64,000 bases of DNA, taken from the NCBI RefSeq assembly GCF_003572205.1, contig NZ_QXNY01000005.1:1-64000 (forward strand), in the 5' to 3' direction. The position numbers and the translations under genes were made by a program. This DNA is from Algihabitans albus (GTDB taxonomy: Bacteria > Pseudomonadota > Alphaproteobacteria > Kiloniellales > DSM-21159). The notes below the pieces were generated by a model. It did no database searches. It saw only the letters and a list, made by a program, of their open reading frames with translations, and was not told the origin of the DNA. Shown here piece after piece: positions 1 through 64,000 of the stretch; within the stretch, counting starts at the first letter, position 1; each line of letters starts with the position of its first letter.

Positions 1-34
1 CGACGTAGCCCGTCCCGATCATCGCTACGTGCAT
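1..34 (-). CDS. ugd: UDP-glucose 6-dehydrogenase, first 11 codons only
   Basis: Reading the minus strand from position 34, an ATG opens a frame giving MHVAMIGTGYV and then runs off the window edge. This is the typical start of nucleotide-sugar dehydrogenases, with the beginning of the Rossmann GxGYVG NAD-binding loop. The enzyme oxidises UDP-glucose to UDP-glucuronate, and it sits directly downstream of galU on the same strand, which makes its substrate. That pairing is common in alphaproteobacteria. Only 34 bases are visible, so the family call rests on the N-terminal motif plus context; GDP-mannose dehydrogenase begins similarly and cannot be fully excluded. Confidence 0.7.
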   Translation of the reverse strand, partial: MHVAMIGTGYV

Positions 35-100
35 CGCTCAACCCCTTTTCTTTACCTGCCCGGGCGGCCCGACCCGCCTTTAGAGCAAAAGCGTTACAGC

Positions 101-970
101 TTAGCCGTAGCGCTTGATCATCTCGCGCATCGCGTCGCCCAGATCGCTGCGGTCGAGCGCGAAGGCAAGTGTGGCCTCCAGAAAGCCTTCCTTGCTGCCG
201 CAGTCGAAGCGCGTGCCCTCGAAGCGCAGACCGTGGAAGCCGACGTCCGCAATCGTCGCCGCGATGGCATCGGTGAGCTGGATTTCGCCCCCGGCACCTG
301 CCGTGTGCTTGTCCAGTTCGTGGAAGACCTCGGGCTGTAGAACATAGCGCCCGATTACCGACAGCGTGGAGGGTGCGACGTCCGGCTCGGGTTTTTCAAC
401 CAAGCCCTGTGCCCGAGCCAGCTTGCCATCGTCCTCGACCACATCAAGGATACCGTAGCGTCTCGTATGGTCACGCGGCACGTCCATGACCGCCACGACG
501 TTGCCGCCGACTTCATTATAAGTCTCGATCATCTGAGCCAGACAGGGTTCTTCGGCCTTGACCAGATCATCGGCCAGCAACACCGCAAAGGGTTCGTCGC
601 CAACCAGATTGCGTGCGCACCAGACCGCATGACCCAGACCTAGCGGCTCCTGCTGTCGGGTGTAGGCGATCGCACCGGCCCGCATGCGCGAGCGCTCGGC
701 GATTGCGAGTTGTTCGGTTTTGCCGCGTTCTCGCAGCGTCTCCATCAGTTCAAAGGAGAAATCGAAGTGATCCTCGATCGCTTGCTTGCCACGGCCGGTC
801 ACGAAGATGAATTCCTCGATGCCGGCGGCCTTGGCCTCTTCGACCGCGTACTCGATCAGTGGCTTGTCCACGATCGGTAGCATTTCCTTCGGCATTGCCT
901 TGGTTGCGGGCAGAAATCGGGTGCCGAGACCGGCCACCGGGAAGATCGCCTTTCGGATACGTTTGCGCAT
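101..970 (-). CDS. galU: UTP-glucose-1-phosphate uridylyltransferase
   Basis: This 289-residue cytoplasmic enzyme makes UDP-glucose from UTP and glucose-1-phosphate, feeding exopolysaccharide, LPS and trehalose synthesis. The N-terminus carries the nucleotidyltransferase signature (FPVAGLGTRFLPATKAMPKE), followed by VDKPLIEYAVEEA, the sugar-nucleotide motif around LLADD, and GLVEKPEPD further on. The length is normal for bacterial GalU. The start ATG at 970 directly precedes the signature by eight residues, leaving little room for another start. It is upstream of ugd in the same direction, with 66 bases between them. OtsA, encoded at 30966, would use its product. Confidence 0.96.
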   Translation of the reverse strand: MRKRIRKAIFPVAGLGTRFLPATKAMPKEMLPIVDKPLIEYAVEEAKAAGIEEFIFVTGRGKQAIEDHFDFSFELMETLRERGKTEQLAIAERSRMRAGAIAYTRQQEPLGLGHAVWCARNLVGDEPFAVLLADDLVKAEEPCLAQMIETYNEVGGNVVAVMDVPRDHTRRYGILDVVEDDGKLARAQGLVEKPEPDVAPSTLSVIGRYVLQPEVFHELDKHTAGAGGEIQLTDAIAATIADVGFHGLRFEGTRFDCGSKEGFLEATLAFALDRSDLGDAMREMIKRYG

Positions 971-1064
971 AAGAAGTCCTATGGTTGCGGCGCGCGAGGT
1001 TGTGCCACAGCCCCACTAGGCAAGCAACTGGAGGTCCCGGCGAGAAAAAAGCGACGCCGTTGTC

Positions 1065-1841
1065 TCAGGAACGCCTCAGAAGTAAATCCTTGGCTTGATT
1101 GATCTTGGCGGCGAGGTAGTTGGAGCCGCCGCTGTCGGGATGGAACTGGCGCATCAGCTTCCGATGAGCCGCGCGAATGTCCTCTTCGCCGGCATCGGGG
1201 GTGAGGCCGAGGATCTTGTATGCCTCGTCGAGGGTCATATTGCCGCCGCTGGCCCCGCGGCGGCCGGCGTTTTCCGCCCGCGCTCTGTCGTTCTCGCCGG
1301 TTGATCCGGCGCCTTCGGTTTCGGTCTCGGTCTCATCGGGCCCTACCCCGGCAGCTTCCCGCCAACCGGGCCCATGCATGCGGTCGAGCCAGGCTTCCAT
1401 GACTTGGACGGATTGCTCGTCCTCGGCGCGACAGGTCCGCCAAAGCTCGAGCAGATCCGTTTCATCCAGCTCGTCCAATCGCCGGCCGCGATAGGCCCCT
1501 TCGCGCACCGTCCCGTCCATGGCGCCGCTGTCGTGGTCCAGCGTCATCCGGAGAAAGCGGGTCTCGACGGTCGAGGTCTGGCCCGGACTGGGCCCCGTCA
1601 TGGTCTTCAGGCGATTGAGAATGCTGCGCGCGTTGATCAAAAGCGGCAACAGGAGTGGCGCCAAGAGGAAAGCCAGGGTCCTCGCGCCGCCCAGCACCAG
1701 ATAAAGCAGAAAGGCCGTGCCCGCAGCGAAGGCGCCGTAGCGTATCACCTTGATGACATCGGACGGCGGGGCCGAGGCGAACCAGCGGGCGAGTAGCAGA
1801 AGGCCGCCCAGCACCAGAAGGCCGAAGATCAGATATGCCAT
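1065..1841 (-). CDS. Membrane-anchored J-domain protein
   Basis: The protein has 258 residues. Residues 1-75 hold two or three hydrophobic segments (starting [20 protein letters not shown]) that should anchor it in the inner membrane. A middle charged region of about 100 residues follows. The last 55 residues form a J domain beginning at [12 protein letters not shown] with an intact HPD motif (QFHPDSGG), which stimulates DnaK ATPase. The order is reversed from classic DnaJ (J domain at the C-terminus), as in the TIM14/PAM18-like and DjlA-type membrane co-chaperones. It lies 19 bases downstream of the VWA-protein gene on the same strand. Its client is unknown. Confidence 0.85.
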
Positions 1842-1860
1842 GGCCAGCCGCCCAGGCTCC

Positions 1861-2574
1861 CTATCGAACCTGGCTGGTCAGTAGCCGTGTGACACCGCCG
1901 CGTTTGGCCGAGAAGTCGGCCAAGGCCTTGTGACCTCCGGCGGCATAGACGGCGACGGCTGAGAGCAGATCGCGAAGCTGTTGCGCCGCGGAGGCGTCGA
2001 AGGCGCAGCAGGCGCCTCCCGACAGCCGTGCGATCTGCTCGAAGACATTGCGGACCAGCGGATCGCCACCTTCGTGAAACAGGAAACAAGGAAGGCCGAG
2101 CAACCCCAGTTCCCCAGCTAGATGTCCCAACTCGTCGACGTCCTCTTCCATGGCATCGCCGACGAAGACCAGGGCGTTGACCTTGCGTTTCTTGGTTTCG
2201 GCCAGACCGTGCTTCAGAACCTTGCGGATCTGGGTTCTGCCGGCCAGGCAAGTGACGCCGGTCATGACGCGCAACAACGCATCCGCCGCAGAATACCATT
2301 TGGAGGCCTTGCACTCGCCATAGCCGCGGTAGAAGACAAGCTGGATGTCCAGGCCGCCGAGAACCTGAGTTTCGCGGAACATATCGGCCTGAATGTGCAT
2401 CGCCCGGTCCCAGGCCGGTTGTCGGCTGGCCGTGGCATCGAGCGCAAAGATCAGCCGACCGCGTCCGCCAGCGCCGGGTTGTGCAGGCTGGATGGAGCGC
2501 ACCTTCTTCAAGAAGGCCTCGACTTCCGTGTCTTTGGCGTCGCTTTTGCTGGGTAGCCGATCATCGCGGCTCAT
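1861..2574 (-). CDS. VWA-domain protein
   Basis: This 237-residue protein resembles von Willebrand factor A proteins found widely in alphaproteobacteria. After a charged N-terminus of about 40 residues, the strand [12 protein letters not shown] gives a MIDAS-like DxTxS metal site. [11 protein letters not shown] supplies the later acidic position. No signal peptide or membrane segment is visible, so it is probably cytoplasmic. It starts with ATG at 2574 and sits between mipZ and the J-protein gene, all on the minus strand, suggesting co-transcription. Its precise role is not known. Confidence 0.8.
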
Positions 2575-2665
2575 CGCGTTATTCCGTGGCTTGCCATGCG
2601 GTCCATGATTCCTTGCATGACAATAAGATAAGTTGCCGACGGCAATGCCTCCAGTGGTCGGGTCG

Positions 2666-3523
2666 TCAGGCTTGCGACTCTTCGGGCATGTCGAGCCCGA
2701 TGGCAGCCAGAAGGGCGCGGACTTCCTGGCGGGCGGCGAGGTGACTCATGGTCAGGTCTGCCCCCGATTGACGCAAGTCGAGCAGAGTCAGACCCTGAGG
2801 AAAGAGCTGCCGAAAAACGACGCGCTCGCCGAAGCCTGGAGCTAGGCGAAAACCGATCCGTTTCGCGAGCTGCGCGAGCAGGCGCGCGATGTCACGCTTG
2901 TTCCGGGCATCCAGGTGGGCCAGCCGATTGCGCAGAACGATCCAATCGATGGGGCGGCCACCCTCGCGGGCGCGATCCTGACGCTGTTCCCAAACCATCT
3001 GACTGTAAACGCTGGGGCCCAGAATCTTGCGCCCCTCGCGGTCGATCCGCGCCAGAAGATCGAGATCGATGAAGCTATCGTTCATCGGGCTGATCAGCAC
3101 GTCTGCGAGCGTATGGCCAAGGCGCGAAAGATGGCTATCGCTTCCCGGCGTATCGATGACGAGCATGTCGCAGGGAGCGAGCTCGTCCAATACAATCTTC
3201 AGCTTCGTCCGCTCCTCGTCTTCGGCTTCGGCGCGTGTCGAAGCTTCGCTGCGCAGGACTTGCCGTACCTCTGGCAGGGGCAAGGGCAAGCCTTCGTTTT
3301 CCGTGAAGGCGCGCCGGTTCTCGACATAACGGCTGAGGGTGCCCTGGCGGGCATCCAGGTCGATGACGCCGACCGAGCGCCCTTGACGCAGCAGCGCGAC
3401 GACAAGATGCATCGCCGTCGTCGACTTGCCCGACCCGCCTTTTTCGTTGCCCAGCACCAGGACACGCGGAGCTTTGACGCTGTTGCCGCCCGCAACGCTT
3501 GGGTTTGATACCTGATGGTTCAC
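2666..3523 (-). CDS. mipZ: Division-plane positioning ATPase MipZ
   Basis: MipZ is a ParA/MinD-type ATPase that forms a gradient from the ParB-bound poles and inhibits FtsZ assembly away from midcell. Residues 20-34 hold the deviant Walker A loop (GNEKGGSGKS, signature lysines 28 and 33). Switch I follows at VIDLDARQGTLSRY, and Walker B/switch II at MLVIDTPGSDS. The length of 285 residues is typical. The start is GTG at 3523, supported by AGGAGG about 11 bases upstream. It is the first gene of the mipZ-VWA-J-protein run. The FtsZ-inhibiting role is known for Caulobacter MipZ and is inferred here. Confidence 0.92.
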   Translation of the reverse strand: MNHQVSNPSVAGGNSVKAPRVLVLGNEKGGSGKSTTAMHLVVALLRQGRSVGVIDLDARQGTLSRYVENRRAFTENEGLPLPLPEVRQVLRSEASTRAEAEDEERTKLKIVLDELAPCDMLVIDTPGSDSHLSRLGHTLADVLISPMNDSFIDLDLLARIDREGRKILGPSVYSQMVWEQRQDRAREGGRPIDWIVLRNRLAHLDARNKRDIARLLAQLAKRIGFRLAPGFGERVVFRQLFPQGLTLLDLRQSGADLTMSHLAARQEVRALLAAIGLDMPEESQA

Positions 3524-3914
3524 GTCAGCTTTGGCCTCCTGCCCGCGGCGGGCGCGACCCCTGTCTCAGTTTCGGGTCACGCCGTTATCACTGCCTAGGG
3601 CCGGAGTTGGAGTCGCGCCAAGCCAGGCCAGGGAGTATGCTATGTTGCAGTTGCGAAGCCGGTGTGGGCGCACCCCTCTAAGGCCGATTAAGGGTCTTGG
3701 TTATGGCCGTTCCCATGCATTTTGTGCAGTGCACAAAAATCTCCTTGACTTAGCATAATGCCTCGCTACATTGGTGTTATGTTGCAGTGCAGCAAAACAA
3801 GGCTGCGAGCAGCTGATGGAGTTACAGAGGGCCGCTCCGAATGGCCTTCTTGACCGCTCATCGATTTTGAGATGCGTCACGACGCCGCCAACCCCGAGGA
3901 GGAGGACCCGAATT
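3524..3914. promoter_or_regulatory. Divergent mipZ/phasin control region with TGCA-rich repeats
   Basis: This 391-bp gap holds no gene. Three related elements are visible. A copy of TATGTTGCAGT with trailing TGC lies at 3641-3654. A perfect 9-bp inverted repeat TTTTGTGCA/TGCACAAAA with one central base lies at 3720-3738. A second TATGTTGCAGT copy at 3778-3788 extends to TTGCAGTGCAGCAA at 3795. Between the last two is a plausible sigma-70 promoter, TTGACT (3745-3750), 16-bp spacer, TACATT (3767-3772), reading toward the phasin. TGC-rich sites upstream of phasin genes are the known type of PhaR operator in Paracoccus and Rhodobacter, so PhaR repression is a good inference. Confidence 0.6.
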
Positions 3915-4451
3915 ATGGCTCAGGCTAAGAAGACCCAGACCGCCAACGAAATGACTGCACCGATTGAGGCCGCCGTAAATGCTGGCAAGGAGACCGTCGA
4001 GGCCTTCGTCAAGGCCGGCACCGACGCCGCCAGCCAGCAGTACGAGCAGGCCATGACTTCGACCAAGGAGCAGGTCGAGAAGGCTTCGACCATGATGTTC
4101 AAGGGCTATGACGAGTTCTCGACCCTGAACAAGGGCAACATGGATGCCTTCGTGAAGTCCGGCACCATCGTCGCCAAGGGCTTCGAGAGCCTCTCCAAGG
4201 AGATGATGGGCTTCGCTCAGGAGGCCATGGAAGCCAACATGGCCGCTGCGAAGAAGGTTTTCGGAGCAAAGAACCTGCAGGAGATGTTGGACCTGCAGAG
4301 CGGCATGGCCCGCACCAACTTCGACAAGGTGATGGCTGAGAGCGCTAAACTGGCAGAGCTGTCGGCGAAGGTCGCCAACGAGGCGGTCGAGCCGTTGCAG
4401 GCTTGCATGCAGGCCACCTTCGAGAAGGCCTCCAAGCCGATCGCCGCTTAA
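3915..4451 (+). CDS. Phasin family protein
   Basis: This 178-residue phasin coats polyhydroxyalkanoate granules. It is almost entirely alpha-helical and amphipathic, rich in Ala, Lys, Glu and Met, with no cysteine-based active site apart from one Cys near the end. The conserved phasin region spans about residues 30-140 (for example [17 protein letters not shown] and later [12 protein letters not shown]). The start at ATG 3915 is chosen because GAGGAGGA lies about 9 bases upstream; the frame is open further 5' but that part reads as non-coding and overlaps the promoter. The gene is monocistronic, flanked by its own promoter and a strong terminator. No PHA synthase is in the window. Confidence 0.92.
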
Positions 4452-4479
4452 GCGCGAGGGTCTTGTCCTTCCGATGTAG

Positions 4480-4518
4480 AGGGCCCGGTGCAGTGCGCGC
4501 CGGGCCCTTTCTCTTTTG
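4480..4518 (+). terminator. Rho-independent terminator after the phasin gene
   Basis: A perfect 9-bp stem, AGGGCCCGG (4480-4488) with CCGGGCCCT (4500-4508), encloses an 11-base loop. It is followed by TTCTCTTTT. It begins 29 bases after the phasin stop codon, consistent with a highly expressed single-gene transcript. Confidence 0.85.
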
Positions 4519-4732
4519 GGCCGGAACCCCGCTCGCCGGACCTGGCCGTCGCACCCCCTTCCCGCCACCGGAGCGCGGCCCTATCTTCCTGGAACGGGGA
4601 TTGTCGGGTTTCGGCAAAGCCCCCTTTTCGGCCACCTTGGTTTCCCAGTATTCTTGCAGGCAGGGGCTGGCAGGTAAGGCTCCGCAGCCCGGCGCAGACG
4701 CGACGGCCATCGAGAGATCAGACCCGACCGAC

Positions 4733-5080
4733 ATGCGCATGAGTGACGACGATCAACAAGGTACCGGTAACGGAGGAGGCTCCGGCACCGGAACCGGTGT
4801 TGTGGTCAAGACCCGGACAAAGACGAAAAAGCCGTCTATGTACAAGGTCTTGATGCTGAACGACGACTACACACCGATGGAATTCGTTGTTCATGTTCTC
4901 GAGCGCTTTTTTGGCAAGAGCCAAGAGGAGGCGACTCAGATTATGCTTCATGTTCATCGCCGGGGTGTCGGCGTGTGTGGCGTGTACACTTACGAAGTGG
5001 CGGAGACCAAGGTGACACAGGTCATCGACTTTGCGCGTAAGCACGAACATCCTTTGCAGTGCACTCTCGAAAAGGAGTAG
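4733..5080 (+). CDS. clpS: ATP-dependent Clp protease adaptor ClpS
   Basis: ClpS binds N-degron substrates and delivers them to ClpA of the ClpAP protease. The 115-residue product has a flexible Gly/Thr-rich N-terminal tail (residues 1-25), then the conserved core with [16 protein letters not shown], which includes the N-degron pocket residues, followed by an [21 protein letters not shown] stretch and the C-terminal [13 protein letters not shown] at 4733 is preferred (ATG 4739 is two codons in); the frame continues upstream without coding character. clpA starts 8 bases after the stop, so the two are cotranscribed, as usual. Confidence 0.95.
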
Positions 5081-5088
5081 GCCGCTCG

Positions 5089-7428
5089 ATGCTCTCCGCG
5101 AACCTGGAACAGACCCTCCACCGCGCCCTGGCCTATGCCAATGAACGGCGGCATGAGTACGCGACGCTCGAACATCTTCTGCTCGCGTTGACCGAGGACC
5201 AGGATGCGATCGCGGTCTTGCGCGCTTGCGGCGTTTCCCTCGAGGAAGTGCGCGCCGACCTCGCTGAATACATCGATAATCAGCTTACCAATCTGATCAA
5301 TGCGCATGTCGGCGATGCCAAGCCGACCGCCGCTTTCCAGCGCGTTCTGCAGCGCGCGGCCATTCACGTGCAGAACTCGGGCCGTGAAGAAGTGACTGGC
5401 GCCAACGTGCTGGTCGCGATTTTCAGCGAGCGCGAGTCCTATGCGGTCTACTTCCTGCAAGAGCAGGAAATGACCCGTCTGGATGCCGTCAACTACATCA
5501 GTCACGGCATCGCAAAGGTGCCCGGGCAGGAAGAAAGCAGGCCGGTCCAGGGCGCCGAGGAAGAGCAGAGCGAGAAGGTGGTCAAGAAGGGCCGTGAAGC
5601 GCTGGATGCCTACTGCGTCGACCTGAATGCCAAGGCCAAGAGCGGCAAGATCGACCCGCTGATCGGTCGTGCGCACGAGATCGAGCGCACCATCCAGGTG
5701 CTCTGCCGCCGCACCAAGAACAATCCTCTCTACGTCGGCGATCCTGGCGTCGGCAAGACCGCGATCGCCGAGGGCTTGGCCCGGCGCATCGTCGAGGAGC
5801 AAGTGCCCGATGTCTTGAAGGGGGCCACCATCTTCGCGCTCGACATGGGGGCGCTGTTGGCCGGAACTCGTTACCGGGGCGATTTCGAAGAACGCCTCAA
5901 GGCCGTTATGACCGAACTCGAACAGCAGGACCATGCGGTTCTCTTCATCGATGAAATTCACACGGTGATCGGCGCCGGCGCCACCTCGGGCGGTGCGATG
6001 GATGCTTCCAACCTGCTGAAGCCGGCGCTGCAGTCGGGGTCTCTGCGTTGCATCGGTTCGACGACCTACAAAGAGTATCGGAACTACTTCGAGAAGGACC
6101 GGGCGCTGGTGCGCCGCTTCCAGAAGATCGACGTGAACGAGCCGACCATCGAGGACGCGGTGAAGATCCTGCGCGGACTCAAACCCTACTACGAAGAACA
6201 TCACGGCGTGCGCTACACAGCCGATGCGCTCCGGACGGCAGTCGAACTTTCGGCCCGCTACATCGGCGACCGCAAACTGCCGGACAAGGCCATCGACGTG
6301 ATCGACGAAGTCGGTGCCGCGCAGGCTCTGAAGCCGGAATCCAAGCGCCGGAAGACCATTGGCGTGAAGGAGGTCGAGGCGGTCGTCGCCAAGATCGCCC
6401 GCATTCCGCCGAAGTCGGTCAGTCGCGACGACAAGGCCGCGCTGCAGACACTGGAGCGCGATCTCAAGACCATGGTGTTCGGGCAGGACCAGGCCATTGC
6501 AGCCTTGTCGAGCGCCATCAAGCTGGCCCGTGCCGGTCTCCGCGAAGTCGATAAGCCGATCGGATGTTACCTCTTCTCCGGCCCGACCGGGGTCGGCAAG
6601 ACCGAGGTCGCGCGCCAGCTTTCCCATACTTTGGGGGTGGAGCTGCACCGCTTCGACATGTCGGAGTACATGGAGCGGCATACCGTAAGCCGGCTGATCG
6701 GCGCGCCGCCGGGTTACGTCGGTTTCGACCAAGGCGGTCTCCTGACGGATTCCGTCGACCAGCATCCTCATTGCGTGCTGTTGCTCGACGAAATCGAGAA
6801 GGCTCATCCAGACCTCTTCAATATCCTTCTGCAGGTGATGGACTACGGCAAACTGACGGACCACAACGGCAAGACCGTCGATTTCCGCAACGTCATCCTG
6901 ATCATGACGACCAACGCCGGTGCGGCCGACATGGCGAAGCCCGCCGTCGGTTTCCTACGCGAGCAGCGCGAGGGCGAGGACAGCGAGGCGATCGAGCGGA
7001 TGTTCACGCCGGAGTTCCGCAATCGTCTCGACGCCATCATCCCCTTCAGCGCGCTCAAACCCGAAACGGTGGCGCGCGTAGTGGAGAAGTTCGTCCTGCA
7101 GCTGGAAGCGCAGCTTGCCGACCGTCATGTGACCATCGAGTTGTCGGAAGCCGCACGGGGCTGGCTGGCCGAAAAAGGCTACGAACCGCTCTACGGGGCC
7201 CGTCCGCTTGGCCGCTTGATCCAGGAGCACGTCAAGAAGCCACTGGCCGAGGAACTCCTGTTCGGGCGGCTGGCGGACGGTGGGCTGGTCATGGTGGGGC
7301 TCTCCAAGGACCGCAGCAAGCTGACCTTCCGCTACCCTGAGGCCGGTAAGCCTAAGGGCAAGAAAGGCGGCGGTTCCGGCGGCGGTGGGACGCGCGCGAA
7401 GCCGAAGGTCCCCGAACTCGTGGAGTAG
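5089..7428 (+). CDS. clpA: ATP-dependent Clp protease ATP-binding subunit ClpA
   Basis: ClpA is the AAA+ unfoldase of ClpAP. The 779-residue protein has an N-domain (residues 1-150) that docks ClpS, a first AAA+ module with Walker A GDPGVGKT and Walker [10 protein letters not shown], and a second module with GPTGVGKT and [13 protein letters not shown]. It ends in a low-complexity Gly/Lys tail ([10 protein letters not shown]) before PKVPELVE. There is no coiled-coil M-domain, which separates it from ClpB. ATG 5089 follows the clpS stop by 8 bases, with AAAGGAG at the end of clpS as ribosome binding site. Length is normal. Confidence 0.97.
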
Positions 7429-7468
7429 GGCGGCCGCCACTGACGTTCAGCTTTCAGATCCGCCGTTT

Positions 7469-8587
7469 ATGACATTCGACCTGCTGGCCGGTCTCCGCGT
7501 CGTCGATCTCAGCCAGTGGCTGCCCGGACCCTTTGCCGGACAGATCCTCGGCGATCTCGGGGCCGAAGTGGTCAAGGTCGAACCGCCCGCCGGCGACCCC
7601 ATGCGGCAGCTCGGCCCGCGCGATCCCGACGGCCTCTCCGCCTGGTACAAGCAAATCAATGCCGGCAAGACAATCCTGCGTCTGGACCTTAAGGCAGACG
7701 CCGGACGAGAGGTCTTCGCCGAGTTGCTGCGCGGCGCGGATGTGCTGCTGGAATCCTATCGGCCCGGTACTCTCGAAAAGCTGGGGTTCGATGGGAAGCG
7801 CCGGGTCGAGCTCAATAGACGGCTGATCCACTGCGCGCTCTCCGGCTACGGCCAGACCGGACCGCTGCGCCTGACCGGAGGGCACGACATCAACTACATG
7901 GCGCTGGGCGGCGGGCTGGCCAGTTCGGGCAGGGTCGGGGAAAGCGTCGCCGCCTACCCGCCGACCGCCGATCATGCCAGCGCCCTGCAGGCCGTCATCG
8001 CCATCTTGGCCGCTGTGGTTCGCCAGGGACGGACGGGGCAGGGCGCCAACCTCGACATCAGCCTGATGGAGGCGGTGCTGGCCTGGCAGGCGCTGCCCTT
8101 CACCTCGGCCTTGCGGGGCGGGTCGCAAGCGCAGGTCCGCGGCCAGGGTCTGCTCAACGGCGGTGCCGCCTTCTACCGGCTCTATCGTACGGCCGACGAC
8201 CGTTTCGTCTCTCTTGGCGCCATCGAGCCGAAGTTCTGGGCCGCCTTCTGCCGTGCCGTCGGCCGGGAGGACTGGATCTCCCGCCAAGCCGAGCCGCTGC
8301 CCCAGGATGCCTTGACCGCCGAGGTGGCGGCGCTGCTCGCCGGTCGGCTGCAGGATCATTGGAACGATCTGCTGTCCGACGTCGACTGCTGCTTCATGCC
8401 GGTGCTGGAGCCGGAGGAGGTACTGCTGCATCCGCAAATTCAGGCACGCGGCCTCGCGCGCGCGGGCGAAGGGCCGAGTGTCCAGATCGCGTTCGGCGGT
8501 CTGATCGACGGTCGGGCGCAATCGCCGCGCGCCGCGGTAAGGGAAGCGGACGCAGCGGAGGTGTTGGCCACCTGGGGTGAAGGCTAG
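7469..8587 (+). CDS. CaiB/BaiF family CoA transferase, possibly alpha-methylacyl-CoA racemase
   Basis: This 372-residue protein belongs to the family III CoA transferases. The N-terminal LAGLRVVDLSQWLPGPFAGQ and LGAEVVKVEPPAGDP motifs bind CoA. The stretch YGQTGP...GGHDINYMALGG carries the HD pair typical of alpha-methylacyl-CoA racemases, so a racemase of branched acyl-CoA is the better guess; a transferase is the alternative. The shorter-than-400 length also suits a racemase. ATG 7469 is used because MTFDLLAGLRV matches the family start. It follows clpA by 40 bases but is functionally unrelated. Confidence 0.85.
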   Translation: MTFDLLAGLRVVDLSQWLPGPFAGQILGDLGAEVVKVEPPAGDPMRQLGPRDPDGLSAWYKQINAGKTILRLDLKADAGREVFAELLRGADVLLESYRPGTLEKLGFDGKRRVELNRRLIHCALSGYGQTGPLRLTGGHDINYMALGGGLASSGRVGESVAAYPPTADHASALQAVIAILAAVVRQGRTGQGANLDISLMEAVLAWQALPFTSALRGGSQAQVRGQGLLNGGAAFYRLYRTADDRFVSLGAIEPKFWAAFCRAVGREDWISRQAEPLPQDALTAEVAALLAGRLQDHWNDLLSDVDCCFMPVLEPEEVLLHPQIQARGLARAGEGPSVQIAFGGLIDGRAQSPRAAVREADAAEVLATWGEG

Positions 8588-8830
8588 CGTCCTGACGCCC
8601 GCGGCGCCCCTCCATGCCTTCGCGTTCCTTTTGCGCCACCGTTATGTTAAATGGATATTCTTTTTTTCTTGGATGCTAAATTATTTAGTATAACTCAGGG
8701 TAACTGTATTTGCTCCGAGATGCGCTGATTTCATTAAATCTACGTAATCTATATTTAGCTTTCAGTCTGAGACTCTTGAAAGTGCGCGGCCTCTCCCAAA
8801 GTCTGCGGAAACGCATTCAAAGGGAGTCTC
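8588..8830. promoter_or_regulatory. AT-rich upstream region of the carbonic anhydrase gene
   Basis: This gap is strikingly AT-rich (about 8640-8765) compared with its GC-rich surroundings. It contains a T-run, the perfect 13-base palindrome CTAAATTATTTAG at 8676-8688 and a nearby TAGTATAACTC. It probably holds the promoter and an operator for the secreted carbonic anhydrase. AAGGGAG lies just before that gene's ATG. The regulator is unknown. Confidence 0.45.
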
Positions 8831-9678
8831 ATGACATCTTTTCGCGTTCTAGCCGCCATATCTCTGTTCGGCTTTGCCGCCTCTGTGCAAGCTGCTTCGG
8901 CCCAAGCCGACGCGACTCCAAGCGAAGCCGCTGAAGCCGCCTCGACAGTGCCCTTGATCTGCGATGGCTATGGACCTCAATCGCCTCGTGACATCTCCAA
9001 TCCGATTGGCGCGAATCCGGTCACTTTTCCGATCGCTCCAGCCTCGACGAAGATGAATCTCTGCAACATCCACGCTCACAGCAATGCGGAACACAAGGGG
9101 CCCGGCTTTAGTGTCTTCGTCGGTGACGACGCGAGCGGCGGCTATGCCTGTAATAAGACAGCCGACCTAACGGAGGCCGAGCTGATCGATCCCTATAGCG
9201 GTCAAGGTGCGTTCGGCGGTGTAGCCCCGGCGATACGATTGAGGTTCACTGGGTTTACTCATCCTGCGATGTCTCACCCGGTGCAGGGCTAGGAGCCTGC
9301 CTGAGCGAGAGCTGCAGCGATCCACTTCTTCGTGTCGAGGCGCAAACCTTTCTCGTGGTGAACGACCCCGATGCGCTTGATTTTACTCAGTTCGACTACG
9401 CCGGTCCGCCATCGGATGGCGGATTTCACCAGCTCCTCGCGCTTCCTACGGGAACCGGGACCCCGGTCGTCTTCCGCGGGTCGACGACAGGCCCAAGCTA
9501 TACTCAGGCGATCTGTTCTCCGTTGCAGGTTACCTGGAGCGTTCGGCCTCAGTGCGGTCGCGTCGACGTATCGTCCCTCCACCGCTGGGCGGAGAACGGA
9601 AATATCTTCGATGAGACGGAAGCTCACGGCGTTCGTCAGCGGGTTACGGCGCCCGAACTGCTCGCACCGACGCAGTAG
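8831..9678 (+). pseudogene. Delta-class carbonic anhydrase, secreted, interrupted by a 1-base frameshift
   Basis: The first frame (8831-9292) has a signal peptide (MTSFRVLAAISLFGFAASVQA) and then the conserved blocks CDGYGPQSPRDI and MNLCNIHAHSNAEHKGPGF, whose histidines are likely metal ligands. Near 9225 the homology jumps to another frame: PGDTIEVHWVYSSCDVSPG continues to LVVNDPDALDFTQF, GTPVVFRGSTTGPSYTQA and a stop at 9678. Adding one C to the CCCC run at 9225-9228 restores GVAPGDTIEVHW and one continuous 282-residue protein, the usual size for bacterial delta carbonic anhydrases. The enzyme would hydrate CO2 in the periplasm or outside the cell. It may be a true pseudogene, a phase-variable C tract, or a sequencing error. 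Selection seems to have kept both halves intact. Confidence 0.8.
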
Positions 9679-9693
9679 CCGACAAAACAAATG

Positions 9694-9722
9694 ACCGAGG
9701 CGCACTCGGACTGCGCCTCGGT
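9694..9722. terminator. Hairpin between convergent carbonic anhydrase and nrdA genes
   Basis: An 11-bp perfect stem, ACCGAGGCGCA (9694-9704) and TGCGCCTCGGT (9712-9722), has a 7-base loop. On the minus strand it is followed by a T-rich stretch, and on the plus strand by TCCCC. It lies between two convergent genes and probably terminates both, more strongly nrdA. Confidence 0.7.
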
Positions 9723-9778
9723 TCCCCGTGCCGAATATGAGACTACTGCTGTCTGTCGTCTCCGCCGCGACCTAGCCT

Positions 9779-11818
9779 TCACTGGCAGGCCAGGCATTCC
9801 TCGTAGTCGACCCGTTCCGCGACGACTGGCTGTTCGCTTCCGTTGACCTTGCCGACCAGCGGGATGCTGGAGAGTGCTTTCTCGCTGCTCTGATGGCTCT
9901 CGGCGCGCAGCACCGAACGGGAGCGGCAGTAGTAGAGCGACTTCACCCCACGCTTCCAGGCCAAGAGATGGATCTGGTGCAGGTCGCGCTTATGGACGTC
10001 GGCTGCCAGGAAGAGGTTGAGCGACTGGGCTTGGCAGACGGAGGGGCTGCGGTCGGCGGCATGTTCGACCAGCCAGCGCTGATCCAACTCGAAGGCCGTC
10101 TTAAAGACATCCTTCTCATGATCGTCCAGGAAGTCCAGGTGCTTCACCGAGCCTTCGTTGACGGTGATTGAGGACCAGACCTCGTCGCTGTTACGACCCT
10201 TCGCCTCAAGCAGCTCTTCGAGATGCCGGTTTCGAACGTGGAAGGAGCCGGACAGCGTCTTGTGGGTGAAGGCATTGCCGACGAAGGGCTCGATGCCCGG
10301 CGAAGCGCCGCCGCAGATGATCGAGATTGAGGCGGTCGGTGCAATCGCCAGCTTGTGGCTGAAGCGCTCCTGGATGCCGTGTTCGGCGGCATCGGGACAG
10401 GCGCCACGCTCCTCTGCCAGCTTCTGCGAGGCGGCGTCGGCCTGGGCGCGCACCTGTTTGAAGATACGGAGATTCCAGGACTTGGCGACGGCGGACTCGA
10501 AGGGAACGCGGTGCTTCTGCAGCAAGGAATGAAAGCCCATCACGCCGAGGCCGATGGAGCGTTCGCGGATCGCCGAGTAGCGGGCGCGGGCCATGGAGTC
10601 CGGTGCACGATCGATGAAGTCCTGCAGCACGTTGTCGAGGAAGCGCAGGACGTCCTCCACCAGACCCGGCTCATCTTTCCACTGATCGTAGGTCTCGAGG
10701 TTGAGGGAGGAGAGACAGCAGACCGCCGTGCGGTCCTCGCCCAGATGGTCGCGCCCGGTCGGCAGCGTGATCTCGCTGCAGAGGTTGGACATCTTGACCT
10801 TCAGGCCCGAGAGCTTGTGGTGTTCGGGCTGGGCGTCGGCCACGTGGTCGCCGTAGATGATGTACGGCTCGCCGGTCTCGACACGGGCTGTCAGGATCCG
10901 AATCCAGAGATCGCGCGCCTTCACCGTGCGCTGGATCGTGCCGTCCTTCGGGCTCTTCAGGGCCCAGAGTTCGTCGTCGACCACTGCGCGCATGAAGTCG
11001 TTGGTGATCACCACGCCGTGGTGCAGATTCAGCGCCTTGCGATTGGGATCGCCGCCGGTCGGCCGGCGCAGCTCGATGAACTCCTCGATCTCCGGATGGT
11101 CGACCTGCAGGTAGCAGGCTGCCGATCCGCGCCGCAGAGAACCCTGGCTGATCGCCAAGGTCAGGCTGTCCATGACCCGGATGAAAGGGATTACGCCGCT
11201 GGTCTTACCGACACCGCCGACTGTTTCGCCGATCGAACGCAGGTTGCCCCAGAAGCTGCCGATGCCGCCGCCCTTGGAGGCGAGCCAGACGTTTTCGTTC
11301 CAAAGGCCGACGATACCGCCAAGGCTGTCCTGCGCTTCGTTCAGGAAACAGGAGATCGGCAGACCGCGCTCGGTACCGCCATTGGACAGCACCGGCGTGG
11401 CCGGCATGAACCAAAGACGCGAGATGGAATCGTACAACCGCTGGGCATGGTCGGAATCGTCGGCGAAATGCGCCGCCACTCTTGCAAAGAGGTCCTGATA
11501 GGACTCGCCCGGCATAAGGTAGCGATCGGTCAGTGTCGCCTTGCCGAAATCGGTCAGCAAGGCGTCGCGGTCGCGGTCCATTCGAACACGAATGCCGCGC
11601 TCGTTCTGGAAGGTGTCGCGAATCTGGTCGCCGCTGTCGAGCAACGCCTCGTTCGCGGCCTCCATGCCATCGGTGTCTGCGATGTCAGCCTCTGCGGGGG
11701 CAATCACGGCCTCGGTTTGAGCGAAGGTCGCAGTCCGCGCTTCGTCCACAAGGTTTTCCAGTCCCGGCGAAGCCGAACCGGCACCCGTTTCCGCCTTGAA
11801 AACCGCAGATCCGTCCAT
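9779..11818 (-). CDS. nrdA: Class Ia ribonucleotide reductase alpha subunit
   Basis: This subunit reduces ribonucleoside diphosphates to deoxyribonucleotides. The 679-residue product keeps the three active-site cysteines in context: ISCFLNEAQDS, MSNLCSEITLP (the radical cysteine with N and E) and CCLSSLNLET. Two C-terminal tyrosines lie in SLYYCRSRS, and the redox pair is in EECLACQ at the end. The N-terminal 70 residues are low-complexity and show no ATP-cone, so overall activity regulation, if present, must lie elsewhere. ATG 11818 with AGGGAG upstream is preferred over a TTG at 11878. No nrdB is nearby. A TTTTCCACA element, one mismatch from a DnaA box, lies just upstream. Confidence 0.93.
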   Translation of the reverse strand: MDGSAVFKAETGAGSASPGLENLVDEARTATFAQTEAVIAPAEADIADTDGMEAANEALLDSGDQIRDTFQNERGIRVRMDRDRDALLTDFGKATLTDRYLMPGESYQDLFARVAAHFADDSDHAQRLYDSISRLWFMPATPVLSNGGTERGLPISCFLNEAQDSLGGIVGLWNENVWLASKGGGIGSFWGNLRSIGETVGGVGKTSGVIPFIRVMDSLTLAISQGSLRRGSAACYLQVDHPEIEEFIELRRPTGGDPNRKALNLHHGVVITNDFMRAVVDDELWALKSPKDGTIQRTVKARDLWIRILTARVETGEPYIIYGDHVADAQPEHHKLSGLKVKMSNLCSEITLPTGRDHLGEDRTAVCCLSSLNLETYDQWKDEPGLVEDVLRFLDNVLQDFIDRAPDSMARARYSAIRERSIGLGVMGFHSLLQKHRVPFESAVAKSWNLRIFKQVRAQADAASQKLAEERGACPDAAEHGIQERFSHKLAIAPTASISIICGGASPGIEPFVGNAFTHKTLSGSFHVRNRHLEELLEAKGRNSDEVWSSITVNEGSVKHLDFLDDHEKDVFKTAFELDQRWLVEHAADRSPSVCQAQSLNLFLAADVHKRDLHQIHLLAWKRGVKSLYYCRSRSVLRAESHQSSEKALSSIPLVGKVNGSEQPVVAERVDYEECLACQ

Positions 11819-12020
11819 GTCGAAAGCGCTCCCTGTCCCCGAAATCGTTGGGCTGTGGAAAACCGATTTTGTGCACAAGATTTAGAGCTTACCCCCACCC
11901 ATAACGCTAAATCTAGCTGTGTGACGGAGCAATGTCACGACAAAATACTGGAGACAGGGAGGCTGCAGGACAGGCCGATGGAGAGCCGGGGCGGAGAGTC
12001 CGCCCTCGGACGCAAGGCGG

Positions 12021-12485
12021 TCAGTCGGCGGTGGCTTGGGCAAAGATTCCCGCGAAAATCTCGTCGAGTTCGGCGGCCAAGGCCTGCAGATCGTCGTTGC
12101 CGTCGGCCCAGGGCGCGAAGACGGCGGAGGGGGTACGGTAGGTGAGGGTGGTTCCGCCGTCGGCCTCTTCCGTGATGTAGAAGCGGATCGGCGCCTCGAT
12201 GCCCGCCGGCACGCTGGCTTCCAGCATCCGCTTGGCGAAGCGCGGGTGATAGACCCCGACCACCATGTTGCCGGGGATATCCTCTTCCAGGACCTGTTTG
12301 ACGCCGACGGTTGCACTGGCGCGCGTCACCAGGCCCATCTTGTGGTCTTTGACGGCTTGGTCGAGGCGTTCGATCATCTCTGCGTAACCGTAGCGGGTGG
12401 TCTCATCGACCAGGCCGTCCGGCGCGGCGGCCGCCGGCGCGGACAGCAGAATCAGGAGGGACAACAGAGTGAAGAAAGGGCGCAT
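12021..12485 (-). CDS. DUF302 family secreted protein
   Basis: The 154-residue protein starts with a signal peptide (MRPFFTLLSLLILLSAPAAAA), so it is periplasmic. The rest matches the DUF302 fold: a helix with YAEMIERLDQAVKDHKMGLV, the segment LEEDIPGNMVVGVYHPRFA, and the strand APIRFYITEEADG. The biochemical role of DUF302 is unknown. ATG at 12485 gives the proper signal peptide; an upstream extension in frame is less plausible. It is divergent from the alpha/beta hydrolase gene, separated by about 90 bases. Confidence 0.82.
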   Translation of the reverse strand: MRPFFTLLSLLILLSAPAAAAPDGLVDETTRYGYAEMIERLDQAVKDHKMGLVTRASATVGVKQVLEEDIPGNMVVGVYHPRFAKRMLEASVPAGIEAPIRFYITEEADGGTTLTYRTPSAVFAPWADGNDDLQALAAELDEIFAGIFAQATAD

Positions 12486-12578
12486 GGCAGGGTTCTCCAA
12501 GGACGGTGAAAGATGCCGTGACGGCACGGCCGGCTGGCAACCTGCCAGGGCAATCGAATCTTCGGGAATCACAGGCCC

Positions 12579-13847
12579 GTGAAGTCACCGAAGGATTACC
12601 GTGCACCCTGTCTCTGGCGCCGCCCGCTGGCGCCGCTATGGCTCCGCCCCTGGTACGATGGCCCTGCGACCTGGAGCGTCGCACGGCTGCACCTGCCGCT
12701 TTCCCGTGCCTGGGCCGAGACCGAAGCCGAGCGAGGTTCGGCGTTGGAGCGCTATCGTTCGGCCGAGGCCGCCTGGCGGCACGGCTTCTTCGCTGCCGCG
12801 TCGCCGGGGCCCGAAGACCTGGCGCGGCTGGAGCAAAGCCGGCGCCGTGCGGCGGCGGCCTGGATGGGCCGGCGTCTCCGGCATCTGCCAGCAATGGCGG
12901 GTGCCCCAGCAGCCGCTTTTGCAATCGAGCCGCCGGATGCGGTCGAAGCCCGTCACGCCGAGCGTCTGGAGGCGCCGGAGGCCGCTTTTCCGCTGCCCGA
13001 TGCGGTTCCGCGGGAAAGCCACACCTTGCAGCAGGGCGCGCAGGAGAGCGTCTGGCTGTGCTTTCCGGCCCGCGACGGCAGCACAGCCTGGGCGCGCCTG
13101 GAGCGGCCGGCCGCGGCCGCGAGGGGAGCCGCCGTCAAGGGTACAGTGATCGCCCTGCATGGCATCTGCATCGAAGCGGACTTCTGGCCGCGCAGCCCGG
13201 ACTATAGCGACCGAGCGCTGGCGGCCGGTTGGCAGGTGCTGCGGCTCGAGGCGCCTTGGCATGGCCGGCGTCGGCGACCAGGCACTTACGGCGGTGAACC
13301 GCTGATCGCCCGTGGACCCGCAGGTTTCTTGGAGTTTTTCGAGCTGGCCGTGCCGGAGCTGGCGGTCTGGACGGCCTGGGCCAAGCGGCAGGGGCCGGTG
13401 GCTTGGTCCGGCGTCTCGCTCGGCGCCTTGACGGCGCAGAAGGCGGCCGAGGTGGCGCGGCATTGGCCGGAGCGGAGCCAGCCGGACGGTCTGCTGCTGA
13501 TCACGACGGCGGCCGATGTCACGCAGGCGACGCCGGTGGGGAGTTTGGGCCGGCTGCTGGGCTTGCGGGCGCGCCTGCAAGCGGCCGGCTGGACGGAGCC
13601 CGCCTTGGCGCGCTGGGTGCCGCTGCTGAACCCCATGGGTGGCCCCGTCCTACCGCCGGAGCGTATCCGTCTGCTGCTGGGCTCGGCCGACCGCCTGCTG
13701 CCCTTCGCGCAAGGTGCTGCCTTGGCGCGGTGCTGGAACCTGCCGGCCCGGCGCGTCACGGTGCGTCGTCAGGGGCATTTCTCGGTTTCGCTCGGTCTGC
13801 TGGCCGAACCGGCACCCCTGCTGGACCTGCTGCGCGAGCTGGCTTAG
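12579..13847 (+). CDS. Alpha/beta hydrolase
   Basis: This 422-residue protein has a long, Ala/Arg-rich N-terminal region (residues 1-180) without a clear domain, followed by an alpha/beta hydrolase fold. The oxyanion segment is VIALHGICIEADFW, the nucleophile elbow is SGVSLGALTA (Ser in GVSLG), the acid is probably in LLLGSADRLLPF, and the histidine is in RRQGHFSVSLG. This resembles the abhydrolase group sometimes annotated as ABHD18-like. The substrate is unknown. The likely start is GTG at 12579, though it lacks a strong ribosome binding site, so a later start is possible. Confidence 0.75.
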   Translation: MKSPKDYRAPCLWRRPLAPLWLRPWYDGPATWSVARLHLPLSRAWAETEAERGSALERYRSAEAAWRHGFFAAASPGPEDLARLEQSRRRAAAAWMGRRLRHLPAMAGAPAAAFAIEPPDAVEARHAERLEAPEAAFPLPDAVPRESHTLQQGAQESVWLCFPARDGSTAWARLERPAAAARGAAVKGTVIALHGICIEADFWPRSPDYSDRALAAGWQVLRLEAPWHGRRRRPGTYGGEPLIARGPAGFLEFFELAVPELAVWTAWAKRQGPVAWSGVSLGALTAQKAAEVARHWPERSQPDGLLLITTAADVTQATPVGSLGRLLGLRARLQAAGWTEPALARWVPLLNPMGGPVLPPERIRLLLGSADRLLPFAQGAALARCWNLPARRVTVRRQGHFSVSLGLLAEPAPLLDLLRELA

Positions 13848-13870
13848 TCGCTCTCTGAAACCTCGCCACG

Positions 13871-13898
13871 TTGCGTCGCGAAAGATGTTCCATATATT
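13871..13898 (+). promoter_or_regulatory. Promoter of mnmA, probably leaderless
   Basis: TTGCGT (13871-13876), a 16-bp spacer and TATATT (13893-13898) form a good sigma-70 promoter. The mnmA ATG at 13905 is 7 bases past the -10 element, where transcription should begin, and no Shine-Dalgarno sequence precedes it. Confidence 0.55.
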
Positions 13899-13904
13899 GC
13901 GCCC

Positions 13905-15101
13905 ATGCAGAGCGCAGCTTCTCTTCCCGGCCTCGCCAAGCCGCCCCAGGATACGCGGGTCGTCGTCGCCATGTCCGGCGGCGTCGACTCCTCCGTCACG
14001 GCCGCGCTGATGGCCGAGCGGGGGTACGAGGTGATCGGTATTACCCTTCAGCTTTACGACCACGGTCAGGCAGTCGGAAAGAAGGGGGCCTGCTGTGCCG
14101 GCCAGGATATCTACGACGCGCGGCGCGTCGCCGACCGTCTGGGCATCGCTCACTATGTCCTGGACTACGAGAGCCGCTTTCGCGATGCGGTGATCGACGA
14201 TTTCGCCGACAGCTACCTGCGCGGCGAAACGCCAATCCCTTGCGTGCGCTGCAATCAGCGGGTCAAGTTCCGTGATCTGCTGGAAACGGCCCGCGATCTC
14301 GGTGCCGATGCACTCGCGACCGGCCACTACGTCCAGCGCCTGCAGGGACGCGAAGGCCCCGAATTGCATCGGGCCGTCGATGCGGCACGCGATCAGAGCT
14401 ATTTCCTCTTCGCCACCACGGCCGAACAGCTCGCTTTTCTGCAGTTCCCGCTCGGTGGCCTGCCCAAGGCGGAGACGCGTGCCGAGGCCGAACGTCTGGA
14501 CCTTGCCGTCGCCGACAAGCCGGACAGTCAAGACATCTGTTTCGTGCCGACCGGCGGCTACGCCAGCGTTGTCGAGAAACTGCGTCCCGGCGCCGCCGAT
14601 CCCGGCGAGATCGTCGACCTTACGGGCCGGGTGGTCGGCCGGCACGAGGGTGTGATCCGCTACACCATCGGCCAACGCCGCGGCCTGGGCGTCGGCGGCA
14701 CGGCGGAGCCACTTTACGTGGTGCGGCTGGAGCCCGAGGCGCGGCGTGTTGTGGTCGGCCCAAAGGCTGCCCTGGCGAAGGACCGGGTGACCTTGCGGCA
14801 GCTAAACTGGCTGGCGGCCTCGCTGGACGCGGCTGGGACGACGGCCGTCGAGGTCAAACTGCGGTCGGCCCAGGCACCGGTCGCCGGCCGGATCGTCCAG
14901 GCCGGAGAGGGCGGTGCGACGGTCCTACTGGACGCGCCGCAGTACGGCATCGCGCCCGGTCAGGCCGCAGTTTGTTACGCCGGTAGCCGCGTGTTGGGCG
15001 GCGGCTGGATCGCGGCGGCCGACAGCCGAGCGGCCGTCTCGATCCCGGCGGCAGCCGAGGCATCGAGAATCCCTGCCTCCGCAGCCTCGGCCGAAGCTTG
15101 A
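13905..15101 (+). CDS. mnmA: tRNA-specific 2-thiouridylase MnmA
   Basis: MnmA thiolates U34 of Glu, Gln and Lys tRNAs using persulfide sulfur and ATP. The 398-residue protein has the PP-loop [11 protein letters not shown] at residues 20-30, the catalytic cysteine in [13 protein letters not shown], the second cysteine in [13 protein letters not shown], and [18 protein letters not shown] in the central domain. The C-terminal beta-barrel follows, with an Ala-rich tail of about 25 residues past the usual end. ATG 13905 gives a 17-residue extension before the PP-loop strand. It is upstream of tRNA-Met and seems to be transcribed alone. Confidence 0.95.
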
Positions 15102-15210
15102 CAGCCGAAAGCCGCCCCCCCTATATCCACGCTCTCGCGCCGGATGGCCCCTTGGGTCGGGCGATGCTGCGGTCTGTGGACACTCAGCGTTTTTGGCGGA
15201 TTCACCCTGT

Positions 15211-15287
15211 GGCGGGGTAGCTCAGCTGGTTAGAGCAGCGGAATCATAATCCGCGTGTCGGGGGTTCAAGTCCCTCCCCCGCTACCA
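15211..15287 (+). tRNA. tRNA-Met (CAT), elongator type
   Basis: A complete 77-base cloverleaf can be folded. The acceptor stem is GGCGGGG with CCCCGCT, the D arm is GCTC/GAGC, and the anticodon stem GCGGA/TCCGC carries loop ATCATAA (anticodon CAT). The T arm has TTCAAGT, and CCA is encoded. The paired G1-T72 end excludes initiator tRNA, which has an unpaired C1-A72. A lysidine-modified tRNA-Ile2 with the same anticodon is less likely. Confidence 0.93.
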
Positions 15288-15292
15288 TCAAT

Positions 15293-15330
15293 ATCCCCCG
15301 ACTCTTGGAGCCGCTCCGAGGTCGGGGGAT
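15293..15330 (+). terminator. Hairpin downstream of tRNA-Met
   Basis: The stem ATCCCCCGAC (15293-15302) pairs with GTCGGGGGAT (15321-15330). It contains an inner GGAG/CTCC helix, giving a long stable hairpin beginning 6 bases after the tRNA. The T-run after it is weak, but the position fits a tRNA transcript terminator. Confidence 0.65.
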
Positions 15331-15401
15331 GTTACCTTTGCCAGCAGGCTATGCAGGTGCCCATGTAGGTCGATTTCGTAGAGACCGCGGGCGGGCCCAT
15401 G

Positions 15402-15692
15402 CTAGTCGGCACCGCTATCAGCAACGCCGAGGCAACGTATGCGCCAGTAGTAGAGAGGATGGCTTGATCCGGGCCGAACCTCGTCGGCTACGACGGTGTA
15501 GCCAGCGGGACACACCTTCAGCGCTTCCCAATCAAGTATTGAGTTGGCTGCAACGCGGCGACCGAGAGGTTCACCATAGGTGAGCTCGTATTCTCCCGGC
15601 GCGATGCTGACGACGCGGCGCGTATCGCAGCCGGTAACAGCCAAAGCAACGACCAGCACCAAGAATGTCTGGGCCTTTATAGAGAACTCCAC
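15402..15692 (-). CDS. Small lipoprotein of unknown function
   Basis: The 96-residue product starts with a lipoprotein signal peptide: hydrophobic TFLVLVVALAV followed by the lipobox VTGC at about residue 20. The mature part has about 75 residues, with two further cysteines (KVCPAGY and IRCLGV) that could form a disulfide. The GTG start at 15692 is preferred because AAAGGAAG lies about 8 bases upstream; the frame is open a little further. No family was recognised. It should be membrane-anchored in the periplasm or outer membrane. Confidence 0.65.
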   Translation of the reverse strand: MEFSIKAQTFLVLVVALAVTGCDTRRVVSIAPGEYELTYGEPLGRRVAANSILDWEALKVCPAGYTVVADEVRPGSSHPLYYWRIRCLGVADSGAD

Positions 15693-15926
15693 CGGCGCTT
15701 CCTTTCCGACTACAGAAGAGGTCAAGCTAGCGTGGAACAACTATGAAGCGAAGGTCGGAATCGACCTATGTGGAATGGCATCCGATCTTTTTCATCGCAT
15801 TTTGGTCGCCATCGCCGTTCTGTGATTTGGGCAGCGCTCGCTGTCGCTGTCGGCGCGCTGACTTGTCCAGATCCAATGCCAGAGCCGCCCGGCTGGGGAA
15901 GTTGAACGCGAAGCCGTCAGGCTGGA

Positions 15927-16511
15927 TCAAAGGAACTTCGACGTTGCGCCCGTCACGGCTTCCGTACGTTCGCCCAAGGCGTCGAAGAGCTCTGGAACAG
16001 TCTCGGCGGTCTGCAACAGGGCGGCGTGCTCCGGGCGGACCAGCTTGGCGTCGACCTGGGACCGGAGCAGGGCCAGGAAGGGGGTCCAGAAGCCCTTGAG
16101 GTTGGCCAGGACGATCGGCTTTTCGTGCAGACCCAGTTGGCGCCAGGTCATGATCTCGAAGGTCTCGTCGAGGGTGCCCAGGCCGCCGGGCAGAATGCAG
16201 AAAGCATCGGACAGATCGAACATCCGCATCTTGCGGATATGCATCGATTCCACGACTTCCAGGCGCGTCACGCCGTGGTGCCCGACTTCGAAATCGTGCA
16301 GGAAGCCGGGAATGATGCCGATGACCTCGCCGCCCGCCTCCAGCGCGCCATCCGCGGCGGCGCCCATCAGGCCGACGCGGCCGCCGCCGTAGACCAGCCG
16401 CCAGCCCCGTCGTGCCACTTCGCGGCCGAACTCGGCCGCGGCCTCGTAGAAAGCGGGATCCGCCCGGTTGGAAGACCCGCAATAAAGGCAGACTGTATAG
16501 GGTTCGGTCAT
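15927..16511 (-). CDS. TIGR00730 (LOG) family Rossmann-fold protein
   Basis: This 194-residue protein has the LOG signature PGGLGTLDE in the middle, and YGGGRVGLMGAAADGAL near residues 40-60, for nucleotide binding. Family members hydrolyse cytokinin or nucleoside 5'-monophosphates to release ribose-5-phosphate; bacterial members were long mislabelled as lysine decarboxylases. The start ATG at 16511 is at the beginning of the first beta strand (YTVCLYCGSSN). It is separated by about 200 bases from the divergent LysM gene. Function in nucleotide salvage or cleavage is inferred from the family. Confidence 0.88.
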   Translation of the reverse strand: MTEPYTVCLYCGSSNRADPAFYEAAAEFGREVARRGWRLVYGGGRVGLMGAAADGALEAGGEVIGIIPGFLHDFEVGHHGVTRLEVVESMHIRKMRMFDLSDAFCILPGGLGTLDETFEIMTWRQLGLHEKPIVLANLKGFWTPFLALLRSQVDAKLVRPEHAALLQTAETVPELFDALGERTEAVTGATSKFL

Positions 16512-16720
16512 CTCTGGTCCGTGCTGGTGGAAGTGGAACGGAAGTGCAGTTTCTCAGGTAATCTTAAAGATCGCTCTGTGAACCTAACCTTCCGGGTTTA
16601 CGGCGGCCAGACAGGGACTACGCTGTGCCGCAATTGCGCAAATCACTTTGGCGGGCTAGGTTTTACAGGCCCTGTGAACTCGCGGGAAGTCTTGGCGAGT
16701 GTTGGTGCGAGGAATCTGAG

Positions 16721-17917
16721 GTGAAGCGCGGTCTGGCTCTCGGTGGTCTTCTGGTCGTGGCGATCGGGGCAGCCCTGTGGGCCCTGCTGTTGCGCGACCC
16801 GGGAACGGCGCCGCCGGAGCTTCTGTCCGAGACGGAGAGGTCGTTGTCGGGGCCGGAAACCCAGTCCGCGCCTGAGCCTGACCGCCAAGCAGGAGACCCC
16901 GAAGCCGAAGGTGCGACCGAGACAGCCGTGGGCACAACCCCTCGGTCCCAGCCGCAAACTCAGGCCTCGCCGACTGAGCGCGACGCCGGCGCGGAAGGCG
17001 CGGCTCGTCGGCCGGCAGAGGTGCAGTTGCAGGAGCTGGAAAGCGCCGAGACAGACCGGGCCGGCGGTGGACCCTCCTTCGATGTCGTGAGGGTCGAGCG
17101 TGACGGCTCCAGCGTCATGGCGGGGCGCGCGGCTCCGAACAGCGACGTGGTGGTGACGCGGAACGGCGAGGAGGTGGCGCGTGGCCGGGCGGATAGCCGT
17201 GGCGAGTTCGTCATCTTGCCCGAACGCGCCTTGCCGCCGGGCGACTATGCCTTGGAACTGGAGGCAACCACAGCTGGAGGGGCGGCGCAGGCCGGTCGCA
17301 ACGTCGTCGTTCTGTCGGTACCGGAGGCCGCGTCGACCGTTGCCGAAGCCGGTCAGGCAAGTGATGCAGGATCTCTGGTCGTGCAGCTTCCCGTGGATAC
17401 AGCCGGTGCGGCGCGGGTGATGCAGTTGCCTGAACCTGCGCCTGCCGAGGTAGCCGGCGGTCTCTGGCTCGAGGCGATCGACTATGACGCAGCCGGTCGG
17501 CTCGTCATCTCCGGTCAGGGGCTGCCGGGCGACGGGATCGTCGTCTATCTGGATAATACAGCCCTGAGCGAAGCCCGAATCGACAGCGACGGGCGCTGGC
17601 GCGTGACGCCGTCGCAGCCGGTCGCGCCCGGCCTTTACACGCTGCGAATCGATCAGCTCAATGGCGAGGGTGCGGTCACGGCGCGGGTCGAATCGCCCTT
17701 TGCCCGCGCCGCCTTCGAAACCGCGAATCTACCGGCGGATGAGCGCTTCGTCGTGATTCAGCCTGGCAACAATCTCTGGACAATCGCCAGCCGCACCTAT
17801 GGCGAGGGGCCGCGCTATACGGTCATTTTCGACGCCAACGCCGACCAGATCCGAGATCCCGACCTGATCTATCCTGGGCAGATTTTCGTGTTGCCGTCGC
17901 CCGACAGCTCCGGTTGA
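16721..17917 (+). CDS. LysM domain protein with Ig-like repeats
   Basis: The 398-residue protein has an N-terminal signal anchor (residues 5-25, LALGGLLVVAIGAALWALLL). A disordered Pro/Glu/Thr-rich linker runs to about residue 110. Two Ig-like beta modules lie around residues 120-190 (SVMAGRAAPNSDVVVTRNG) and 247-325 (LVISGQGLPGDGIVVYLDN). A C-terminal LysM at about 342-395 (VIQPGNNLWTIASRTYGEG) would bind peptidoglycan. The GTG start at 16721 follows GAGGAATCTGAG. It is common in alphaproteobacteria, often called peptidoglycan-binding LysM protein, and probably attaches to the cell wall from the inner membrane. Confidence 0.85.
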   Translation: MKRGLALGGLLVVAIGAALWALLLRDPGTAPPELLSETERSLSGPETQSAPEPDRQAGDPEAEGATETAVGTTPRSQPQTQASPTERDAGAEGAARRPAEVQLQELESAETDRAGGGPSFDVVRVERDGSSVMAGRAAPNSDVVVTRNGEEVARGRADSRGEFVILPERALPPGDYALELEATTAGGAAQAGRNVVVLSVPEAASTVAEAGQASDAGSLVVQLPVDTAGAARVMQLPEPAPAEVAGGLWLEAIDYDAAGRLVISGQGLPGDGIVVYLDNTALSEARIDSDGRWRVTPSQPVAPGLYTLRIDQLNGEGAVTARVESPFARAAFETANLPADERFVVIQPGNNLWTIASRTYGEGPRYTVIFDANADQIRDPDLIYPGQIFVLPSPDSSG

Positions 17918-17921
17918 GCTT

Positions 17922-17982
17922 GCGTCGCCTGTGAGAGCGGACCATTCAGGTCAGATTGGGCCGCCTATCTCTCAAGCGACGC
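17922..17982. terminator. Possible inverted repeat between convergent genes
   Basis: GCGTCGC (17922-17928) is complementary to GCGACGC (17976-17982). Partial pairing of GAGAG with CTCTC occurs inside. It spans the gap between the LysM gene and the next, convergent gene, slightly overlapping the end of the latter. The loop is long, so its role as terminator is uncertain. Confidence 0.3.
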
Positions 17983-18523
17983 TGGTCTCGTTCTTCCGAC
18001 CAGCCGAGAGCCGCTCGTTGAGAGTGTCTGTCATCGCCTCGATGCCCGGCAGAGCCTCCACGATCAGCGCCGTGACTGCGGCGACGATGCTGACCGGCGT
18101 GCGCGGTTGCGGCGGTACCGCTTCCATCGCAAGCCGAAGATCCTGTTCTCTGGTGACGAAGAAGCGTGTCCGCTGACTGCGTTGGCTGTCGGCGATCACC
18201 TGACGGATGGCATGACGCCCCTTCGGCAGCTCTGCGGTAAAGGGCATCTTTCCGAATTCACCGACCAGTCGCACGCTATCGCCGGACTCCGGGCCTACCT
18301 CACCTGCGAAGGGTAAGCCTTTGTAGAAGAAACTGAACGTCAGCGTGTGTCCTGGCGCGCTGGGGACGACACGGCCATCCTCGGAAATTTCGATACTACC
18401 GAGCTCCAGAGGCAGTTTCGACTCGGAGGCGAGGCGAACGGCCTCGTGCAGATCCTTACCGTCACGCGTCTCGGCTGGTTCTGTCTGGCTGGGAAGGGGC
18501 TCGGAAGGGGCTGCGACGGCCAT
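17972..18523 (-). CDS. Hypothetical protein
   Basis: This is a 183-residue open frame with coding-like composition. No family was recognised. The N-terminal 25 residues are Pro/Glu-rich and likely disordered. A central part has alternating hydrophobic residues (LPLELGSIEISEDGRVV, HTLTFSFFYKGLPFAG) suggesting beta structure, and the end has a helical stretch with VSIVAAVTALIVEALPGIEAM that might be a weak membrane segment. The start at ATG 18523 lacks a clear ribosome binding site. It lies between the convergent LysM gene and the RND pump remnant. Confidence 0.5.
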   Translation of the reverse strand: MAVAAPSEPLPSQTEPAETRDGKDLHEAVRLASESKLPLELGSIEISEDGRVVPSAPGHTLTFSFFYKGLPFAGEVGPESGDSVRLVGEFGKMPFTAELPKGRHAIRQVIADSQRSQRTRFFVTREQDLRLAMEAVPPQPRTPVSIVAAVTALIVEALPGIEAMTDTLNERLSAGRKNETSVA

Positions 18524-18607
18524 GCGAGGTGGGCTCCAAGGCTATGGACCTGAAATTTGCCTGATTAGCCCTTAAGGCTAAGTAAATGGGAGCCTCCTTC
18601 CCAAGGA

Positions 18608-18811
18608 CTACGCGGCGGCTTTCGTCAGAGGTCCGCCCGCAAGGGGCCCTGTACTATCAGCCGTTTGGCGTGCGGTTGCCCGCTTGAGGTGCCGGTGCTT
18701 CAGATTGGTGCGCAGTATCAACATGCAAGGCGTGAAGACCAGCGTGAGAAGCGTGGCGAAGCCCTGCCCGAAGACGATGACCGTGAGATCGACGAAAAAC
18801 ACCGATGTCAC
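18608..18811 (-). pseudogene. 3' remnant of an RND efflux pump gene
   Basis: The frame ends in a segment with GFATLLTLVFTPCMLILRTN, the last transmembrane helix and tail of an RND permease. It is nearly identical to residues near the C-terminus of the complete pump encoded at 23326-26553. The DNA similarity covers about 80 bases (18704-18785 against 23422-23503) with only a few mismatches. The rest of the gene, about 3 kb, is missing; reading further upstream meets a stop codon in the same frame, and then the ABC exporter begins. It is not expected to make a functional protein. Confidence 0.75.
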
Positions 18812-18921
18812 GACCTCGGCCAGCGGCGCTGGCCGTCAGAACCACTGATCCACGTCAATGCGTTGCCGCTGGAGCTAGCCGAGTTTTTGCGGCTTGTTCC
18901 TTCTTCACGAGCAGCAGGCCG

Positions 18922-19665
18922 ATGCCGCCACCGCTCCCTGACACCTCGACGGCGGCCGGGCGGCGGGCGGTACTGGCCACCAGCGGACTGACCAAGATCT
19001 ACCGAAGCGGCGAGGTCGAAGTGCAGGCGCTGCGCGGGGTCAAGATGGCGCTCTACCGTTCGGAACTGGTGGTGCTGGTCGGGCCGTCGGGCAGCGGCAA
19101 GTCGACCCTGCTCAACATCCTTGGCGGTCTCGACACACCGACCGCCGGAAGCGTCTGGTTCGACGATAAGCCAATGGCTTCCGCCGACGAAGCGGCGCTG
19201 ACCCGCTATCGCCGCGATCACATCGGCTTTGTCTTCCAATTCTACAATCTCATTCCCAGCCTGACGGCGCTGGAGAACGTTGCCCTGGTGACGGAGATCG
19301 CCCGGGATCCGATGGATCCGGCCGAGGCGCTCGAGCTGGTGGGCCTGGACGAGCGGGCGGATCATTTCCCAGCTCAGCTCTCCGGCGGGGAGCAGCAGCG
19401 GGTGGCGATCGCCCGGGCCATCGCCAAGCGGCCTGACATTCTGCTGTGCGACGAGCCCACCGGGGCGCTCGATAGCAAGACGGGGATTTTGGTCCTGGCC
19501 GCCATCGAGCGGGTGAACAGGGAACTGGGCACCACTACGGCGCTGATCACCCACAACCTGGTGATCGCCGATATGGCTGACCGGGTGATCACCTTTGCCG
19601 ACGGCCGTATCACCACAGTGCGTGAGAACGCGGAGAAACGCCCTGTGCAGGAGCTTGCCTGGTAA
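18922..19665 (+). CDS. ABC transporter ATP-binding protein, LolD/MacB type
   Basis: The 247-residue ATPase has Walker [11 protein letters not shown], the Q-loop in [18 protein letters not shown], the signature [16 protein letters not shown], Walker [17 protein letters not shown] and the switch histidine in [21 protein letters not shown] and GALDSKTG are typical of the MacB/LolD/FtsE group that works with FtsX-like permeases. ATG 18922 is chosen as it begins about 15 residues before the first conserved strand. It is followed by the permease after 20 bases and the HlyD adaptor, forming one export operon. Confidence 0.92.
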
Positions 19666-19685
19666 GGGCCGATGTGTAGGGACCG

Positions 19686-22052
19686 ATGCGGGCACTGAAC
19701 CGAAAGCTGATCCGGGACCTCGTCCGGCTTCGCGGCCAAGTGCTCGCGGTGGCGCTGGTGGTCGCCTCCGGCGTCGCGGTGCTGGTGATGTCGCTCACCA
19801 CCCTCGAGGCGTTGGAAGAGACCACCAGTGCTTACTATGACCGGTACAACTTCGCCGACATCTTCGCGACCGTGAAGCGGGCTCCGGAGCGGCTGTCCAG
19901 CCGTATCGCCGCCATTCCCGGAGTTCAGGCGGTGGAAACCCGGATCGTCGAACGGGCGCTGCTCGACCTGGAGGGATTCGCGGAGCCGGTGACGGGCCAT
20001 CTGGTATCGATCCCGGAAGGCGGCGAGTCGCTGCTCAACCGTCTGGCTCTCCGCGCCGGTCGGCTGGTTGCCCCGGGGCGACCGGACGAGGTCGTGGTCA
20101 CCGAGCCTTTCGCGGAGGCCCATGGGCTGACGCCCGGCGATACGCTGAGCGCGGTCGTCAACGGCCACAGACGCGACCTGCAGGTGGTCGGCGTCGCCCT
20201 CTCGCCGGAGTTCGTCTATGCCATCGGCCCGGGCGCGCTGATGCCGGACGACGAACGCTTCGGCGTGCTTTGGATGGGTGAGGAGGCGCTGGCCGCGGCC
20301 TTCGACCTGGATGGTGCCTTCAACGACGTCTCTCTGTCGCTGCTGCGAAGCGCGCGGGCGGAGGACGTCATCGACCGGCTCGATCTTCTGCTCGATCGGT
20401 ACGGCGGGGTGGGGGCCTTCGACCGGTCGGACCAGATCTCCAACTGGTTCCTGACGAACGAGTTGGAGCAGATCAAGAGCATTGCCAGCATCCTTCCGAC
20501 CATCTTCCTGGCGGTCGCCGCTTTCCTGTCGAACATGGTGCTGACCCGGCTGATCGCGATCGAGCGCAGCGAGATCGGGCTGATGAAGGCCTTCGGCTAC
20601 AGCAATCTGGCAGTGGCTTGGCACTACATGAAGCTGGTCGCTGTGATGGCGGCGCTTGGCATCGTCATCGGCTGGATTGTCGGGGCCTGGCTGGGGCGCT
20701 TCAACACTCAGGTCTATGGCGACCTCTTCCGCTTTCCCTTCCTGCTTTATCGGCCCGGTCCTGGCGCTTTCGCGATCGCCGCATTGGTCAGCCTGTCGGC
20801 GGCCGTATTGGGTGCCCTCGTGGCGGTACGCCGCGCCGCTACGCTGCCTCCGGCGGAGGCGATGCGCCCCCCGGTGCCGCCGCTCTACCGGCGGCACCGG
20901 GGGGAGCTGGCCGGGCTGCTGACCGGCTGGGCAGACCAGCCGACCCGGATCATCTTGCGCCAGATTTCACGCTGGCCGGGGCGCTCGTTTCTGACCTCGG
21001 TGGGTATCGGCTTGGCCGTAGCGGTATTGATCAGCTCTCTGCAGTGGCTCGACGCCATCGACCACTTGGTGGAAACCCAATTCTTCGAGGCTCAGCGCCA
21101 GGACGTGACGGTGGCCCTCGTCGAGGCGCAGTCCAGTGAGGTGATGCGCGAGTTCGGCCGGATGCCCGGCGTCATGGCGGCGGAGCCGGTGCGCAGCGTG
21201 GCGGCGCGGCTGCATGCCGGGAACCTCTCGAAACGTCAGCCGGTCGAGGGAGTGCTGCCCGATTCCAGGCTCAGCCTGGTTTACGATGTTTCGGGCCTGA
21301 CCGTAGCGGTCCCGCCGGAAGGGCTGGTGCTTTCCACCAAACTGGCGGAGGTGCTGAACGTCGGCCATGGCGACCTGGTCACCGTTGAGGTGTTGGAGGG
21401 GCGGCGTCCAATAACCGACGTGCCGGTGGTCGGGTTGTTCGAAACCTATATCGGCACCCCGGCCCATATGCATATCGATGCTCTGAATCGCTTGATGCGC
21501 GAGCGTCCGGTGGTCAGCGGTGCTCATCTGCGTGTCGATCCGCTTGGGCAGAACGCCTTGTTCGCGGAGCTGAAGGAAACGCCCGAGGTTTCGTCCGTCA
21601 TGTTGCGTCAGGCCGCCGTCGACACCTTTTATGAGACCATGGGCGAGACCCTGATGATCTTTGTCTCTTTCTTTGTGGTCTTCGCCTGTACTCTAGCTTT
21701 CGGCGTGGTCTACAACAGCGCCCGAATCGCTCTGTCGGAGCGAGGTCGCGAGCTTGCCACGCTGCGCGTGCTCGGTTTCAGCCGGGTGGAGATTTCCTAT
21801 ATTCTGCTGGGCGAAGTGGCTCTCCTGACTTTCGTGGGGCTGCCGCTTGGATGCTGGATGGGATACCTGCTGGCTTGGTTGATCTCGCAAAGCTTCGCAA
21901 CGGAGCTGTTTCGTGTGCCGTTGGTCGTGCACTCCACCACCTATGGCTTGGCAGTGGTGATCGGACTGGTCGCAACGGTGGCTTCGGCGGCACTGGTTCG
22001 CAGCCGGCTCGATCGGTTGGACCTCGTGAGCGTGTTGAAGACACGGGAATGA
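19686..22052 (+). CDS. FtsX-like ABC transporter permease
   Basis: This 788-residue permease belongs to the FtsX/MacB superfamily. It has an N-terminal helix (VLAVALVVASGVAVLVMSL), a periplasmic MacB_PCD-like domain (about residues 50-240), then three helices around residues 275-400 with LIAIERSEIGLMKAFGYSN. A second half repeats this layout, with the final FtsX domain at the C-terminus (ELATLRVLGFSRVEISYILLGE). The duplication makes it functional perhaps as a monomer. Such proteins use ATP-driven motions to move lipids, lipoproteins, peptides or macrolides. It sits between its ATPase and the HlyD adaptor; substrate not predictable. Confidence 0.9.
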   Translation: MRALNRKLIRDLVRLRGQVLAVALVVASGVAVLVMSLTTLEALEETTSAYYDRYNFADIFATVKRAPERLSSRIAAIPGVQAVETRIVERALLDLEGFAEPVTGHLVSIPEGGESLLNRLALRAGRLVAPGRPDEVVVTEPFAEAHGLTPGDTLSAVVNGHRRDLQVVGVALSPEFVYAIGPGALMPDDERFGVLWMGEEALAAAFDLDGAFNDVSLSLLRSARAEDVIDRLDLLLDRYGGVGAFDRSDQISNWFLTNELEQIKSIASILPTIFLAVAAFLSNMVLTRLIAIERSEIGLMKAFGYSNLAVAWHYMKLVAVMAALGIVIGWIVGAWLGRFNTQVYGDLFRFPFLLYRPGPGAFAIAALVSLSAAVLGALVAVRRAATLPPAEAMRPPVPPLYRRHRGELAGLLTGWADQPTRIILRQISRWPGRSFLTSVGIGLAVAVLISSLQWLDAIDHLVETQFFEAQRQDVTVALVEAQSSEVMREFGRMPGVMAAEPVRSVAARLHAGNLSKRQPVEGVLPDSRLSLVYDVSGLTVAVPPEGLVLSTKLAEVLNVGHGDLVTVEVLEGRRPITDVPVVGLFETYIGTPAHMHIDALNRLMRERPVVSGAHLRVDPLGQNALFAELKETPEVSSVMLRQAAVDTFYETMGETLMIFVSFFVVFACTLAFGVVYNSARIALSERGRELATLRVLGFSRVEISYILLGEVALLTFVGLPLGCWMGYLLAWLISQSFATELFRVPLVVHSTTYGLAVVIGLVATVASAALVRSRLDRLDLVSVLKTRE

Positions 22053-22071
22053 GCAGAGAGAGACGACTGGG

Positions 22072-23277
22072 ATGAGCGCAAGAGCACGCCGTATCGCCTT
22101 GTGGGCCGGTCTCGCCGCGCTGCTGTTGGCGGGTCTCGTTTACGCTTTCCGGCCAAAGCCGGTGCCGGTCGACTTGGCCGAAGCGGAGCGGGGAGCGCTG
22201 GTGGTGACCGTCGACGAGGAAGGCGAGACTCGGGTGCGCGATGTCTTCGTGTTGTCTGCGCCGATCGCCGGCTTGGCGCAGCGTATAGACGCCGATGTAG
22301 GGGATCTGGTGATCGCCAATCAGACTGTCATTACCGGCATAGAGCCAATTGACCCGGATTTCCTGGACCCGCGCAGCGAGGCGGAGGCGCGGGCTGCGCT
22401 TCAGGCGGCCGAGGCCGGCCAGGTTCTGGCGGCGGCGGAGCTGGCTCAGGCCGAGGCGGAGCTGAACTATGCCCGTGCCGAAGTCGAGCGTGCCCGGGGT
22501 TTGCAGCCTGGCCGCACGATCTCGCAAAGCGCGCTGGACAACGCGGAACGGGCCTTTCTCAGCGGCTCGGCGGCCGCTGAGACCGCGAAGGCGGCCCTGC
22601 GCATCCGGCAGTTCGAGCTCGACCAGGCCCGCGCGCGGCTGTTGACGCCCTTGGAGACCCAGGCACAGCGGGCGTCTTGCGAATGCGTGCCGATCACCGC
22701 TCCGGTCAGTGGCAACATCCTGCGCATCGTCCGCGAAAGCGAAGGCGTGGTCAGGGCCGGTGACCCGTTGGTGGAGATCGGGGATCCGCGCGACTTGGAG
22801 ATCGTGTCCGACCTTTTGTCGGTGGAGGCGGTCAAAGTGGAGGAAGGTCAGACCGTGCTGATCGAGGAGTGGGGTGGCGCCATCCTCAACGGCAGAGTGC
22901 GTCGGGTCGAGCCCTATGGTTTCACCAAGGTCTCGGCACTCGGCATCGAGGAGCAGCGGGTCAACGTCATCGTCGACTTCACCGATCCGCCCGAGCACTG
23001 GCCACGGCTCGGCCATGGCTATCGGGTGGAGGTACGGATCGTGCTATGGCGTGGCGACGAGGTGTTGAAGCTGCCGATGAGCGCCCTGTTCCGAAACGGC
23101 GACGACTGGTCGGTCTTCGTCGATCACGACGGACGCGCCCGGACTCGTTCCGTCGAGATCGGTCAGCACAGTGGTTTGGAGGCAGAGATCATCACTGGCC
23201 TTGCCGAGGGAGAGCGGGTGGTTCTGCATCCGAGCGACCGAGTCGCTGAGGGCGTAAGGATCACGCCGAGGTCTTGA
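22072..23277 (+). CDS. HlyD-family periplasmic adaptor of ABC exporter
   Basis: The 401-residue adaptor has an N-terminal anchor (residues 9-25, IALWAGLAALLLAGLVYAF). The biotinyl-lipoyl-like segment has VFVLSAPIAGLAQRIDADVGD, then a coiled-coil hairpin of about 120 residues rich in Ala/Glu (RAALQAAEAGQVLAAAELAQ), followed by beta-barrel domains. It connects the FtsX permease to an outer-membrane factor; none is encoded nearby. The gap from the permease is 19 bases. It resembles adaptors of MacAB and DevBCA exporters. Confidence 0.9.
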   Translation: MSARARRIALWAGLAALLLAGLVYAFRPKPVPVDLAEAERGALVVTVDEEGETRVRDVFVLSAPIAGLAQRIDADVGDLVIANQTVITGIEPIDPDFLDPRSEAEARAALQAAEAGQVLAAAELAQAEAELNYARAEVERARGLQPGRTISQSALDNAERAFLSGSAAAETAKAALRIRQFELDQARARLLTPLETQAQRASCECVPITAPVSGNILRIVRESEGVVRAGDPLVEIGDPRDLEIVSDLLSVEAVKVEEGQTVLIEEWGGAILNGRVRRVEPYGFTKVSALGIEEQRVNVIVDFTDPPEHWPRLGHGYRVEVRIVLWRGDEVLKLPMSALFRNGDDWSVFVDHDGRARTRSVEIGQHSGLEAEIITGLAEGERVVLHPSDRVAEGVRITPRS

Positions 23278-23325
23278 GCGGAGTGTTTTCGGTGGCCGCT
23301 TTCCGGCAGGCCAGCTGCCCAGGGG

Positions 23326-26300
23326 TTACTCCGCCGGCTTGGTCATCGCACCGATCCCAAGCGTGCCGGGCGTTTCAGAGGTCTCGTGCGCGGCTTTTCG
23401 CCTCTGCCGCCAGTGCTGGAAATTGGTGCGCAGCATCAACATGCAGGGCGTGAAGACCAGCGTGAGAAGTGTGGCGAAGCCGAGCCCGAAGACGATGGCC
23501 GTAGCGAGCTGCGACCACCACTGGGTGGAGGGTGCCCCGAGTTGGAGCACGCGGTTGATGAAGTCGATGTTGAGACCCATCACCATGGGCATCAACCCGA
23601 GAATGGTCGTAATCGTGGTGAGGAGCACTGGCCGAAGGCGCTGTGCCCCGGTCCGCAGGATGGCCTGCATCGGGTCGCCGGCCTCGCCCATCAAGCGGTC
23701 GTAGGTGTCGATCAGCACGATGTTGTTGTTGACCACGATTCCCGCCAGCGCGATCACGCCGATGCCGCTCATGACGATACTGAAGGGCTGATCGATGACC
23801 ATCAGGCCGATGAAGACGCCGATAGTCGACATCACAACGGCGGAGAGGATCAGGAAGGCCGAGTAGAAGGAGTTGAACTGGGTGACGAGAATGATCGCCA
23901 TCATGAAAAGGGCGACGGTGAAGGCTTTCGTCAGGAACGCCTGGCTCTCCTGCTGCTCCTCGTCCTCGCCCTTGAAGGCGATGTCGATCCCCTGAGGCAG
24001 CTGGCTGCGGTTTTCGGACAGCCAGGCGCGGATCTCCTGTACCTTGTCGTCGGCCAGGACCGGCTCGCCGGTCGTCGGATCGGCACCGACATCGGCCTTG
24101 ACCGTCATGACCCGCCGGCCATCGACGCGATTCAGCAGCGAAACCTTCGGTTCGGCCGTCTTCTCGACGAAGTTGGCGATCGGCACCAGACCGCGGTCGG
24201 TCTGCACCCGAATGCGCTCCAGCTGATCGATGGTGCGATAGCGTTCGGGCAGTCGGAGTACGATATCGACTTCTTCGTCCGACGTATCGGGCCGGTACTC
24301 CGCCAGCTTCATGCCGTTGGTGACCATACGTACGTAGTTGCCGATCAGGGTTACGTCGGCGCCGAACTTCGCGGCTTCCGCGCGGTCGACCGTCAGTTCC
24401 CATTCGATGCCGGGGATCGGTCGGCCGTCTTCGATACCGACCAGCCCCCCGGTGTTTCGCAGCAGCTCGGCCAGGCGCTGCGCGGCAGGATCCAGATCGG
24501 CCGGGTCGTCGGCGCTGATCTGGAGTTGGATCGCCTTGCCGACTGGTGGGCCGGCCTCTTCTTCACGGGTTTCGACGTAGATGCCCGGCAGTTCGCGGCC
24601 ACGAGCCCGGACGCTGTTCAGGATCTCGCGAGCGGAGGGACGTTTGAACCAATCGACGAACTCGAGATTGATGATACCGATCAGATCCTCCGGCTCGTCG
24701 TCGTTTTGCCGGCCGGAGGACGCGACGGTTCGCGCATAGACGGTGTGGAAAGCCCCGGTCTCCCGCTGGATGTCGAGGATCTGGGCTTCAACCTCGCGCA
24801 CCAAGCGGTCACGCTCATCGATCGACAGGTTGCCGCGGCCATGCACCCAAACGGCCGCGTTTTCCGGTTCGACGCTGGGGAAGAACTCGATGCCGCGGCC
24901 GAACTGGCTATAGGCTACCTGCACCCCGACCAGGAGAACGACGGCGAGCAGGGCGATCTTGCCCGGGTGCCGCAATGCCCCTTTCAAAAAGCGCAGGTAG
25001 ACGCCTGTGAAACCCCGCAGATCCTCAAGGTTGCCGCTTTCGCCTGCGGCGATAGTCTTCATCTGCTCCGGGTCGGCACTACCGCTCTTGCCGCCGATCA
25101 CAGAGCCGAGTGTCGGCACGAAAATCAGAGCCATGGCGAGCGAGGCGCTGAGCACCGCAATCAGGGTCAGCGGCATGAATTTCATGAACTCGCCAACGAC
25201 GCCCGGCCAGAAGAGCAGAGGCAGAAAAGCGGCCAGTGTCGTCGCGGTCGAGGCGATGATCGGCCAGGCCATGCGCTTGGCCGCGAGGCCGTAGGCTTGC
25301 CGCTTGTCCAGGCCCTCCGACTTTTTGCGGTCGGCGTACTCGGTGACCACGATAGCGCCATCGACGAGCATGCCGACAGCGAGAATCAGACTGAACAGCA
25401 CCACGATGTTGACCGTCAGACCGGCGAGGTAGATCACCAGCAGGCCGGTCAGGAAAGATCCCGGGATGGCGATACCCACCAAACCGCCCGAGCGCAATCC
25501 GAGCGCCGCGACCACCACGACCATGACCAGCAGGATCGCGGCCAGTACGTTGTTCTGCAGGTCGCTCAGCATGGTCCGGATATTCGACGACTTGTCCTGG
25601 CTGTAGAAGACCTGGACCTCGTCCGGCCAATTGGTGCGCTCCGCTTCCACCAGGGCGCGCACATTCTCGATGGTTTCGATGATGTTGGAGCCGACGCGTT
25701 TGGACACCTCCAGCGCAATCGCCGGCTGGCCGTTGATGCGGGCGAACCCTTGACGATCCTCGAAGGTTGGGCGGATCGACCCGACGTCGCGGAAGGTGAC
25801 GACCGAGTCCCCATCGGATTTCACCGGCATGTCGAGGATGTCGTCGATGGTCTCGAAAAGTCCCGGGACCTTGACGGCGAAGCGACCTGCGCCGGTGTCC
25901 ATGGAACCGGCCGCGACCAGCTTGTTCGAGCGGTTGACGAGATCGAGCACGTAAGCTGCGTCGAGACCGTACTGCTCGAGCCGCTGGGGATCGACGATCA
26001 GCTCGACCTGCTCGTCTCGGTCGCCGGCAATCTCCGCCTCCAGCACCGTCGGGATCGTCTCGATGTCGTCCTGCAGATTCCGGGCCAGACGCAGCAGCGT
26101 GCGCTCGGGCACATTGCCGGAGAGTGAGACGACCAACACCGGGAAAAGGCTGAGGTTCACCTCGTGCACCGTCGGCTCGTCCGTCTCGTCGGGCAGTTCC
26201 GGCTTGGCCAGATCGACCTTCGCCCGCACATCGTCCATTGCGAGATCGGGATCGAAACCGGCCTCGAACTCCATCACCACGTTGGCGCCGCTTTCGTAAG

Positions 26301-26553
26301 CGAAGGAGCGCAGCTCCTTGATGCCCTCGATGGACTGCAGCTCCTGCTCCATCGGCTTCACGAGCAGGCGTTCGGCGTCCTCCGGGCTGATGCCGTCGTG
26401 ATGCAGGGAAACGTAGATGATCGGAATGTTGACGTCGGGTTCGGCCTCTTTCGGGATGGCGTTGTAGGCATAGGCGCCCGCGATCAGCAGCAGGACGAGG
26501 CAGGCCAGGACCGTGCGCGAGTGCTCGAGCGCGGCGTCGATGATCGCTTTCAT
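23326..26553 (-). CDS. RND efflux pump permease
   Basis: This 1075-residue inner-membrane pump is of the AcrB/HAE superfamily. It has the typical two halves with 12 membrane helices and two large periplasmic loops. Helix 4 reads AVGMLVDGAIVVTEYADRK, keeping the first of the two Asp residues of the AcrB proton relay while the second is Gly, as in many non-AcrB relatives. The C-terminal helices include FGLGFATLLTLVFTPCMLML. It overlaps the adaptor gene by 4 bases, so the two are translationally coupled, and is likely under the PadR regulator upstream. Substrates could be drugs, solvents or metabolites. Confidence 0.93.
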   Translation of the reverse strand: MKAIIDAALEHSRTVLACLVLLLIAGAYAYNAIPKEAEPDVNIPIIYVSLHHDGISPEDAERLLVKPMEQELQSIEGIKELRSFAYESGANVVMEFEAGFDPDLAMDDVRAKVDLAKPELPDETDEPTVHEVNLSLFPVLVVSLSGNVPERTLLRLARNLQDDIETIPTVLEAEIAGDRDEQVELIVDPQRLEQYGLDAAYVLDLVNRSNKLVAAGSMDTGAGRFAVKVPGLFETIDDILDMPVKSDGDSVVTFRDVGSIRPTFEDRQGFARINGQPAIALEVSKRVGSNIIETIENVRALVEAERTNWPDEVQVFYSQDKSSNIRTMLSDLQNNVLAAILLVMVVVVAALGLRSGGLVGIAIPGSFLTGLLVIYLAGLTVNIVVLFSLILAVGMLVDGAIVVTEYADRKKSEGLDKRQAYGLAAKRMAWPIIASTATTLAAFLPLLFWPGVVGEFMKFMPLTLIAVLSASLAMALIFVPTLGSVIGGKSGSADPEQMKTIAAGESGNLEDLRGFTGVYLRFLKGALRHPGKIALLAVVLLVGVQVAYSQFGRGIEFFPSVEPENAAVWVHGRGNLSIDERDRLVREVEAQILDIQRETGAFHTVYARTVASSGRQNDDEPEDLIGIINLEFVDWFKRPSAREILNSVRARGRELPGIYVETREEEAGPPVGKAIQLQISADDPADLDPAAQRLAELLRNTGGLVGIEDGRPIPGIEWELTVDRAEAAKFGADVTLIGNYVRMVTNGMKLAEYRPDTSDEEVDIVLRLPERYRTIDQLERIRVQTDRGLVPIANFVEKTAEPKVSLLNRVDGRRVMTVKADVGADPTTGEPVLADDKVQEIRAWLSENRSQLPQGIDIAFKGEDEEQQESQAFLTKAFTVALFMMAIILVTQFNSFYSAFLILSAVVMSTIGVFIGLMVIDQPFSIVMSGIGVIALAGIVVNNNIVLIDTYDRLMGEAGDPMQAILRTGAQRLRPVLLTTITTILGLMPMVMGLNIDFINRVLQLGAPSTQWWSQLATAIVFGLGFATLLTLVFTPCMLMLRTNFQHWRQRRKAAHETSETPGTLGIGAMTKPAE

Positions 26554-27704
26554 CTGTCGGCTCCGGCGGGGCGCTCGGCGGTCAGCGGATTGGCCGAACG
26601 GTCGAACTCCGGGTCCGGCATCCCGATCACCAGTTCACCGTCCTTGACGAACTCCTGCCCTACCGTGATCAGCGTCACTTCTTCCGGCAGCCCGGTCACG
26701 AAGAGACCTTCCGAGGTATCCTCGACTATGCTGATCGGCACGAAGCGAACCACGCCGGTCTCGGGTTCACCGTCTTCATTGTCTTGCACCGTCCGCAAAC
26801 CGAGGACCCCGTCGTCATCGAGCGTGAGAATGGCCGGCGTGATCTGATGAGCCATGATCCGGTCTACCGGCAGATGCATGATTGCCGTCATGCCGGCCGG
26901 AACTTGTCCGTCGGGGTTGTCGACCTCGAGTTCGACCCGGAAGGTTCGGGTCTGGGAATTGGCCTCCGAGGCGACGAAGCGGATGCGACCCCAGATTTCC
27001 TCGCCGGTTGCGAGCATCGCCGAACCAGGTTCACCGACCCTCAGGTGCCGGACGTCGCGCTCGTTCGCGGGTGCGATCACCAGCACGGGGTCGAGATCCA
27101 CCACGCGGGCGATGGAGTCTCCGGTCTCGACGTAGTCACCGAGATCCATCATCCGATCGTCAAGCACGCCCTCGAAGGGGGCGACGATCTGAAGGTCTTC
27201 GAGAGCGACTTCCGCCGCCTCGACCGTTGCCTCGGCCGCGTCGAGCGTGGCTCGTGATTCGGCGAGCTGAGTTTCGGCGCGAAACCCGCGCTCGTTCAGT
27301 TTACGGGCGGCCTCGAACTCGATTTGGCGTTGACGCAGCAGCGCCTGAGCTTCGCGCAGACGCGCTTGACGGTCGCGCGCATCGATGCGCGCGATGAGTT
27401 GGCCGACAGCCACCCGCTCACCTTTTTCGACGAGCAACTCCTCGATCTGGCCGAAGGTCTCGGCCTTCACGTCGACCGCGCGCACGGCTTCCGTGTGACC
27501 GGTCAGACTGAGTTCGATCAGACGTGGTGTGGCCACGCTGGTGGCGACACGGACACGTGTCGTCTCGCGCAGAGCATCCAAGTCCACCGGAGGCTTGGTG
27601 ATCTGGGGTTCGCGACGATCCTCGCCCAGGCTGCCCGAGGCGATCCAAGCGGTAACGCCCACGGCCAGGAGCGCGGCGATCAGGTAAGAGCGGTTCAGGC
27701 GCAT
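26550..27704 (-). CDS. RND efflux periplasmic adaptor
   Basis: The 384-residue adaptor has a signal anchor (residues 7-24, LIAALLAVGVTAWIASGSLG). The lipoyl-like half follows in ERVAVGQLIARIDARDRQ. An alpha-hairpin is formed by a stretch with EAQALLRQRQIEFEAARKLN, and the second lipoyl strand is IVAPFEGVLDDRMMDLGDYV. It bridges the RND pump and an outer-membrane channel, which is not in this window. Its stop overlaps the RND start by 4 bases. A small GTAC-N5-GTAC repeat lies just upstream at 27739-27751. Confidence 0.92.
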   Translation of the reverse strand: MRLNRSYLIAALLAVGVTAWIASGSLGEDRREPQITKPPVDLDALRETTRVRVATSVATPRLIELSLTGHTEAVRAVDVKAETFGQIEELLVEKGERVAVGQLIARIDARDRQARLREAQALLRQRQIEFEAARKLNERGFRAETQLAESRATLDAAEATVEAAEVALEDLQIVAPFEGVLDDRMMDLGDYVETGDSIARVVDLDPVLVIAPANERDVRHLRVGEPGSAMLATGEEIWGRIRFVASEANSQTRTFRVELEVDNPDGQVPAGMTAIMHLPVDRIMAHQITPAILTLDDDGVLGLRTVQDNEDGEPETGVVRFVPISIVEDTSEGLFVTGLPEEVTLITVGQEFVKDGELVIGMPDPEFDRSANPLTAERPAGADR

Positions 27705-27831
27705 GCGGTCCGTTGATCTTTCATTCTGTTCGTAACCTGTACGATCCGTACTCGGCCTTTCAGTTCGCTTGCTATTTGTACGTTTCGTCGAGGACGAGCG
27801 TTCATCCCTCGTTTATTCCTCCTGCACCGCC

Positions 27832-28380
27832 TCATCTCGCGCCTGCCGCCTTCGCCTCGGGTTCGTCGGCCTCGCCGGTCAGTCGGTCGCGGTTGCTGCG
27901 TAGCCAGTCGGCGGCGAATTCGTAGTAGGCGAGACCAAAGTCATGCACGAAGCGTTGCGCGGGTGAAGGGATGCTGAGGTCGCAGGCGCGTATGCCTTCC
28001 ATCTCCCTTTCCAAGTCGGCGATGCGGGCATCTACGACTTGGATCACGTGGTCTTGCGGCAGCAGGTCGGATAGAAAAAGCACGAGCAGGAAGTCGGAGC
28101 GGAAGCGATCCGGGAGCGGGGGGTGCAGCAAAGCCGCAACGAGTTGCTCCCGACCCGCCGAGGTCAGGCTGTAGACCTTCTTGTCGGGGCGCTTGTCTTG
28201 GGCCAAGGCGTTCCCGGTGACCAGACCCTCCTCAGCTAGCCGCGTCAGGGCCGGATAGATCGCGCCGAAGCTGGTTTCTTGGAAATGGTTGAGAGGTGCC
28301 GATTCCAAGGTTTTCTTGATCTCGTAGCCGCTGGCGGGCTTGGCCTGGAGGACGGCCATGCAAAGTGTTTTCGTATCCAA
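27832..28380 (-). CDS. PadR family transcriptional regulator
   Basis: This 182-residue regulator has the PadR winged helix at residues 1-80: LCMAVLQAKPASGYEIKKTL, then FGAIYPALTRLAEEGLV and the wing KKVYSLTSAGREQL. The C-terminal half is a helical dimerisation domain of the Vir_act_alpha_C type. The start is most likely TTG at 28380, because MDTKTLCMAVL matches family starts and GAGG lies just upstream; an ATG seven codons in is the alternative. It is upstream of the RND adaptor and pump on the same strand (127 bases), so it likely represses them, with a palindrome at 28413-28426 as candidate operator. Confidence 0.88.
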   Translation of the reverse strand: MDTKTLCMAVLQAKPASGYEIKKTLESAPLNHFQETSFGAIYPALTRLAEEGLVTGNALAQDKRPDKKVYSLTSAGREQLVAALLHPPLPDRFRSDFLLVLFLSDLLPQDHVIQVVDARIADLEREMEGIRACDLSIPSPAQRFVHDFGLAYYEFAADWLRSNRDRLTGEADEPEAKAAGAR

Positions 28381-28412
28381 TAAGGGCCTCGCTTTCGCGG
28401 CTTTATATCAGT

Positions 28413-28426
28413 TCGATATATATCGA
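28413..28426. promoter_or_regulatory. Palindrome upstream of padR, probable operator
   Basis: TCGATATATATCGA is a perfect 14-base palindrome centred about 40 bases upstream of the PadR start codon, in an AT-rich patch. Its position overlaps where the padR promoter should be, suggesting autorepression. Confidence 0.5.
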
Positions 28427-28494
28427 TCCAGAATAAGTCGATCGCGGTCGCGCAGGGCGGATTGACCTTTCCGAATTATGAAAAATACATCAGG

Positions 28495-28521
28495 CAAATA
28501 TCCATCAAAAATAGATATTTG
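28495..28521. repeat. Inverted repeat upstream of flagellar rod-like gene
   Basis: CAAATATC (28495-28502) and GATATTTG (28514-28521) are perfect complements separated by 11 bases. It lies in the divergent gap between padR and the rod-like gene, about 50 bases before the latter. It could be an operator; no poly-T run follows. Confidence 0.4.
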
Positions 28522-28572
28522 ACGCCACTGCCTCACCACCCCATTTTATAGGGTGGAAAGGAAGGTGACGCC

Positions 28573-28959
28573 ATGAATCCGGCCATTTCGACTGCCGTGT
28601 CTGGGGTTCAGGTTCACAGTAAGAGGTTCGCTGCCTCCGCGCACAACGTCGCCAACATGACTGTGGTAGTTCCGGGTGATGGCCTGGAGCAGCAGGTCGG
28701 ACCGTTCAGCGTCGATCCGGTCAGTGCTGTCGACGGTGGGGTTCGCGGTCAAACGCGATTCCTTTCACCGGCCTATGTACCAGCTCACGACCCCGACCAT
28801 CCGCTGGCCGATGCGAACGGCACGGTCGGGCAGGTCAATGTGTCGCTTGAGCAAGAGACAGTGCGGCAGATCGAGGCGCAACGCGCCTACGAGGCCAACC
28901 TCGCGGTGATTAAGGTCGGCGACTCCATGCTGGGCGCACTGCTCGATCAAAGCTCGTAG
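28573..28959 (+). CDS. Short flagellar basal-body rod-like protein
   Basis: The 128-residue protein has only the two ends of a flagellar rod/hook protein. The N-terminal motif is AISTAVSGVQVHSKRFAASA followed by HNVANM, and the C-terminal is NVSLEQETVRQIEAQRAYEA with ANLAVIKVGDSMLGALLD. These pair as the D0 coiled coil in FlgB, FlgC and FlgG proteins. It is like FlgC but very short between the ends, and no other flagellar gene is near. Such orphan copies occur in alphaproteobacteria. Function in motility is unproven. AAGGAAGGTGACGCC precedes the ATG as ribosome binding site. Confidence 0.8.
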   Translation: MNPAISTAVSGVQVHSKRFAASAHNVANMTVVVPGDGLEQQVGPFSVDPVSAVDGGVRGQTRFLSPAYVPAHDPDHPLADANGTVGQVNVSLEQETVRQIEAQRAYEANLAVIKVGDSMLGALLDQSS

Positions 28960-29070
28960 GATTCGCGCCGAAATCGGTGGCGAGTCAGGCTGCGCCCCAG
29001 CGATCTGTTGCGATCCTGACATCAGCCTCTTGTAACGGATGGTGCTGACACTCCGAAGATCGGCGGGTGA

Positions 29071-29116
29071 GGCGGGCCGTCCGTGAGCCAAGAGGCGGGC
29101 CGTCTATGAGCCAAAC
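29071..29116. repeat. Two tandem 23-bp imperfect repeats
   Basis: GGCGGGCCGTC followed by GTGAGCCAAGA-like sequence occurs at 29071-29093, and again with four or five changes at 29094-29116. It lies in the 222-bp gap between the rod-like gene and the GH15 gene. The gap shows no other feature beyond a likely promoter for the trehalose operon. Confidence 0.45.
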
Positions 29117-29181
29117 GGTTGGTGCGAAGGCACTAGCCGTCTATTGTCCTGGGCGCGATCTTCCTTTCCCTGCCCGAGCCT

Positions 29182-30969
29182 ATGATGTCTTCACTTGATC
29201 TTGCCTTGATCGGCAACAGCAGTTTTGCCGCTCTGGTCGACCGCCGCGCGCGAATCGTCTGGAGCTGTATGCCGCGTTTCGACAGCGATCCCGTTTTCTG
29301 CAGCCTGCTGGGTAACAGCGACGGCAACCCGTCCGGCGGGTTTTGGGAGATCGAACTGGAGGGTTTGGTCGAGTACGAACAACACTATCGGCACAATACG
29401 GCGGTGCTGGTGACCGAACTGCGCGACGCTGCGGGCAACGCGGTCGAAGTGGTCGATTTCGCGCCTCGGTTTCGCCACTACGGCCGCATGTACCGGCCCA
29501 TGCAACTGGTTCGGCAGATCCGCCCACTCAGCGGGACGCCTCGCATTCGCGTACGCCTGCATCCTGCACAGGATTATGGCGCCACTCGGCCCGTGTCCAC
29601 GCGTGGCAGCAACCATCTGCGCTTCGTCATGCCAGATCTGACATTGCGGCTGACCACCGACGCGCCCGTCTCCTACGTAGCCGACGAAGTTCCCTTCGTG
29701 CTGGAGACCGGCTTGACGTTCATCTTGGGTCCAGACGAGAGCCTGACTCAGTCGGTCGGCGCCATCGCCCGTGAGTTTGTGGAAAACACGGAAGCTTACT
29801 GGAGCGACTGGGTCAGAGGTCTCTCGATCCCTTTCGAGTGGCAGGAAGAAGTCATCCGAGCCGCCATAACGCTGAAACTCTGCGCCTATGAGGAAACGGG
29901 CGCGATCATAGCTGCGGCCACCACCTCGATCCCCGAAGCGGCCGGAACCGAGCGGAACTGGGACTATCGTTTCTGCTGGCTGCGCGACTCCTACTATGTG
30001 GTGCAGGCGCTCAACCGCCTGGGCGCCACCCGAACCATGGAAAGTTATCTTTTCTATATCACTAACCTGGTCGCGGGCTGGGATGGCGGCGACCTGCAGC
30101 CGGTCTTCGGGATCGCTCAGGAAGAGCGGCTGGACGAACGTGTCGTCGACCATCTGCCAGGGTATCGCGGTATGGGTCCGGTGCGCGTCGGCAATCACGC
30201 CTATACTCAGATCCAGAACGATGGCTACGGCAGTGTAATCCTGGCGACCACGCAAGTTTTCTTCGACCAGCGGATCGCCCATCCGAATACCGACAGCATG
30301 TTCACGCGACTCGAGCGGGTCGGCGAGCGAAGCGTCGCGCTCTGGGATCAACCGGATGCCGGACTGTGGGAACTGCGAAACAGCAAAGCCGTACACACTT
30401 ATTCCAGTGTCCTCTGCTGGGCCGGTTGCGACCGCTTGGCGCGGATCGCGCAACATCTCGGCAAGACCGATCGCGCGCGCTACTGGGCCGAACAGGCCGA
30501 GCGTGTTCGCGAAGGTACGATCGCCCAGGCCTGGAACGACGAGATCGGCAGTTTCACCCAGTCCTTTGGTGGCAGCGATCCGGATGCCTCTTTGCTGTTA
30601 ATGCCGTCACTGGGCTTCATAGCGGCCGACGACCCCCGCTTCATCGGCACGCTCGCCTTCGTGGAAAAGGAGTTGCGGCGTGGCAACCACCTGTTCCGCT
30701 ACGCCAAAGACGAATTCGGTGTTCCCGACAACTCCTTCAACATCTGCACCTTCTGGTACATCGACGCACTGGCACAAGTGGGGCGAATCGAGGAGGCGCG
30801 CGCGCTCTTCGAAGAGATGTTGATGTGCCGCAATGCGGCCGGATTGCTCTCGGAGGACCTTGACCCCACAACAAAAGAGCTTTGGGGCAATTTCCCGCAG
30901 ACCTACTCGATGGTGGGGCTGATCAACTCGGCGATGCGCCTCAGCCGATCATGGGAGGATGCCTTTTGA
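29182..30969 (+). CDS. Glycoside hydrolase family 15 protein, likely trehalase
   Basis: This 595-residue cytoplasmic protein (no signal peptide) is a bacterial GH15 enzyme. The N-terminal beta-rich domain starts with LALIGNSSFAALVDRRARIVW. The catalytic (alpha/alpha)6 barrel contains RNWDYRFCWLRDSYYVVQAL and ends with LWGNFPQTYSMVGLINSAMRL. GH15 members are glucoamylases, glucodextranases or trehalases. Coupling with otsA and glk favours a trehalase releasing two glucose units for the kinase. The start ATG 29182 (MMSSLDLAL) fits; ATG 29185 is equal. The stop overlaps the otsA start (TTGA). Confidence 0.85.
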   Translation: MMSSLDLALIGNSSFAALVDRRARIVWSCMPRFDSDPVFCSLLGNSDGNPSGGFWEIELEGLVEYEQHYRHNTAVLVTELRDAAGNAVEVVDFAPRFRHYGRMYRPMQLVRQIRPLSGTPRIRVRLHPAQDYGATRPVSTRGSNHLRFVMPDLTLRLTTDAPVSYVADEVPFVLETGLTFILGPDESLTQSVGAIAREFVENTEAYWSDWVRGLSIPFEWQEEVIRAAITLKLCAYEETGAIIAAATTSIPEAAGTERNWDYRFCWLRDSYYVVQALNRLGATRTMESYLFYITNLVAGWDGGDLQPVFGIAQEERLDERVVDHLPGYRGMGPVRVGNHAYTQIQNDGYGSVILATTQVFFDQRIAHPNTDSMFTRLERVGERSVALWDQPDAGLWELRNSKAVHTYSSVLCWAGCDRLARIAQHLGKTDRARYWAEQAERVREGTIAQAWNDEIGSFTQSFGGSDPDASLLLMPSLGFIAADDPRFIGTLAFVEKELRRGNHLFRYAKDEFGVPDNSFNICTFWYIDALAQVGRIEEARALFEEMLMCRNAAGLLSEDLDPTTKELWGNFPQTYSMVGLINSAMRLSRSWEDAF

Positions 30970-32408
30970 CCCTCGCGGGACCCGCCGTTTCGAGCAAGAC
31001 GGCGTCGAAGCCTGACAGAACCGTCGCGAAGCGGCGATTGGTCGTCGTGTCGAACCGGGTCGCGGTGCCACGGCCGGGACGCACGGGCGGCGAGGGCGGT
31101 CTCGCAGTGGGGGTGAAGGCAGCACTCGAGGAAAGCGGCGGGATGTGGTTCGGCTGGTCGGGCAAGACCATCGACCATGAAAAGGGAGAACCCGATGCCG
31201 CCGATCTCTCCGAATCAGGACCGATCACCTATGCCACGATCGACCTGACCCAGCGCGACTACGATGAGTACTACAACGGCTTTGCCAACCGCTCGATCTG
31301 GCCTCTGTTCCATTATCGTCTCGATCTCGCGGACTTCAACCGTCGCTACCTGGCCGGCTATCAAAGGGTCAACGCCCTCTTCGCACGCCGGCTGGCGCCG
31401 CTCTTGCGCGCCGACGATCTACTCTGGATCCACGACTACCACCTCATTCCCATGGCCGAGCAGCTTCGCCACATGGGATGCCGGCAGATCATGGGCTTCT
31501 TCCTGCACATACCCTGGCCGGCCATGGAGGTTTTGCTCGCGCTGCCCAACCAGCGCGCTCTTGTCCAATCTCTCTGTGCCTACGACCTGGTCGGGTTTCA
31601 GACGGAGGACTACCGCAAGGCCTTTCTCGACTACTGCCAGCGCGAACTGAGCGCGACCATCCTGGAGGACGGTACCGTCGAGGCCTTTGGCCGTCGCGTG
31701 CGGACCGGTACTTTTCCGATTTCGATCGATACCGAGCCTCTTGCCAAGGCAGCCGAGGAAGCGTCCGACTCACGCCAGATCCGCCGTTTGAGGGAGTCCG
31801 TCCGCAACCGTGACCTGATCATCGGCGTCGATCGTCTCGATTACTCCAAAGGTCTGCTGGTCCGTGTTCAGGCCTACGAACATCTGCTGCGGGCCTATCC
31901 GGCGAACCGAGGCCGGGTGGTGATGCTGCAGATTGCGCCGCCGTCGCGCATGGAAGTTCCCGAATACATGCAACTCCGCCATGAGATGGAGGGGGCCTGT
32001 GGTCATCTGAACGGTGCGTTCGCGGAGTTCGACTGGACACCGGTCCGCTACTTGAACAAGGGCTTCAGCCGCCGGATGTTGGCGGGCTTCTATCGCACGG
32101 CGCGCGTCGGCCTGGTGACGCCGTTGCGCGACGGTATGAACTTGGTCGCCAAGGAGTATGTCGCTTCCCAGGACCCGGAGGATCCCGGCGTTCTGGTGCT
32201 GTCCCGCTTCGCCGGTGCGGCACGCGAACTGGACGGCGCGTTGATCGTAAATCCCTACGACCTGGAGGCGACGGCGGAAGCGATGCAGACGGCGCTGTCG
32301 CTCGATCTGGAAGAACGGCGAGAGCGCTACCGCACGATGTTCAAACACTTACAAACCTATGACATCGACCGCTGGCGCGAGGACTACCTCTCGGTCCTGG
32401 CTGCATGA
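30966..32408 (+). CDS. otsA: Trehalose-6-phosphate synthase
   Basis: OtsA joins UDP-glucose and glucose-6-phosphate into trehalose-6-phosphate. The 480-residue GT20 protein has [14 protein letters not shown] at the N-terminus, [15 protein letters not shown] and FFLHIPWP in the sugar-phosphate site, [11 protein letters not shown], and [14 protein letters not shown] with [13 protein letters not shown] near the end. The start is TTG at 30966, overlapping the GH15 stop (TTGA) with GGGAGGA a few bases upstream. An ATG at 30951 in frame is the alternative. It overlaps glk by 4 bases. No OtsB phosphatase gene is in this cassette. Confidence 0.93.
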
Positions 32409-33340
32409 CCGACACGCCGGCGGTTCTGATCGGCGATATCGGCGGCACCAACGCCCGCTTCGCGCTGGTCCGGGACTCGGGCGTAGAGACTCTCGAGCGC
32501 TTGTCGGTTGCGGCCTTTGCGAAACCCGAGGCTGCCTTGGCGAAGGTACTGGCGGAGGTGGAGGGACCCGTTCGTTTCGGACTGCTCGCCGTCGCCGGAC
32601 CGGTGAGCCAGTCGGGCGCCGAATTGACCAATGCCGGTTGGCGATTCGACGCTGAAGATCTCGCCTCCGGTCTTGGCCTCAAGAAAGTCTTTTTGCTTAA
32701 TGACTTCGCGGCACAAGCCCTCGCTCTGCCGGAGCTGTCGGCCGACGATCTGATTCCGCTCGGGGGACCGCGTCGGCCCGATACGTCGGCGCTGCTCGCC
32801 GTGCTCGGACCCGGCACGGGACTCGGTGTTGCCGCTCTTTTGCCCGACGACACGCCGCTGGTGGGCGAGGGCGGACATGTCACGCTGCCCGCCGTGACCC
32901 GAGAGGAAGCCGACGTTTTGGCGGGCTTGCGCCAACGCTACGGCCATGTCTCTGCCGAGCGGGTGCTCAGCGGCGAAGGCCTTGTCACGCTCTACCGCGC
33001 GGTCGGCGGCACGCGGGCCGGGACCGCTGCGGAGGTCACAGCAGCGGTTCGCCTTCATGATCCTGCGGCAACAAAAGCCATTTGCTTCTTCTTCGCGTTT
33101 CTCGGGACCGTCGCCGGCAACGTGGCGTTGACTTTCGGCGCACGTGGCGGAGTCTATCTCACGGGGGGTATCCTTCCCCGTCTGGTTCCGGAGCTGCGCG
33201 GTGCCGACCTCTACCAGCGTTTCTTGTCGAAGGGACGCTTTCGGTCTTATCTCGAAGCGATCCCCCTGCAGCTCGTGGTGCACTCCGACCCGGCTCTGCT
33301 CGGTTTGGCGCGCTATGCACGACGCTTGGGGAGCTCATAG
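32405..33340 (+). CDS. glk: Glucokinase
   Basis: This 311-residue kinase phosphorylates glucose with ATP and is of the Glk (non-ROK) type. Residues 9-18 give the phosphate-binding GDIGGTNARF. FLLNDFAAQALAL holds the catalytic Asp, VLGPGTGLGVAAL the second phosphate loop, and GEGGHVTLPAVTREE is typical of Glk. The start ATGA at 32405 overlaps the otsA stop. It would trap glucose released by the upstream GH15 enzyme and supply glucose-6-phosphate to OtsA, making the three genes a trehalose turnover cassette. Confidence 0.93.
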   Translation: MTDTPAVLIGDIGGTNARFALVRDSGVETLERLSVAAFAKPEAALAKVLAEVEGPVRFGLLAVAGPVSQSGAELTNAGWRFDAEDLASGLGLKKVFLLNDFAAQALALPELSADDLIPLGGPRRPDTSALLAVLGPGTGLGVAALLPDDTPLVGEGGHVTLPAVTREEADVLAGLRQRYGHVSAERVLSGEGLVTLYRAVGGTRAGTAAEVTAAVRLHDPAATKAICFFFAFLGTVAGNVALTFGARGGVYLTGGILPRLVPELRGADLYQRFLSKGRFRSYLEAIPLQLVVHSDPALLGLARYARRLGSS

Positions 33341-33397
33341 CGAGAAGCCGACCCATCGTGGAGAGTTCCATCCGGTCGAGATCGGCTTCGACGACGC

Positions 33398-36217
33398 TTA
33401 CTTCTGCTTTTGTCCGGTGACAGAGCGGTCGTCCTGGCTGGCGGCCGGCGCCAGTTTTCGGGGGCTATGAAGCGCTTCGGCGGCACGCTTGTTCAGCAGG
33501 CGGTCCAGAATGTCGATGAGCGCGTCGGGCGCGATCGGTTTGCGCAGGAAGGCCGCAGCGCCCGCCGCCCGCGCACCTTCCCCGTCGAGAGTCTCGCTGT
33601 AGCCGGTGCAGAGGATGACGGGCAGCTCCGGCCGAAGCTCATGAAGGCGCTTCATGAGCTGGACGCCTGTCATTCGGGGCATGGTTTGATCGCTGATCAC
33701 GGCATCGATTCGGCGGTGCGGAAAAAGGTCTAGAGCGGCCATGCCGCTGTCAGCTGTTACGGCGTCGAAGCCCCGGCGCGTCAGCGCGGTCGCCAGCATC
33801 GACCGTACGCCCTCTTCGTCATCGACCACGAGAACGGCGCGCTGACCGCTGGATCCTTGCAGCTTTGCCACTGGTCGCGATGCTCCCGGCCGGGCGGCGG
33901 CCGGGAGCAGAATACGAAACTTCGTCCCTTCGCCAAGCCGGCTTTCCACGGCGATGGCGCCTCCGTGGCTTGCGACCAGCCCATGTACGGCGGCGAGGCC
34001 GAGGCCGGTGCCGCGGCCGCGTTTCTTGGTCGTATAGAAGGGCTCGAACATCGCTTGCATCACCTTGGGGGTGATCCCGCAGCCACTGTCTTCGACACGA
34101 ATCTCGATCAGGTCTTGCCCGCCGGGGGGGCGTCCGAGCCACAGCCGGGCCGTGCCGTCGGGCGCTCTCTCGAGGAGTTGATCTTGGGCAGCGACCGTGT
34201 CGGCGAAGTTCGGCCAGGTCGACCGGCCTCGTGCCAACGTGAAGACGATCTTCCCCTCGGCGTCGCCGATCGCGTCGCGCGCATTCACCACGAGATTCAT
34301 CAAGACCTGGATCATCTGCGAGCGGTCGCCGAGGACTGTCGTACGTTTGTTGTCTCCCAAGTCGACCAGCAGCTCGATTTTTGGAGACAGCGTGGCGCGC
34401 AGCAGCTGTTCGGTCTCACGCATCACTTCGCGCAGCGGAACGATTTTACTGGCGCGTTCGCCGGCCCGGCCGAAGGCGAGGATCTGACCTATCAGATCCT
34501 GGGCACGTTTGCCCGCGTCCACCACTGCCTCAGCGAAGCGGCGTTGCTCACTGCCATCGGGCAGGTCCTCCACGAGAAAACCGGCGTAGCCCAGCATCGA
34601 TGCCAGGATATTGTTGAAGTCGTGTGCGATACCGCCTGCGAGCCGCCCGAGCGATTCCATCTTTTGCGACTGAAAGAGTTGCTGCTGCAGGCGCGTGCGC
34701 TCCGTCTCCGCCGCCTTGCGTTCGCTGATGTCGCGCGTCACGCCCAATAGGCCGCCGGTTACCAGGCGGCTTAGGGAGATTTCGAGAAACGCCGTTTTAC
34801 CGGTCAACGTCCGAGCCACGGCTTCGCCGCGCCAGCTACCTTCAGCTTCGACCTTCGGCAGGACTTCGTCGGTGAGGAACGCGATCTGACGCGGTTCGAA
34901 GTGAACCTGCCACGGTTTCCCGACGAAGTCCTCCGGCCGGCCGTCGAAGGTCCGGGCATGAGCGACATTCATATAGACGAAGTTGCCTTGCTTGTCGGTG
35001 ATGGCGATCCCGTCGTTGGCGGCTTCGATGGCCGTGGCGCGTTCGTTCAACTGCGCTTCGACGTTCTTGAGATAGGTGATGTCCGTTCTGACGCTGACGA
35101 GATTGCCGCTGGCGGTCTGCTGTTCGCTGACCAGGAAGACCCTGCCGTCTCTCAGCGGCTGCTCCCAGGTGTGGATCTCCCGCTCGCGCACCTGGCGCAC
35201 CCGCCAGTCCACCCATTTGTCGATACTCTGATCGAACTGGGCTCCTTCCTGCTCGGCAAAGGCTCGTGCGATGTCGCGGAAGGGTACGCGAGGCTGGAGA
35301 AGGTGTGCGATCGGTGGATAGAGTTCGGCATAGCGGCGATTGGCGAGAACGACCCGATCTTCCCGGTCGACCAGCAGAAAGCCCTCATCCAGGCTGTCGA
35401 TGGCTTCTCGCAGGATCCATTCGGCTTCCGTCGCTCTTCGCTGAGCCAGGGCCAGTTCTCGGGCATGCCGCTCGCTTTCCTGACGCGCCCGTTCGCTCTC
35501 GCTGAGGCGCTGCTCCGTCACGCGACGGCTATGGACGTCGGTCGCGGAGACGACGAAGGCGCGCTCGCCGGTGACCGGGTCGTACGCCGGCTGCATGCGC
35601 AGGGCGAACCAGCGTTCGCCGAGACGTGAGCGGAGTAGAACCTCGTCGTTGAAAATGGCGCCACCTGCCGCCCAGGCCATCGCGCGTTCGCCGGCCGATG
35701 TTTCGGCGAAAAGCTCCGGCAGCGAAAGGTTGCCGTCTTCGCGGATCATCAACAGGGTTTCGGCTGCCGGATTGGCAGCGATCAAGTATCCGTCCTTGCC
35801 GAACATGGCAACTGCAGCTCCTGCATGCCGCAGAGCCTCCAGTGAGCGTAGAACCCCCTCGACCGGGGCCGTGTCGAGACGAATCGCCTCAACCAGCATC
35901 GCGACGCTGCCATTCTCGAGCTTGACCGGAGACGTCAGGCAGCGCGCCCGCAAAGGTCCGGAGGGTGGATAGAAGGTCCACTCTTCCTCCTCCAAGGGCT
36001 CCCCGGCAGCCAGGCGACGCCGGTAGGCTTCCAGACGCCGTTGGGTGGCCGGCGAAAGGTCCGAGAAATCGACGGCAAGCAGCTCTTCTCTATCGGCTCG
36101 GCCCCAGAAGGCTGCGGCCGCGGCGTTGGCGTCGACGATCCGCCAGGCGTCGAAGTCAAAAACCCAGATCGGGCGTCTGAAATTCTCGAGCCGTAGTTCG
36201 GAGACTGAAGGGATCAT
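33398..36217 (-). CDS. Soluble PAS-containing hybrid histidine kinase
   Basis: The 939-residue protein has no membrane segment. About four PAS-like domains fill residues 1-500, for example ADREELLAVDF, MFGKDGYLIAANPAAETLL, VDREDRVVLANRRYAELYP and ITDKQGNFVYMNVAHARTFD. The HisKA helix has GRLAGGIAHDFNNILA with His near residue 531, then an HATPase domain with NLVVNARDAIGD, EDSGCGI and GRGTGLGLAAVHGLV. A C-terminal receiver (AVLVVDDEEGVRS) has its phospho-Asp near residue 843 in VISDQTMPRMTG. It is orphan: no response regulator is adjacent. ATG 36217 is chosen for the GAGGTGGC upstream. Confidence 0.9.
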   Translation of the reverse strand: MIPSVSELRLENFRRPIWVFDFDAWRIVDANAAAAAFWGRADREELLAVDFSDLSPATQRRLEAYRRRLAAGEPLEEEEWTFYPPSGPLRARCLTSPVKLENGSVAMLVEAIRLDTAPVEGVLRSLEALRHAGAAVAMFGKDGYLIAANPAAETLLMIREDGNLSLPELFAETSAGERAMAWAAGGAIFNDEVLLRSRLGERWFALRMQPAYDPVTGERAFVVSATDVHSRRVTEQRLSESERARQESERHARELALAQRRATEAEWILREAIDSLDEGFLLVDREDRVVLANRRYAELYPPIAHLLQPRVPFRDIARAFAEQEGAQFDQSIDKWVDWRVRQVREREIHTWEQPLRDGRVFLVSEQQTASGNLVSVRTDITYLKNVEAQLNERATAIEAANDGIAITDKQGNFVYMNVAHARTFDGRPEDFVGKPWQVHFEPRQIAFLTDEVLPKVEAEGSWRGEAVARTLTGKTAFLEISLSRLVTGGLLGVTRDISERKAAETERTRLQQQLFQSQKMESLGRLAGGIAHDFNNILASMLGYAGFLVEDLPDGSEQRRFAEAVVDAGKRAQDLIGQILAFGRAGERASKIVPLREVMRETEQLLRATLSPKIELLVDLGDNKRTTVLGDRSQMIQVLMNLVVNARDAIGDAEGKIVFTLARGRSTWPNFADTVAAQDQLLERAPDGTARLWLGRPPGGQDLIEIRVEDSGCGITPKVMQAMFEPFYTTKKRGRGTGLGLAAVHGLVASHGGAIAVESRLGEGTKFRILLPAAARPGASRPVAKLQGSSGQRAVLVVDDEEGVRSMLATALTRRGFDAVTADSGMAALDLFPHRRIDAVISDQTMPRMTGVQLMKRLHELRPELPVILCTGYSETLDGEGARAAGAAAFLRKPIAPDALIDILDRLLNKRAAEALHSPRKLAPAASQDDRSVTGQKQK

Positions 36218-36418
36218 CTTCGAAACGCCACCTCGCACGGCCGGTTCGGCCGACAGGGCAAGCCTCTACTAAGAAAGGGTGTGTGCCAAGAGCGCTGAGA
36301 CTCCCTGGAGGCGTAAGCGCAACGCTTTGTGCCAAGGTAGCGGCGGACCGGAATCGCCCGGACTTTGTTTAAATTCCCAAACTAGATTGGCGTGAGGCCG
36401 CTTCAAGACTGCCGATTT

Positions 36419-37294
36419 CTACTCTGGCAGTGGGATAAACTCCGTTTCGCCCGGAACCGGGTCGAAACGCTGGGCACGCCAGTCCGCCTTTGCCCGTTCG
36501 ATCATTGCGGGATCGCTGGCCACGAAGTTCCACCATATGTGGCGTGAGCCTTCGAGGGGATCCCCGCCCAGCAACAGCGCTGAGGTCGCCTTCGTCGCCC
36601 TGACTGTAATGGGGCGGCCGGGAACGAAGACTTGCAGCACGCCGGCCGGGCAGGGGCAATCGTCGATCTCCAGGGCTCCTGAAACCGGGTAGACCGCGCG
36701 TTCAAGATAGTCCGGCGGGATCTCCAGCGTCGCGCCTTCGCGCAATTCGATCGCGACATAGAGGGTTGGTGAAAACACCTCGACGGGTGAAGCGAGGCCA
36801 AAAGCCTGCCCGGCGATCACGCGCAGGTCGACACCGCCTTGCGATAGCTCCGGAAGTCTTTCGGCCGAATGGTGAATGAAAGCGGGCTCGTGCTTCTCGT
36901 GCGCTGCCGGCAAGGCGATCCAGGTCTGGATGCCATGCAACCGTTGCCCGGTCCGGCGAGCGACGTCGGGTGTCCGCTCCGAATGAACGATACCGCGGCC
37001 TGCCGTCATCCAGTTGACGGCACCTGGCTGAATTGCCTGAAACGAACCCAAGCTGTCCCTGTGCAGGATCTCGCCGTCGAAGAGGTAGGTGACGGTGGCA
37101 AGACCGATGTGCGGATGTGGCCGTACGTCCAGCCCTTGGCCGGGGGCGAACACCACCGGTCCCATTTCGTCGAAGAAGATGAAGGGACCGACCAACCGTC
37201 GTTTGGCGAAGGGCAGTACGCGGCGGACCATGAAGCCCTCGCCGAGGTCCCGCTCTCGCCCCGGGATCTCGATCTCTCGCCAGTCGTTGGCCAT
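36419..37294 (-). CDS. Pirin family protein
   Basis: The 291-residue bicupin has the pirin metal site: RPHPHIGLATVTYLFDGE supplies two His, and MTAGRGIVHSERTP supplies the third His and Glu. Pirins bind Fe, and bacterial ones act as quercetinases or regulators of central metabolism. The C-terminal cupin is also present (LYVAIELREGATLEIP). The ATG at 37294 with GGAGCAG just upstream is preferred over an earlier one. It is divergent from the glutamine-synthetase-like gene. Confidence 0.88.
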   Translation of the reverse strand: MANDWREIEIPGRERDLGEGFMVRRVLPFAKRRLVGPFIFFDEMGPVVFAPGQGLDVRPHPHIGLATVTYLFDGEILHRDSLGSFQAIQPGAVNWMTAGRGIVHSERTPDVARRTGQRLHGIQTWIALPAAHEKHEPAFIHHSAERLPELSQGGVDLRVIAGQAFGLASPVEVFSPTLYVAIELREGATLEIPPDYLERAVYPVSGALEIDDCPCPAGVLQVFVPGRPITVRATKATSALLLGGDPLEGSRHIWWNFVASDPAMIERAKADWRAQRFDPVPGETEFIPLPE

Positions 37295-37449
37295 GCCCTG
37301 CTCCGATTCTGTTTTCGCGGTCTGCAGTCTATGCATGGCCGGGTCGCTTCGCAGCCTCGTTTTAGGGTCAAGTTCTCGGCGCTTGCCGTGGGGGTGGCCG
37401 GCTATGCTTTACTCGCCGGAATTCGGGATACGAAAGATACGGAAAGGGG

Positions 37450-38817
37450 ATGTCGGGCATGATGACCTTCGAGGCGCTGCAGGCCGCTGTGGAAGCGGGT
37501 GAGATCGATACCGTGGTCATGGCTATGCCGGACCAGTTCGGCCGGCTGGTGGGTAAGCGCTTCCACGCCGTCTACTTCGTCGAGCAGGCTCACGAGGAAA
37601 CCCACGCCTGCGACTACCTCTTGGCCAACGACATCGATATGGAGCCGGTACCGGGCTACGCCGCGACCAACTGGGAGAAGGGTTACGGCGACTTCGTCCT
37701 GAAGCCGGACATGAAGACCCTGCGCCGCTTGCCTTGGCTGGAGGGCACGGCGCTGGTCCTCTGCGACGTCACCGACCACCACGGCGAGCCGGTACCGCAT
37801 GCGCCGCGCAGCATTCTGAAACGGCAGATCGAGCGGCTGGCCGCCCAGGAACGTCGTGCCTTCTGCGCCAGCGAGTTGGAGTTCTACCTTTTCGACGAGA
37901 CCTATGCCTCGGCGGATGCCAAGCGGTTTCAGGAGCTCGCGACCGCGGGCAGCTACATCGAGGACTACCATATCTTCCAAACCACCAAGGAAGAGCCGGT
38001 GATGCGGGCGATCCGCAATGGCCTGCAGGAGGCCGGTATTCCGGTGGAGAATTCGAAGGGCGAATGGGGCCCCGGCCAAGCCGAGATCAACGTGCGCTAT
38101 GCCGACGCGCTGGAGATGGCCGACCGCCACGTGATCCTGAAGAACGGGATCAAGGAGATCGCGCATCTCGCCGGTAAGTCCGTAACCTTCATGGCGAAGT
38201 GGAACTACGAGCTGGCCGGCAACTCCTGCCACATCCATGCCAGCGTTTGGGACGAGGCCGGCTCCAAGCCCCTGTTCTACGATGCGGACGCGCCGCAGAG
38301 CATGTCGGCGCTGATGCGGGCTTTCGTCGCCGGTCAGTTGGCTCATGCCGAGGAGATCACCTACTTCCTGGCGCCCTTCATCAACTCCTATAAGCGCTTC
38401 CAGGTCGGTACCTTCGCGCCGACCAAGGCGATCTGGAGTCTGGACAACCGTACCGCCGGGTTCCGGCTGGTCGGCGACGGGACCAGGAATGTGCGGATCG
38501 AGTGCCGGATCGGCGGAGCCGATTTGAACCCCTATCTCGCCTTTGCCGCGCTCTTGGCGGCCGGCATGGACGGCATGGAGCGTGGCCTGGAGCTGCCGCC
38601 GCCCTTCGCGGGCGACGCCTACCAAGGCGCGGAGCTGCGCAACGTGCCCAAGACGCTGCGCGCCGCGACAGAGGCGTTGGAGCGGTCGGAGCTGCTGCGC
38701 CAGGCCTTCGGTGACGATGTGGTGGAGCATTATCTGGTAACGGCGCGTTGGGAGCAGTTCGAGTACGATCGCCGCATTACCGATTGGGAACTGAAGCGCG
38801 GATTCGAGAGAGGCTGA
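37450..38817 (+). CDS. Glutamine synthetase family protein (ligase of unknown amine)
   Basis: The 455-residue protein has a Gln-synt_N domain (residues 10-100, VVMAMPDQFGRLVGKRF) and Gln-synt_C catalytic domain with ASELEFYLFDE (metal-binding Glu), NSKGEWGPGQAEINVRY, NSCHIHASVWDEAG and GTFAPTKAIWSLDNRTAGFRL. Compared with GlnA, it lacks the adenylylation loop and has NRTAGFRL in place of NRSA-IRIP, so it is a divergent member, of the type used for gamma-glutamylation of amines (PuuA/IpuC-like). It is first of a three-gene run with an amidotransferase and PLP enzyme, 13 bases to the next gene. Confidence 0.88.
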   Translation: MSGMMTFEALQAAVEAGEIDTVVMAMPDQFGRLVGKRFHAVYFVEQAHEETHACDYLLANDIDMEPVPGYAATNWEKGYGDFVLKPDMKTLRRLPWLEGTALVLCDVTDHHGEPVPHAPRSILKRQIERLAAQERRAFCASELEFYLFDETYASADAKRFQELATAGSYIEDYHIFQTTKEEPVMRAIRNGLQEAGIPVENSKGEWGPGQAEINVRYADALEMADRHVILKNGIKEIAHLAGKSVTFMAKWNYELAGNSCHIHASVWDEAGSKPLFYDADAPQSMSALMRAFVAGQLAHAEEITYFLAPFINSYKRFQVGTFAPTKAIWSLDNRTAGFRLVGDGTRNVRIECRIGGADLNPYLAFAALLAAGMDGMERGLELPPPFAGDAYQGAELRNVPKTLRAATEALERSELLRQAFGDDVVEHYLVTARWEQFEYDRRITDWELKRGFERG

Positions 38818-38830
38818 GGGCACTACGCCG

Positions 38831-39523
38831 ATGAAGCGCATCGCCATCGTCGAATGCGGCCCGGTGCCCGAGCCTCTGGTCGCGGTCCACGGCAGCTACC
38901 CGAAGATCTTCGCGGAGCTGCTGCAGCCGCTGGCCGGCACCGCTCTGTCTTTCGAGACCGTCTCGCCGATCGCCGGCGATGCCGTGGAGGCGCTGCGCGA
39001 CTTCGACGGTTTGCTGTTCACAGGGTCACGCTACGGAGTCTACGACGACTTACCCTGGATGCGCCCCTTGATGGCCGAGATCCGGGGTATGGCAGCTCGC
39101 GACCGCCCGCAGGTTGGCATCTGTTTCGGTCATCAGATCGTTGCGGCGGCGCTCGGAGGAGACGTCCGCAAGGCGGAGGCCGGTTGGGGTGCCGGCGTGC
39201 AGACCTACGATTTACGGGACCACCACGCCCCCAGCGAGGAGGTGCCGGTGTTCCACCAAGACCAGGTGATGACGCCACCGGAGGGCGCGCGCCGACTGGC
39301 GGGCAATGCCTTCTGTCCCAACGGCGGTTTCTCCTACGAGGCACCGATTCTGACCTATCAGTTCCATCCGGAGTTTTCGCGCCGCTACCTGGCCGACCTG
39401 ATCGACTACTGCGAGGGCGCGCGTCTGACGGCCGAGGAAGCCGCCGCCGCGCGAGCTTCCCTCGCACGCCATCGCCAGCCAACCGAGATTCTGAAACGTA
39501 TCGTCGTCCACCTCTCCAGCTAG
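38831..39523 (+). CDS. Class I glutamine amidotransferase
   Basis: The 230-residue protein has the class I glutaminase triad: nucleophile Cys in VGICFGHQIVAAALGG, and His/Glu in TYQFHPEFSRRY. It resembles GMP-synthase-type amidotransferase proteins that act alone, or gamma-glutamyl hydrolases. Placed 13 bases after the GS-like gene and 16 before the PLP enzyme gene, it may hydrolyse a gamma-glutamyl intermediate made by the GS-like protein or supply ammonia to it. No synthase domain is attached. Confidence 0.85.
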   Translation: MKRIAIVECGPVPEPLVAVHGSYPKIFAELLQPLAGTALSFETVSPIAGDAVEALRDFDGLLFTGSRYGVYDDLPWMRPLMAEIRGMAARDRPQVGICFGHQIVAAALGGDVRKAEAGWGAGVQTYDLRDHHAPSEEVPVFHQDQVMTPPEGARRLAGNAFCPNGGFSYEAPILTYQFHPEFSRRYLADLIDYCEGARLTAEEAAAARASLARHRQPTEILKRIVVHLSS

Positions 39524-39539
39524 GATTGAGAGACAGGCC

Positions 39540-40643
39540 ATGCAGCCGCCGCCCGCCACTCCAGGCGATCCACTTGATCGGGTCGACACCCCAGCTCTGC
39601 TGGTCGACCTCGACGCCTTCGAACGCAATTTGGACCGCATGGCGGCCGAGACCACAGCGCGTGGTCTGCGCCTGCGCCCGCATGCCAAGACCCACAAGTC
39701 GACGGACGTCGCCAAGGCCCAGATCGCACGGGGTGCCGTCGGTCTCTGCTGCCAGAAAGTCTCCGAGGCGGAAGCCCTCGTCGACGGCGGCGTCGAGGAT
39801 CTGCTGGTCAGCAACCAGGTGGCTGGCGGCCGTAAGTTGGGACGGCTGGCGCAGCTCGCGCGGCGGGCACGGATAGGCGTCTGCGTCGACGATGCCGGCA
39901 ACGCCGCGGACTTGGCGCGCGCGGCAGCGGCGGCGGACGCGGTGATCGACGTACTGATCGAGATCGACGTCGGGGCCGGCCGCTGCGGCCTGCGCGATCC
40001 AGAGGCCGTCGTACCGCTGGCGCAACAGATCGCCGCCGCTCCCTCTCTCAATTTCGCCGGACTGCAGGCCTACAACGGCACCGCCCAGCACCTGCGGGCA
40101 CCGGAGGAACGGCAATCCGCCATCGCGACCGCTGCCGAGATCGTGCGACGTGCGACAACGGCCCTTTCGGCGGCGGGCCTCGGCTGCGAGACGGTCGGCG
40201 GCGCCGGCACGGGGACCTACGCGCTGGAAATGGCCGAGGGCCTCTGGACCGAACTTCAGCCCGGTTCCTACTGCTTCATGGATGCCGACTACGCCGCCAA
40301 CGGGTCGCCGCCCGACTACGAGCAGAGTCTCACGGTCCTCGCCACGATCATGAGCGCGCCGGAAACGGGCTTCGCCGTCTGCGATGCCGGCCACAAAGCC
40401 TGCGCCATCGATTCTGGCTTGCCCCGGCTGGCGAGCCATCCAGCCGTCGCGCTGACCGGTGCCTCCGACGAGCACGGCAGCATCGCGCTGCCTGCCGGTT
40501 TGGCCCTGTCCGTTGGTGACCGCTTGCAGTTGATCCCCGGCCACATCGATCCGACGGTCAATCTGCACGACTGGTACGTTTGTCATCGCGGCGGCAGGGT
40601 CGAAGCCGTCTGGCCCGTTACGGCGCGGGGTGCGATGTTCTAA
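39540..40643 (+). CDS. DSD1-family PLP enzyme, D-threonine-aldolase type
   Basis: The 367-residue fold type III enzyme has the PLP lysine in RPHAKTHKS (Lys50) and an alanine-racemase-like barrel. The C-terminal domain ends with LIPGHIDPTVNLHDWYVCHR. In this family D-serine dehydratases bind zinc by His-x-Cys, while D-threonine and 3-hydroxyaspartate aldolases use His-x-Asp with Mg or Mn. Here it is His335-x-Asp337, favouring an aldolase cleaving a beta-hydroxy-D-amino acid into glycine and an aldehyde or glyoxylate. It ends the plus-strand trio and converges with the hyuB end. Confidence 0.82.
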   Translation: MQPPPATPGDPLDRVDTPALLVDLDAFERNLDRMAAETTARGLRLRPHAKTHKSTDVAKAQIARGAVGLCCQKVSEAEALVDGGVEDLLVSNQVAGGRKLGRLAQLARRARIGVCVDDAGNAADLARAAAAADAVIDVLIEIDVGAGRCGLRDPEAVVPLAQQIAAAPSLNFAGLQAYNGTAQHLRAPEERQSAIATAAEIVRRATTALSAAGLGCETVGGAGTGTYALEMAEGLWTELQPGSYCFMDADYAANGSPPDYEQSLTVLATIMSAPETGFAVCDAGHKACAIDSGLPRLASHPAVALTGASDEHGSIALPAGLALSVGDRLQLIPGHIDPTVNLHDWYVCHRGGRVEAVWPVTARGAMF

Positions 40644-40679
40644 GCGAAAGCTCAGTCGTCGGTCGCGTGGAGCTTTCTG

Positions 40680-42428
40680 CTAGTCCGTAGCGGCCTTGCG
40701 CCGCCTTGCCGTGCTCTCTGCATCGATGTCGCCGTTCTCGCTCAGAGCCACACCGAACAGCTCCAGCGCCTGAGCGGTTGTGTAGTAGCCATGGCGGACG
40801 TCGCGGGCGACCAGCGCGGCGTCTCGCGTAAAGGGATCGCCGTAGCCGCCGCCGCCGGGGGTCGAGACCTCGACCCGGTCTCCGGCCTTGACCGCGATGT
40901 CCTGGTCCTTGGAGAGGTGAGGGGGCTCGTAGGCTTCGCCGTTGCGCCAGACGGTGACGCGATTGCGCGCGCCGTCTCCGCCGCCGCGCGCGCCCTGAGG
41001 GCCGACGCGGCCATGGTCCATCACGAAGCTGGCGCGTGCTTCGCCGCGTCGTATCCTGACGCAATAGTCCACGCCGAAGCCGCCCCGCTGTGCGCCTGCG
41101 CCGCCCGAACCCTCGCGTAGAGCGTAGGTTTCGAACAGCACCGGATAGAGTTGTTCCACGACTTCGATAGGGGGAGTTTTGGAGATGCCGATGGTGGAGC
41201 AGCCGTTGGTCAGGCCGTCCAGCTCGGCCGCGCCGCCGTAACCGCCGCCGGAAATCTGGTACATCACGTAGGCGCGCTCGCGTGCCGGGTCCCAGCCGCC
41301 CAGCGCGAAGTTGCCGGAGGATCCGGCCGGCGCCGCCGTCACCCGTTCGGGAATCGCCTGAACCAGCGCCGCGAAGACGGCCTCGGCGATGCGCTGGGAG
41401 ACCTCGGCGGCGCATCCGGAGACCGGACGCGGATAGCGTGCATAGAGGAAGGTGCCGTCCGGATCGTCTATCTTCAACGGTACGAAGGTGCCCGCGTTGA
41501 TGGGAACTTCCGGGAAGATGTGCTTCATCGCCAGATAAACCGAGGAACGGGTGGTGGCGATCACCGAGTTCATCGGCCCCATGCAGGGCGGCGAGGATCG
41601 CGAGAGATCGAACCGCAGTTCGCTGCCTTCCTTGGTCACCTTCAGGCGAATGTAGAGCGGTTCGTCGACCACCCCATCGGAATCGACGACGGCTTCGCCG
41701 TCATAGACACCGTCGGGAATTGTCGCGATCTTGGCGCGCATCTGCTGTTCGGCGCGACTCTTCAGCTCGGCGATGGCCTGCTCGACAGTGGTCGCGCCAT
41801 AGCGCTCGATCATGGCCGCCAGGCGCCGCTTGCCCACTGTCAAGGCGGCGGCCTGAGCCTTGACGTCGCCGATGCGCTGGTCGGCGATGCGGATGTTGGA
41901 CGTTATGATCGCGTAGATCTCTTTGTCGAGCTGACCGCGCTTGAAGAGCTTGACCGGCGGCAGGCGCAGTCCCTCTTGCTCGACTTCGGTCGCATTGGCT
42001 GAGAAGCCGCCGGGCACGGCGCCGCCGATGTCCGGCCAGTGCCCGGTGTTGGCGAGCCAGGCGAAGACCTTGCCGTCGTGGAAGAAGGGGGCCACGAAGC
42101 GCACGTCCATCAGGTGCGTGCCGCCCAGGTAGGGGTCGTTGACGATGTAGACGTCGCCGTCCTCGGGCGGCGCGGTCTCGCCCTGCTTGATCTTGTCGAG
42201 GACGGCCATGGTCGAATACTGCATGGTGCCGACGAAGACCGGCAGTCCCAGGTCGCCTTGCGCGATCAACTCGCCGGTCTCGGCATGGTAGATGCCGTCG
42301 GAGCGGTCGTTGGCTTCGGCGATCACCGGCGAAAAAGCCGAACGGCTGAAGGCCAGATCCATTTCGTTGCAGACCTGCTGCAGGCCGTTTTGGATCACCG
42401 TCAGAGTGACGGGGTCGAGCGTGGTCAT
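40680..42428 (-). CDS. Hydantoinase B / oxoprolinase beta subunit
   Basis: The 582-residue HyuB-type subunit begins with DPVTLTVIQNGLQQVCNEMD, followed by ANDRSDGIYHAETGELIAQG and NDPYLGGTHLMDVRFVAPFF, typical of the family. It ends with the EVSTPGGGGYGDPFTRD motif. With HyuA it forms an ATP-dependent cyclic amide hydrolase (N-methylhydantoinase, 5-oxoprolinase, acetone carboxylase-like). Its start overlaps the DUF4406 gene by 4 bases. It is the last gene of the 12-gene operon. The substrate in this context may be a cyclic amide derived from an N-heterocycle. Confidence 0.93.
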   Translation of the reverse strand: MTTLDPVTLTVIQNGLQQVCNEMDLAFSRSAFSPVIAEANDRSDGIYHAETGELIAQGDLGLPVFVGTMQYSTMAVLDKIKQGETAPPEDGDVYIVNDPYLGGTHLMDVRFVAPFFHDGKVFAWLANTGHWPDIGGAVPGGFSANATEVEQEGLRLPPVKLFKRGQLDKEIYAIITSNIRIADQRIGDVKAQAAALTVGKRRLAAMIERYGATTVEQAIAELKSRAEQQMRAKIATIPDGVYDGEAVVDSDGVVDEPLYIRLKVTKEGSELRFDLSRSSPPCMGPMNSVIATTRSSVYLAMKHIFPEVPINAGTFVPLKIDDPDGTFLYARYPRPVSGCAAEVSQRIAEAVFAALVQAIPERVTAAPAGSSGNFALGGWDPARERAYVMYQISGGGYGGAAELDGLTNGCSTIGISKTPPIEVVEQLYPVLFETYALREGSGGAGAQRGGFGVDYCVRIRRGEARASFVMDHGRVGPQGARGGGDGARNRVTVWRNGEAYEPPHLSKDQDIAVKAGDRVEVSTPGGGGYGDPFTRDAALVARDVRHGYYTTAQALELFGVALSENGDIDAESTARRRKAATD

Positions 42429-42784
42429 GGTTTGGACTCCGCCGTTGGTTCGGGCAGTTCCTCGAGGTCGGTAAAGACCGGTTTTCCGGCGGCGCGAAAG
42501 CGCTCGACCTCGGCGTCCGCGCCGGTCGAGGCCCCGCCGATCCTCAGGACGGCGTCGCAGCGTTCGGCCAGGGCCAGCGAGATCGGCATCATCAAGTCGT
42601 CGAAACGCGCCTCGCCGGCCTGCTCGATCAGCGGCAGGGCGTTGTTGACGCCGATCACCGGGACGTGGCCGCGTTCGAAAACCGCCAAGGCCATGCGGTT
42701 CATCTCACGCAGGTTTTCGCGGCGCGTCTCCGCATCCGCGGCGCCGGCGCTGTAGGGGCCGGCCACCATGATCCAGAGCCTCAT
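42425..42784 (-). CDS. DUF4406-like small protein between hyuA and hyuB
   Basis: The 119-residue protein starts RLWIMVAGPYSAGAADAETR, then has ALAVFERGHVPVIGVNNALP and AERCDAVLRIGGASTGADAEVE. This is the pattern of DUF4406 and nucleoside 2-deoxyribosyltransferase-like folds, with a glycine loop, a helix and a C-terminal acidic segment. It is translationally coupled on both sides (4-base overlaps with hyuA and hyuB), suggesting that it works with the hydantoinase. No established function is known to me. Confidence 0.7.
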   Translation of the reverse strand: MRLWIMVAGPYSAGAADAETRRENLREMNRMALAVFERGHVPVIGVNNALPLIEQAGEARFDDLMMPISLALAERCDAVLRIGGASTGADAEVERFRAAGKPVFTDLEELPEPTAESKP

Positions 42785-44847
42785 GCTGTGCCCACCCGCC
42801 CGGTGGAAACGATCAGGTTGCCGTAGGCATCGACGGTCAGGGAGTCCCGAGGCTCCACGACCAAGGTGGTGTCGAGTTGCTGCACGATGGCGGGGCCGGT
42901 CAGCCCGGCGCCGAAGGGCAGCTTGTCGCGTGCGTAGACCGGTGTGTCCTGCCAGCCGCCCTGTCCGTACCAGACTGGCCTTTCGCCGAGGACGGCATCC
43001 TCCAGACGGTTGGCACGGGCTTCCGGCGGTAGCAGTGCCTCCAGCGCCACCGAGGGACGCTTGCCGATTACGGCTGTGTGCAGATTGACCAGAACGGGCC
43101 GAATCTCCGGCAGTTCCACCGCGAAGCGTTGCCAGTAGGCCTTGGCGAAGGCCTCGTGCAGTGCTGCGCGGCCGATCTGCGGGTCTTCCACCGCGATGGT
43201 CAGCAGATGAGTCTGTCCCTGGAATTGCATATCGGCGAAGTAGAGCGACTGGGTCTCCTCAACGGCGACGCCTTCGCGTTCGATGGTCGCAAGACCTTCG
43301 GCGGTCTGTTCGGCATAAACGGCTTCGACTTCCTGCATGTCGGCCAGCGGCAGGGGCACGTTGAGGGTGCGCACGTAATCGTGCCGAAGATCGGCGACGA
43401 TACAGCCCAGCGCATTGGTTATGCCGGGCCGTGCGGGAATCAGCACCGTCGGGATCGCGAGCTCGCGGGCCAGCGCGGTGGCGTGCAGCGGCCCTGCGCC
43501 GCCGAAGGCGAAGAGGGCGAAGTCGCGCGGGTCGTGACCGCGGGCGAGAGAAACCATACGGATCGCACCGGCCATCTTGTCGTTCGCGATGCGCAGCACG
43601 GCCGCCGCCGCCTCTTCGCCGGTCAGGCCGAGGCGTTCGCCAACCTCCCGTTCGAAGGCCGCACACAGGTCATCGAGTGAGACCGGACTGTCGACCGATA
43701 GCAGCCGAGCGGGATCGAGCCGGCCGAGCAGCAGGTTGGCGTCGGTGATGGTGGGGCGGGTGCCGCCGCGCCCGAAGCAGATCGGCCCGGGCGCCGCGCC
43801 GGCGCTTTCCGGACCGACCTGCAGCAACCCGGCTTCATCCACCGAGGCAAGGCTGCCGCCGCCCGAACCGATCGTGTGCACGTCGACCATCGGCACATGG
43901 ATCGGCATGGCATACTCCAGCTCCAACTCGCTGGAGACCGCTGGCACGCTGTCCAGGATCAGACCGACGTCGGTCGATGTGCCGCCCATGTCGTAGGTGA
44001 TGAGGTTGGCCTGGCCAGAGGCACGGGCCGTGAAGGCCGCCGCCATGACGCCGGACGCCGGGCCGGACATAACCGTCTTGACCGCTTCGGCGGCCGCAAT
44101 CTTGGCGGCAACGGTGCCGCCGTTGCCCTGCATGAGCAGCAGGTCGCGGCCGTAGCCCTGCGTCTTCAACTCTCTGGCAAGCTTCCCGAGGTAACGGTCC
44201 AGAACCGGCTGCACCGCCGCATTGACTGCAGCCGTCGTGCCGCGCTCGTACTCCCGGAACTCGCTGAGGATGGCATGGCCGAGCGTGACGTAGGCGTTCG
44301 GCCAAAGCTCGCGCGCGATCTCACCCGCGCGCAGTTCGTGTTCGGGATGGCGGTAGGCGTGCAGGAAGTGGATCACCAGCGCGTCGCAGCCCGCCTCAAG
44401 CAGGTGCCGGCAGGCCGCGCCGACTGCGGCTTCGTCAAGCGGTGTCAGCACCTCGCCGTCGGCATCGACCCGCTCGGGGACTTCCAGGCGCAGCTCGCGC
44501 GGGATCAGCGGCTCGAAGCGGCCGTACATGCCATAGGGTTGCGGGCGGGTGCGCCGTCCCAGCTCCAACACGTCACGAAAGCCGGCAGTGGTGATCAGCC
44601 CGACCTTGGCGATCTTACGCTCGAGCAGAGCGTTGGTGGTGGTGGTGGTGCCATGCACCAGTTCGGCAACGGTGGAAAGCTCGGCACCTGCCTCTTTCAA
44701 CGCGGCAAGTACGCCGAAGGCCTGATTGTCGAGGGTCGTGGGGACTTTGGCGAGGCCGAGCCGGGCCGCCCCGTCGGCGCCCCGTTCCATCAGGATCAGG
44801 TCGGTAAAGGTTCCGCCCACGTCGACGCCGACGACGACTGCACTCAT
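42781..44847 (-). CDS. Hydantoinase A / oxoprolinase alpha subunit
   Basis: The 688-residue HyuA-type subunit has the ASKHA ATP-binding start VVGVDVGGTFTDLILMERG. It continues with HGTTTTTNALLERKIAKVGL, NLITYDMGGTSTDVGLI for the adenosine/phosphate site and FALFAFGGAGPLHATALARE near the end. It is full length. It couples ATP hydrolysis to opening or phosphorylation of an amide or enol, working with HyuB. It is 42 bases downstream of livF and overlaps the DUF4406 gene by 4 bases. Confidence 0.93.
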   Translation of the reverse strand: MSAVVVGVDVGGTFTDLILMERGADGAARLGLAKVPTTLDNQAFGVLAALKEAGAELSTVAELVHGTTTTTNALLERKIAKVGLITTAGFRDVLELGRRTRPQPYGMYGRFEPLIPRELRLEVPERVDADGEVLTPLDEAAVGAACRHLLEAGCDALVIHFLHAYRHPEHELRAGEIARELWPNAYVTLGHAILSEFREYERGTTAAVNAAVQPVLDRYLGKLARELKTQGYGRDLLLMQGNGGTVAAKIAAAEAVKTVMSGPASGVMAAAFTARASGQANLITYDMGGTSTDVGLILDSVPAVSSELELEYAMPIHVPMVDVHTIGSGGGSLASVDEAGLLQVGPESAGAAPGPICFGRGGTRPTITDANLLLGRLDPARLLSVDSPVSLDDLCAAFEREVGERLGLTGEEAAAAVLRIANDKMAGAIRMVSLARGHDPRDFALFAFGGAGPLHATALARELAIPTVLIPARPGITNALGCIVADLRHDYVRTLNVPLPLADMQEVEAVYAEQTAEGLATIEREGVAVEETQSLYFADMQFQGQTHLLTIAVEDPQIGRAALHEAFAKAYWQRFAVELPEIRPVLVNLHTAVIGKRPSVALEALLPPEARANRLEDAVLGERPVWYGQGGWQDTPVYARDKLPFGAGLTGPAIVQQLDTTLVVEPRDSLTVDAYGNLIVSTGRVGTA

Positions 44848-44889
44848 CGTTTCTCTTTTCTCTTCTTTTGCCTATCGGTCTCTGTTTTT

Positions 44890-45609
44890 TCACACCGTCA
44901 GGTAAGCTTGGCGCACGGTCTCGTCCGCCATCAACTCGGTCATGCTGCCCTGATAGCGGATGCGTCCGCTTTCGATCACGTAGGCACGGTCGGACAGCGC
45001 TCGAGCGAAAAAGAGATTCTGCTCGCTCAACAGAACGGTCAGGCCTTCGTGCTTCAATTTGGTAATGGTGCGCGCCATCTGCTCGACGATCACGGGCGCG
45101 AGGCCTTCCGACGGCTCGTCTAGCAGAATGGTGTCGGGGTTGCCCATCAGCGAGCGTGCGATGGTCAACATCTGTTGCTCGCCACCGGACATGCGTCCGC
45201 CCGGCCGGTCGCGCATCTCGGCGAGATTGGGGAAGAGCTCGAATAGGCGCTCCGGCGTCCACTCCGGCGCGCCTTCGCGAGGCGGTTGGCGGCCGACCTC
45301 CAGATTCTCCATCACGGTCAGGTTGGTGAAGATCCGCCGTTCCTCCGGGACATAGCCGAGCCCGGCCTGCGAGATGCGGTAGGAGGGCTGGCCGGAGATG
45401 TCGAGGCCGTTGAGATTGCGCTTGCCTCGGGCGTCGCTCACCAGACCGACGATGGACTTTAGCGTCGTCGACTTGCCGGCGCCGTTGCGGCCGAGCAGCG
45501 CGACCACTTCACCCTTGCCGACCGAGAGGGAAACATCGAAGAGAATATGGGCCCGGCCGTAAAAGGCATTCAGCCCGTCGACTGTAAGCGCGGGTACATC
45601 CGGGGTCAT
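44890..45609 (-). CDS. Branched-chain-type ABC transporter ATPase (LivF type)
   Basis: The 239-residue ATPase has VDGLNAFYGRAHILFDVSL, Walker A GRNGAGKST, KSIVGLVSD, ERRIFTNLTVMENL, the signature MSGGEQQMLTIARSLMG and Walker B ILLDEPSEGLAPVIVEQM, all LivF hallmarks. It energises import together with LivG. Its start overlaps the livG stop by 4 bases. In this operon the importer is likely for the heterocyclic or related substrate rather than amino acids, but that is inferred from context. Confidence 0.92.
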   Translation of the reverse strand: MTPDVPALTVDGLNAFYGRAHILFDVSLSVGKGEVVALLGRNGAGKSTTLKSIVGLVSDARGKRNLNGLDISGQPSYRISQAGLGYVPEERRIFTNLTVMENLEVGRQPPREGAPEWTPERLFELFPNLAEMRDRPGGRMSGGEQQMLTIARSLMGNPDTILLDEPSEGLAPVIVEQMARTITKLKHEGLTVLLSEQNLFFARALSDRAYVIESGRIRYQGSMTELMADETVRQAYLTV

Positions 45610-46391
45610 GCGCGCGCCTCCATTCCGCGCTGTGCCGCTTCGACGCCGCTGCCGCCCAGATAGATGCGCTGCACCTCCGGATTCTCACGCACAGCGTCCG
45701 GCGTACCGGCGGCGACCGTGCGGCCGCGGTCGAGCACCAGCAGGGTATCGGCGTGGGTGAAGACAACGTCCATATCGTGCTCGGTGAAGAGCACCGAGAT
45801 GCCGCGTTCCCGCACGATGTCGGCGGTCAGGGCCATCAGCGCGATCCGTTCCTTGGGCGCCATGCCCGCGGTCGGTTCGTCCATCAGCAGGAGGCGCGGG
45901 TCGTGTGCAAGCGCGATCGCAAGCTCGACCCGCTTGATGTCGCCGTAGGCCAGCAGACCGCACTGCCGCTCAGCCTGGTCAGCCATGCCGACCCGCTCCA
46001 GCACGGCCAGGGCTTCGGCCCGATAGAGTCTGCGCGCGGTCGGCAACAAGGCGCGTAGGCGGTTACGGTGGCTGATAAAGGCCATCTGCACGTTCTCCAC
46101 CACCGTCATCGCCGTGAAGGTGGCGGCGACCTGAAAGGTGCGCCCAACGCCCAGCCGCCAGATCCGGCGCGGCGGCAGGCCTGCAATATCCTGTCCGGCC
46201 AGGCGGACCCGCCCGGCATCTGGCAGCAGCTGCCCGCCGACCATGTTGAAGCAGGTGGACTTGCCGGCACCGTTCGGCCCGATGATGGCGAACAGCCGGC
46301 CGGCCGCCACTTCGAAAGATACGGTATCGACCGCGACCACGCCGCCGAAGGCCTTGCGCAGTCCTTCGACCTGCAATACCGCCTCCGTCAT
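45606..46391 (-). CDS. Branched-chain-type ABC transporter ATPase (LivG type)
   Basis: The 261-residue ATPase has LRKAFGGVVAVDTVSFEV, Walker A GPNGAGKST, GVGRTFQVAATFTAMTVVENV, signature LAYGDIKRVELAIALA (Gly-Asp in place of GGEQ), Walker B LLMDEPTAGMAPKERI and switch HD in LFTEHDMDVVFTHAD. The LivG-type C-terminal region follows. Overlaps of 4 bases with livF on one side and with the permease on the other show translational coupling. Confidence 0.92.
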   Translation of the reverse strand: MTEAVLQVEGLRKAFGGVVAVDTVSFEVAAGRLFAIIGPNGAGKSTCFNMVGGQLLPDAGRVRLAGQDIAGLPPRRIWRLGVGRTFQVAATFTAMTVVENVQMAFISHRNRLRALLPTARRLYRAEALAVLERVGMADQAERQCGLLAYGDIKRVELAIALAHDPRLLLMDEPTAGMAPKERIALMALTADIVRERGISVLFTEHDMDVVFTHADTLLVLDRGRTVAAGTPDAVRENPEVQRIYLGGSGVEAAQRGMEARA

Positions 46392-48298
46392 GTCCGCGCC
46401 TCCACGCGGCCATCCTTACCCGTCTCCTTCTCTATCGCGTCGCCGGGATCGTCATCAGGCAGCAGCTTGTCGCGCAGGAAGCCGGCGATCCCCATGGGAA
46501 AGACGATCACCAGCACCAGGATGGTTGCCCCCAGCAGCGCGCGCCAGTAGTCCGTCAGCGGCAGAATCTGCGCCTCCAGCAGATGGAAGACGGCGCCGCC
46601 GACCAGAGGGCCGGTCAGGGTCTGAATGCCGCCCAGCAGCACCATTACCAGCGCGTCCACCGAGGTGGGAATGGCGAGGGAGCCCGGGTCGATGTTGCCT
46701 TTGGAGAAGACGAAGACGCTGCCCGCGACGCCGGCGCAGGTCCCGGCCAGGGCGAAGGCCAGCCATTGATGGCGCTTGAGGTCGATCCCGATGGCGTCGG
46801 CGCGCAGAGTGGAATCGCGCCCGGCGCGCAGAGTGTAGCCGAACGGTGCGTGGCTGGCCCGCCAGAGGAAGGCGATAGCCGCGCCGCAGACCAGCAGCGA
46901 GAGGTAGTAGTAGACGGTCCGGTCGCTGGCCCAGCCCGACGGCCAGATGCCGATCATCCCGTTGTCGCCGCCGGTCACCTCCACCCACTGGAACGCCGTC
47001 GACCAGACGATCTGGGCGAAGGCCAGCGTCAGCATCGCGAAGTAGACCCCCGACAGGCGCACCACGAACCAGCCGAACAGCAGCGCTCCCAGGCCGGCGA
47101 ACAGTGGTGCGGCCAGCATAGCGACTTCCATGCCGAAACCGAGATGGTGCACCAGCAGCGCGGCGCCGTAGCCGCCAAGCCCGAAGTAGGCGGCGTGGCC
47201 GAAGGAGACCATGCCGCCGGCCCCCATGATGAAATTCAGGGAGAAGGCCAGCAGGGCATAGACGAAGACCTCGAGCGCCAGCTTCTGGCCGTACTCCCCG
47301 AGGATCAGCGGCAGCAACAGCAGAACGGCGACCGTGCCGGCGATCAGCAGTTGTTGCGTACGGCCCAGCGGTCGCAGTGGGCGGTCGCCGGCAAAGCCGT
47401 GGCTGGTCGTGGTTTCCGGCTTGCCGAGCAGTCCCCAGGGACGCACCACCAGCACCAGGGCCATCACCAGGAAGGGCAGAACCAGCGTGATCTCGGGGAA
47501 GACCAGGATGCCGAAGGCCTGGAGTTGGGCGATGATCAATGCGGCCAGGAAGGCTCCCAGCACGTTGCCCATGCCGCCGATCACGGTGACGACGAAGGCT
47601 TCGGCGATGATGTTGACGTCCATGAAGGGATTGGCTGGCTCGACCGGAAGCTGCAGCGCACCGGCCAGGCCGGCGAGGAAGCCGCCGAGAAAGAGCACGC
47701 CGGTGAACAGCCGCGCCTGATTGACGCCCAGCGCGCCGACCATCTCGCGATCCTGCGTCGCGGCGCGTACGAGGTTGCCCCAGCGCGTGCGGTTGAACAG
47801 CAGCCAGATCGCACCTAGCACCAGAGGCCCTGCGGCGATCAGCACGAGCTGATACTCGGGAAAACGGAAGCCGAAGATCACCACGAAGGAGGTGAAGCCG
47901 GGCGCGCGGGGTCCGAAGAGTTCTTCAGGTCCCCAGACCGTTTGAACGAGGTCCTGGACGATCAGCACCACGCCGAAGGTGGCTAGCAGCTGGAACAGTT
48001 CGTGGGACCGGTAGATCCGCCGCAGCAGCAACAGCTCCATCACGACGGCGAGCAGTCCGACGGCGACGGCCGCGAGCGGGATCGCCAGCCAGAAGCCGAG
48101 TACGTCTCCCAGGATCGGCATAATCTGGGCGGTCAGCGTGTAGGCGAGGTAGGCGCCCAGCATGTAGAAGCTGCCATGCGCGAAGTTCACGATCCGCGTG
48201 ACGCCGAAGATGATGGTGAGGCCGCAGGCGATCAGGAACAGGTTGGACGCGCTCGCGAGGCCGCTGAGAAACTGTAGGAAGATGAAGGCGGGATCCAT
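46388..48298 (-). CDS. Fused LivH-LivM ABC permease
   Basis: The 636-residue protein joins both permeases of a Liv importer. Residues 1-310 are LivH-like (LFLIACGLTIIFGVTRIVNFAHGSFYMLGAYLAY, with VTVIGGMGNVLGAFLAALI at the end of that half). Residues 320-636 are LivM-like (FMMGAGGMVSFGHAAYFGLG replaced here by FIMGAGGMVSFGHAAYFGLG, and LVMVLLGGIQTLTGPLVGG). A linker of about 30 hydrophilic residues separates them. Fusions of this kind are known in alphaproteobacteria. About 14-16 helices are expected. It is 97 bases downstream of the binding protein gene. Confidence 0.9.
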   Translation of the reverse strand: MDPAFIFLQFLSGLASASNLFLIACGLTIIFGVTRIVNFAHGSFYMLGAYLAYTLTAQIMPILGDVLGFWLAIPLAAVAVGLLAVVMELLLLRRIYRSHELFQLLATFGVVLIVQDLVQTVWGPEELFGPRAPGFTSFVVIFGFRFPEYQLVLIAAGPLVLGAIWLLFNRTRWGNLVRAATQDREMVGALGVNQARLFTGVLFLGGFLAGLAGALQLPVEPANPFMDVNIIAEAFVVTVIGGMGNVLGAFLAALIIAQLQAFGILVFPEITLVLPFLVMALVLVVRPWGLLGKPETTTSHGFAGDRPLRPLGRTQQLLIAGTVAVLLLLPLILGEYGQKLALEVFVYALLAFSLNFIMGAGGMVSFGHAAYFGLGGYGAALLVHHLGFGMEVAMLAAPLFAGLGALLFGWFVVRLSGVYFAMLTLAFAQIVWSTAFQWVEVTGGDNGMIGIWPSGWASDRTVYYYLSLLVCGAAIAFLWRASHAPFGYTLRAGRDSTLRADAIGIDLKRHQWLAFALAGTCAGVAGSVFVFSKGNIDPGSLAIPTSVDALVMVLLGGIQTLTGPLVGGAVFHLLEAQILPLTDYWRALLGATILVLVIVFPMGIAGFLRDKLLPDDDPGDAIEKETGKDGRVEART

Positions 48299-48395
48299 CG
48301 GCGGTGGGCCATCCTGGTCGCAACGAGCTGGAAGAAAAACCGCATCGCCAGCCGGTCCGCGCTGTGCGGAAGCCGGCTGGCGACGATAGGCGAGA

Positions 48396-49604
48396 CTACT
48401 CGGCGGGTCGGGCCGCCTTCACCGCCTCAGGCGTATGAGCGAAGTCGGCGCCGTCGGCGTAGTACCAGTCGACCATCTTGCCTTGGCCGTCCTCGACCGT
48501 CAGGCGTCCGACCCAGGCACCCATCGTTGCCTGATGATCAATGGCGCGCATGGTGATGGGACCCGTCGGCGTCTCGACCTCCAGGCCCTTGAGCGCGTCG
48601 ATCATGGCGTCGGTCTCGGTGGATCCGGCCTTATCGAGCATCGCCTTGATGACGTAGGGAATGGAGTAGCCGAGCAGCGACGCCAGGCGCGGGAAGTCGT
48701 CGTACTTGGCCTGATAGGCTTCGACGAAGGCGAGGTGTTCCGGCGTGTCGATCTGATCCCAGGGATAGCCCGTAACGATCCAGCCTTCCGGCGTTTCGGC
48801 TCCCATCGGGACGAGGTACTCCGGCTCCCCGGTCAGCAAGCTGAGCACCGTGCGCTCCTCGAAGAGACCGCGAAGTTGTCCCTCGCGCACCAGCTTGGCC
48901 TGGTCGCCGGCGAAGGTCGCATTGAAGATGCCGTCGGGGTTGGCGCGCAGGATGGCCTGCGTCGTCGCGCCGGCATCGATCTTGCCGAGGGCCGGGTATT
49001 GTTCGACCACCACTTCGGCTTCCGGGTCCATCTCGGCCAGGAGCTTCTTGAAGTTCGCGGCGGCGGACTGGCCGTACTCGTAGTTCGGCGCCACGATGGC
49101 CCAGGTCTTGGCTCCGGACTCCTTGCCGGCTTCAACTAGCATCTTGGTCTGCATGTAGGTGTTGGGCCGCATGCGGAAGGTGTAGCGGTTGCCTTGCGCC
49201 ATGGTGATGGCGTCGGTCAGCGGCTCGGCTGCGATGAAGAGGGTCTGCTTCTGCTTGGCGTAGTCGCCGACCGCGAGGCCGACGTTGGAGAAGAAGGTCC
49301 CGAAGAGAAAGGCGACGTCCTCGTTGGTCACCAGCTCGTCGGCCACGCGCACCGCGTCGGCTGTCGTGCCGCCGTCGTCTCGGCTGATCACCTCGAGGGT
49401 CTTTCCACCCATCACGCCGCCGGAGGCGTTGATCTCCTCCACGGCAAGCTGCCAGCCCTTCCGGTACGGGTCGGCGAAGGCCGCCATGCGGGCGTAGGAA
49501 AAAAGTTCACCGACCTTGACGCTGTCCTGGGCCTTGGCCGGGGTGAAGGCGGTACTTGCGGCCAGCAGAGCCGCCCCCGCGATCAGAAGGTGTCGCCTCA
49601 ACAT
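48396..49604 (-). CDS. Liv-type ABC transporter substrate-binding protein
   Basis: The 402-residue periplasmic binding protein has a signal peptide (HLLIAGAALLAASTAFTPAKA) cleaved before QDSVKVGE. The mature part is a type I periplasmic fold: GWQLAVEEINASGGVMGGKT, ADELVTNEDVAFLFG, KTWAIVAPNYEYGQSAAANF and NPDGIFNATFAGDQ. Such proteins bind amino acids, aromatic acids or amides. ATG 49604 gives the signal peptide and has GGGAGAACAGG upstream. It starts the transporter part of the operon, just after the DUF1185 gene. Confidence 0.92.
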   Translation of the reverse strand: MLRRHLLIAGAALLAASTAFTPAKAQDSVKVGELFSYARMAAFADPYRKGWQLAVEEINASGGVMGGKTLEVISRDDGGTTADAVRVADELVTNEDVAFLFGTFFSNVGLAVGDYAKQKQTLFIAAEPLTDAITMAQGNRYTFRMRPNTYMQTKMLVEAGKESGAKTWAIVAPNYEYGQSAAANFKKLLAEMDPEAEVVVEQYPALGKIDAGATTQAILRANPDGIFNATFAGDQAKLVREGQLRGLFEERTVLSLLTGEPEYLVPMGAETPEGWIVTGYPWDQIDTPEHLAFVEAYQAKYDDFPRLASLLGYSIPYVIKAMLDKAGSTETDAMIDALKGLEVETPTGPITMRAIDHQATMGAWVGRLTVEDGQGKMVDWYYADGADFAHTPEAVKAARPAE

Positions 49605-49639
49605 ATCCCTGTTCTCCCTTTCTGTCGTAAAGCACGGCC

Positions 49640-50224
49640 CTAGCGCAGGCCGTCCTCTCCCTTGATCTCGCTGGCTTGAAGTCCTTCGACGCGCGCATGA
49701 GGGCGCGGACCGGAGGTCATGGCCAGAATGTAGACAAGCTCGTCCGGGCGCGGTGCATCGGGCAGGCGCACCTCTATCGCCGTGAAGTGGCTTCGCACGT
49801 AGGCTGCGTTGACATGGTGAACCGGAATGTCGATCGCCGTGCCGAGAGTGCCGACCTTCTTGGACGAGGGCACGATGGCCTGGGTGTGGCCCAGCACCTC
49901 GCGCATCCCCCAACCGCCCGGCACGTGCCAAAGCGCGCCGTGTTCCAGTTCGCCGGCGGCGCCGACGATGGCGCCTTTGCCGTACCCCTGGATCTCCTCC
50001 GGTCCCTTTCCCATGGCGGAGACCAAGCGTTCCGCCATCTCCTTACCGACCGGTTTCAGCGCCTCCATCAGCGGCGTGATCTCTTCGACGTAGCCGCCGG
50101 CGTAGGGGTTGTTCATCACCACCGCAACGGTGCCACGAATCAGCGGCTCGGCCAAGGCGGGGCCGAACTCGTGCCGCTCCTCCTCGACGAAGGTGGCGAT
50201 CTTGCGGATGGCGATCAGGTCCAT
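49640..50224 (-). CDS. AA_synth (DUF1185) family protein
   Basis: The 194-residue protein belongs to the PF06684 family: IRKIATFVEEERHEFGPALA, RGTVAVVMNNPYAGGYVEEI and GKGAIVGAAGELEHGALWH are typical. Known structures of this family have a chorismate-mutase/YjgF-like trimeric fold, and a role in amino acid or related metabolism was suggested from context only. Here it overlaps UPF0280 by 10 bases and follows the reductase-like gene, so it may handle an unstable enamine or imine made in the pathway. That is a hypothesis. Confidence 0.88.
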   Translation of the reverse strand: MDLIAIRKIATFVEEERHEFGPALAEPLIRGTVAVVMNNPYAGGYVEEITPLMEALKPVGKEMAERLVSAMGKGPEEIQGYGKGAIVGAAGELEHGALWHVPGGWGMREVLGHTQAIVPSSKKVGTLGTAIDIPVHHVNAAYVRSHFTAIEVRLPDAPRPDELVYILAMTSGPRPHARVEGLQASEIKGEDGLR

Positions 50225-51093
50225 GGAAGGCTCGTCTCCTCTTGGCGGTCCGGTACGGCCCGGCTTTGTTCTCGCAGAGACAGCAGCGCCGCGTGGATCA
50301 GGCCAGCCCGATGCATCTGCGCGGCCAGCTGCGCTCCGGCGGTCAGGGCGGTCTCAATCTCGTTCGGGCTCAATGGCCCCACCGCGGTAACCACCGGCAA
50401 GGCACTCAGGTCGCTGTCGCTATCGATCTCACAGGCCGGGCGCCGCCGAACGTTCGGATGGTCCTCCAGATCCACGGCGTTGGCGATCAGCGTTGCCGCG
50501 ACATCGGCCTCGGCCGCGCTGGCGGCCAACACCGTGACGGCGTCGGCAAGCCCGCGTGACAGGCTGCGGCCTTGGCGACCGGAGGTGGCCAGTCCGCGCG
50601 TCGGCAGATCGTGAGTCAGCGTGACCTGGCCGCTCGGACCCCAGTCCGCCAGATCGGCAACCAGTCCGATGTCGAGGCTTTCGCCCGGCGCCAGATGCAC
50701 GGCGATGTCGCCGCCGTCGTTGACCCAGGCGCGGGTGAGACTGCGCTCCTCGATCAGGGCGGCGAGAACATGATCGGCGATGGAGCCTGCCACCGCAGCC
50801 ATGGGGGTCACCCAGAGTCTTTCGTGGGGTCGGCAGGCCTCCGCCATGGCTCTTGCCACGGGATGGCGCAGCCGGTGCGGCTCCGCCCCGAGCGGCCGTC
50901 GCAATTCCGGGAGTTCGCGCGCGAGTTCGGCGAGCAGTCCCTCGAAAGCCGTGATCGCTTGTCTGTAAGCCTCCTGCACGTCGTCCGGCGCTCCTTCGGC
51001 CTTGATCACCAGATCGATGGGGCCGTCCTGCAGGTGGAGTCGGCCGCCGGTCAGCGTTGGCGCCACTGCGGTCCGCCGGGCCAGCGGCCTCAT
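50215..51093 (-). CDS. UPF0280 family protein
   Basis: The 292-residue protein matches the UPF0280 group, distantly like the ApbE flavin transferase fold. The key region is MAAVAGSIADHVLAALIEER with AWVNDGGDIAVHLAPG and RGLATSGRQGRSLSRGLADAVTVLA, where the TSGR and DAVTVL segments mirror ApbE motifs. Function is unknown; flavin attachment or a related transfer is an idea. ATG at 51093 overlaps the reductase stop (ATGA). The gene continues into the AA_synth start by a 10-base overlap. Confidence 0.85.
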   Translation of the reverse strand: MRPLARRTAVAPTLTGGRLHLQDGPIDLVIKAEGAPDDVQEAYRQAITAFEGLLAELARELPELRRPLGAEPHRLRHPVARAMAEACRPHERLWVTPMAAVAGSIADHVLAALIEERSLTRAWVNDGGDIAVHLAPGESLDIGLVADLADWGPSGQVTLTHDLPTRGLATSGRQGRSLSRGLADAVTVLAASAAEADVAATLIANAVDLEDHPNVRRRPACEIDSDSDLSALPVVTAVGPLSPNEIETALTAGAQLAAQMHRAGLIHAALLSLREQSRAVPDRQEETSLPWT

Positions 51094-52619
51094 GGTCGCC
51101 CGCCTTTGCTCTGTTCCAGCGGCCAGGGGTTCTCGTCGCGCCAGCGCGCGGCCTTGGCACTCTCGCCTTGCTCCCTCAGCACCTGCTCCAGCGGGACCAC
51201 CGCGCCGGCATGGCCACCCAAGGCCTCGTAGTCCGCCTTGGGCATGGTGAACTCCATCGGCGCCACGATGGCTGGTGTCGGAACGTAGCCGAAGGCGTTT
51301 TCCGGCATGCGGGTCACATCGACCATCACGGTGATGCCGCCGCCTGGCCAGATATAGACCGGAGCTCCGCCCATGGTGACGCGGGTCAGCGCCTGCTTGA
51401 CCGACTGGGTCAAGTGTACCGGATTCTCGGTGACGCCGGCCCGCAGGCTGCCGCCGGCCCCGGCCATGAAGATCACGGAGCAGAGCGCCGGCTCGCAGTT
51501 TTCGCCGATGCGCTCCACGACCTTGCGCACCGCTGCTGGGATCTCCCGCTGCTGCGGCCTCAGTTCTTCGTCCAGGACGCAGTAGAGCGCGTCTTCGCCG
51601 GTGGTCGAGGTGAGCAGAAGCCGCAAGCCCGGCCAGGCGGTCTTGGGATCGATCTTCTCGACGATGGACAGCGGGTCGGTGATGTCGGTACCACCCCAAC
51701 CGCTGCCCGGCTCGGCCACCTGGAAGTAGCGGCCCGGCGTCGACTTGCGGCCGCGCACGCGGATGCCGGACAGCGGCATGTCGAGGCAACGTCCCGCCTG
51801 GTGTTCCGTTAAGACACCGGTGATGTGATCGTCCAGCACGATCACCTCGTCCACCTGTCCGTGCCATTGCTGGGCGAAGATTCCGACGGTGGCCGATCCG
51901 CAACCGACCCGCATCCGCTCTTCCGGGTGGCCGTTGACGATCGGGGCGCGGTCGGCCTGCACCGTGACGGTCGCGCCCTCTTCGATCTCCAGCTCGACGG
52001 CCTCGCCGCTGCAGAGTTTCAGCAGCGTGTCGCAGGCGATGTTGCCTTCCTTCTTGCTGCCGCCTGTCAAGTGCCGCACGCCGCCGAGAGAGAGCATCTG
52101 AGAGCCGTACTCGGCGGTCGTGACGTGACCGACCATCTCGCCGGCCGCGCGCACCGGTGCCGTCTCCGGCCCGAGATGGCGGTCCGTGTCGATCTTCACC
52201 TTGACGCCGCAGTAGCTGAAGATGCCCTCGGTGACGACGGTGACCGTATCGACGCCGCCGTACTGACTGGAGACGATGAAGGGCGCCGGCTTGTAGTCAG
52301 GATAGGTGGTTCCGCTGCCAATCCCGGTCACGAAGGTCTCCGCATTGGCCAGCAGACGACCGTCCCACTCCTGGCCCTGCGCGTCCTCGGCCTGGAAAGG
52401 CACCATGACCCCGCCCGCTTCGGCGACGCGCTGGCTGAGGACCAGCGGATCGCTGCGCGTCAGCAGGCCGTCCTCGTTGGCATAGCGCCCACAGGCGCCG
52501 ACCCGGCCTGGCCTGATGCGGCAGAGCACTGGACAGGCGTCGCAGCGCACGATGCCCTGATCGCCTTCGCGCGCGCCGTACTTCTGCATCTCTTGGGAAG
52601 GTGGCGCTCCGTTAGCCAT
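51090..52619 (-). CDS. 6-hydroxynicotinate reductase-like protein
   Basis: The 509-residue protein resembles 6-hydroxynicotinate reductase, which in Eubacterium barkeri and Azorhizobium-type nicotinate pathways reduces 6-hydroxynicotinate to 1,4,5,6-tetrahydro-6-oxonicotinate using ferredoxin. Cys26, Cys29, Cys33 and Cys43 (CDACPVLC then GAC) could ligate a 4Fe-4S cluster. Other conserved-looking parts are TEGIFSYCGVKVKIDTDRH, MRVGCGSATVGIF and IWPGGGITVMVDV. Its start overlaps the molybdenum subunit stop by 8 bases. The exact substrate in this organism is inferred from family and context. Confidence 0.78.
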   Translation of the reverse strand: MANGAPPSQEMQKYGAREGDQGIVRCDACPVLCRIRPGRVGACGRYANEDGLLTRSDPLVLSQRVAEAGGVMVPFQAEDAQGQEWDGRLLANAETFVTGIGSGTTYPDYKPAPFIVSSQYGGVDTVTVVTEGIFSYCGVKVKIDTDRHLGPETAPVRAAGEMVGHVTTAEYGSQMLSLGGVRHLTGGSKKEGNIACDTLLKLCSGEAVELEIEEGATVTVQADRAPIVNGHPEERMRVGCGSATVGIFAQQWHGQVDEVIVLDDHITGVLTEHQAGRCLDMPLSGIRVRGRKSTPGRYFQVAEPGSGWGGTDITDPLSIVEKIDPKTAWPGLRLLLTSTTGEDALYCVLDEELRPQQREIPAAVRKVVERIGENCEPALCSVIFMAGAGGSLRAGVTENPVHLTQSVKQALTRVTMGGAPVYIWPGGGITVMVDVTRMPENAFGYVPTPAIVAPMEFTMPKADYEALGGHAGAVVPLEQVLREQGESAKAARWRDENPWPLEQSKGGRP

Positions 52620-55362
52620 GCCCGGCCTCCCGAAGAAGCGCGCGCAGGCGATGAGGCAGGGCCGGTGCCTGGCGGACCACCGCGCCGGTGGCGTGACGGA
52701 TGGCGCCGAAGATCGCCGGTGCCGTCGGGACCAGGGCCGGCTCGCCGATGCCCTTGGCACCGTAAGGGCCCAGCGGTTCGGGATCTTCGATCAGATGAAT
52801 GTCGATCTCCGGCACGTCGCCGAAGCTCGGGATCAGATAGTCATGCAGGTTCTCTGTACGTCCGGGCAGGTACTCTTCCATCAGCGCCAGCCCGATGCCC
52901 TGGGCGATGCCGCCGTGAATCTGCCCCTCGACCAGCATCGGATTGACCGCCTTGCCGACGTCGTGCGCGGCAACGATCCGCCGCAGCGCGACCGTGCCGA
53001 GATCCAGGTCCACCGAGAGGTCCGCGAGCTGTGCCGCGAATCCGTAGGTGGCATAGGGCGTTCCCTGACCTTTCTCGTCGAGCGGCGTGGTCGGCGGATC
53101 GAAGCAGCCATAGCCCTCCAGGTCCTCCGCCAAACGGGCGAGGTCGATCTCTTGGCTGCGGTCGCCTTCGATCACCTGGACTCGCGACGCCCGGAGACGA
53201 AGTTTCGCGTCCGGTCCCGCGTTGGCGAGACGCAGCAGCTTGCTGCGCAGGTCGAGGCCGGCCAGCTCCGCGGCCTTGCCGGAAACGAAGGTCTGGCGCG
53301 AGGCGGAAGTCTTGCCGGCATCCAGCGTCAGATCCGTGTCGCCGACCACCTGGGCGAAGGCTTCGAGGGGCAGGCCCAGCGCATCGGCGCAGATCTGAAG
53401 CATGATCGTCGCCGAACCCTGGCCGATATCGACCGCCCCGTTGTACAGCGTCAGGCGACCGTCGCGATCCAGCACCACCCGCATTTCGGAGGGATTGGCG
53501 AGCGCTGTGTTGCCGATGCCGTACCACATACAGCCGATGCCGACGCCGCGTCGTCGCCGCCCCGACGTGGTGCTGTTGAAGACTTCGGCCTCGGCGCGCA
53601 GCCTCTGCCAGTCCGGCCGCAGGGCCTCCAGGCAGGTGGCGAGCCCGGCCGAGTGTTCCAGCCTCTGTCCCGTCGCCGTGGTGTCGCCGCGCCGGATGGC
53701 GTTGAGGTGCCGGAATTCGAGCGGATCGAGGTCGAGCTGTGCCGCCAGGTCGTCCATCAGGCACTCGTGGGCGATAGCGGCCTGCGGCACGCCGAAGCCG
53801 CGGAAGGCGCCGGCTGGTGTCTCGTTGGTATAGATCGCCCGGCTGCGCACCCGCACATGCGGCAGGGCATAGGGTCCGCTGGCATGCACCGGAACGCGGC
53901 CGGCGACGGTCGGACCCCAGGAGGCGTAAGCGCCGGTATTGAAGTCGCCTTCGAAATCGAGAGCCCGCAGCTTGCCGTCGGCTTCCGCCGCCGCGCGGGC
54001 GGTGATGTGCGAGGGGTGTCGCTTGGTGGTCGCCGCCATGGACTCGTTGCGGCTGAAGAGGGCGCGGACCGGCCGGTTCGACACCATCGCCGCGACTGCC
54101 AAGAGCGGTTGCAAGGCGACGTCCAACTTGCCTCCGAAGCCGCCGCCGCAGGCGCTGGGAACGATTCTGACGGCCTCGACCGCTAGACCGGCGACCCGCG
54201 CCACCTCGTCCCGGTCCATGTAGGGGGCTTGGGTGCAGCCAAAGACGGTCAGCCCGCCGTTTTCGCGCAGGGCATAGCCGGCCTCCGGCTCGATATAGGC
54301 ATGCTCGACGAAGCCGGTGCTCCAGCTCCCCTCCGACCGTGCGGCCGCATCTTCGAAGGCGCTCTCCGGCGCACCCTTCTCCAGGTAGCCGCGGATCAGC
54401 ACGTTGCCGTTGGAGGCGTCATGGAGCTGCGGTGCGTCCGGTGCCCTGGCCGCAGCCATGCCGATCACGGGTTCCAGGACCGTCCAGGCGATGGGGATTT
54501 GCTCGAGAGGTAGGGACTCCACTGTCGCGCGGTCGCCGACCAAGGCCAGCACGGCCTCGCCCCGGTACCGTACCGCACCGGAGGCGAGCACTGGCTGGTC
54601 CTTCAGGTGCGGATAGATTCCATAGGAGTTCTCGCCGGGCACGTCGGCGGCCGTCAGCACGTGCCGCAGCCCGGGAAAGGCAGCACGGAGCGGCGCCAGA
54701 TCGCCGATCTCGAAGGTTGCCCGCGCATGCGGCGACCGCACGGCTCGCAACCAGAGCGCCCCGGCCGGGGCGGTGTCGGCGCCGAAGCGGTCGTCGCCGG
54801 TGATCTTCGGCAGGCCGTCGCGACGCGGTATCGCTTGCCCGACCGAGGGGCCGCTTTCGGCACTGAGATTGCCGGGGGCTGCGAGATGCGGGGCCGCGCG
54901 CACCGCCTCGACGATCTTGCGGTAGCCGGTGCAACGGCAGAGCACGCCCCCCAGTGCGTCCTCGACCTGGCGTTCCGTCGGGTCCTGCACGCGGGCCAGC
55001 AGGTCGGCGGCCGCCATCAGCATGCCGGGCGTGCAGATGCCGCATTGAGCGGCGCCGTGCAGATGGAAGGCGCGCTGCAGGGCGGAGAGCTGTTCCTGGT
55101 CCGCCAGCCCTTCGACCGTGGTGATCTCGCGTCCTGCGGCTTGGCCCAGCGGCACCAGGCAGGCACAGACCTGCCGGCCATCCAGCAGCACCGTGCAGGC
55201 GCCGCAGTCGCCGGCATCGCAACCGACCTTGGTGCCGGTCAACCCCAACTCGTGACGCAGCACGTCGGTCAGGCGGGTGAAGGGCGCCGCCGCTACGCTC
55301 CGTGGCTCGCCGTTGACGGTCAGGGAGAGCGTGGTTCCGGCACTGCCGGCATCCGGGCTCAT
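52612..55362 (-). CDS. Molybdenum hydroxylase, fused 2Fe-2S and molybdopterin subunits
   Basis: The 916-residue protein fuses two parts of a xanthine-dehydrogenase-family enzyme. Residues 1-160 are the 2Fe-2S subunit: Cys48, 53, 56 and 68 form the plant-type cluster, with CGICTPGML and CRCTGYRKI for the second. Residues 185-916 are the Mo-cofactor subunit with PSACGGGFGGKLDV and the catalytic Glu in GAKGIGEPALVPTAPAIFGA. It would hydroxylate an N-heteroaromatic carbon next to nitrogen. FAD sits on the separate subunit encoded just upstream with a 4-base overlap. Nicotinate-type hydroxylase is a reasonable guess. Confidence 0.9.
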   Translation of the reverse strand: MSPDAGSAGTTLSLTVNGEPRSVAAAPFTRLTDVLRHELGLTGTKVGCDAGDCGACTVLLDGRQVCACLVPLGQAAGREITTVEGLADQEQLSALQRAFHLHGAAQCGICTPGMLMAAADLLARVQDPTERQVEDALGGVLCRCTGYRKIVEAVRAAPHLAAPGNLSAESGPSVGQAIPRRDGLPKITGDDRFGADTAPAGALWLRAVRSPHARATFEIGDLAPLRAAFPGLRHVLTAADVPGENSYGIYPHLKDQPVLASGAVRYRGEAVLALVGDRATVESLPLEQIPIAWTVLEPVIGMAAARAPDAPQLHDASNGNVLIRGYLEKGAPESAFEDAAARSEGSWSTGFVEHAYIEPEAGYALRENGGLTVFGCTQAPYMDRDEVARVAGLAVEAVRIVPSACGGGFGGKLDVALQPLLAVAAMVSNRPVRALFSRNESMAATTKRHPSHITARAAAEADGKLRALDFEGDFNTGAYASWGPTVAGRVPVHASGPYALPHVRVRSRAIYTNETPAGAFRGFGVPQAAIAHECLMDDLAAQLDLDPLEFRHLNAIRRGDTTATGQRLEHSAGLATCLEALRPDWQRLRAEAEVFNSTTSGRRRRGVGIGCMWYGIGNTALANPSEMRVVLDRDGRLTLYNGAVDIGQGSATIMLQICADALGLPLEAFAQVVGDTDLTLDAGKTSASRQTFVSGKAAELAGLDLRSKLLRLANAGPDAKLRLRASRVQVIEGDRSQEIDLARLAEDLEGYGCFDPPTTPLDEKGQGTPYATYGFAAQLADLSVDLDLGTVALRRIVAAHDVGKAVNPMLVEGQIHGGIAQGIGLALMEEYLPGRTENLHDYLIPSFGDVPEIDIHLIEDPEPLGPYGAKGIGEPALVPTAPAIFGAIRHATGAVVRQAPALPHRLRALLREAGHG

Positions 55363-56228
55363 GCCGCCATCTCACCGGCTTTATCGGTGAGGTCCAGCAG
55401 CGCCCGGCGGACCAGGGTGAGCGCCGTGTCGCGCCGATAGTCCGCCGAGCCGCGCACGTCGTCGATCGGACTCAACAGGCCGAGATGGTCCGTTTTGACC
55501 ACTGCCGCGAGGGCGGCGTCGCAAGGCTTGCCCAGCAGCGCCGCCTCCAGATCCGGCAGGCGCTGGGCGGCGGCGGAGCAGCTTCCCACCGCCAGCCGCG
55601 CCGCCGTCACCGTGCCGGCGTCCACTTCCAGTGTTGCCGCGACCATGACGATGGAGATCACCAGATAGCTGCGGGCGCCAAGCTTGAGAAAGGTCGATCG
55701 TGCTGGTCGACGCGGCTTCGGAACCAGCAGGGCGACCAGCAACTCGTCGTGGCGGCGCGCCGTGCTGCGGTTGCCGAGAATGAAGTCGCTCAGCGGCAGA
55801 CGCCGCCGCCCGGCTTTCGAGGCCAGCTCGACCTCGCAGTCGAGGGCCAGCAATGGCGGCACGCCGTCCGCGGCCGGCGAGGCGTTACAGAGATTGCCGG
55901 CCAGGGTACCGCGGTTCTGGATTTGCCGGCCCCCGACCGTACGACCGGCCATGCGCAGTCCGTCGAAACAGGCGGGGAGGGACCCTTCGATCGCCTCGGT
56001 CCAGGTGGTCAGAGCACCGAGGCGCCAACCTTCGGGCGTTTCCTCCATCCCACACAGGTCCGGCAGGGCCGAGATATCGAGAATGTCGAGGTCGGGAGCT
56101 CGGTTCCAGGCGGCGAGGTTGGCTTGTGCGGGGTAGACGTCGGTGCCGCCGGCAAGCGGCGTGTAGGGGCGTTCGGCGAGCGCATCCAACGCTTGCGAGA
56201 GCGTGCTCGGCCGAATGTAGACCCCCAT
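55359..56228 (-). CDS. Molybdenum hydroxylase FAD-binding subunit
   Basis: The 289-residue medium subunit has the FAD-binding start YIRPSTLSQALDALAERPYTPLAGGTDVYP, then GGRQIQNRGTLAGNLCNASPAADGVPPLLALD, the flavin phosphate-binding motif of CoxM/XdhB proteins. It passes electrons from the 2Fe-2S clusters to FAD and on to an acceptor. ATG at 56228 is chosen because family members begin near MGVYxRP; an earlier start at 56297 is possible. It is the first gene of the 12-gene operon and divergent from the TRAP operon. Confidence 0.92.
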   Translation of the reverse strand: MGVYIRPSTLSQALDALAERPYTPLAGGTDVYPAQANLAAWNRAPDLDILDISALPDLCGMEETPEGWRLGALTTWTEAIEGSLPACFDGLRMAGRTVGGRQIQNRGTLAGNLCNASPAADGVPPLLALDCEVELASKAGRRRLPLSDFILGNRSTARRHDELLVALLVPKPRRPARSTFLKLGARSYLVISIVMVAATLEVDAGTVTAARLAVGSCSAAAQRLPDLEAALLGKPCDAALAAVVKTDHLGLLSPIDDVRGSADYRRDTALTLVRRALLDLTDKAGEMAA

Positions 56229-56509
56229 GGCGTCCCCGTTTCGGTGTCCCGGCCGCGGTGCCAAGATGGTCCGCCCCGCCGGTTTCTTCGCTGGCAAGTT
56301 GACCGGAAGGCTCTCCGTCGAGTCAAGCCGGCAGAACGAATATGGGATACGATACCTGGGGTTGTAGGATGCCCGCGGTGCGCGGTCCCGGCGCGGGTCG
56401 GCAACGGGGTCTGCCGGATCGTTTTGGCGCTTGCATCGCCGCCGCCGCTCGGCTTGTCTGCGGCTCCGGCCTGTGTCGTCGCCTGCTGTCTGCTGTTCCG
56501 GGAACCGAG
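56229..56509. promoter_or_regulatory. Divergent promoter region between the heterocycle operon and TRAP operon
   Basis: The 281-bp gap holds no gene that I can support. It must drive the 12-gene operon leftward and the TRAP operon rightward. The stretch around 56340-56360 (TATGGGATACGATACC) is a weak imperfect palindrome and could be a regulator site. No regulator gene lies beside it, so control may be by a factor encoded elsewhere. Confidence 0.5.
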
Positions 56510-57535
56510 ATGATTCATCACATCCTGCGCTTTGCCGTCCCGCTTGCCGCCGCGCTCTTTACGGCCTCCATCGCAGTGGCTCAGGAGGCGACGCTGCGCT
56601 TCGCCCACTTCATGCCGGCCAATGCCTGGCAGCATGTCGAACTGTTCGAGGCCTGGGCGACCTCGGTCGAGGAAGCCTCCGACGGCCGGCTCGCCGTCGA
56701 AGTCTATCCGGCGCAGACTCTCGGCAAGGCGCCGCAAGGCTACGACAACGCTCGCAACGGCATTGCGGAGATCGCTTGGACCGTCCAGGGCTATACCGCC
56801 AACCGCTTTCCGCTGAGTCAGCTCGTGGAGCTGCCCGGCCTCTTCGAGACGGCGGAAGTGGGTTCCTGCGCGTTTCAGCAGCTTTACGACAGTGGCGCCT
56901 TGGACGCGGAATATGCCGATACCCACGTGCTCTTCGTCCACACGCACGGCGCCGGTCACCTGCACACCGGCGCGCGCGCCGTGACCAGCCTCGACGACCT
57001 GAAGGGGTTGCGCATTCGACGCCCGACCGCGGTGATCGGCACGCTGCTGGAGGAACTTGGCGCCGAGCCGGTCGGCATGCCGGCGCCGGCGATCTACGAG
57101 AGTGCCCAACGAGGGGTTATCGACGGCTTTCTGCTGCCCTGGGAGGCGGTCGCCGGTTTCCGCGCCGACGAGGTGTCGGACCATCACACCGAGGTCGGAC
57201 TCTATGCCCTCGCCTTCGTGACGGCCATGAACAAGGACGCCTACGCGCGGTTGCCCGACGACCTTAAGGCCGTGATCGACGCACACTCCGGCCGGGACTG
57301 GGCGTTGGCGGCCGGGCGTGGCTACGACCGAGGCGACGTCGGCGGGCGTGCCGCCACGCTGGCCAACGGCAGCCTGCAGAGCATCGAGGACCGGGCTGCC
57401 TGGGAAGCCGCGGCGGAACGCGCCCGCGAGCGTTACCTTTCCGACTTGGAAGGTCGCGGTCTGCCGGCACGGCAGACTTACGCTGCCCTGCAGGACTACG
57501 TCGCCGGGTGCCGCACTGCGCTGGGCCGACGGTAG
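56510..57535 (+). CDS. TRAP transporter solute-binding protein (DctP type)
   Basis: The 341-residue periplasmic protein has a signal peptide (LRFAVPLAAALFTASIAVAQ) and TRAP-binding features: LRFAHFMPANAWQHVELFEAW, EVYPAQTLGKAPQGYDNARNG and LKGLRIRRPTAVIGTLLEEL, with the conserved Arg in RIRRPT that usually binds the carboxylate. It delivers an organic acid to the DctQM membrane pair. ATG 56510 gives the signal peptide. It is divergent from the molybdenum hydroxylase operon, suggesting a shared substrate. Confidence 0.9.
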   Translation: MIHHILRFAVPLAAALFTASIAVAQEATLRFAHFMPANAWQHVELFEAWATSVEEASDGRLAVEVYPAQTLGKAPQGYDNARNGIAEIAWTVQGYTANRFPLSQLVELPGLFETAEVGSCAFQQLYDSGALDAEYADTHVLFVHTHGAGHLHTGARAVTSLDDLKGLRIRRPTAVIGTLLEELGAEPVGMPAPAIYESAQRGVIDGFLLPWEAVAGFRADEVSDHHTEVGLYALAFVTAMNKDAYARLPDDLKAVIDAHSGRDWALAAGRGYDRGDVGGRAATLANGSLQSIEDRAAWEAAAERARERYLSDLEGRGLPARQTYAALQDYVAGCRTALGRR

Positions 57536-57558
57536 GCGAAGGCCGGCAAGGGGCTGCG

Positions 57559-58041
57559 ATGCATCGCCTCGTCTCTCTCTTCGATGCCGTCGCCGGTCTG
57601 GCGCTGGCGCTGTTGCTGGCGGTCACGGCGGCAGGAATCCTGACGCGTCTGCTGTTCGACCTCACTGCCGGGGGGCTCGATCTCTTGCTGTCCGATGCCG
57701 TGGAGATGGCGACCTACGCCTTGTTGATCACGGTCTTCGCCGCCATGCCGCGCGCGCTTCGGGACGGACCGGTCACGATCGAGGTGTTCAGCCGGCACTG
57801 GCCGCTTTGGCTGACGGCCATACTCGACCGTCTCTGGAGTCTCTTGTTCGGGATACTGGCGGTGCTGCTCGCCTGGCGCTACGCGGGGGAGAGCCTGACG
57901 CTGCTTGCGCGCGGTGACACCACCCAGGACATGCAACTTCCGCTCTGGGGCTTCTACGCCTTCGCCGTGGTCGCCTTCGCGGCCGCTGCGCTGGTCGGCC
58001 TGTCGCTCGGTTTCGGCAGAAGCGGACGGGGCGAGCGATGA
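57559..58041 (+). CDS. TRAP transporter small permease (DctQ type)
   Basis: The 160-residue protein has four membrane helices, for example GLALALLLAVTAAGILTRLLF, ATYALLITVFAAMPRAL, LLFGILAVLLAWRYAG and FAVVAFAAAALVGLSL, as in DctQ. RDGPVTIEVFSRHW between helices 2 and 3 is a familiar DctQ element. ATG 57559 is used; the frame is open further but lies within the dctP end. The large permease follows after 10 bases. Confidence 0.85.
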   Translation: MHRLVSLFDAVAGLALALLLAVTAAGILTRLLFDLTAGGLDLLLSDAVEMATYALLITVFAAMPRALRDGPVTIEVFSRHWPLWLTAILDRLWSLLFGILAVLLAWRYAGESLTLLARGDTTQDMQLPLWGFYAFAVVAFAAAALVGLSLGFGRSGRGER

Positions 58042-58051
58042 GGAACTGGCC

Positions 58052-59356
58052 GTGAGCCCACCGGAGGTCGGCCTTTCGGCTATCGGTGTCCTGCTGATCC
58101 TGCTGGTTCTGCGCTGCCCGGTGGCGCTGGCGATGATCGTCACGGGTCTCGGCGGTTTCGCGTTGCTGGCAAGTCCCGAGGCTGCTTTGGCGATTCTGGG
58201 CAACGGGCCTTGGGACGTGGCGACCAATTACGCCTTCACCCTGGTGCCGCTGTTCCTCTTGATGGGTAATCTGGCGGCACAGGCGGGTTTGTCGCGGGAC
58301 CTCTTTGCCGCGGCACGGCGCCTGCTGGCCGGTTGGCGCGGCGGCTTGCCTTTGGCGGCTGTCCTGGCGAGCGGCGGCTTCTCGGCTGTGTCCGGTTCCT
58401 CTCTGGCGACCGCGGCCACCATGGCGCGGGTGGCGCTGCCGGAGATGCGTGCGCAGGGCACGGCGCCGCGTTTGGCGGCGGGTGCATTGGCGGCGGGCGG
58501 CACGCTGGGCATCATGATTCCGCCCTCGATTGCGCTTCTGCTCTATGCGCTGATTACCCAGCAGTCTGTCGAAGCCTTGTTCCTCGCCGGTTTCCTGCCC
58601 GGGCTGTTGGCGATCCTGCTCTACGGTCTGACCATCGCGATCCTGGTGCGGCTGCGGCCTGAGCTGGGCGGTCGCGCGCTAGAGACCGCGCAGATCCCGC
58701 TCGTCCGGGCGCTGAAGCCCGCGCTGCCGGTCCTGGCGCTCTTTCTGCTGGTGATGGGCGGGCTCTACGGTGGCCTCTTCACCCCGACCGAAGCAGCGGG
58801 CGCCGGCGCCTTCCTGACGCTGCTCGTGGCCTTGGCACGCGGTGTGCGCTGGCCGGGGCTGCGTCAGGCGCTGATCGATACGCTGCGCACCACCGCGGCG
58901 ATCTTCCTGATCATCATCGGGGCCGAGATCTTCGGCTATCTGCTGTCGGTCTCGCAGATCCCGGCCGAGACGGTAGCGCTGATTCGCGACCTGGGGCTCG
59001 CGCCCTGGATGGTGCTGGCCGCCATCCTGGTCTTTTTCGTTCTGCTTGGCTGTGTCATGGACAGTCTGGCGATGATCCTGTTGACCGTGCCGGTTTTCTA
59101 TCCGCTGATCCTCGAGGCTGGCTACGACCCCATTTGGTTTGGCATCCTGGCCGTGGTAGCCGTCGAGTTGGGTCTGATCACGCCGCCGGTCGGCATGAAC
59201 CTCTTCGTGATTTCCTCCGTCGCGCCGGAGGTCAAGAGCGAGGATGTCATGTTTGGCGCCTTGCCCTTCGTCGTCGCGGATCTCTTGCGACTTGGGATTC
59301 TTGCGGCCTTCCCGATCATCGCGCTGGCCTTGCCGGGCTGGTTCGGTCTGCTGTAG
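58052..59356 (+). CDS. TRAP transporter large permease (DctM type)
   Basis: The 434-residue permease has about 12 helices and DctM motifs: VPLFLLMGNLAAQAGLSRDL, GSSLATAATMARVALPEM, GTLGIMIPPSIALLLYALI, GLFTPTEAAGAGAF and GLITPPVGMNLFVISS. It uses the sodium or proton gradient for uptake of organic acids. The start is GTG 58052 with GAGGAA a few bases before it. It is fourth-last in the rightward run and is followed by the SRPBCC gene after 18 bases. Confidence 0.92.
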   Translation: MSPPEVGLSAIGVLLILLVLRCPVALAMIVTGLGGFALLASPEAALAILGNGPWDVATNYAFTLVPLFLLMGNLAAQAGLSRDLFAAARRLLAGWRGGLPLAAVLASGGFSAVSGSSLATAATMARVALPEMRAQGTAPRLAAGALAAGGTLGIMIPPSIALLLYALITQQSVEALFLAGFLPGLLAILLYGLTIAILVRLRPELGGRALETAQIPLVRALKPALPVLALFLLVMGGLYGGLFTPTEAAGAGAFLTLLVALARGVRWPGLRQALIDTLRTTAAIFLIIIGAEIFGYLLSVSQIPAETVALIRDLGLAPWMVLAAILVFFVLLGCVMDSLAMILLTVPVFYPLILEAGYDPIWFGILAVVAVELGLITPPVGMNLFVISSVAPEVKSEDVMFGALPFVVADLLRLGILAAFPIIALALPGWFGLL

Positions 59357-59374
59357 CGAGGAAAGGACGGCATC

Positions 59375-59869
59375 ATGGAGGAGCCTGTGATCGAGGTACC
59401 GGAGGTCGTCGTCGGCGTGTCCGTGAATCTACCGACCGATACGGCTTTTGCACTCTTTACCGACGGTATCGATCGTTGGTGGCCGAAGCAGAACAGCTTC
59501 TCCCGCGGAACGGCTCGGGAGATCGGCCTGACTGCCGAGGGCGGCTGGTTCGAGATAAGCGAGGAGGGTGAGACGGTCGGCTGGGGGGATGTCTTGGCGT
59601 GGCAACCACCGCAACGTCTGCTGCTCGCCTGGCAGATCTCGCCGGACACACAGCCCTGGTCGCCGGAGCCGGATCCAGCCAAGGCCAGCGAGGTGGAGGT
59701 GCGCTTCCTGCCGATCGAGCCCGGTCGTACCCAGGTGAAGGTCTTGCATGACGCCTTTGCCAGACACGGTGACGGAGGCGCCGGTATGGCCGCCGGCATG
59801 GCCTCTCCGATGGGATGGCCGGCCTTGCTGGAGGCTTATCGCGTCGCCGCCGAGATGGAGTCGACTTAA
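59375..59869 (+). CDS. SRPBCC (AHSA1-like) domain protein
   Basis: The 164-residue protein has the START-like fold of the AHSA1 group: VSVNLPTDTAFALFTDGIDRWWP, GWGDVLAWQPPQRLLLAWQI and VRFLPIEPGRTQVKVLHDAF. Such proteins bind a hydrophobic ligand or act in stress regulation. It lies 18 bases after the TRAP permease gene on the same strand, so it may be cotranscribed. No catalytic motif can be named. Confidence 0.85.
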   Translation: MEEPVIEVPEVVVGVSVNLPTDTAFALFTDGIDRWWPKQNSFSRGTAREIGLTAEGGWFEISEEGETVGWGDVLAWQPPQRLLLAWQISPDTQPWSPEPDPAKASEVEVRFLPIEPGRTQVKVLHDAFARHGDGGAGMAAGMASPMGWPALLEAYRVAAEMEST

Positions 59870-59929
59870 GAGTCCGCTGGCGACGCCGCGGCGGCGGAGC
59901 GGAGCGAAGACAGCCCGCCTGGTCTCTAA

Positions 59930-61450
59930 TTACTCTGTGGTCAGAGACAGGCCGAGGGCGGCCCGCCGACGCAACCAAGGGCTGGGCCGGTATCGCGGGT
60001 CCTGGGTCAGGCTGTGAACGTTCTCCAGAATCTCTAGAACCTGCCGCGGTCCGATACGGTCGCCGAGAGTCAGTGGACCAGCCGGATAACCCAAGCCGAT
60101 CCGAACGGCATCGTCGATATCGGAGGGCGTCGCGACCGCTTGCTGGGCGATCTCGCATCCTAGATTGACGATGGTCGCAAGCATCCGCTGAACCACCAGT
60201 CCCGGGCTGTCGCCGATAAGGCTCACCGGCACACCGTCCCTGCTCAGCAAGGCGTGAGCCCGATCCCGCCAGACCGGATCGGTTCCCGGCAGTGTCATGA
60301 GCGTGCGGCGTCCGCTTTCGAGACCGAACAGGGGATCGACGGCCAGGGTGCGCGCTGGGTCGAGCCCGTGCCGCGCGCAGAGGGCGCTCCCGTCGAGTCC
60401 GACCGGCGCCAGGAGAATCAAGCTGTCGGAGGCGGGTTTGGACGCTTTGTCCAAAGGCGCTCCGAGTGTGTTGAGCAGCTTCGTCAGGGCGTTCGACGCC
60501 GCCGTCTCGGCTTCGACCCATACGGCGCCGGACAGCGGCGCATCGGGGGCCGCCGGCTCGGGCGGCCGAACGATCCGACCCTCGTCGTAGCGATAGAAGC
60601 CTTCGCCCGTCTTGCGGCCATAGAGACCTGCCGCGACGCGACGGCGCGGCAGCGGCGTCGGCCGGTAACGCGGGTCCTGGAAGAACTGACTGTGAATCGA
60701 TTCCAGAACGTGCCCCGACACATCGAGACCGGTCAGATCGAACAGCTCGAAGGGCCCCATCCGAAAGCCCGCCGCGTCCCGCATCAGGGCATCCACCGTC
60801 CGCGGCGCGGCGACGTTTTCCTGCACGATCTGCAGACCCTCCGTATAGAGGGCACGGCCGGCGTGATTGACCAGAAAGCCGGGACTGTCGGTCGTGGTAA
60901 CGGCGCGGTGCCCGAGGGTTTCGGTCAGAGCCGTCAGCCGCGCCACCACGGCGTTCTCGGTGCGCTCGCCGCGGATGACCTCCACCAGCTTCATCAAGGG
61001 CACGGGATTGAAGAAATGATAGCCGGCGACCCGTTCCGGCCGCGAGCAGGCCGCGGCCACGGCGGTGACCAGCAGCGACGACGTATTGGTCGCCAGGATG
61101 GTGTCCTCGCTGACGATCGCTTCAAGGCTGCGGAAGAGATCTTGCTTGACGTCCAGGCGCTCCGCGATGGCCTCCACCACCAGCGTGGCGGGCGCCAGCG
61201 CCTCGAGGCTGTCGGCCGGAGCGAGCTGAGCGATGGCAGTTTCGGTCGCTGCCTCCGTCGCTTCGCCTTTCTCCAGGCGACGTTGGAGCATGCGGGTGAC
61301 GAAGCCCGCCGCTTCGGTCGTTTGCTCGGCGTTCGCATCATAGAGCAGCGTTCGCAGCCCGGCTTGAACGAAGAGCTGGGCAATGCCGCGCCCCATCGTT
61401 CCCGCGCCGATGACGGCAACCGTCCGGAAGGTTGCGGAGGAGTCAGTCAT
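59930..61450 (-). CDS. 3-hydroxyacyl-CoA dehydrogenase, PaaH type
   Basis: The 506-residue enzyme has the NAD-binding motif [17 protein letters not shown] at the N-terminus, and [18 protein letters not shown] for the substrate site with the catalytic His. One C-terminal 3HCDH_C domain (residues 185-290, [18 protein letters not shown]) follows, and a second Rossmann-like and 3HCDH_C repeat ends the protein ([17 protein letters not shown]). This double layout and length match PaaH (PaaC) of phenylacetate degradation, but no other paa gene is near. Its start overlaps the preceding synthetase stop by 8 bases. Confidence 0.88.
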
Positions 61451-63554
61451 GGATCCCACCTTGCTTGGCAAGCCTCACCCAGCCGTCCACGGCCACGGCG
61501 CCGCACCCTTCGTTCATGACGACCAGTGGATTGATTTCCGCTTCCTGAACGGCCGGCCCGCCGTCGGCCGCCAGGTGCGAGAGAGCTTCGATCGTGCGCG
61601 CCAGCGCGTCCACATCGCCTTTTGGACGCCCCCGCGCCCCGAAGAGAGGAGCAAGGCCCTTGACCTCGCGCAGCATCGCCAGAGCTTCATCCCGACCGAC
61701 CGGCGCCAGCCGAAGGGAGACGTCGCCGTAGATTTCCGCGAGAACGCCGCCGACGCCGACTATCACCACCGGTCCGGCGAGCGGGTCGATCCGGAAGCCG
61801 ACGATGACTTCGGCCAAACCCTCGACCATCGGTTGGATCAGGATCCCGTCCAGCCGCGCATCGGGTTGAGCGGCGGCGACCGAGCGGTGCAAGCGCCTTG
61901 CCGTCTCCAGCAGTATCGTTCCATCGGACAGGTCGAGGGCGACGCCGCCGAGATCGCTTTTATGCGCGATGTCGGAAGATAGAATTTTGGCGGCGACAGG
62001 GTAGCTCAGGTCTGCCGGGACGGGACCGCCCAGGGGCATGACGCGGCACTCGGCGACGGAGATGCCGAGGGCGGAGAAGAGAGCCAGGGCATCGCGCTCA
62101 TTGAGGTCTCCCGCCTCACGGTGGACTTCGACGATTTGAACTGCTGCAGTCGGCAGCGGTTGCGTCCTTCGAACCCGCGGCGGCGCCCAGCGCAGGTAGG
62201 CGTTGAGAGCGTCGGCGCAGGCTTCGGGTGTGCGGAAGGCGGCGATACCCGCCTCGGCCAGCAGCGCGAGGGACTCTTCCGCATTGGGAAAGAGAAAGGC
62301 CGCGATGGGCTTTGCGGCACCGGCCCATTTCGTCAAAGGCGTGACGGCCAACTCCGGATAGAACTCCGAGGAGGAGCCGACGACCATCACCACGGCATCG
62401 ATGCCCGGATCGTCGATCAGCGCGCCGAGGCAGGCGTCCACGGTCTCCTGCCGCGTTCCGGCCATGGTCAGGTCGATAACCGGTGTTTCTCCGATTGTGA
62501 GACCGTGGGTGGCCAGGGCTTTCCGCAGTTCGGTGGACGGCTGAACGACGGTCAGGCCGCGTTCCCCGAGATGGTCGGCGACGATGGCGCCGCCGCCGCC
62601 GGTCGTGGTCACGACGGCCGCACGCCGTCCTGCGGGCCTTTGCCGCCCAGCCAAAAGGGGCGGTGTTTCGATCAGGCTTTCGAACAGATCGACCCGCAGG
62701 ACGCCCAGTTCCCGCAGAAAGGTATCCATGACGGCCGCCTGGCCCGCCAGCGCTCCCGTATGCGACTGGGCCAAGCTGCGGCCCAGTTCCGATCGGCCGA
62801 GCACGTAGGCCATGACTGGTTTGCCGATGGCATGGGCTTTCGCCGCCATTGCCTCTAGAGCCGCACGGTCGCGAAGGGTTTCGAGAAAAAGAGAGACGAC
62901 ATCCGTGTCCGGATCGTCCAGCAGCATCTCGGCGACCTCTCCGACCGACAGATCGGACTCGTTGCCCACGGACACCAGCGTCGAGAAGCGGATGCCCCGT
63001 GCCTGCCCGCGCGACACGAGCGCGCCGATCAGGCTGCCGGACTGGGATACCAGTCCGAAGCGGCCGGCCTGAAGGGTGTCGCGCTCGAGAACGGCATTCG
63101 CACTAAGGGTCAGCGGAAGGCGTGTATTTACGACTCCCAGACTGTTGGGCCCGAGCAGACGCAGCCCCCCGGTCCGGGCTTGCGAGACGAGGCGTTCCTG
63201 CCGGGCGATACCGGCCGGCCCGCTTTCGGCGTAACCCCCGGTGAAGATGGTCGCACAACGCACGCCGGCTCCGATGCAGTCCTCTACCACACCCTCGACG
63301 GCCTGGCGTGGAACCATGACGTAGGCATGATCGATCGGCGCGCCGACAGCGGTCAAGCTGGGGTAGCAGGCTTCGTCGAAAAGGGTCCCGTAGGCCGGAT
63401 TGATCGGATAGACGCGGCCGTCGTACCCGTGTTTCGCCAGATAACGCTGAGGCCGGCTGTTGTTCTTGTCGAGGTTCGCCGAAGCACCGACGATGGCCAC
63501 ACTCCGAGGACGGAGCAGGCAGTCGGCGAGCGGCGCTAAGAGAGCGGCGGTCAT
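61443..63554 (-). CDS. Acyl-CoA synthetase, ADP-forming (acetate-CoA ligase family)
   Basis: The 703-residue protein joins both halves of an ADP-forming acyl-CoA synthetase. The N-terminal CoA-binding domain begins [19 protein letters not shown]. The ligase region has [20 protein letters not shown]. The C-terminal ATP-grasp domain holds [20 protein letters not shown] and [20 protein letters not shown]. It activates an organic acid to its CoA ester reversibly. It is between the acyl-CoA dehydrogenase and hydroxyacyl-CoA dehydrogenase genes with short overlaps, fitting a degradation operon. Confidence 0.9.
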
Positions 63555-64000
63555 CCGCTCGCGGTCCCGGGTTGCGGCGGACGTTGGGAGAAGCGGCGGT
63601 CGAAAATGCCTTCCGCGATCCGGTTCCGCATCACCTCCATGGAGCCACCGGCAATCATCCAGCCGCGGGTCTTCCGGAAGCAGTATTCCACCAGGTGCTC
63701 GTCGCAGTAGCCTGTTCCGCCCAAGACCTGCACGGCTTCATGGGCGGTTTCGAAACCCGCCTTGTTGCACATGAGCTTCGCCAAGGCTGTGTCCTGTGCG
63801 GATGGCAGGCCCCGGTCGGCCTTGACTGCTGCGCGATAGAGCAGCAGTTGCGCGGCTTCGAGAGCAAGAAGAGCATCCGCGAACTTCCATTGCAGCCCCT
63901 GGAATTCACAGAGAGGGCGGCCAAACTGGCTGCGCGTGAGCGCATGCTCCCGGGCGGCATTGAAAGCGAATTGACCCAAGGCTCGCGCCCGTGCGGCGTT
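63551..64000 (-). CDS. Acyl-CoA dehydrogenase, C-terminal part
   Basis: Only the C-terminal 149 codons are in the window; the frame is open through the right edge. Visible motifs are HALTRSQFGRPLCEFQGLQW, KLMCNKAGFETAHEAVQVLG and GGTGYCDEHLVEYCFRKTRG, with IAGGSMEVMRNRIAEGIF at the end, the FAD/substrate region of acyl-CoA dehydrogenases. The usual start and catalytic base region are outside. It overlaps the synthetase gene by 4 bases. Confidence 0.9.
   Translation of the reverse strand, partial: NAARARALGQFAFNAAREHALTRSQFGRPLCEFQGLQWKFADALLALEAAQLLLYRAAVKADRGLPSAQDTALAKLMCNKAGFETAHEAVQVLGGTGYCDEHLVEYCFRKTRGWMIAGGSMEVMRNRIAEGIFDRRFSQRPPQPGTASG

Follow-up and report, generated by a model that had tools for sequence, protein, structure and literature searches.

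Gene content and organization of the cluster

The genes considered here lie in the window, a 64,000-nucleotide stretch of Algihabitans albus DNA, in a minus-strand series transcribed from high to low coordinates. At its center is a reductase gene (51090–52619), whose 509-residue product is by homology a relative of 6-hydroxynicotinate reductase (HNR) and gave an AlphaFold model with a pTM of 0.79. There follow a gene for a 292-residue UPF0280 (COG2122) protein (50215–51093), and one for a 194-residue AA_synth protein (49640–50224; PF06684, formerly DUF1185). Upstream are the genes of a Mo-hydroxylase: a 916-residue fusion of [2Fe-2S] and molybdopterin subunits (52612–55362; Pfam, NCBIfam), and an FAD subunit (55359–56297; Pfam, with its translation making a start near 56228 likelier). 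Downstream, Pfam matches outline an ABC importer comprising a Peripla_BP_6 substrate-binding protein (48396–49604), a permease in which LivH and LivM types are fused (46388–48298; also NCBIfam), and two ATPases (45606–46391 and 44890–45609). Beyond these lie a HyuA- or caprolactamase-alpha-like protein (42781–44847; PF01968, E 1.1e-86), proposed to act in ATP-dependent lactam opening and scoring 502 bits against NF050156, under that model's NCBIfam cut-off of 1000, and a HyuB-like Hydantoinase_B subunit (40680–42428; PF02538, E 1.5e-162). Judged by this gene content, in which an HNR homologue keeps company with a Mo-hydroxylase, an ABC importer and a HyuAB-type lactamase, the cluster is one of heterocycle catabolism.

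An earlier note on this DNA described the reductase, UPF0280 and AA_synth genes as overlapping by 4 and 10 bases, and the minus-strand coordinates bear this out: HNR and UPF0280 share an ATGA at 51090–51093, and UPF0280 and AA_synth share 50215–50224. Because the Mo-hydroxylase gene also overlaps that of HNR, by 8 bases (52612–52619), the coupling extends beyond the trio that the note described.

The reductase is a homologue of 6-hydroxynicotinate reductase

No Pfam or NCBIfam family matches the window reductase over its cut-off, and HNRs of this type give only sub-threshold matches in Pfam. Among 26 plasmid-borne homologues (about 60–66% identity, within a 60–80% band, at coverage of at least 80%), 17 are annotated as 6-hydroxynicotinate reductase, three as hypothetical protein, and six carry no annotation. 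By alignment with the annotated Hnr of plasmid records, the reductase is an HNR homologue over its full length. The enzyme name is shared with the Hnr systems of Eubacterium barkeri and of the Azorhizobium caulinodans and Bradyrhizobiaceae SG-6C nicotinate cluster. According to an excerpt on the latter (PMC3511419), SG-6C Hnr is 42% identical to that of E. barkeri and is encoded together with the first three steps of the pathway, a transporter of the ABC importer kind, and two conserved proteins of unknown function. Ring-opening functions differ among such clusters; the window has HyuAB, as do two of three annotated HNR clusters, whereas the third has an amidohydrolase. An N-terminal ferredoxin domain, present in 15 of the 20 HNRs of our second phylum sample, is absent from the window protein. 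As a separate observation, a ferredoxin-NADP reductase gene adjoins HNR, once divergently, in two of the three annotated clusters.

Two segments of the protein stand out in 35 homologues. The cysteines of C26-x2-C29-x3-C33-x9-C43 (52491–52544, minus strand) are invariant in all 35 and probably serve as Fe-S ligands. The MRVGCGSAT/S segment (residues 236–246; 51882–51914, minus strand) is invariant at positions 236–243, including C240, and at 246, and is a candidate cofactor site. The ApbE acceptor motif DxxS/TGAS/T occurs in none of the 35 HNRs and none of 24 DUF39 proteins; its nearest look-alike in HNR is GSAT/S, in which the last position is Ala in one of the 35, and also in homologue L136.

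Foldseek searches of the PDB with the HNR model and with a DUF39 model gave no match at E ≤0.001, an outcome that does not by itself point to a new fold, and the best VIA rows for the two reached Z 4.7 (3.1 Å over 65 residues of a GcvT C-terminal barrel, HNR residues 137–224) and Z 3.3. No clear PDB match was common to the two models, each compared with the PDB by Foldseek and VIA. A kinship of HNR with DUF39/HcyBio (PF01837) gained no support from hhalign profile comparison, which assigned it a probability of 0.3% in every repeat. These repeats set 15 and 35 HNR sequences against 25, and then 22, DUF39 sequences; the 15-member profile (A1) held the window HNR and 14 of 20 others, with split L056 and near-duplicates left out, and the set of 22 left out L141 (a wrong-frame row retained in earlier sets), L146, and L147. 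The best segment, VDVVTTGTF against VDMVTVVTE, looks similar but is not significant, and one comparison aligned another stretch best.

HNR and UPF0280 form a near-obligate pair

HNR was found in 26 of 299 genomes (sample 1) and 14 of 79 (sample 2). These 40 genomes, and no others of the two samples, carry HNR-type UPF0280, after one fragmentary match had been dropped per HNR or UPF0280 search of sample 1 (G072; G239) and short matches in sample 2. Gene positions were examined in 100 HNR loci, taken from the contigs of the closest 80 of 590 relatives (without Firmicutes HNRs) and from 20 genome stretches, some of which may stem from the same genomes. In 96, UPF0280 lies at most 900 bases downstream of HNR on the same strand, and in 44 of these an in-frame ATG, GTG or TTG falls within a 4-base overlap with the HNR stop. 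Two of the remaining four loci stop at a contig end and two have UPF0280 approximately 1.5 and 5 kb downstream; the gene is present in all 98 assessable loci. A further 20 loci from the second phylum sample included 18 with UPF0280 and one HNR at a contig end, or 18 of 19 assessable.

Not only are the genes adjacent, but HNR and type 2 UPF0280 distances are correlated (r 0.88–0.89), a relationship that holds inside each phylum sample too. The UPF0280 stays with HNR while AA_synth, the type of Mo-hydroxylase, and the ring-opening genes differ among clusters, and the sole plasmid on which UPF0280 occurs without a match to HNR retains a 3' HNR remnant behind IS1071. The linkage seen in the 100 loci exceeds chance. 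One exception, the remaining locus of the further 20, lies on a 14-kb contig outside both genome samples (G444), where HNR is followed by AA_synth and a search of the contig found no UPF0280; this counts against UPF0280 as the dedicated maturase of HNR.

The idea of a functional trio survived these comparisons: far from co-occurring rarely, HNR and its UPF0280 occupy the same 40 genomes, 39 of which also hold AA_synth (25 of 26 in sample 1, 14 of 14 in sample 2). The trio is not symmetric, however. HNR and UPF0280 are a near-obligate pair, but AA_synth is the looser member, existing apart from HNR in 25 of the 64 genomes that encode it.

UPF0280 comprises two clades and resembles ApbE

The window UPF0280 matches the NCBIfam equivalog NF003322 at 367.2 bits (cut-off 290). 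A tree resolves the family into two clades across a 100/100 branch: type 2, the HNR-paired clade of the window protein, and type 1, which accompanies DUF39 of homocysteine synthesis. The clades have different partners and the DUF39-linked proteins a shorter C-terminus, yet in each case UPF0280 is tied to one partner enzyme. Among 79 genomes, type 1 UPF0280 and DUF39 occur together in 51, UPF0280 alone in two, DUF39 alone in three, and neither in 23, with fragments in G350 and G323 counted; without these fragments the numbers are 49, 2, 5, and 23. Excerpts from one study describe UPF0280/COG2122 as required for homocysteine synthesis in Desulfovibrio, argue for a persulfide role of type 1, and state that the homology misses the flavin-binding region (PMC5764234).

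The earlier note had likened UPF0280 to ApbE, and at profile level the likeness stands. With hhalign, UPF0280 aligned to an ApbE profile (16 rows, one an 82-residue fragment) at 95.8% probability and E 7.6e-9, spanning the GGD, TSG and ADxxAT motifs. In the window protein, all on the minus strand, these are N-D-G-G-D at residues 125–129 (50707–50721; NNGGD in most relatives), TSG..GRS...G at 170–181 (50551–50586), where S171 matches the catalytic Ser of ApbE, and AD-x3-T at 196–201 (50491–50508), corresponding to the Asp/Thr Mg site. D197 and T201, four residues apart, are invariant in both UPF0280 types and the Ser is conserved in both; no Cys is. The UPF0280 profile (A2) drew on 16 of 21 sequences and also matched the solved member 2o34 (E 1.2e-9); a 32-row type 2 set left out truncated L202.

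The likeness fails at the essential His loop. ApbE of V. cholerae has catalytic Ser241, His257, and Asp285, and loss of His257 abolished transfer; the Ser-16-His-28-Asp spacing counted by eye in an aligned ApbE row agrees with these numbers. Profile alignment of either UPF0280 type yields no counterpart of the general base His257, although the Ser and Asp of the triad are kept. UPF0280 further differs from ApbE in scoring only 18.4 bits against PF02424 (Pfam gathering cut-off 25.6), in having no signal peptide apparent by eye, and in having a partner devoid of the flavinylation motif. ApbE itself was found in 15 of 26 HNR genomes, and the other 11, including that of the window, hold no ApbE over the cut-off.

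AA_synth is a looser member and a probable companion of ring-opening steps

The AA_synth protein matches PF06684 (E 1.4e-69; 233.5 bits, gathering cut-off 27) and the solved homologues 3byq (E 6.9e-53) and 2qtp (E 8.2e-48). The family, to which TgnF and HcdD also belong, is present in degradation clusters; the window copy sits beside HNR. Since AA_synth occurs without HNR, and trigonelline-type genes lie near 16 of the 26 HNR-free loci of sample 1, the protein fits better as one that acts on an aldehyde or enamine product of ring opening than as one that acts on the reductase. It probably acts on the ring-opened product. For TgnF, an excerpt reports stimulation of a semialdehyde dehydrogenase (PMC7913881).

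A model for maturation of HNR and its alternatives

We propose that the operon to which the trio belongs serves the catabolism of nicotinate or of a closely related pyridine-carboxylate. Its Mo-hydroxylase would form the 6-hydroxy compound, whose ring HNR, as an Fe-S flavoenzyme, would reduce with low-potential electrons from a presumed donor, and HyuAB would open the resulting lactam. UPF0280 may bind an FAD-like dinucleotide via GGD/TSG, and Mg via Asp/Thr, in the manner of ApbE, and could then move the flavin part onto HNR in the cytosol, at an acceptor site lacking the ApbE motif and without the ApbE catalytic His. AA_synth would be an accessory whose substrate is the reactive dicarboxylate, in formyl or enamine form, that ring opening yields. 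E. barkeri HNR was reportedly found to contain covalently bound flavin and Fe-S clusters (Alhapel et al. 2006, PNAS). The suggestion that UPF0280 attaches flavin to the reductase accordingly divides: maturation is well supported because of the association with HNR, but flavin transfer is only plausible, given the missing His loop and an HNR without the acceptor motif. We place the probability that UPF0280 is the dedicated cofactor-installing enzyme of HNR in a nicotinate-type operon, likely a His-less cytosolic flavin transferase, with AA_synth as accessory, at about 0.48.

The missing His could instead signal delivery of something other than flavin, such as a persulfide, an Fe-S precursor or an AMP/ADP-type group. 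In HNR both C240 and the Cys cluster are invariant, and the type 1 relative, which pairs with DUF39 in 51 of 79 genomes (fragments counted), has been proposed in excerpted literature to act in persulfide modification (PMC5764234). The retained ApbE motifs, however, speak for a dinucleotide and Mg rather than a sulfur-transfer site, and the residues common to both types include no Cys, leaving this reading improbable. On a par with it is the possibility that UPF0280 modifies nothing, and instead serves the HNR complex as a structural subunit or noncovalent carrier of flavin or electrons. Strict pairing, gene overlap, and correlated distances fit such a role just as well, although conservation of the active-site Asp, Thr and Ser across both clades and the G444 HNR with no adjoining UPF0280 do not. 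Purified E. barkeri HNR is also said to have contained only one kind of subunit.

Less probable still is that UPF0280 and AA_synth act solely on small molecules of the pathway, their strict linkage reflecting pathway membership alone. AA_synth does behave in this manner, in its HNR-free genomes and trigonelline-like loci, and beside the G444 HNR it is AA_synth that is kept and UPF0280 that is not. Yet type 2 UPF0280 remains with HNR as the other pathway genes vary, and its sister clade serves another pathway with another enzyme. The cofactor-installing reading of UPF0280 also invites a broader extension, which we regard as doubtful: UPF0280 may constitute a second class of protein-flavinylating enzymes, cytosolic and without the ApbE His and acceptor motif, whose two clades serve HNR and DUF39, in which case both partners would be flavinylated and the DUF39 step would be flavin chemistry.

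Implications

The proteins of UPF0280/COG2122 are widespread, and no activity has been established for them. The association of a second clade with HNR, whose E. barkeri relative is said to carry covalent flavin, suggests a chemistry for the family that can be put to the test. UPF0280 could explain how flavin is attached to HNR in organisms without ApbE, and AA_synth would accompany ring opening in two pathways that look like pyridine-carboxylate routes.

Genomic setting of the reductase trio

The reductase, a 6-hydroxynicotinate reductase homologue (HNR; 509 residues, 51090-52619, minus strand), is followed on that strand by UPF0280 (50215-51093) and AA_synth (PF06684; 49640-50224). The overlaps of 4 and 10 bases that the earlier note had read within this trio are borne out by the gene coordinates, and the HNR gene overlaps the Mo-hydroxylase gene too, by 8 bases. 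The series opens with two Mo-hydroxylase genes, one for the FAD subunit and one in which the [2Fe-2S] and Mo subunits are fused; the trio comes next, followed by an ABC importer of branched-chain type and by lactamase genes of HyuA/HyuB type (caprolactamase-like; 40680-44847). While no Pfam or NCBIfam model scores above cut-off on the window HNR, 17 of its 26 plasmid homologues are annotated as "6-hydroxynicotinate reductase". In strain SG-6C, described in a 2012 paper (PMC3511419), Hnr is grouped with two unknown conserved genes, which we infer to be UPF0280 and AA_synth.

Among three annotated HNR clusters viewed, the ring-opening genes are an amidohydrolase in one and HyuAB in two, and a ferredoxin-NADP reductase gene adjoins HNR in two, divergently in one. 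The amidohydrolase cluster, L227, has no HyuAB within view; HyuAB in the window and the amidohydrolase there are possibly two routes of lactam opening. Adjoining the window operon, and divergent from it, is a TRAP transporter (56342-59356, plus strand; DctP 56342-57535, DctM 57905-59356) that may be a second importer of the operon's substrate. A D-serine-dehydratase/alanine-racemase-type gene (PF01168, PF14031; 39540-40643, plus strand) adjoins the operon's end on the opposite strand.

Co-occurrence of HNR and UPF0280

HNR is present in 26 of 299 genomes of the window's phylum, spread over 12 genera (27 matches, less an excluded 105-base fragment), and UPF0280 (NF003322) scores above cut-off in the identical 26, one weak 192-base match having been excluded; same-genus genomes are not independent in this or the following counts. 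A second sample, from the phylum of a MAG titled Deltaproteobacteria (G299), holds full-length HNR in 36 of 198 genomes, with 33 further genomes showing a short match only, at the HNR N-terminal Cys region. Within the 79 of these genomes covered by the UPF0280 search, HNR occurs in 14 and a weaker-scoring UPF0280, type 2, in the identical 14, adjoining HNR in all by coordinates. AA_synth accompanies HNR in 25 of 26 and 14 of 14 genomes, respectively, and is also found in 24 and 1 genomes that lack HNR. Distances among HNRs track those among UPF0280 proteins, with a correlation of 0.89 across 30 pairs (0.88 over 14 and 0.89 over 15 within the two samples), which shared species history can also bring about by itself.

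Of 100 individual HNR loci, 96 have UPF0280 no more than 900 bases downstream of HNR; two of the remainder stop at a contig end and two have UPF0280 approximately 1.5 and 5 kb downstream. In 57 of these 96 loci the gene after UPF0280 is AA_synth; another 33 lack it at that position despite more than 900 bases of room. In a congeneric genome, G016 (L026/L028; L056:8725-10274), HNR is split between two overlapping reading frames by a frameshift or sequencing error.

Plasmid records hold UPF0280 in 27 cases and HNR in 26. The odd one, from Hydrogenophaga sp. BPS33 (NZ_CP044550.1; L137), yields no HNR match; an IS1071 transposase gene lies immediately upstream, and the start of UPF0280 is overlapped by a short open frame whose translation resembles the C-terminal end of HNR (39% over 23 residues; profile 19.8 bits). 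The arrangement suggests a truncated operon, not a UPF0280 that stands on its own. UPF0280 occurs at four places in this record. At least two repeated segments, separated by IS1071 transposase genes, each contain a short remnant of the HNR 3' end, UPF0280 after it, and a Rieske oxygenase and transporter genes.

As first fetched, 17 of 20 second-sample HNR loci contained UPF0280. The other three comprise a UPF0280 fragment at a contig end, an HNR stopping at a contig end, and genome G444, which lies outside the 79. On its 14-kb contig 58 (L256), no UPF0280 was found, and AA_synth (9048-9626) comes straight after HNR (7347-8894), making this the sole HNR locus with room for UPF0280 yet without one. 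Because of G444, we slightly lowered our estimate that UPF0280 is a dedicated, cofactor-installing HNR maturase, probably a His-less flavin transferase, to a probability of about 0.48; the bolder proposal of a second class of flavinylating enzyme, which we consider unlikely, was likewise lowered, and two rival explanations rose slightly.

Features of the HNR protein

Across 35 HNR sequences (15 from the window's phylum, 20 from the second sample), C26, C29, C33, C43, C240 and the stretch MRVGCGSA are among the invariant positions, and the ApbE acceptor motif is found in none. An additional N-terminal 2x[4Fe-4S] ferredoxin domain is present in at least 15 of the 20 second-sample proteins (among loci L191-L207), a lower bound as some N-termini were trimmed during start choice, whereas the window HNR has no such domain, which suggests different electron donors. 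The AlphaFold model of HNR (pTM 0.79) gave no Foldseek match in the PDB at E up to 0.001; a barrel in the model, residues 137-224, bears a weak likeness to the C-terminal domain of GcvT (Z 4.7, 3.1 Å, 65 residues).

AA_synth beyond HNR

AA_synth without HNR was surveyed at 26 loci in 24 first-sample genomes, with about 12 kb fetched per locus. At 16 of them an aldehyde dehydrogenase is joined by a flavin reductase, a luciferase-type monooxygenase or both, and 15 of these 16 also have an alpha/beta hydrolase; monooxygenase and flavin reductase occur together in 11. The queries were the genes of one such locus, L231, which thus matches itself. We take this to be the trigonelline degradation gene set. 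The trigonelline and HNR pathways both open a pyridine-3-carboxylate ring and should yield a formyl- or enamine-substituted dicarboxylate. This makes such a product the likeliest target of AA_synth, which would act on it, for example, as a tautomerase, decarboxylase or aldehyde chaperone. According to PMC7913881, TgnF ties AA_synth to trigonelline degradation.

Tandem AA_synth pairs occur in L045, L047, L053, L055, L227 and L229. In four loci measured, one copy is approximately 53-61% and the other 46-49% identical to the window copy, suggesting two subfamilies working jointly.

Two UPF0280 clades and the flavin question

Most second-sample genomes encode another UPF0280, type 1, whose distribution follows that of the enzyme of homocysteine synthesis DUF39 (PF01837): 51 of 79 genomes have both, 2 UPF0280 only, 3 DUF39 only and 23 neither, counting fragments in G350 and G323. 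Initially distinguished by score, the types split at 100/100 support in a tree of 57 sequences. In PMC5764234, Desulfovibrio genetics shows COG2122 to be needed together with DUF39, whose fitness profile it follows. Since each clade tracks its own enzyme, HNR or DUF39, this is one family with two partner enzymes, one clade for each. We found no literature linking UPF0280/COG2122 to 6-hydroxynicotinate reductase among open-licence papers.

The type-2 profile (32 sequences) matches 16 ApbE flavin transferase sequences with 95.8% probability (E 7.6e-9, 100 columns), and type 1 alone with 74.9% over 45 columns. Motifs that line up between the two families are NNGGD, which reads NDGGD in the window, as well as TSG and AD-x3-T. 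Ser171, Asp197 and Thr201, kept in both types, correspond to ApbE's Ser, Asp and Thr as described in PMC12052999 and PMC5655446, whereas the ApbE loop holding the essential His257 is missing from UPF0280. PMC5764234, citing others, has COG2122-ApbE homology stop short of the flavin-binding region; our alignment suggests that type-2 homology partly reaches it.

No PF02424 (ApbE) match was found in the window's genome, which is 99.28% complete. ApbE scores above cut-off in 15 of 26 HNR genomes and does not in 11, one of which has a sub-threshold match. Covalent flavin was reportedly observed on E. barkeri Hnr by Alhapel et al. 2006. If HNR holds covalent flavin in those 11 genomes, the agent that attaches it would not be canonical ApbE.
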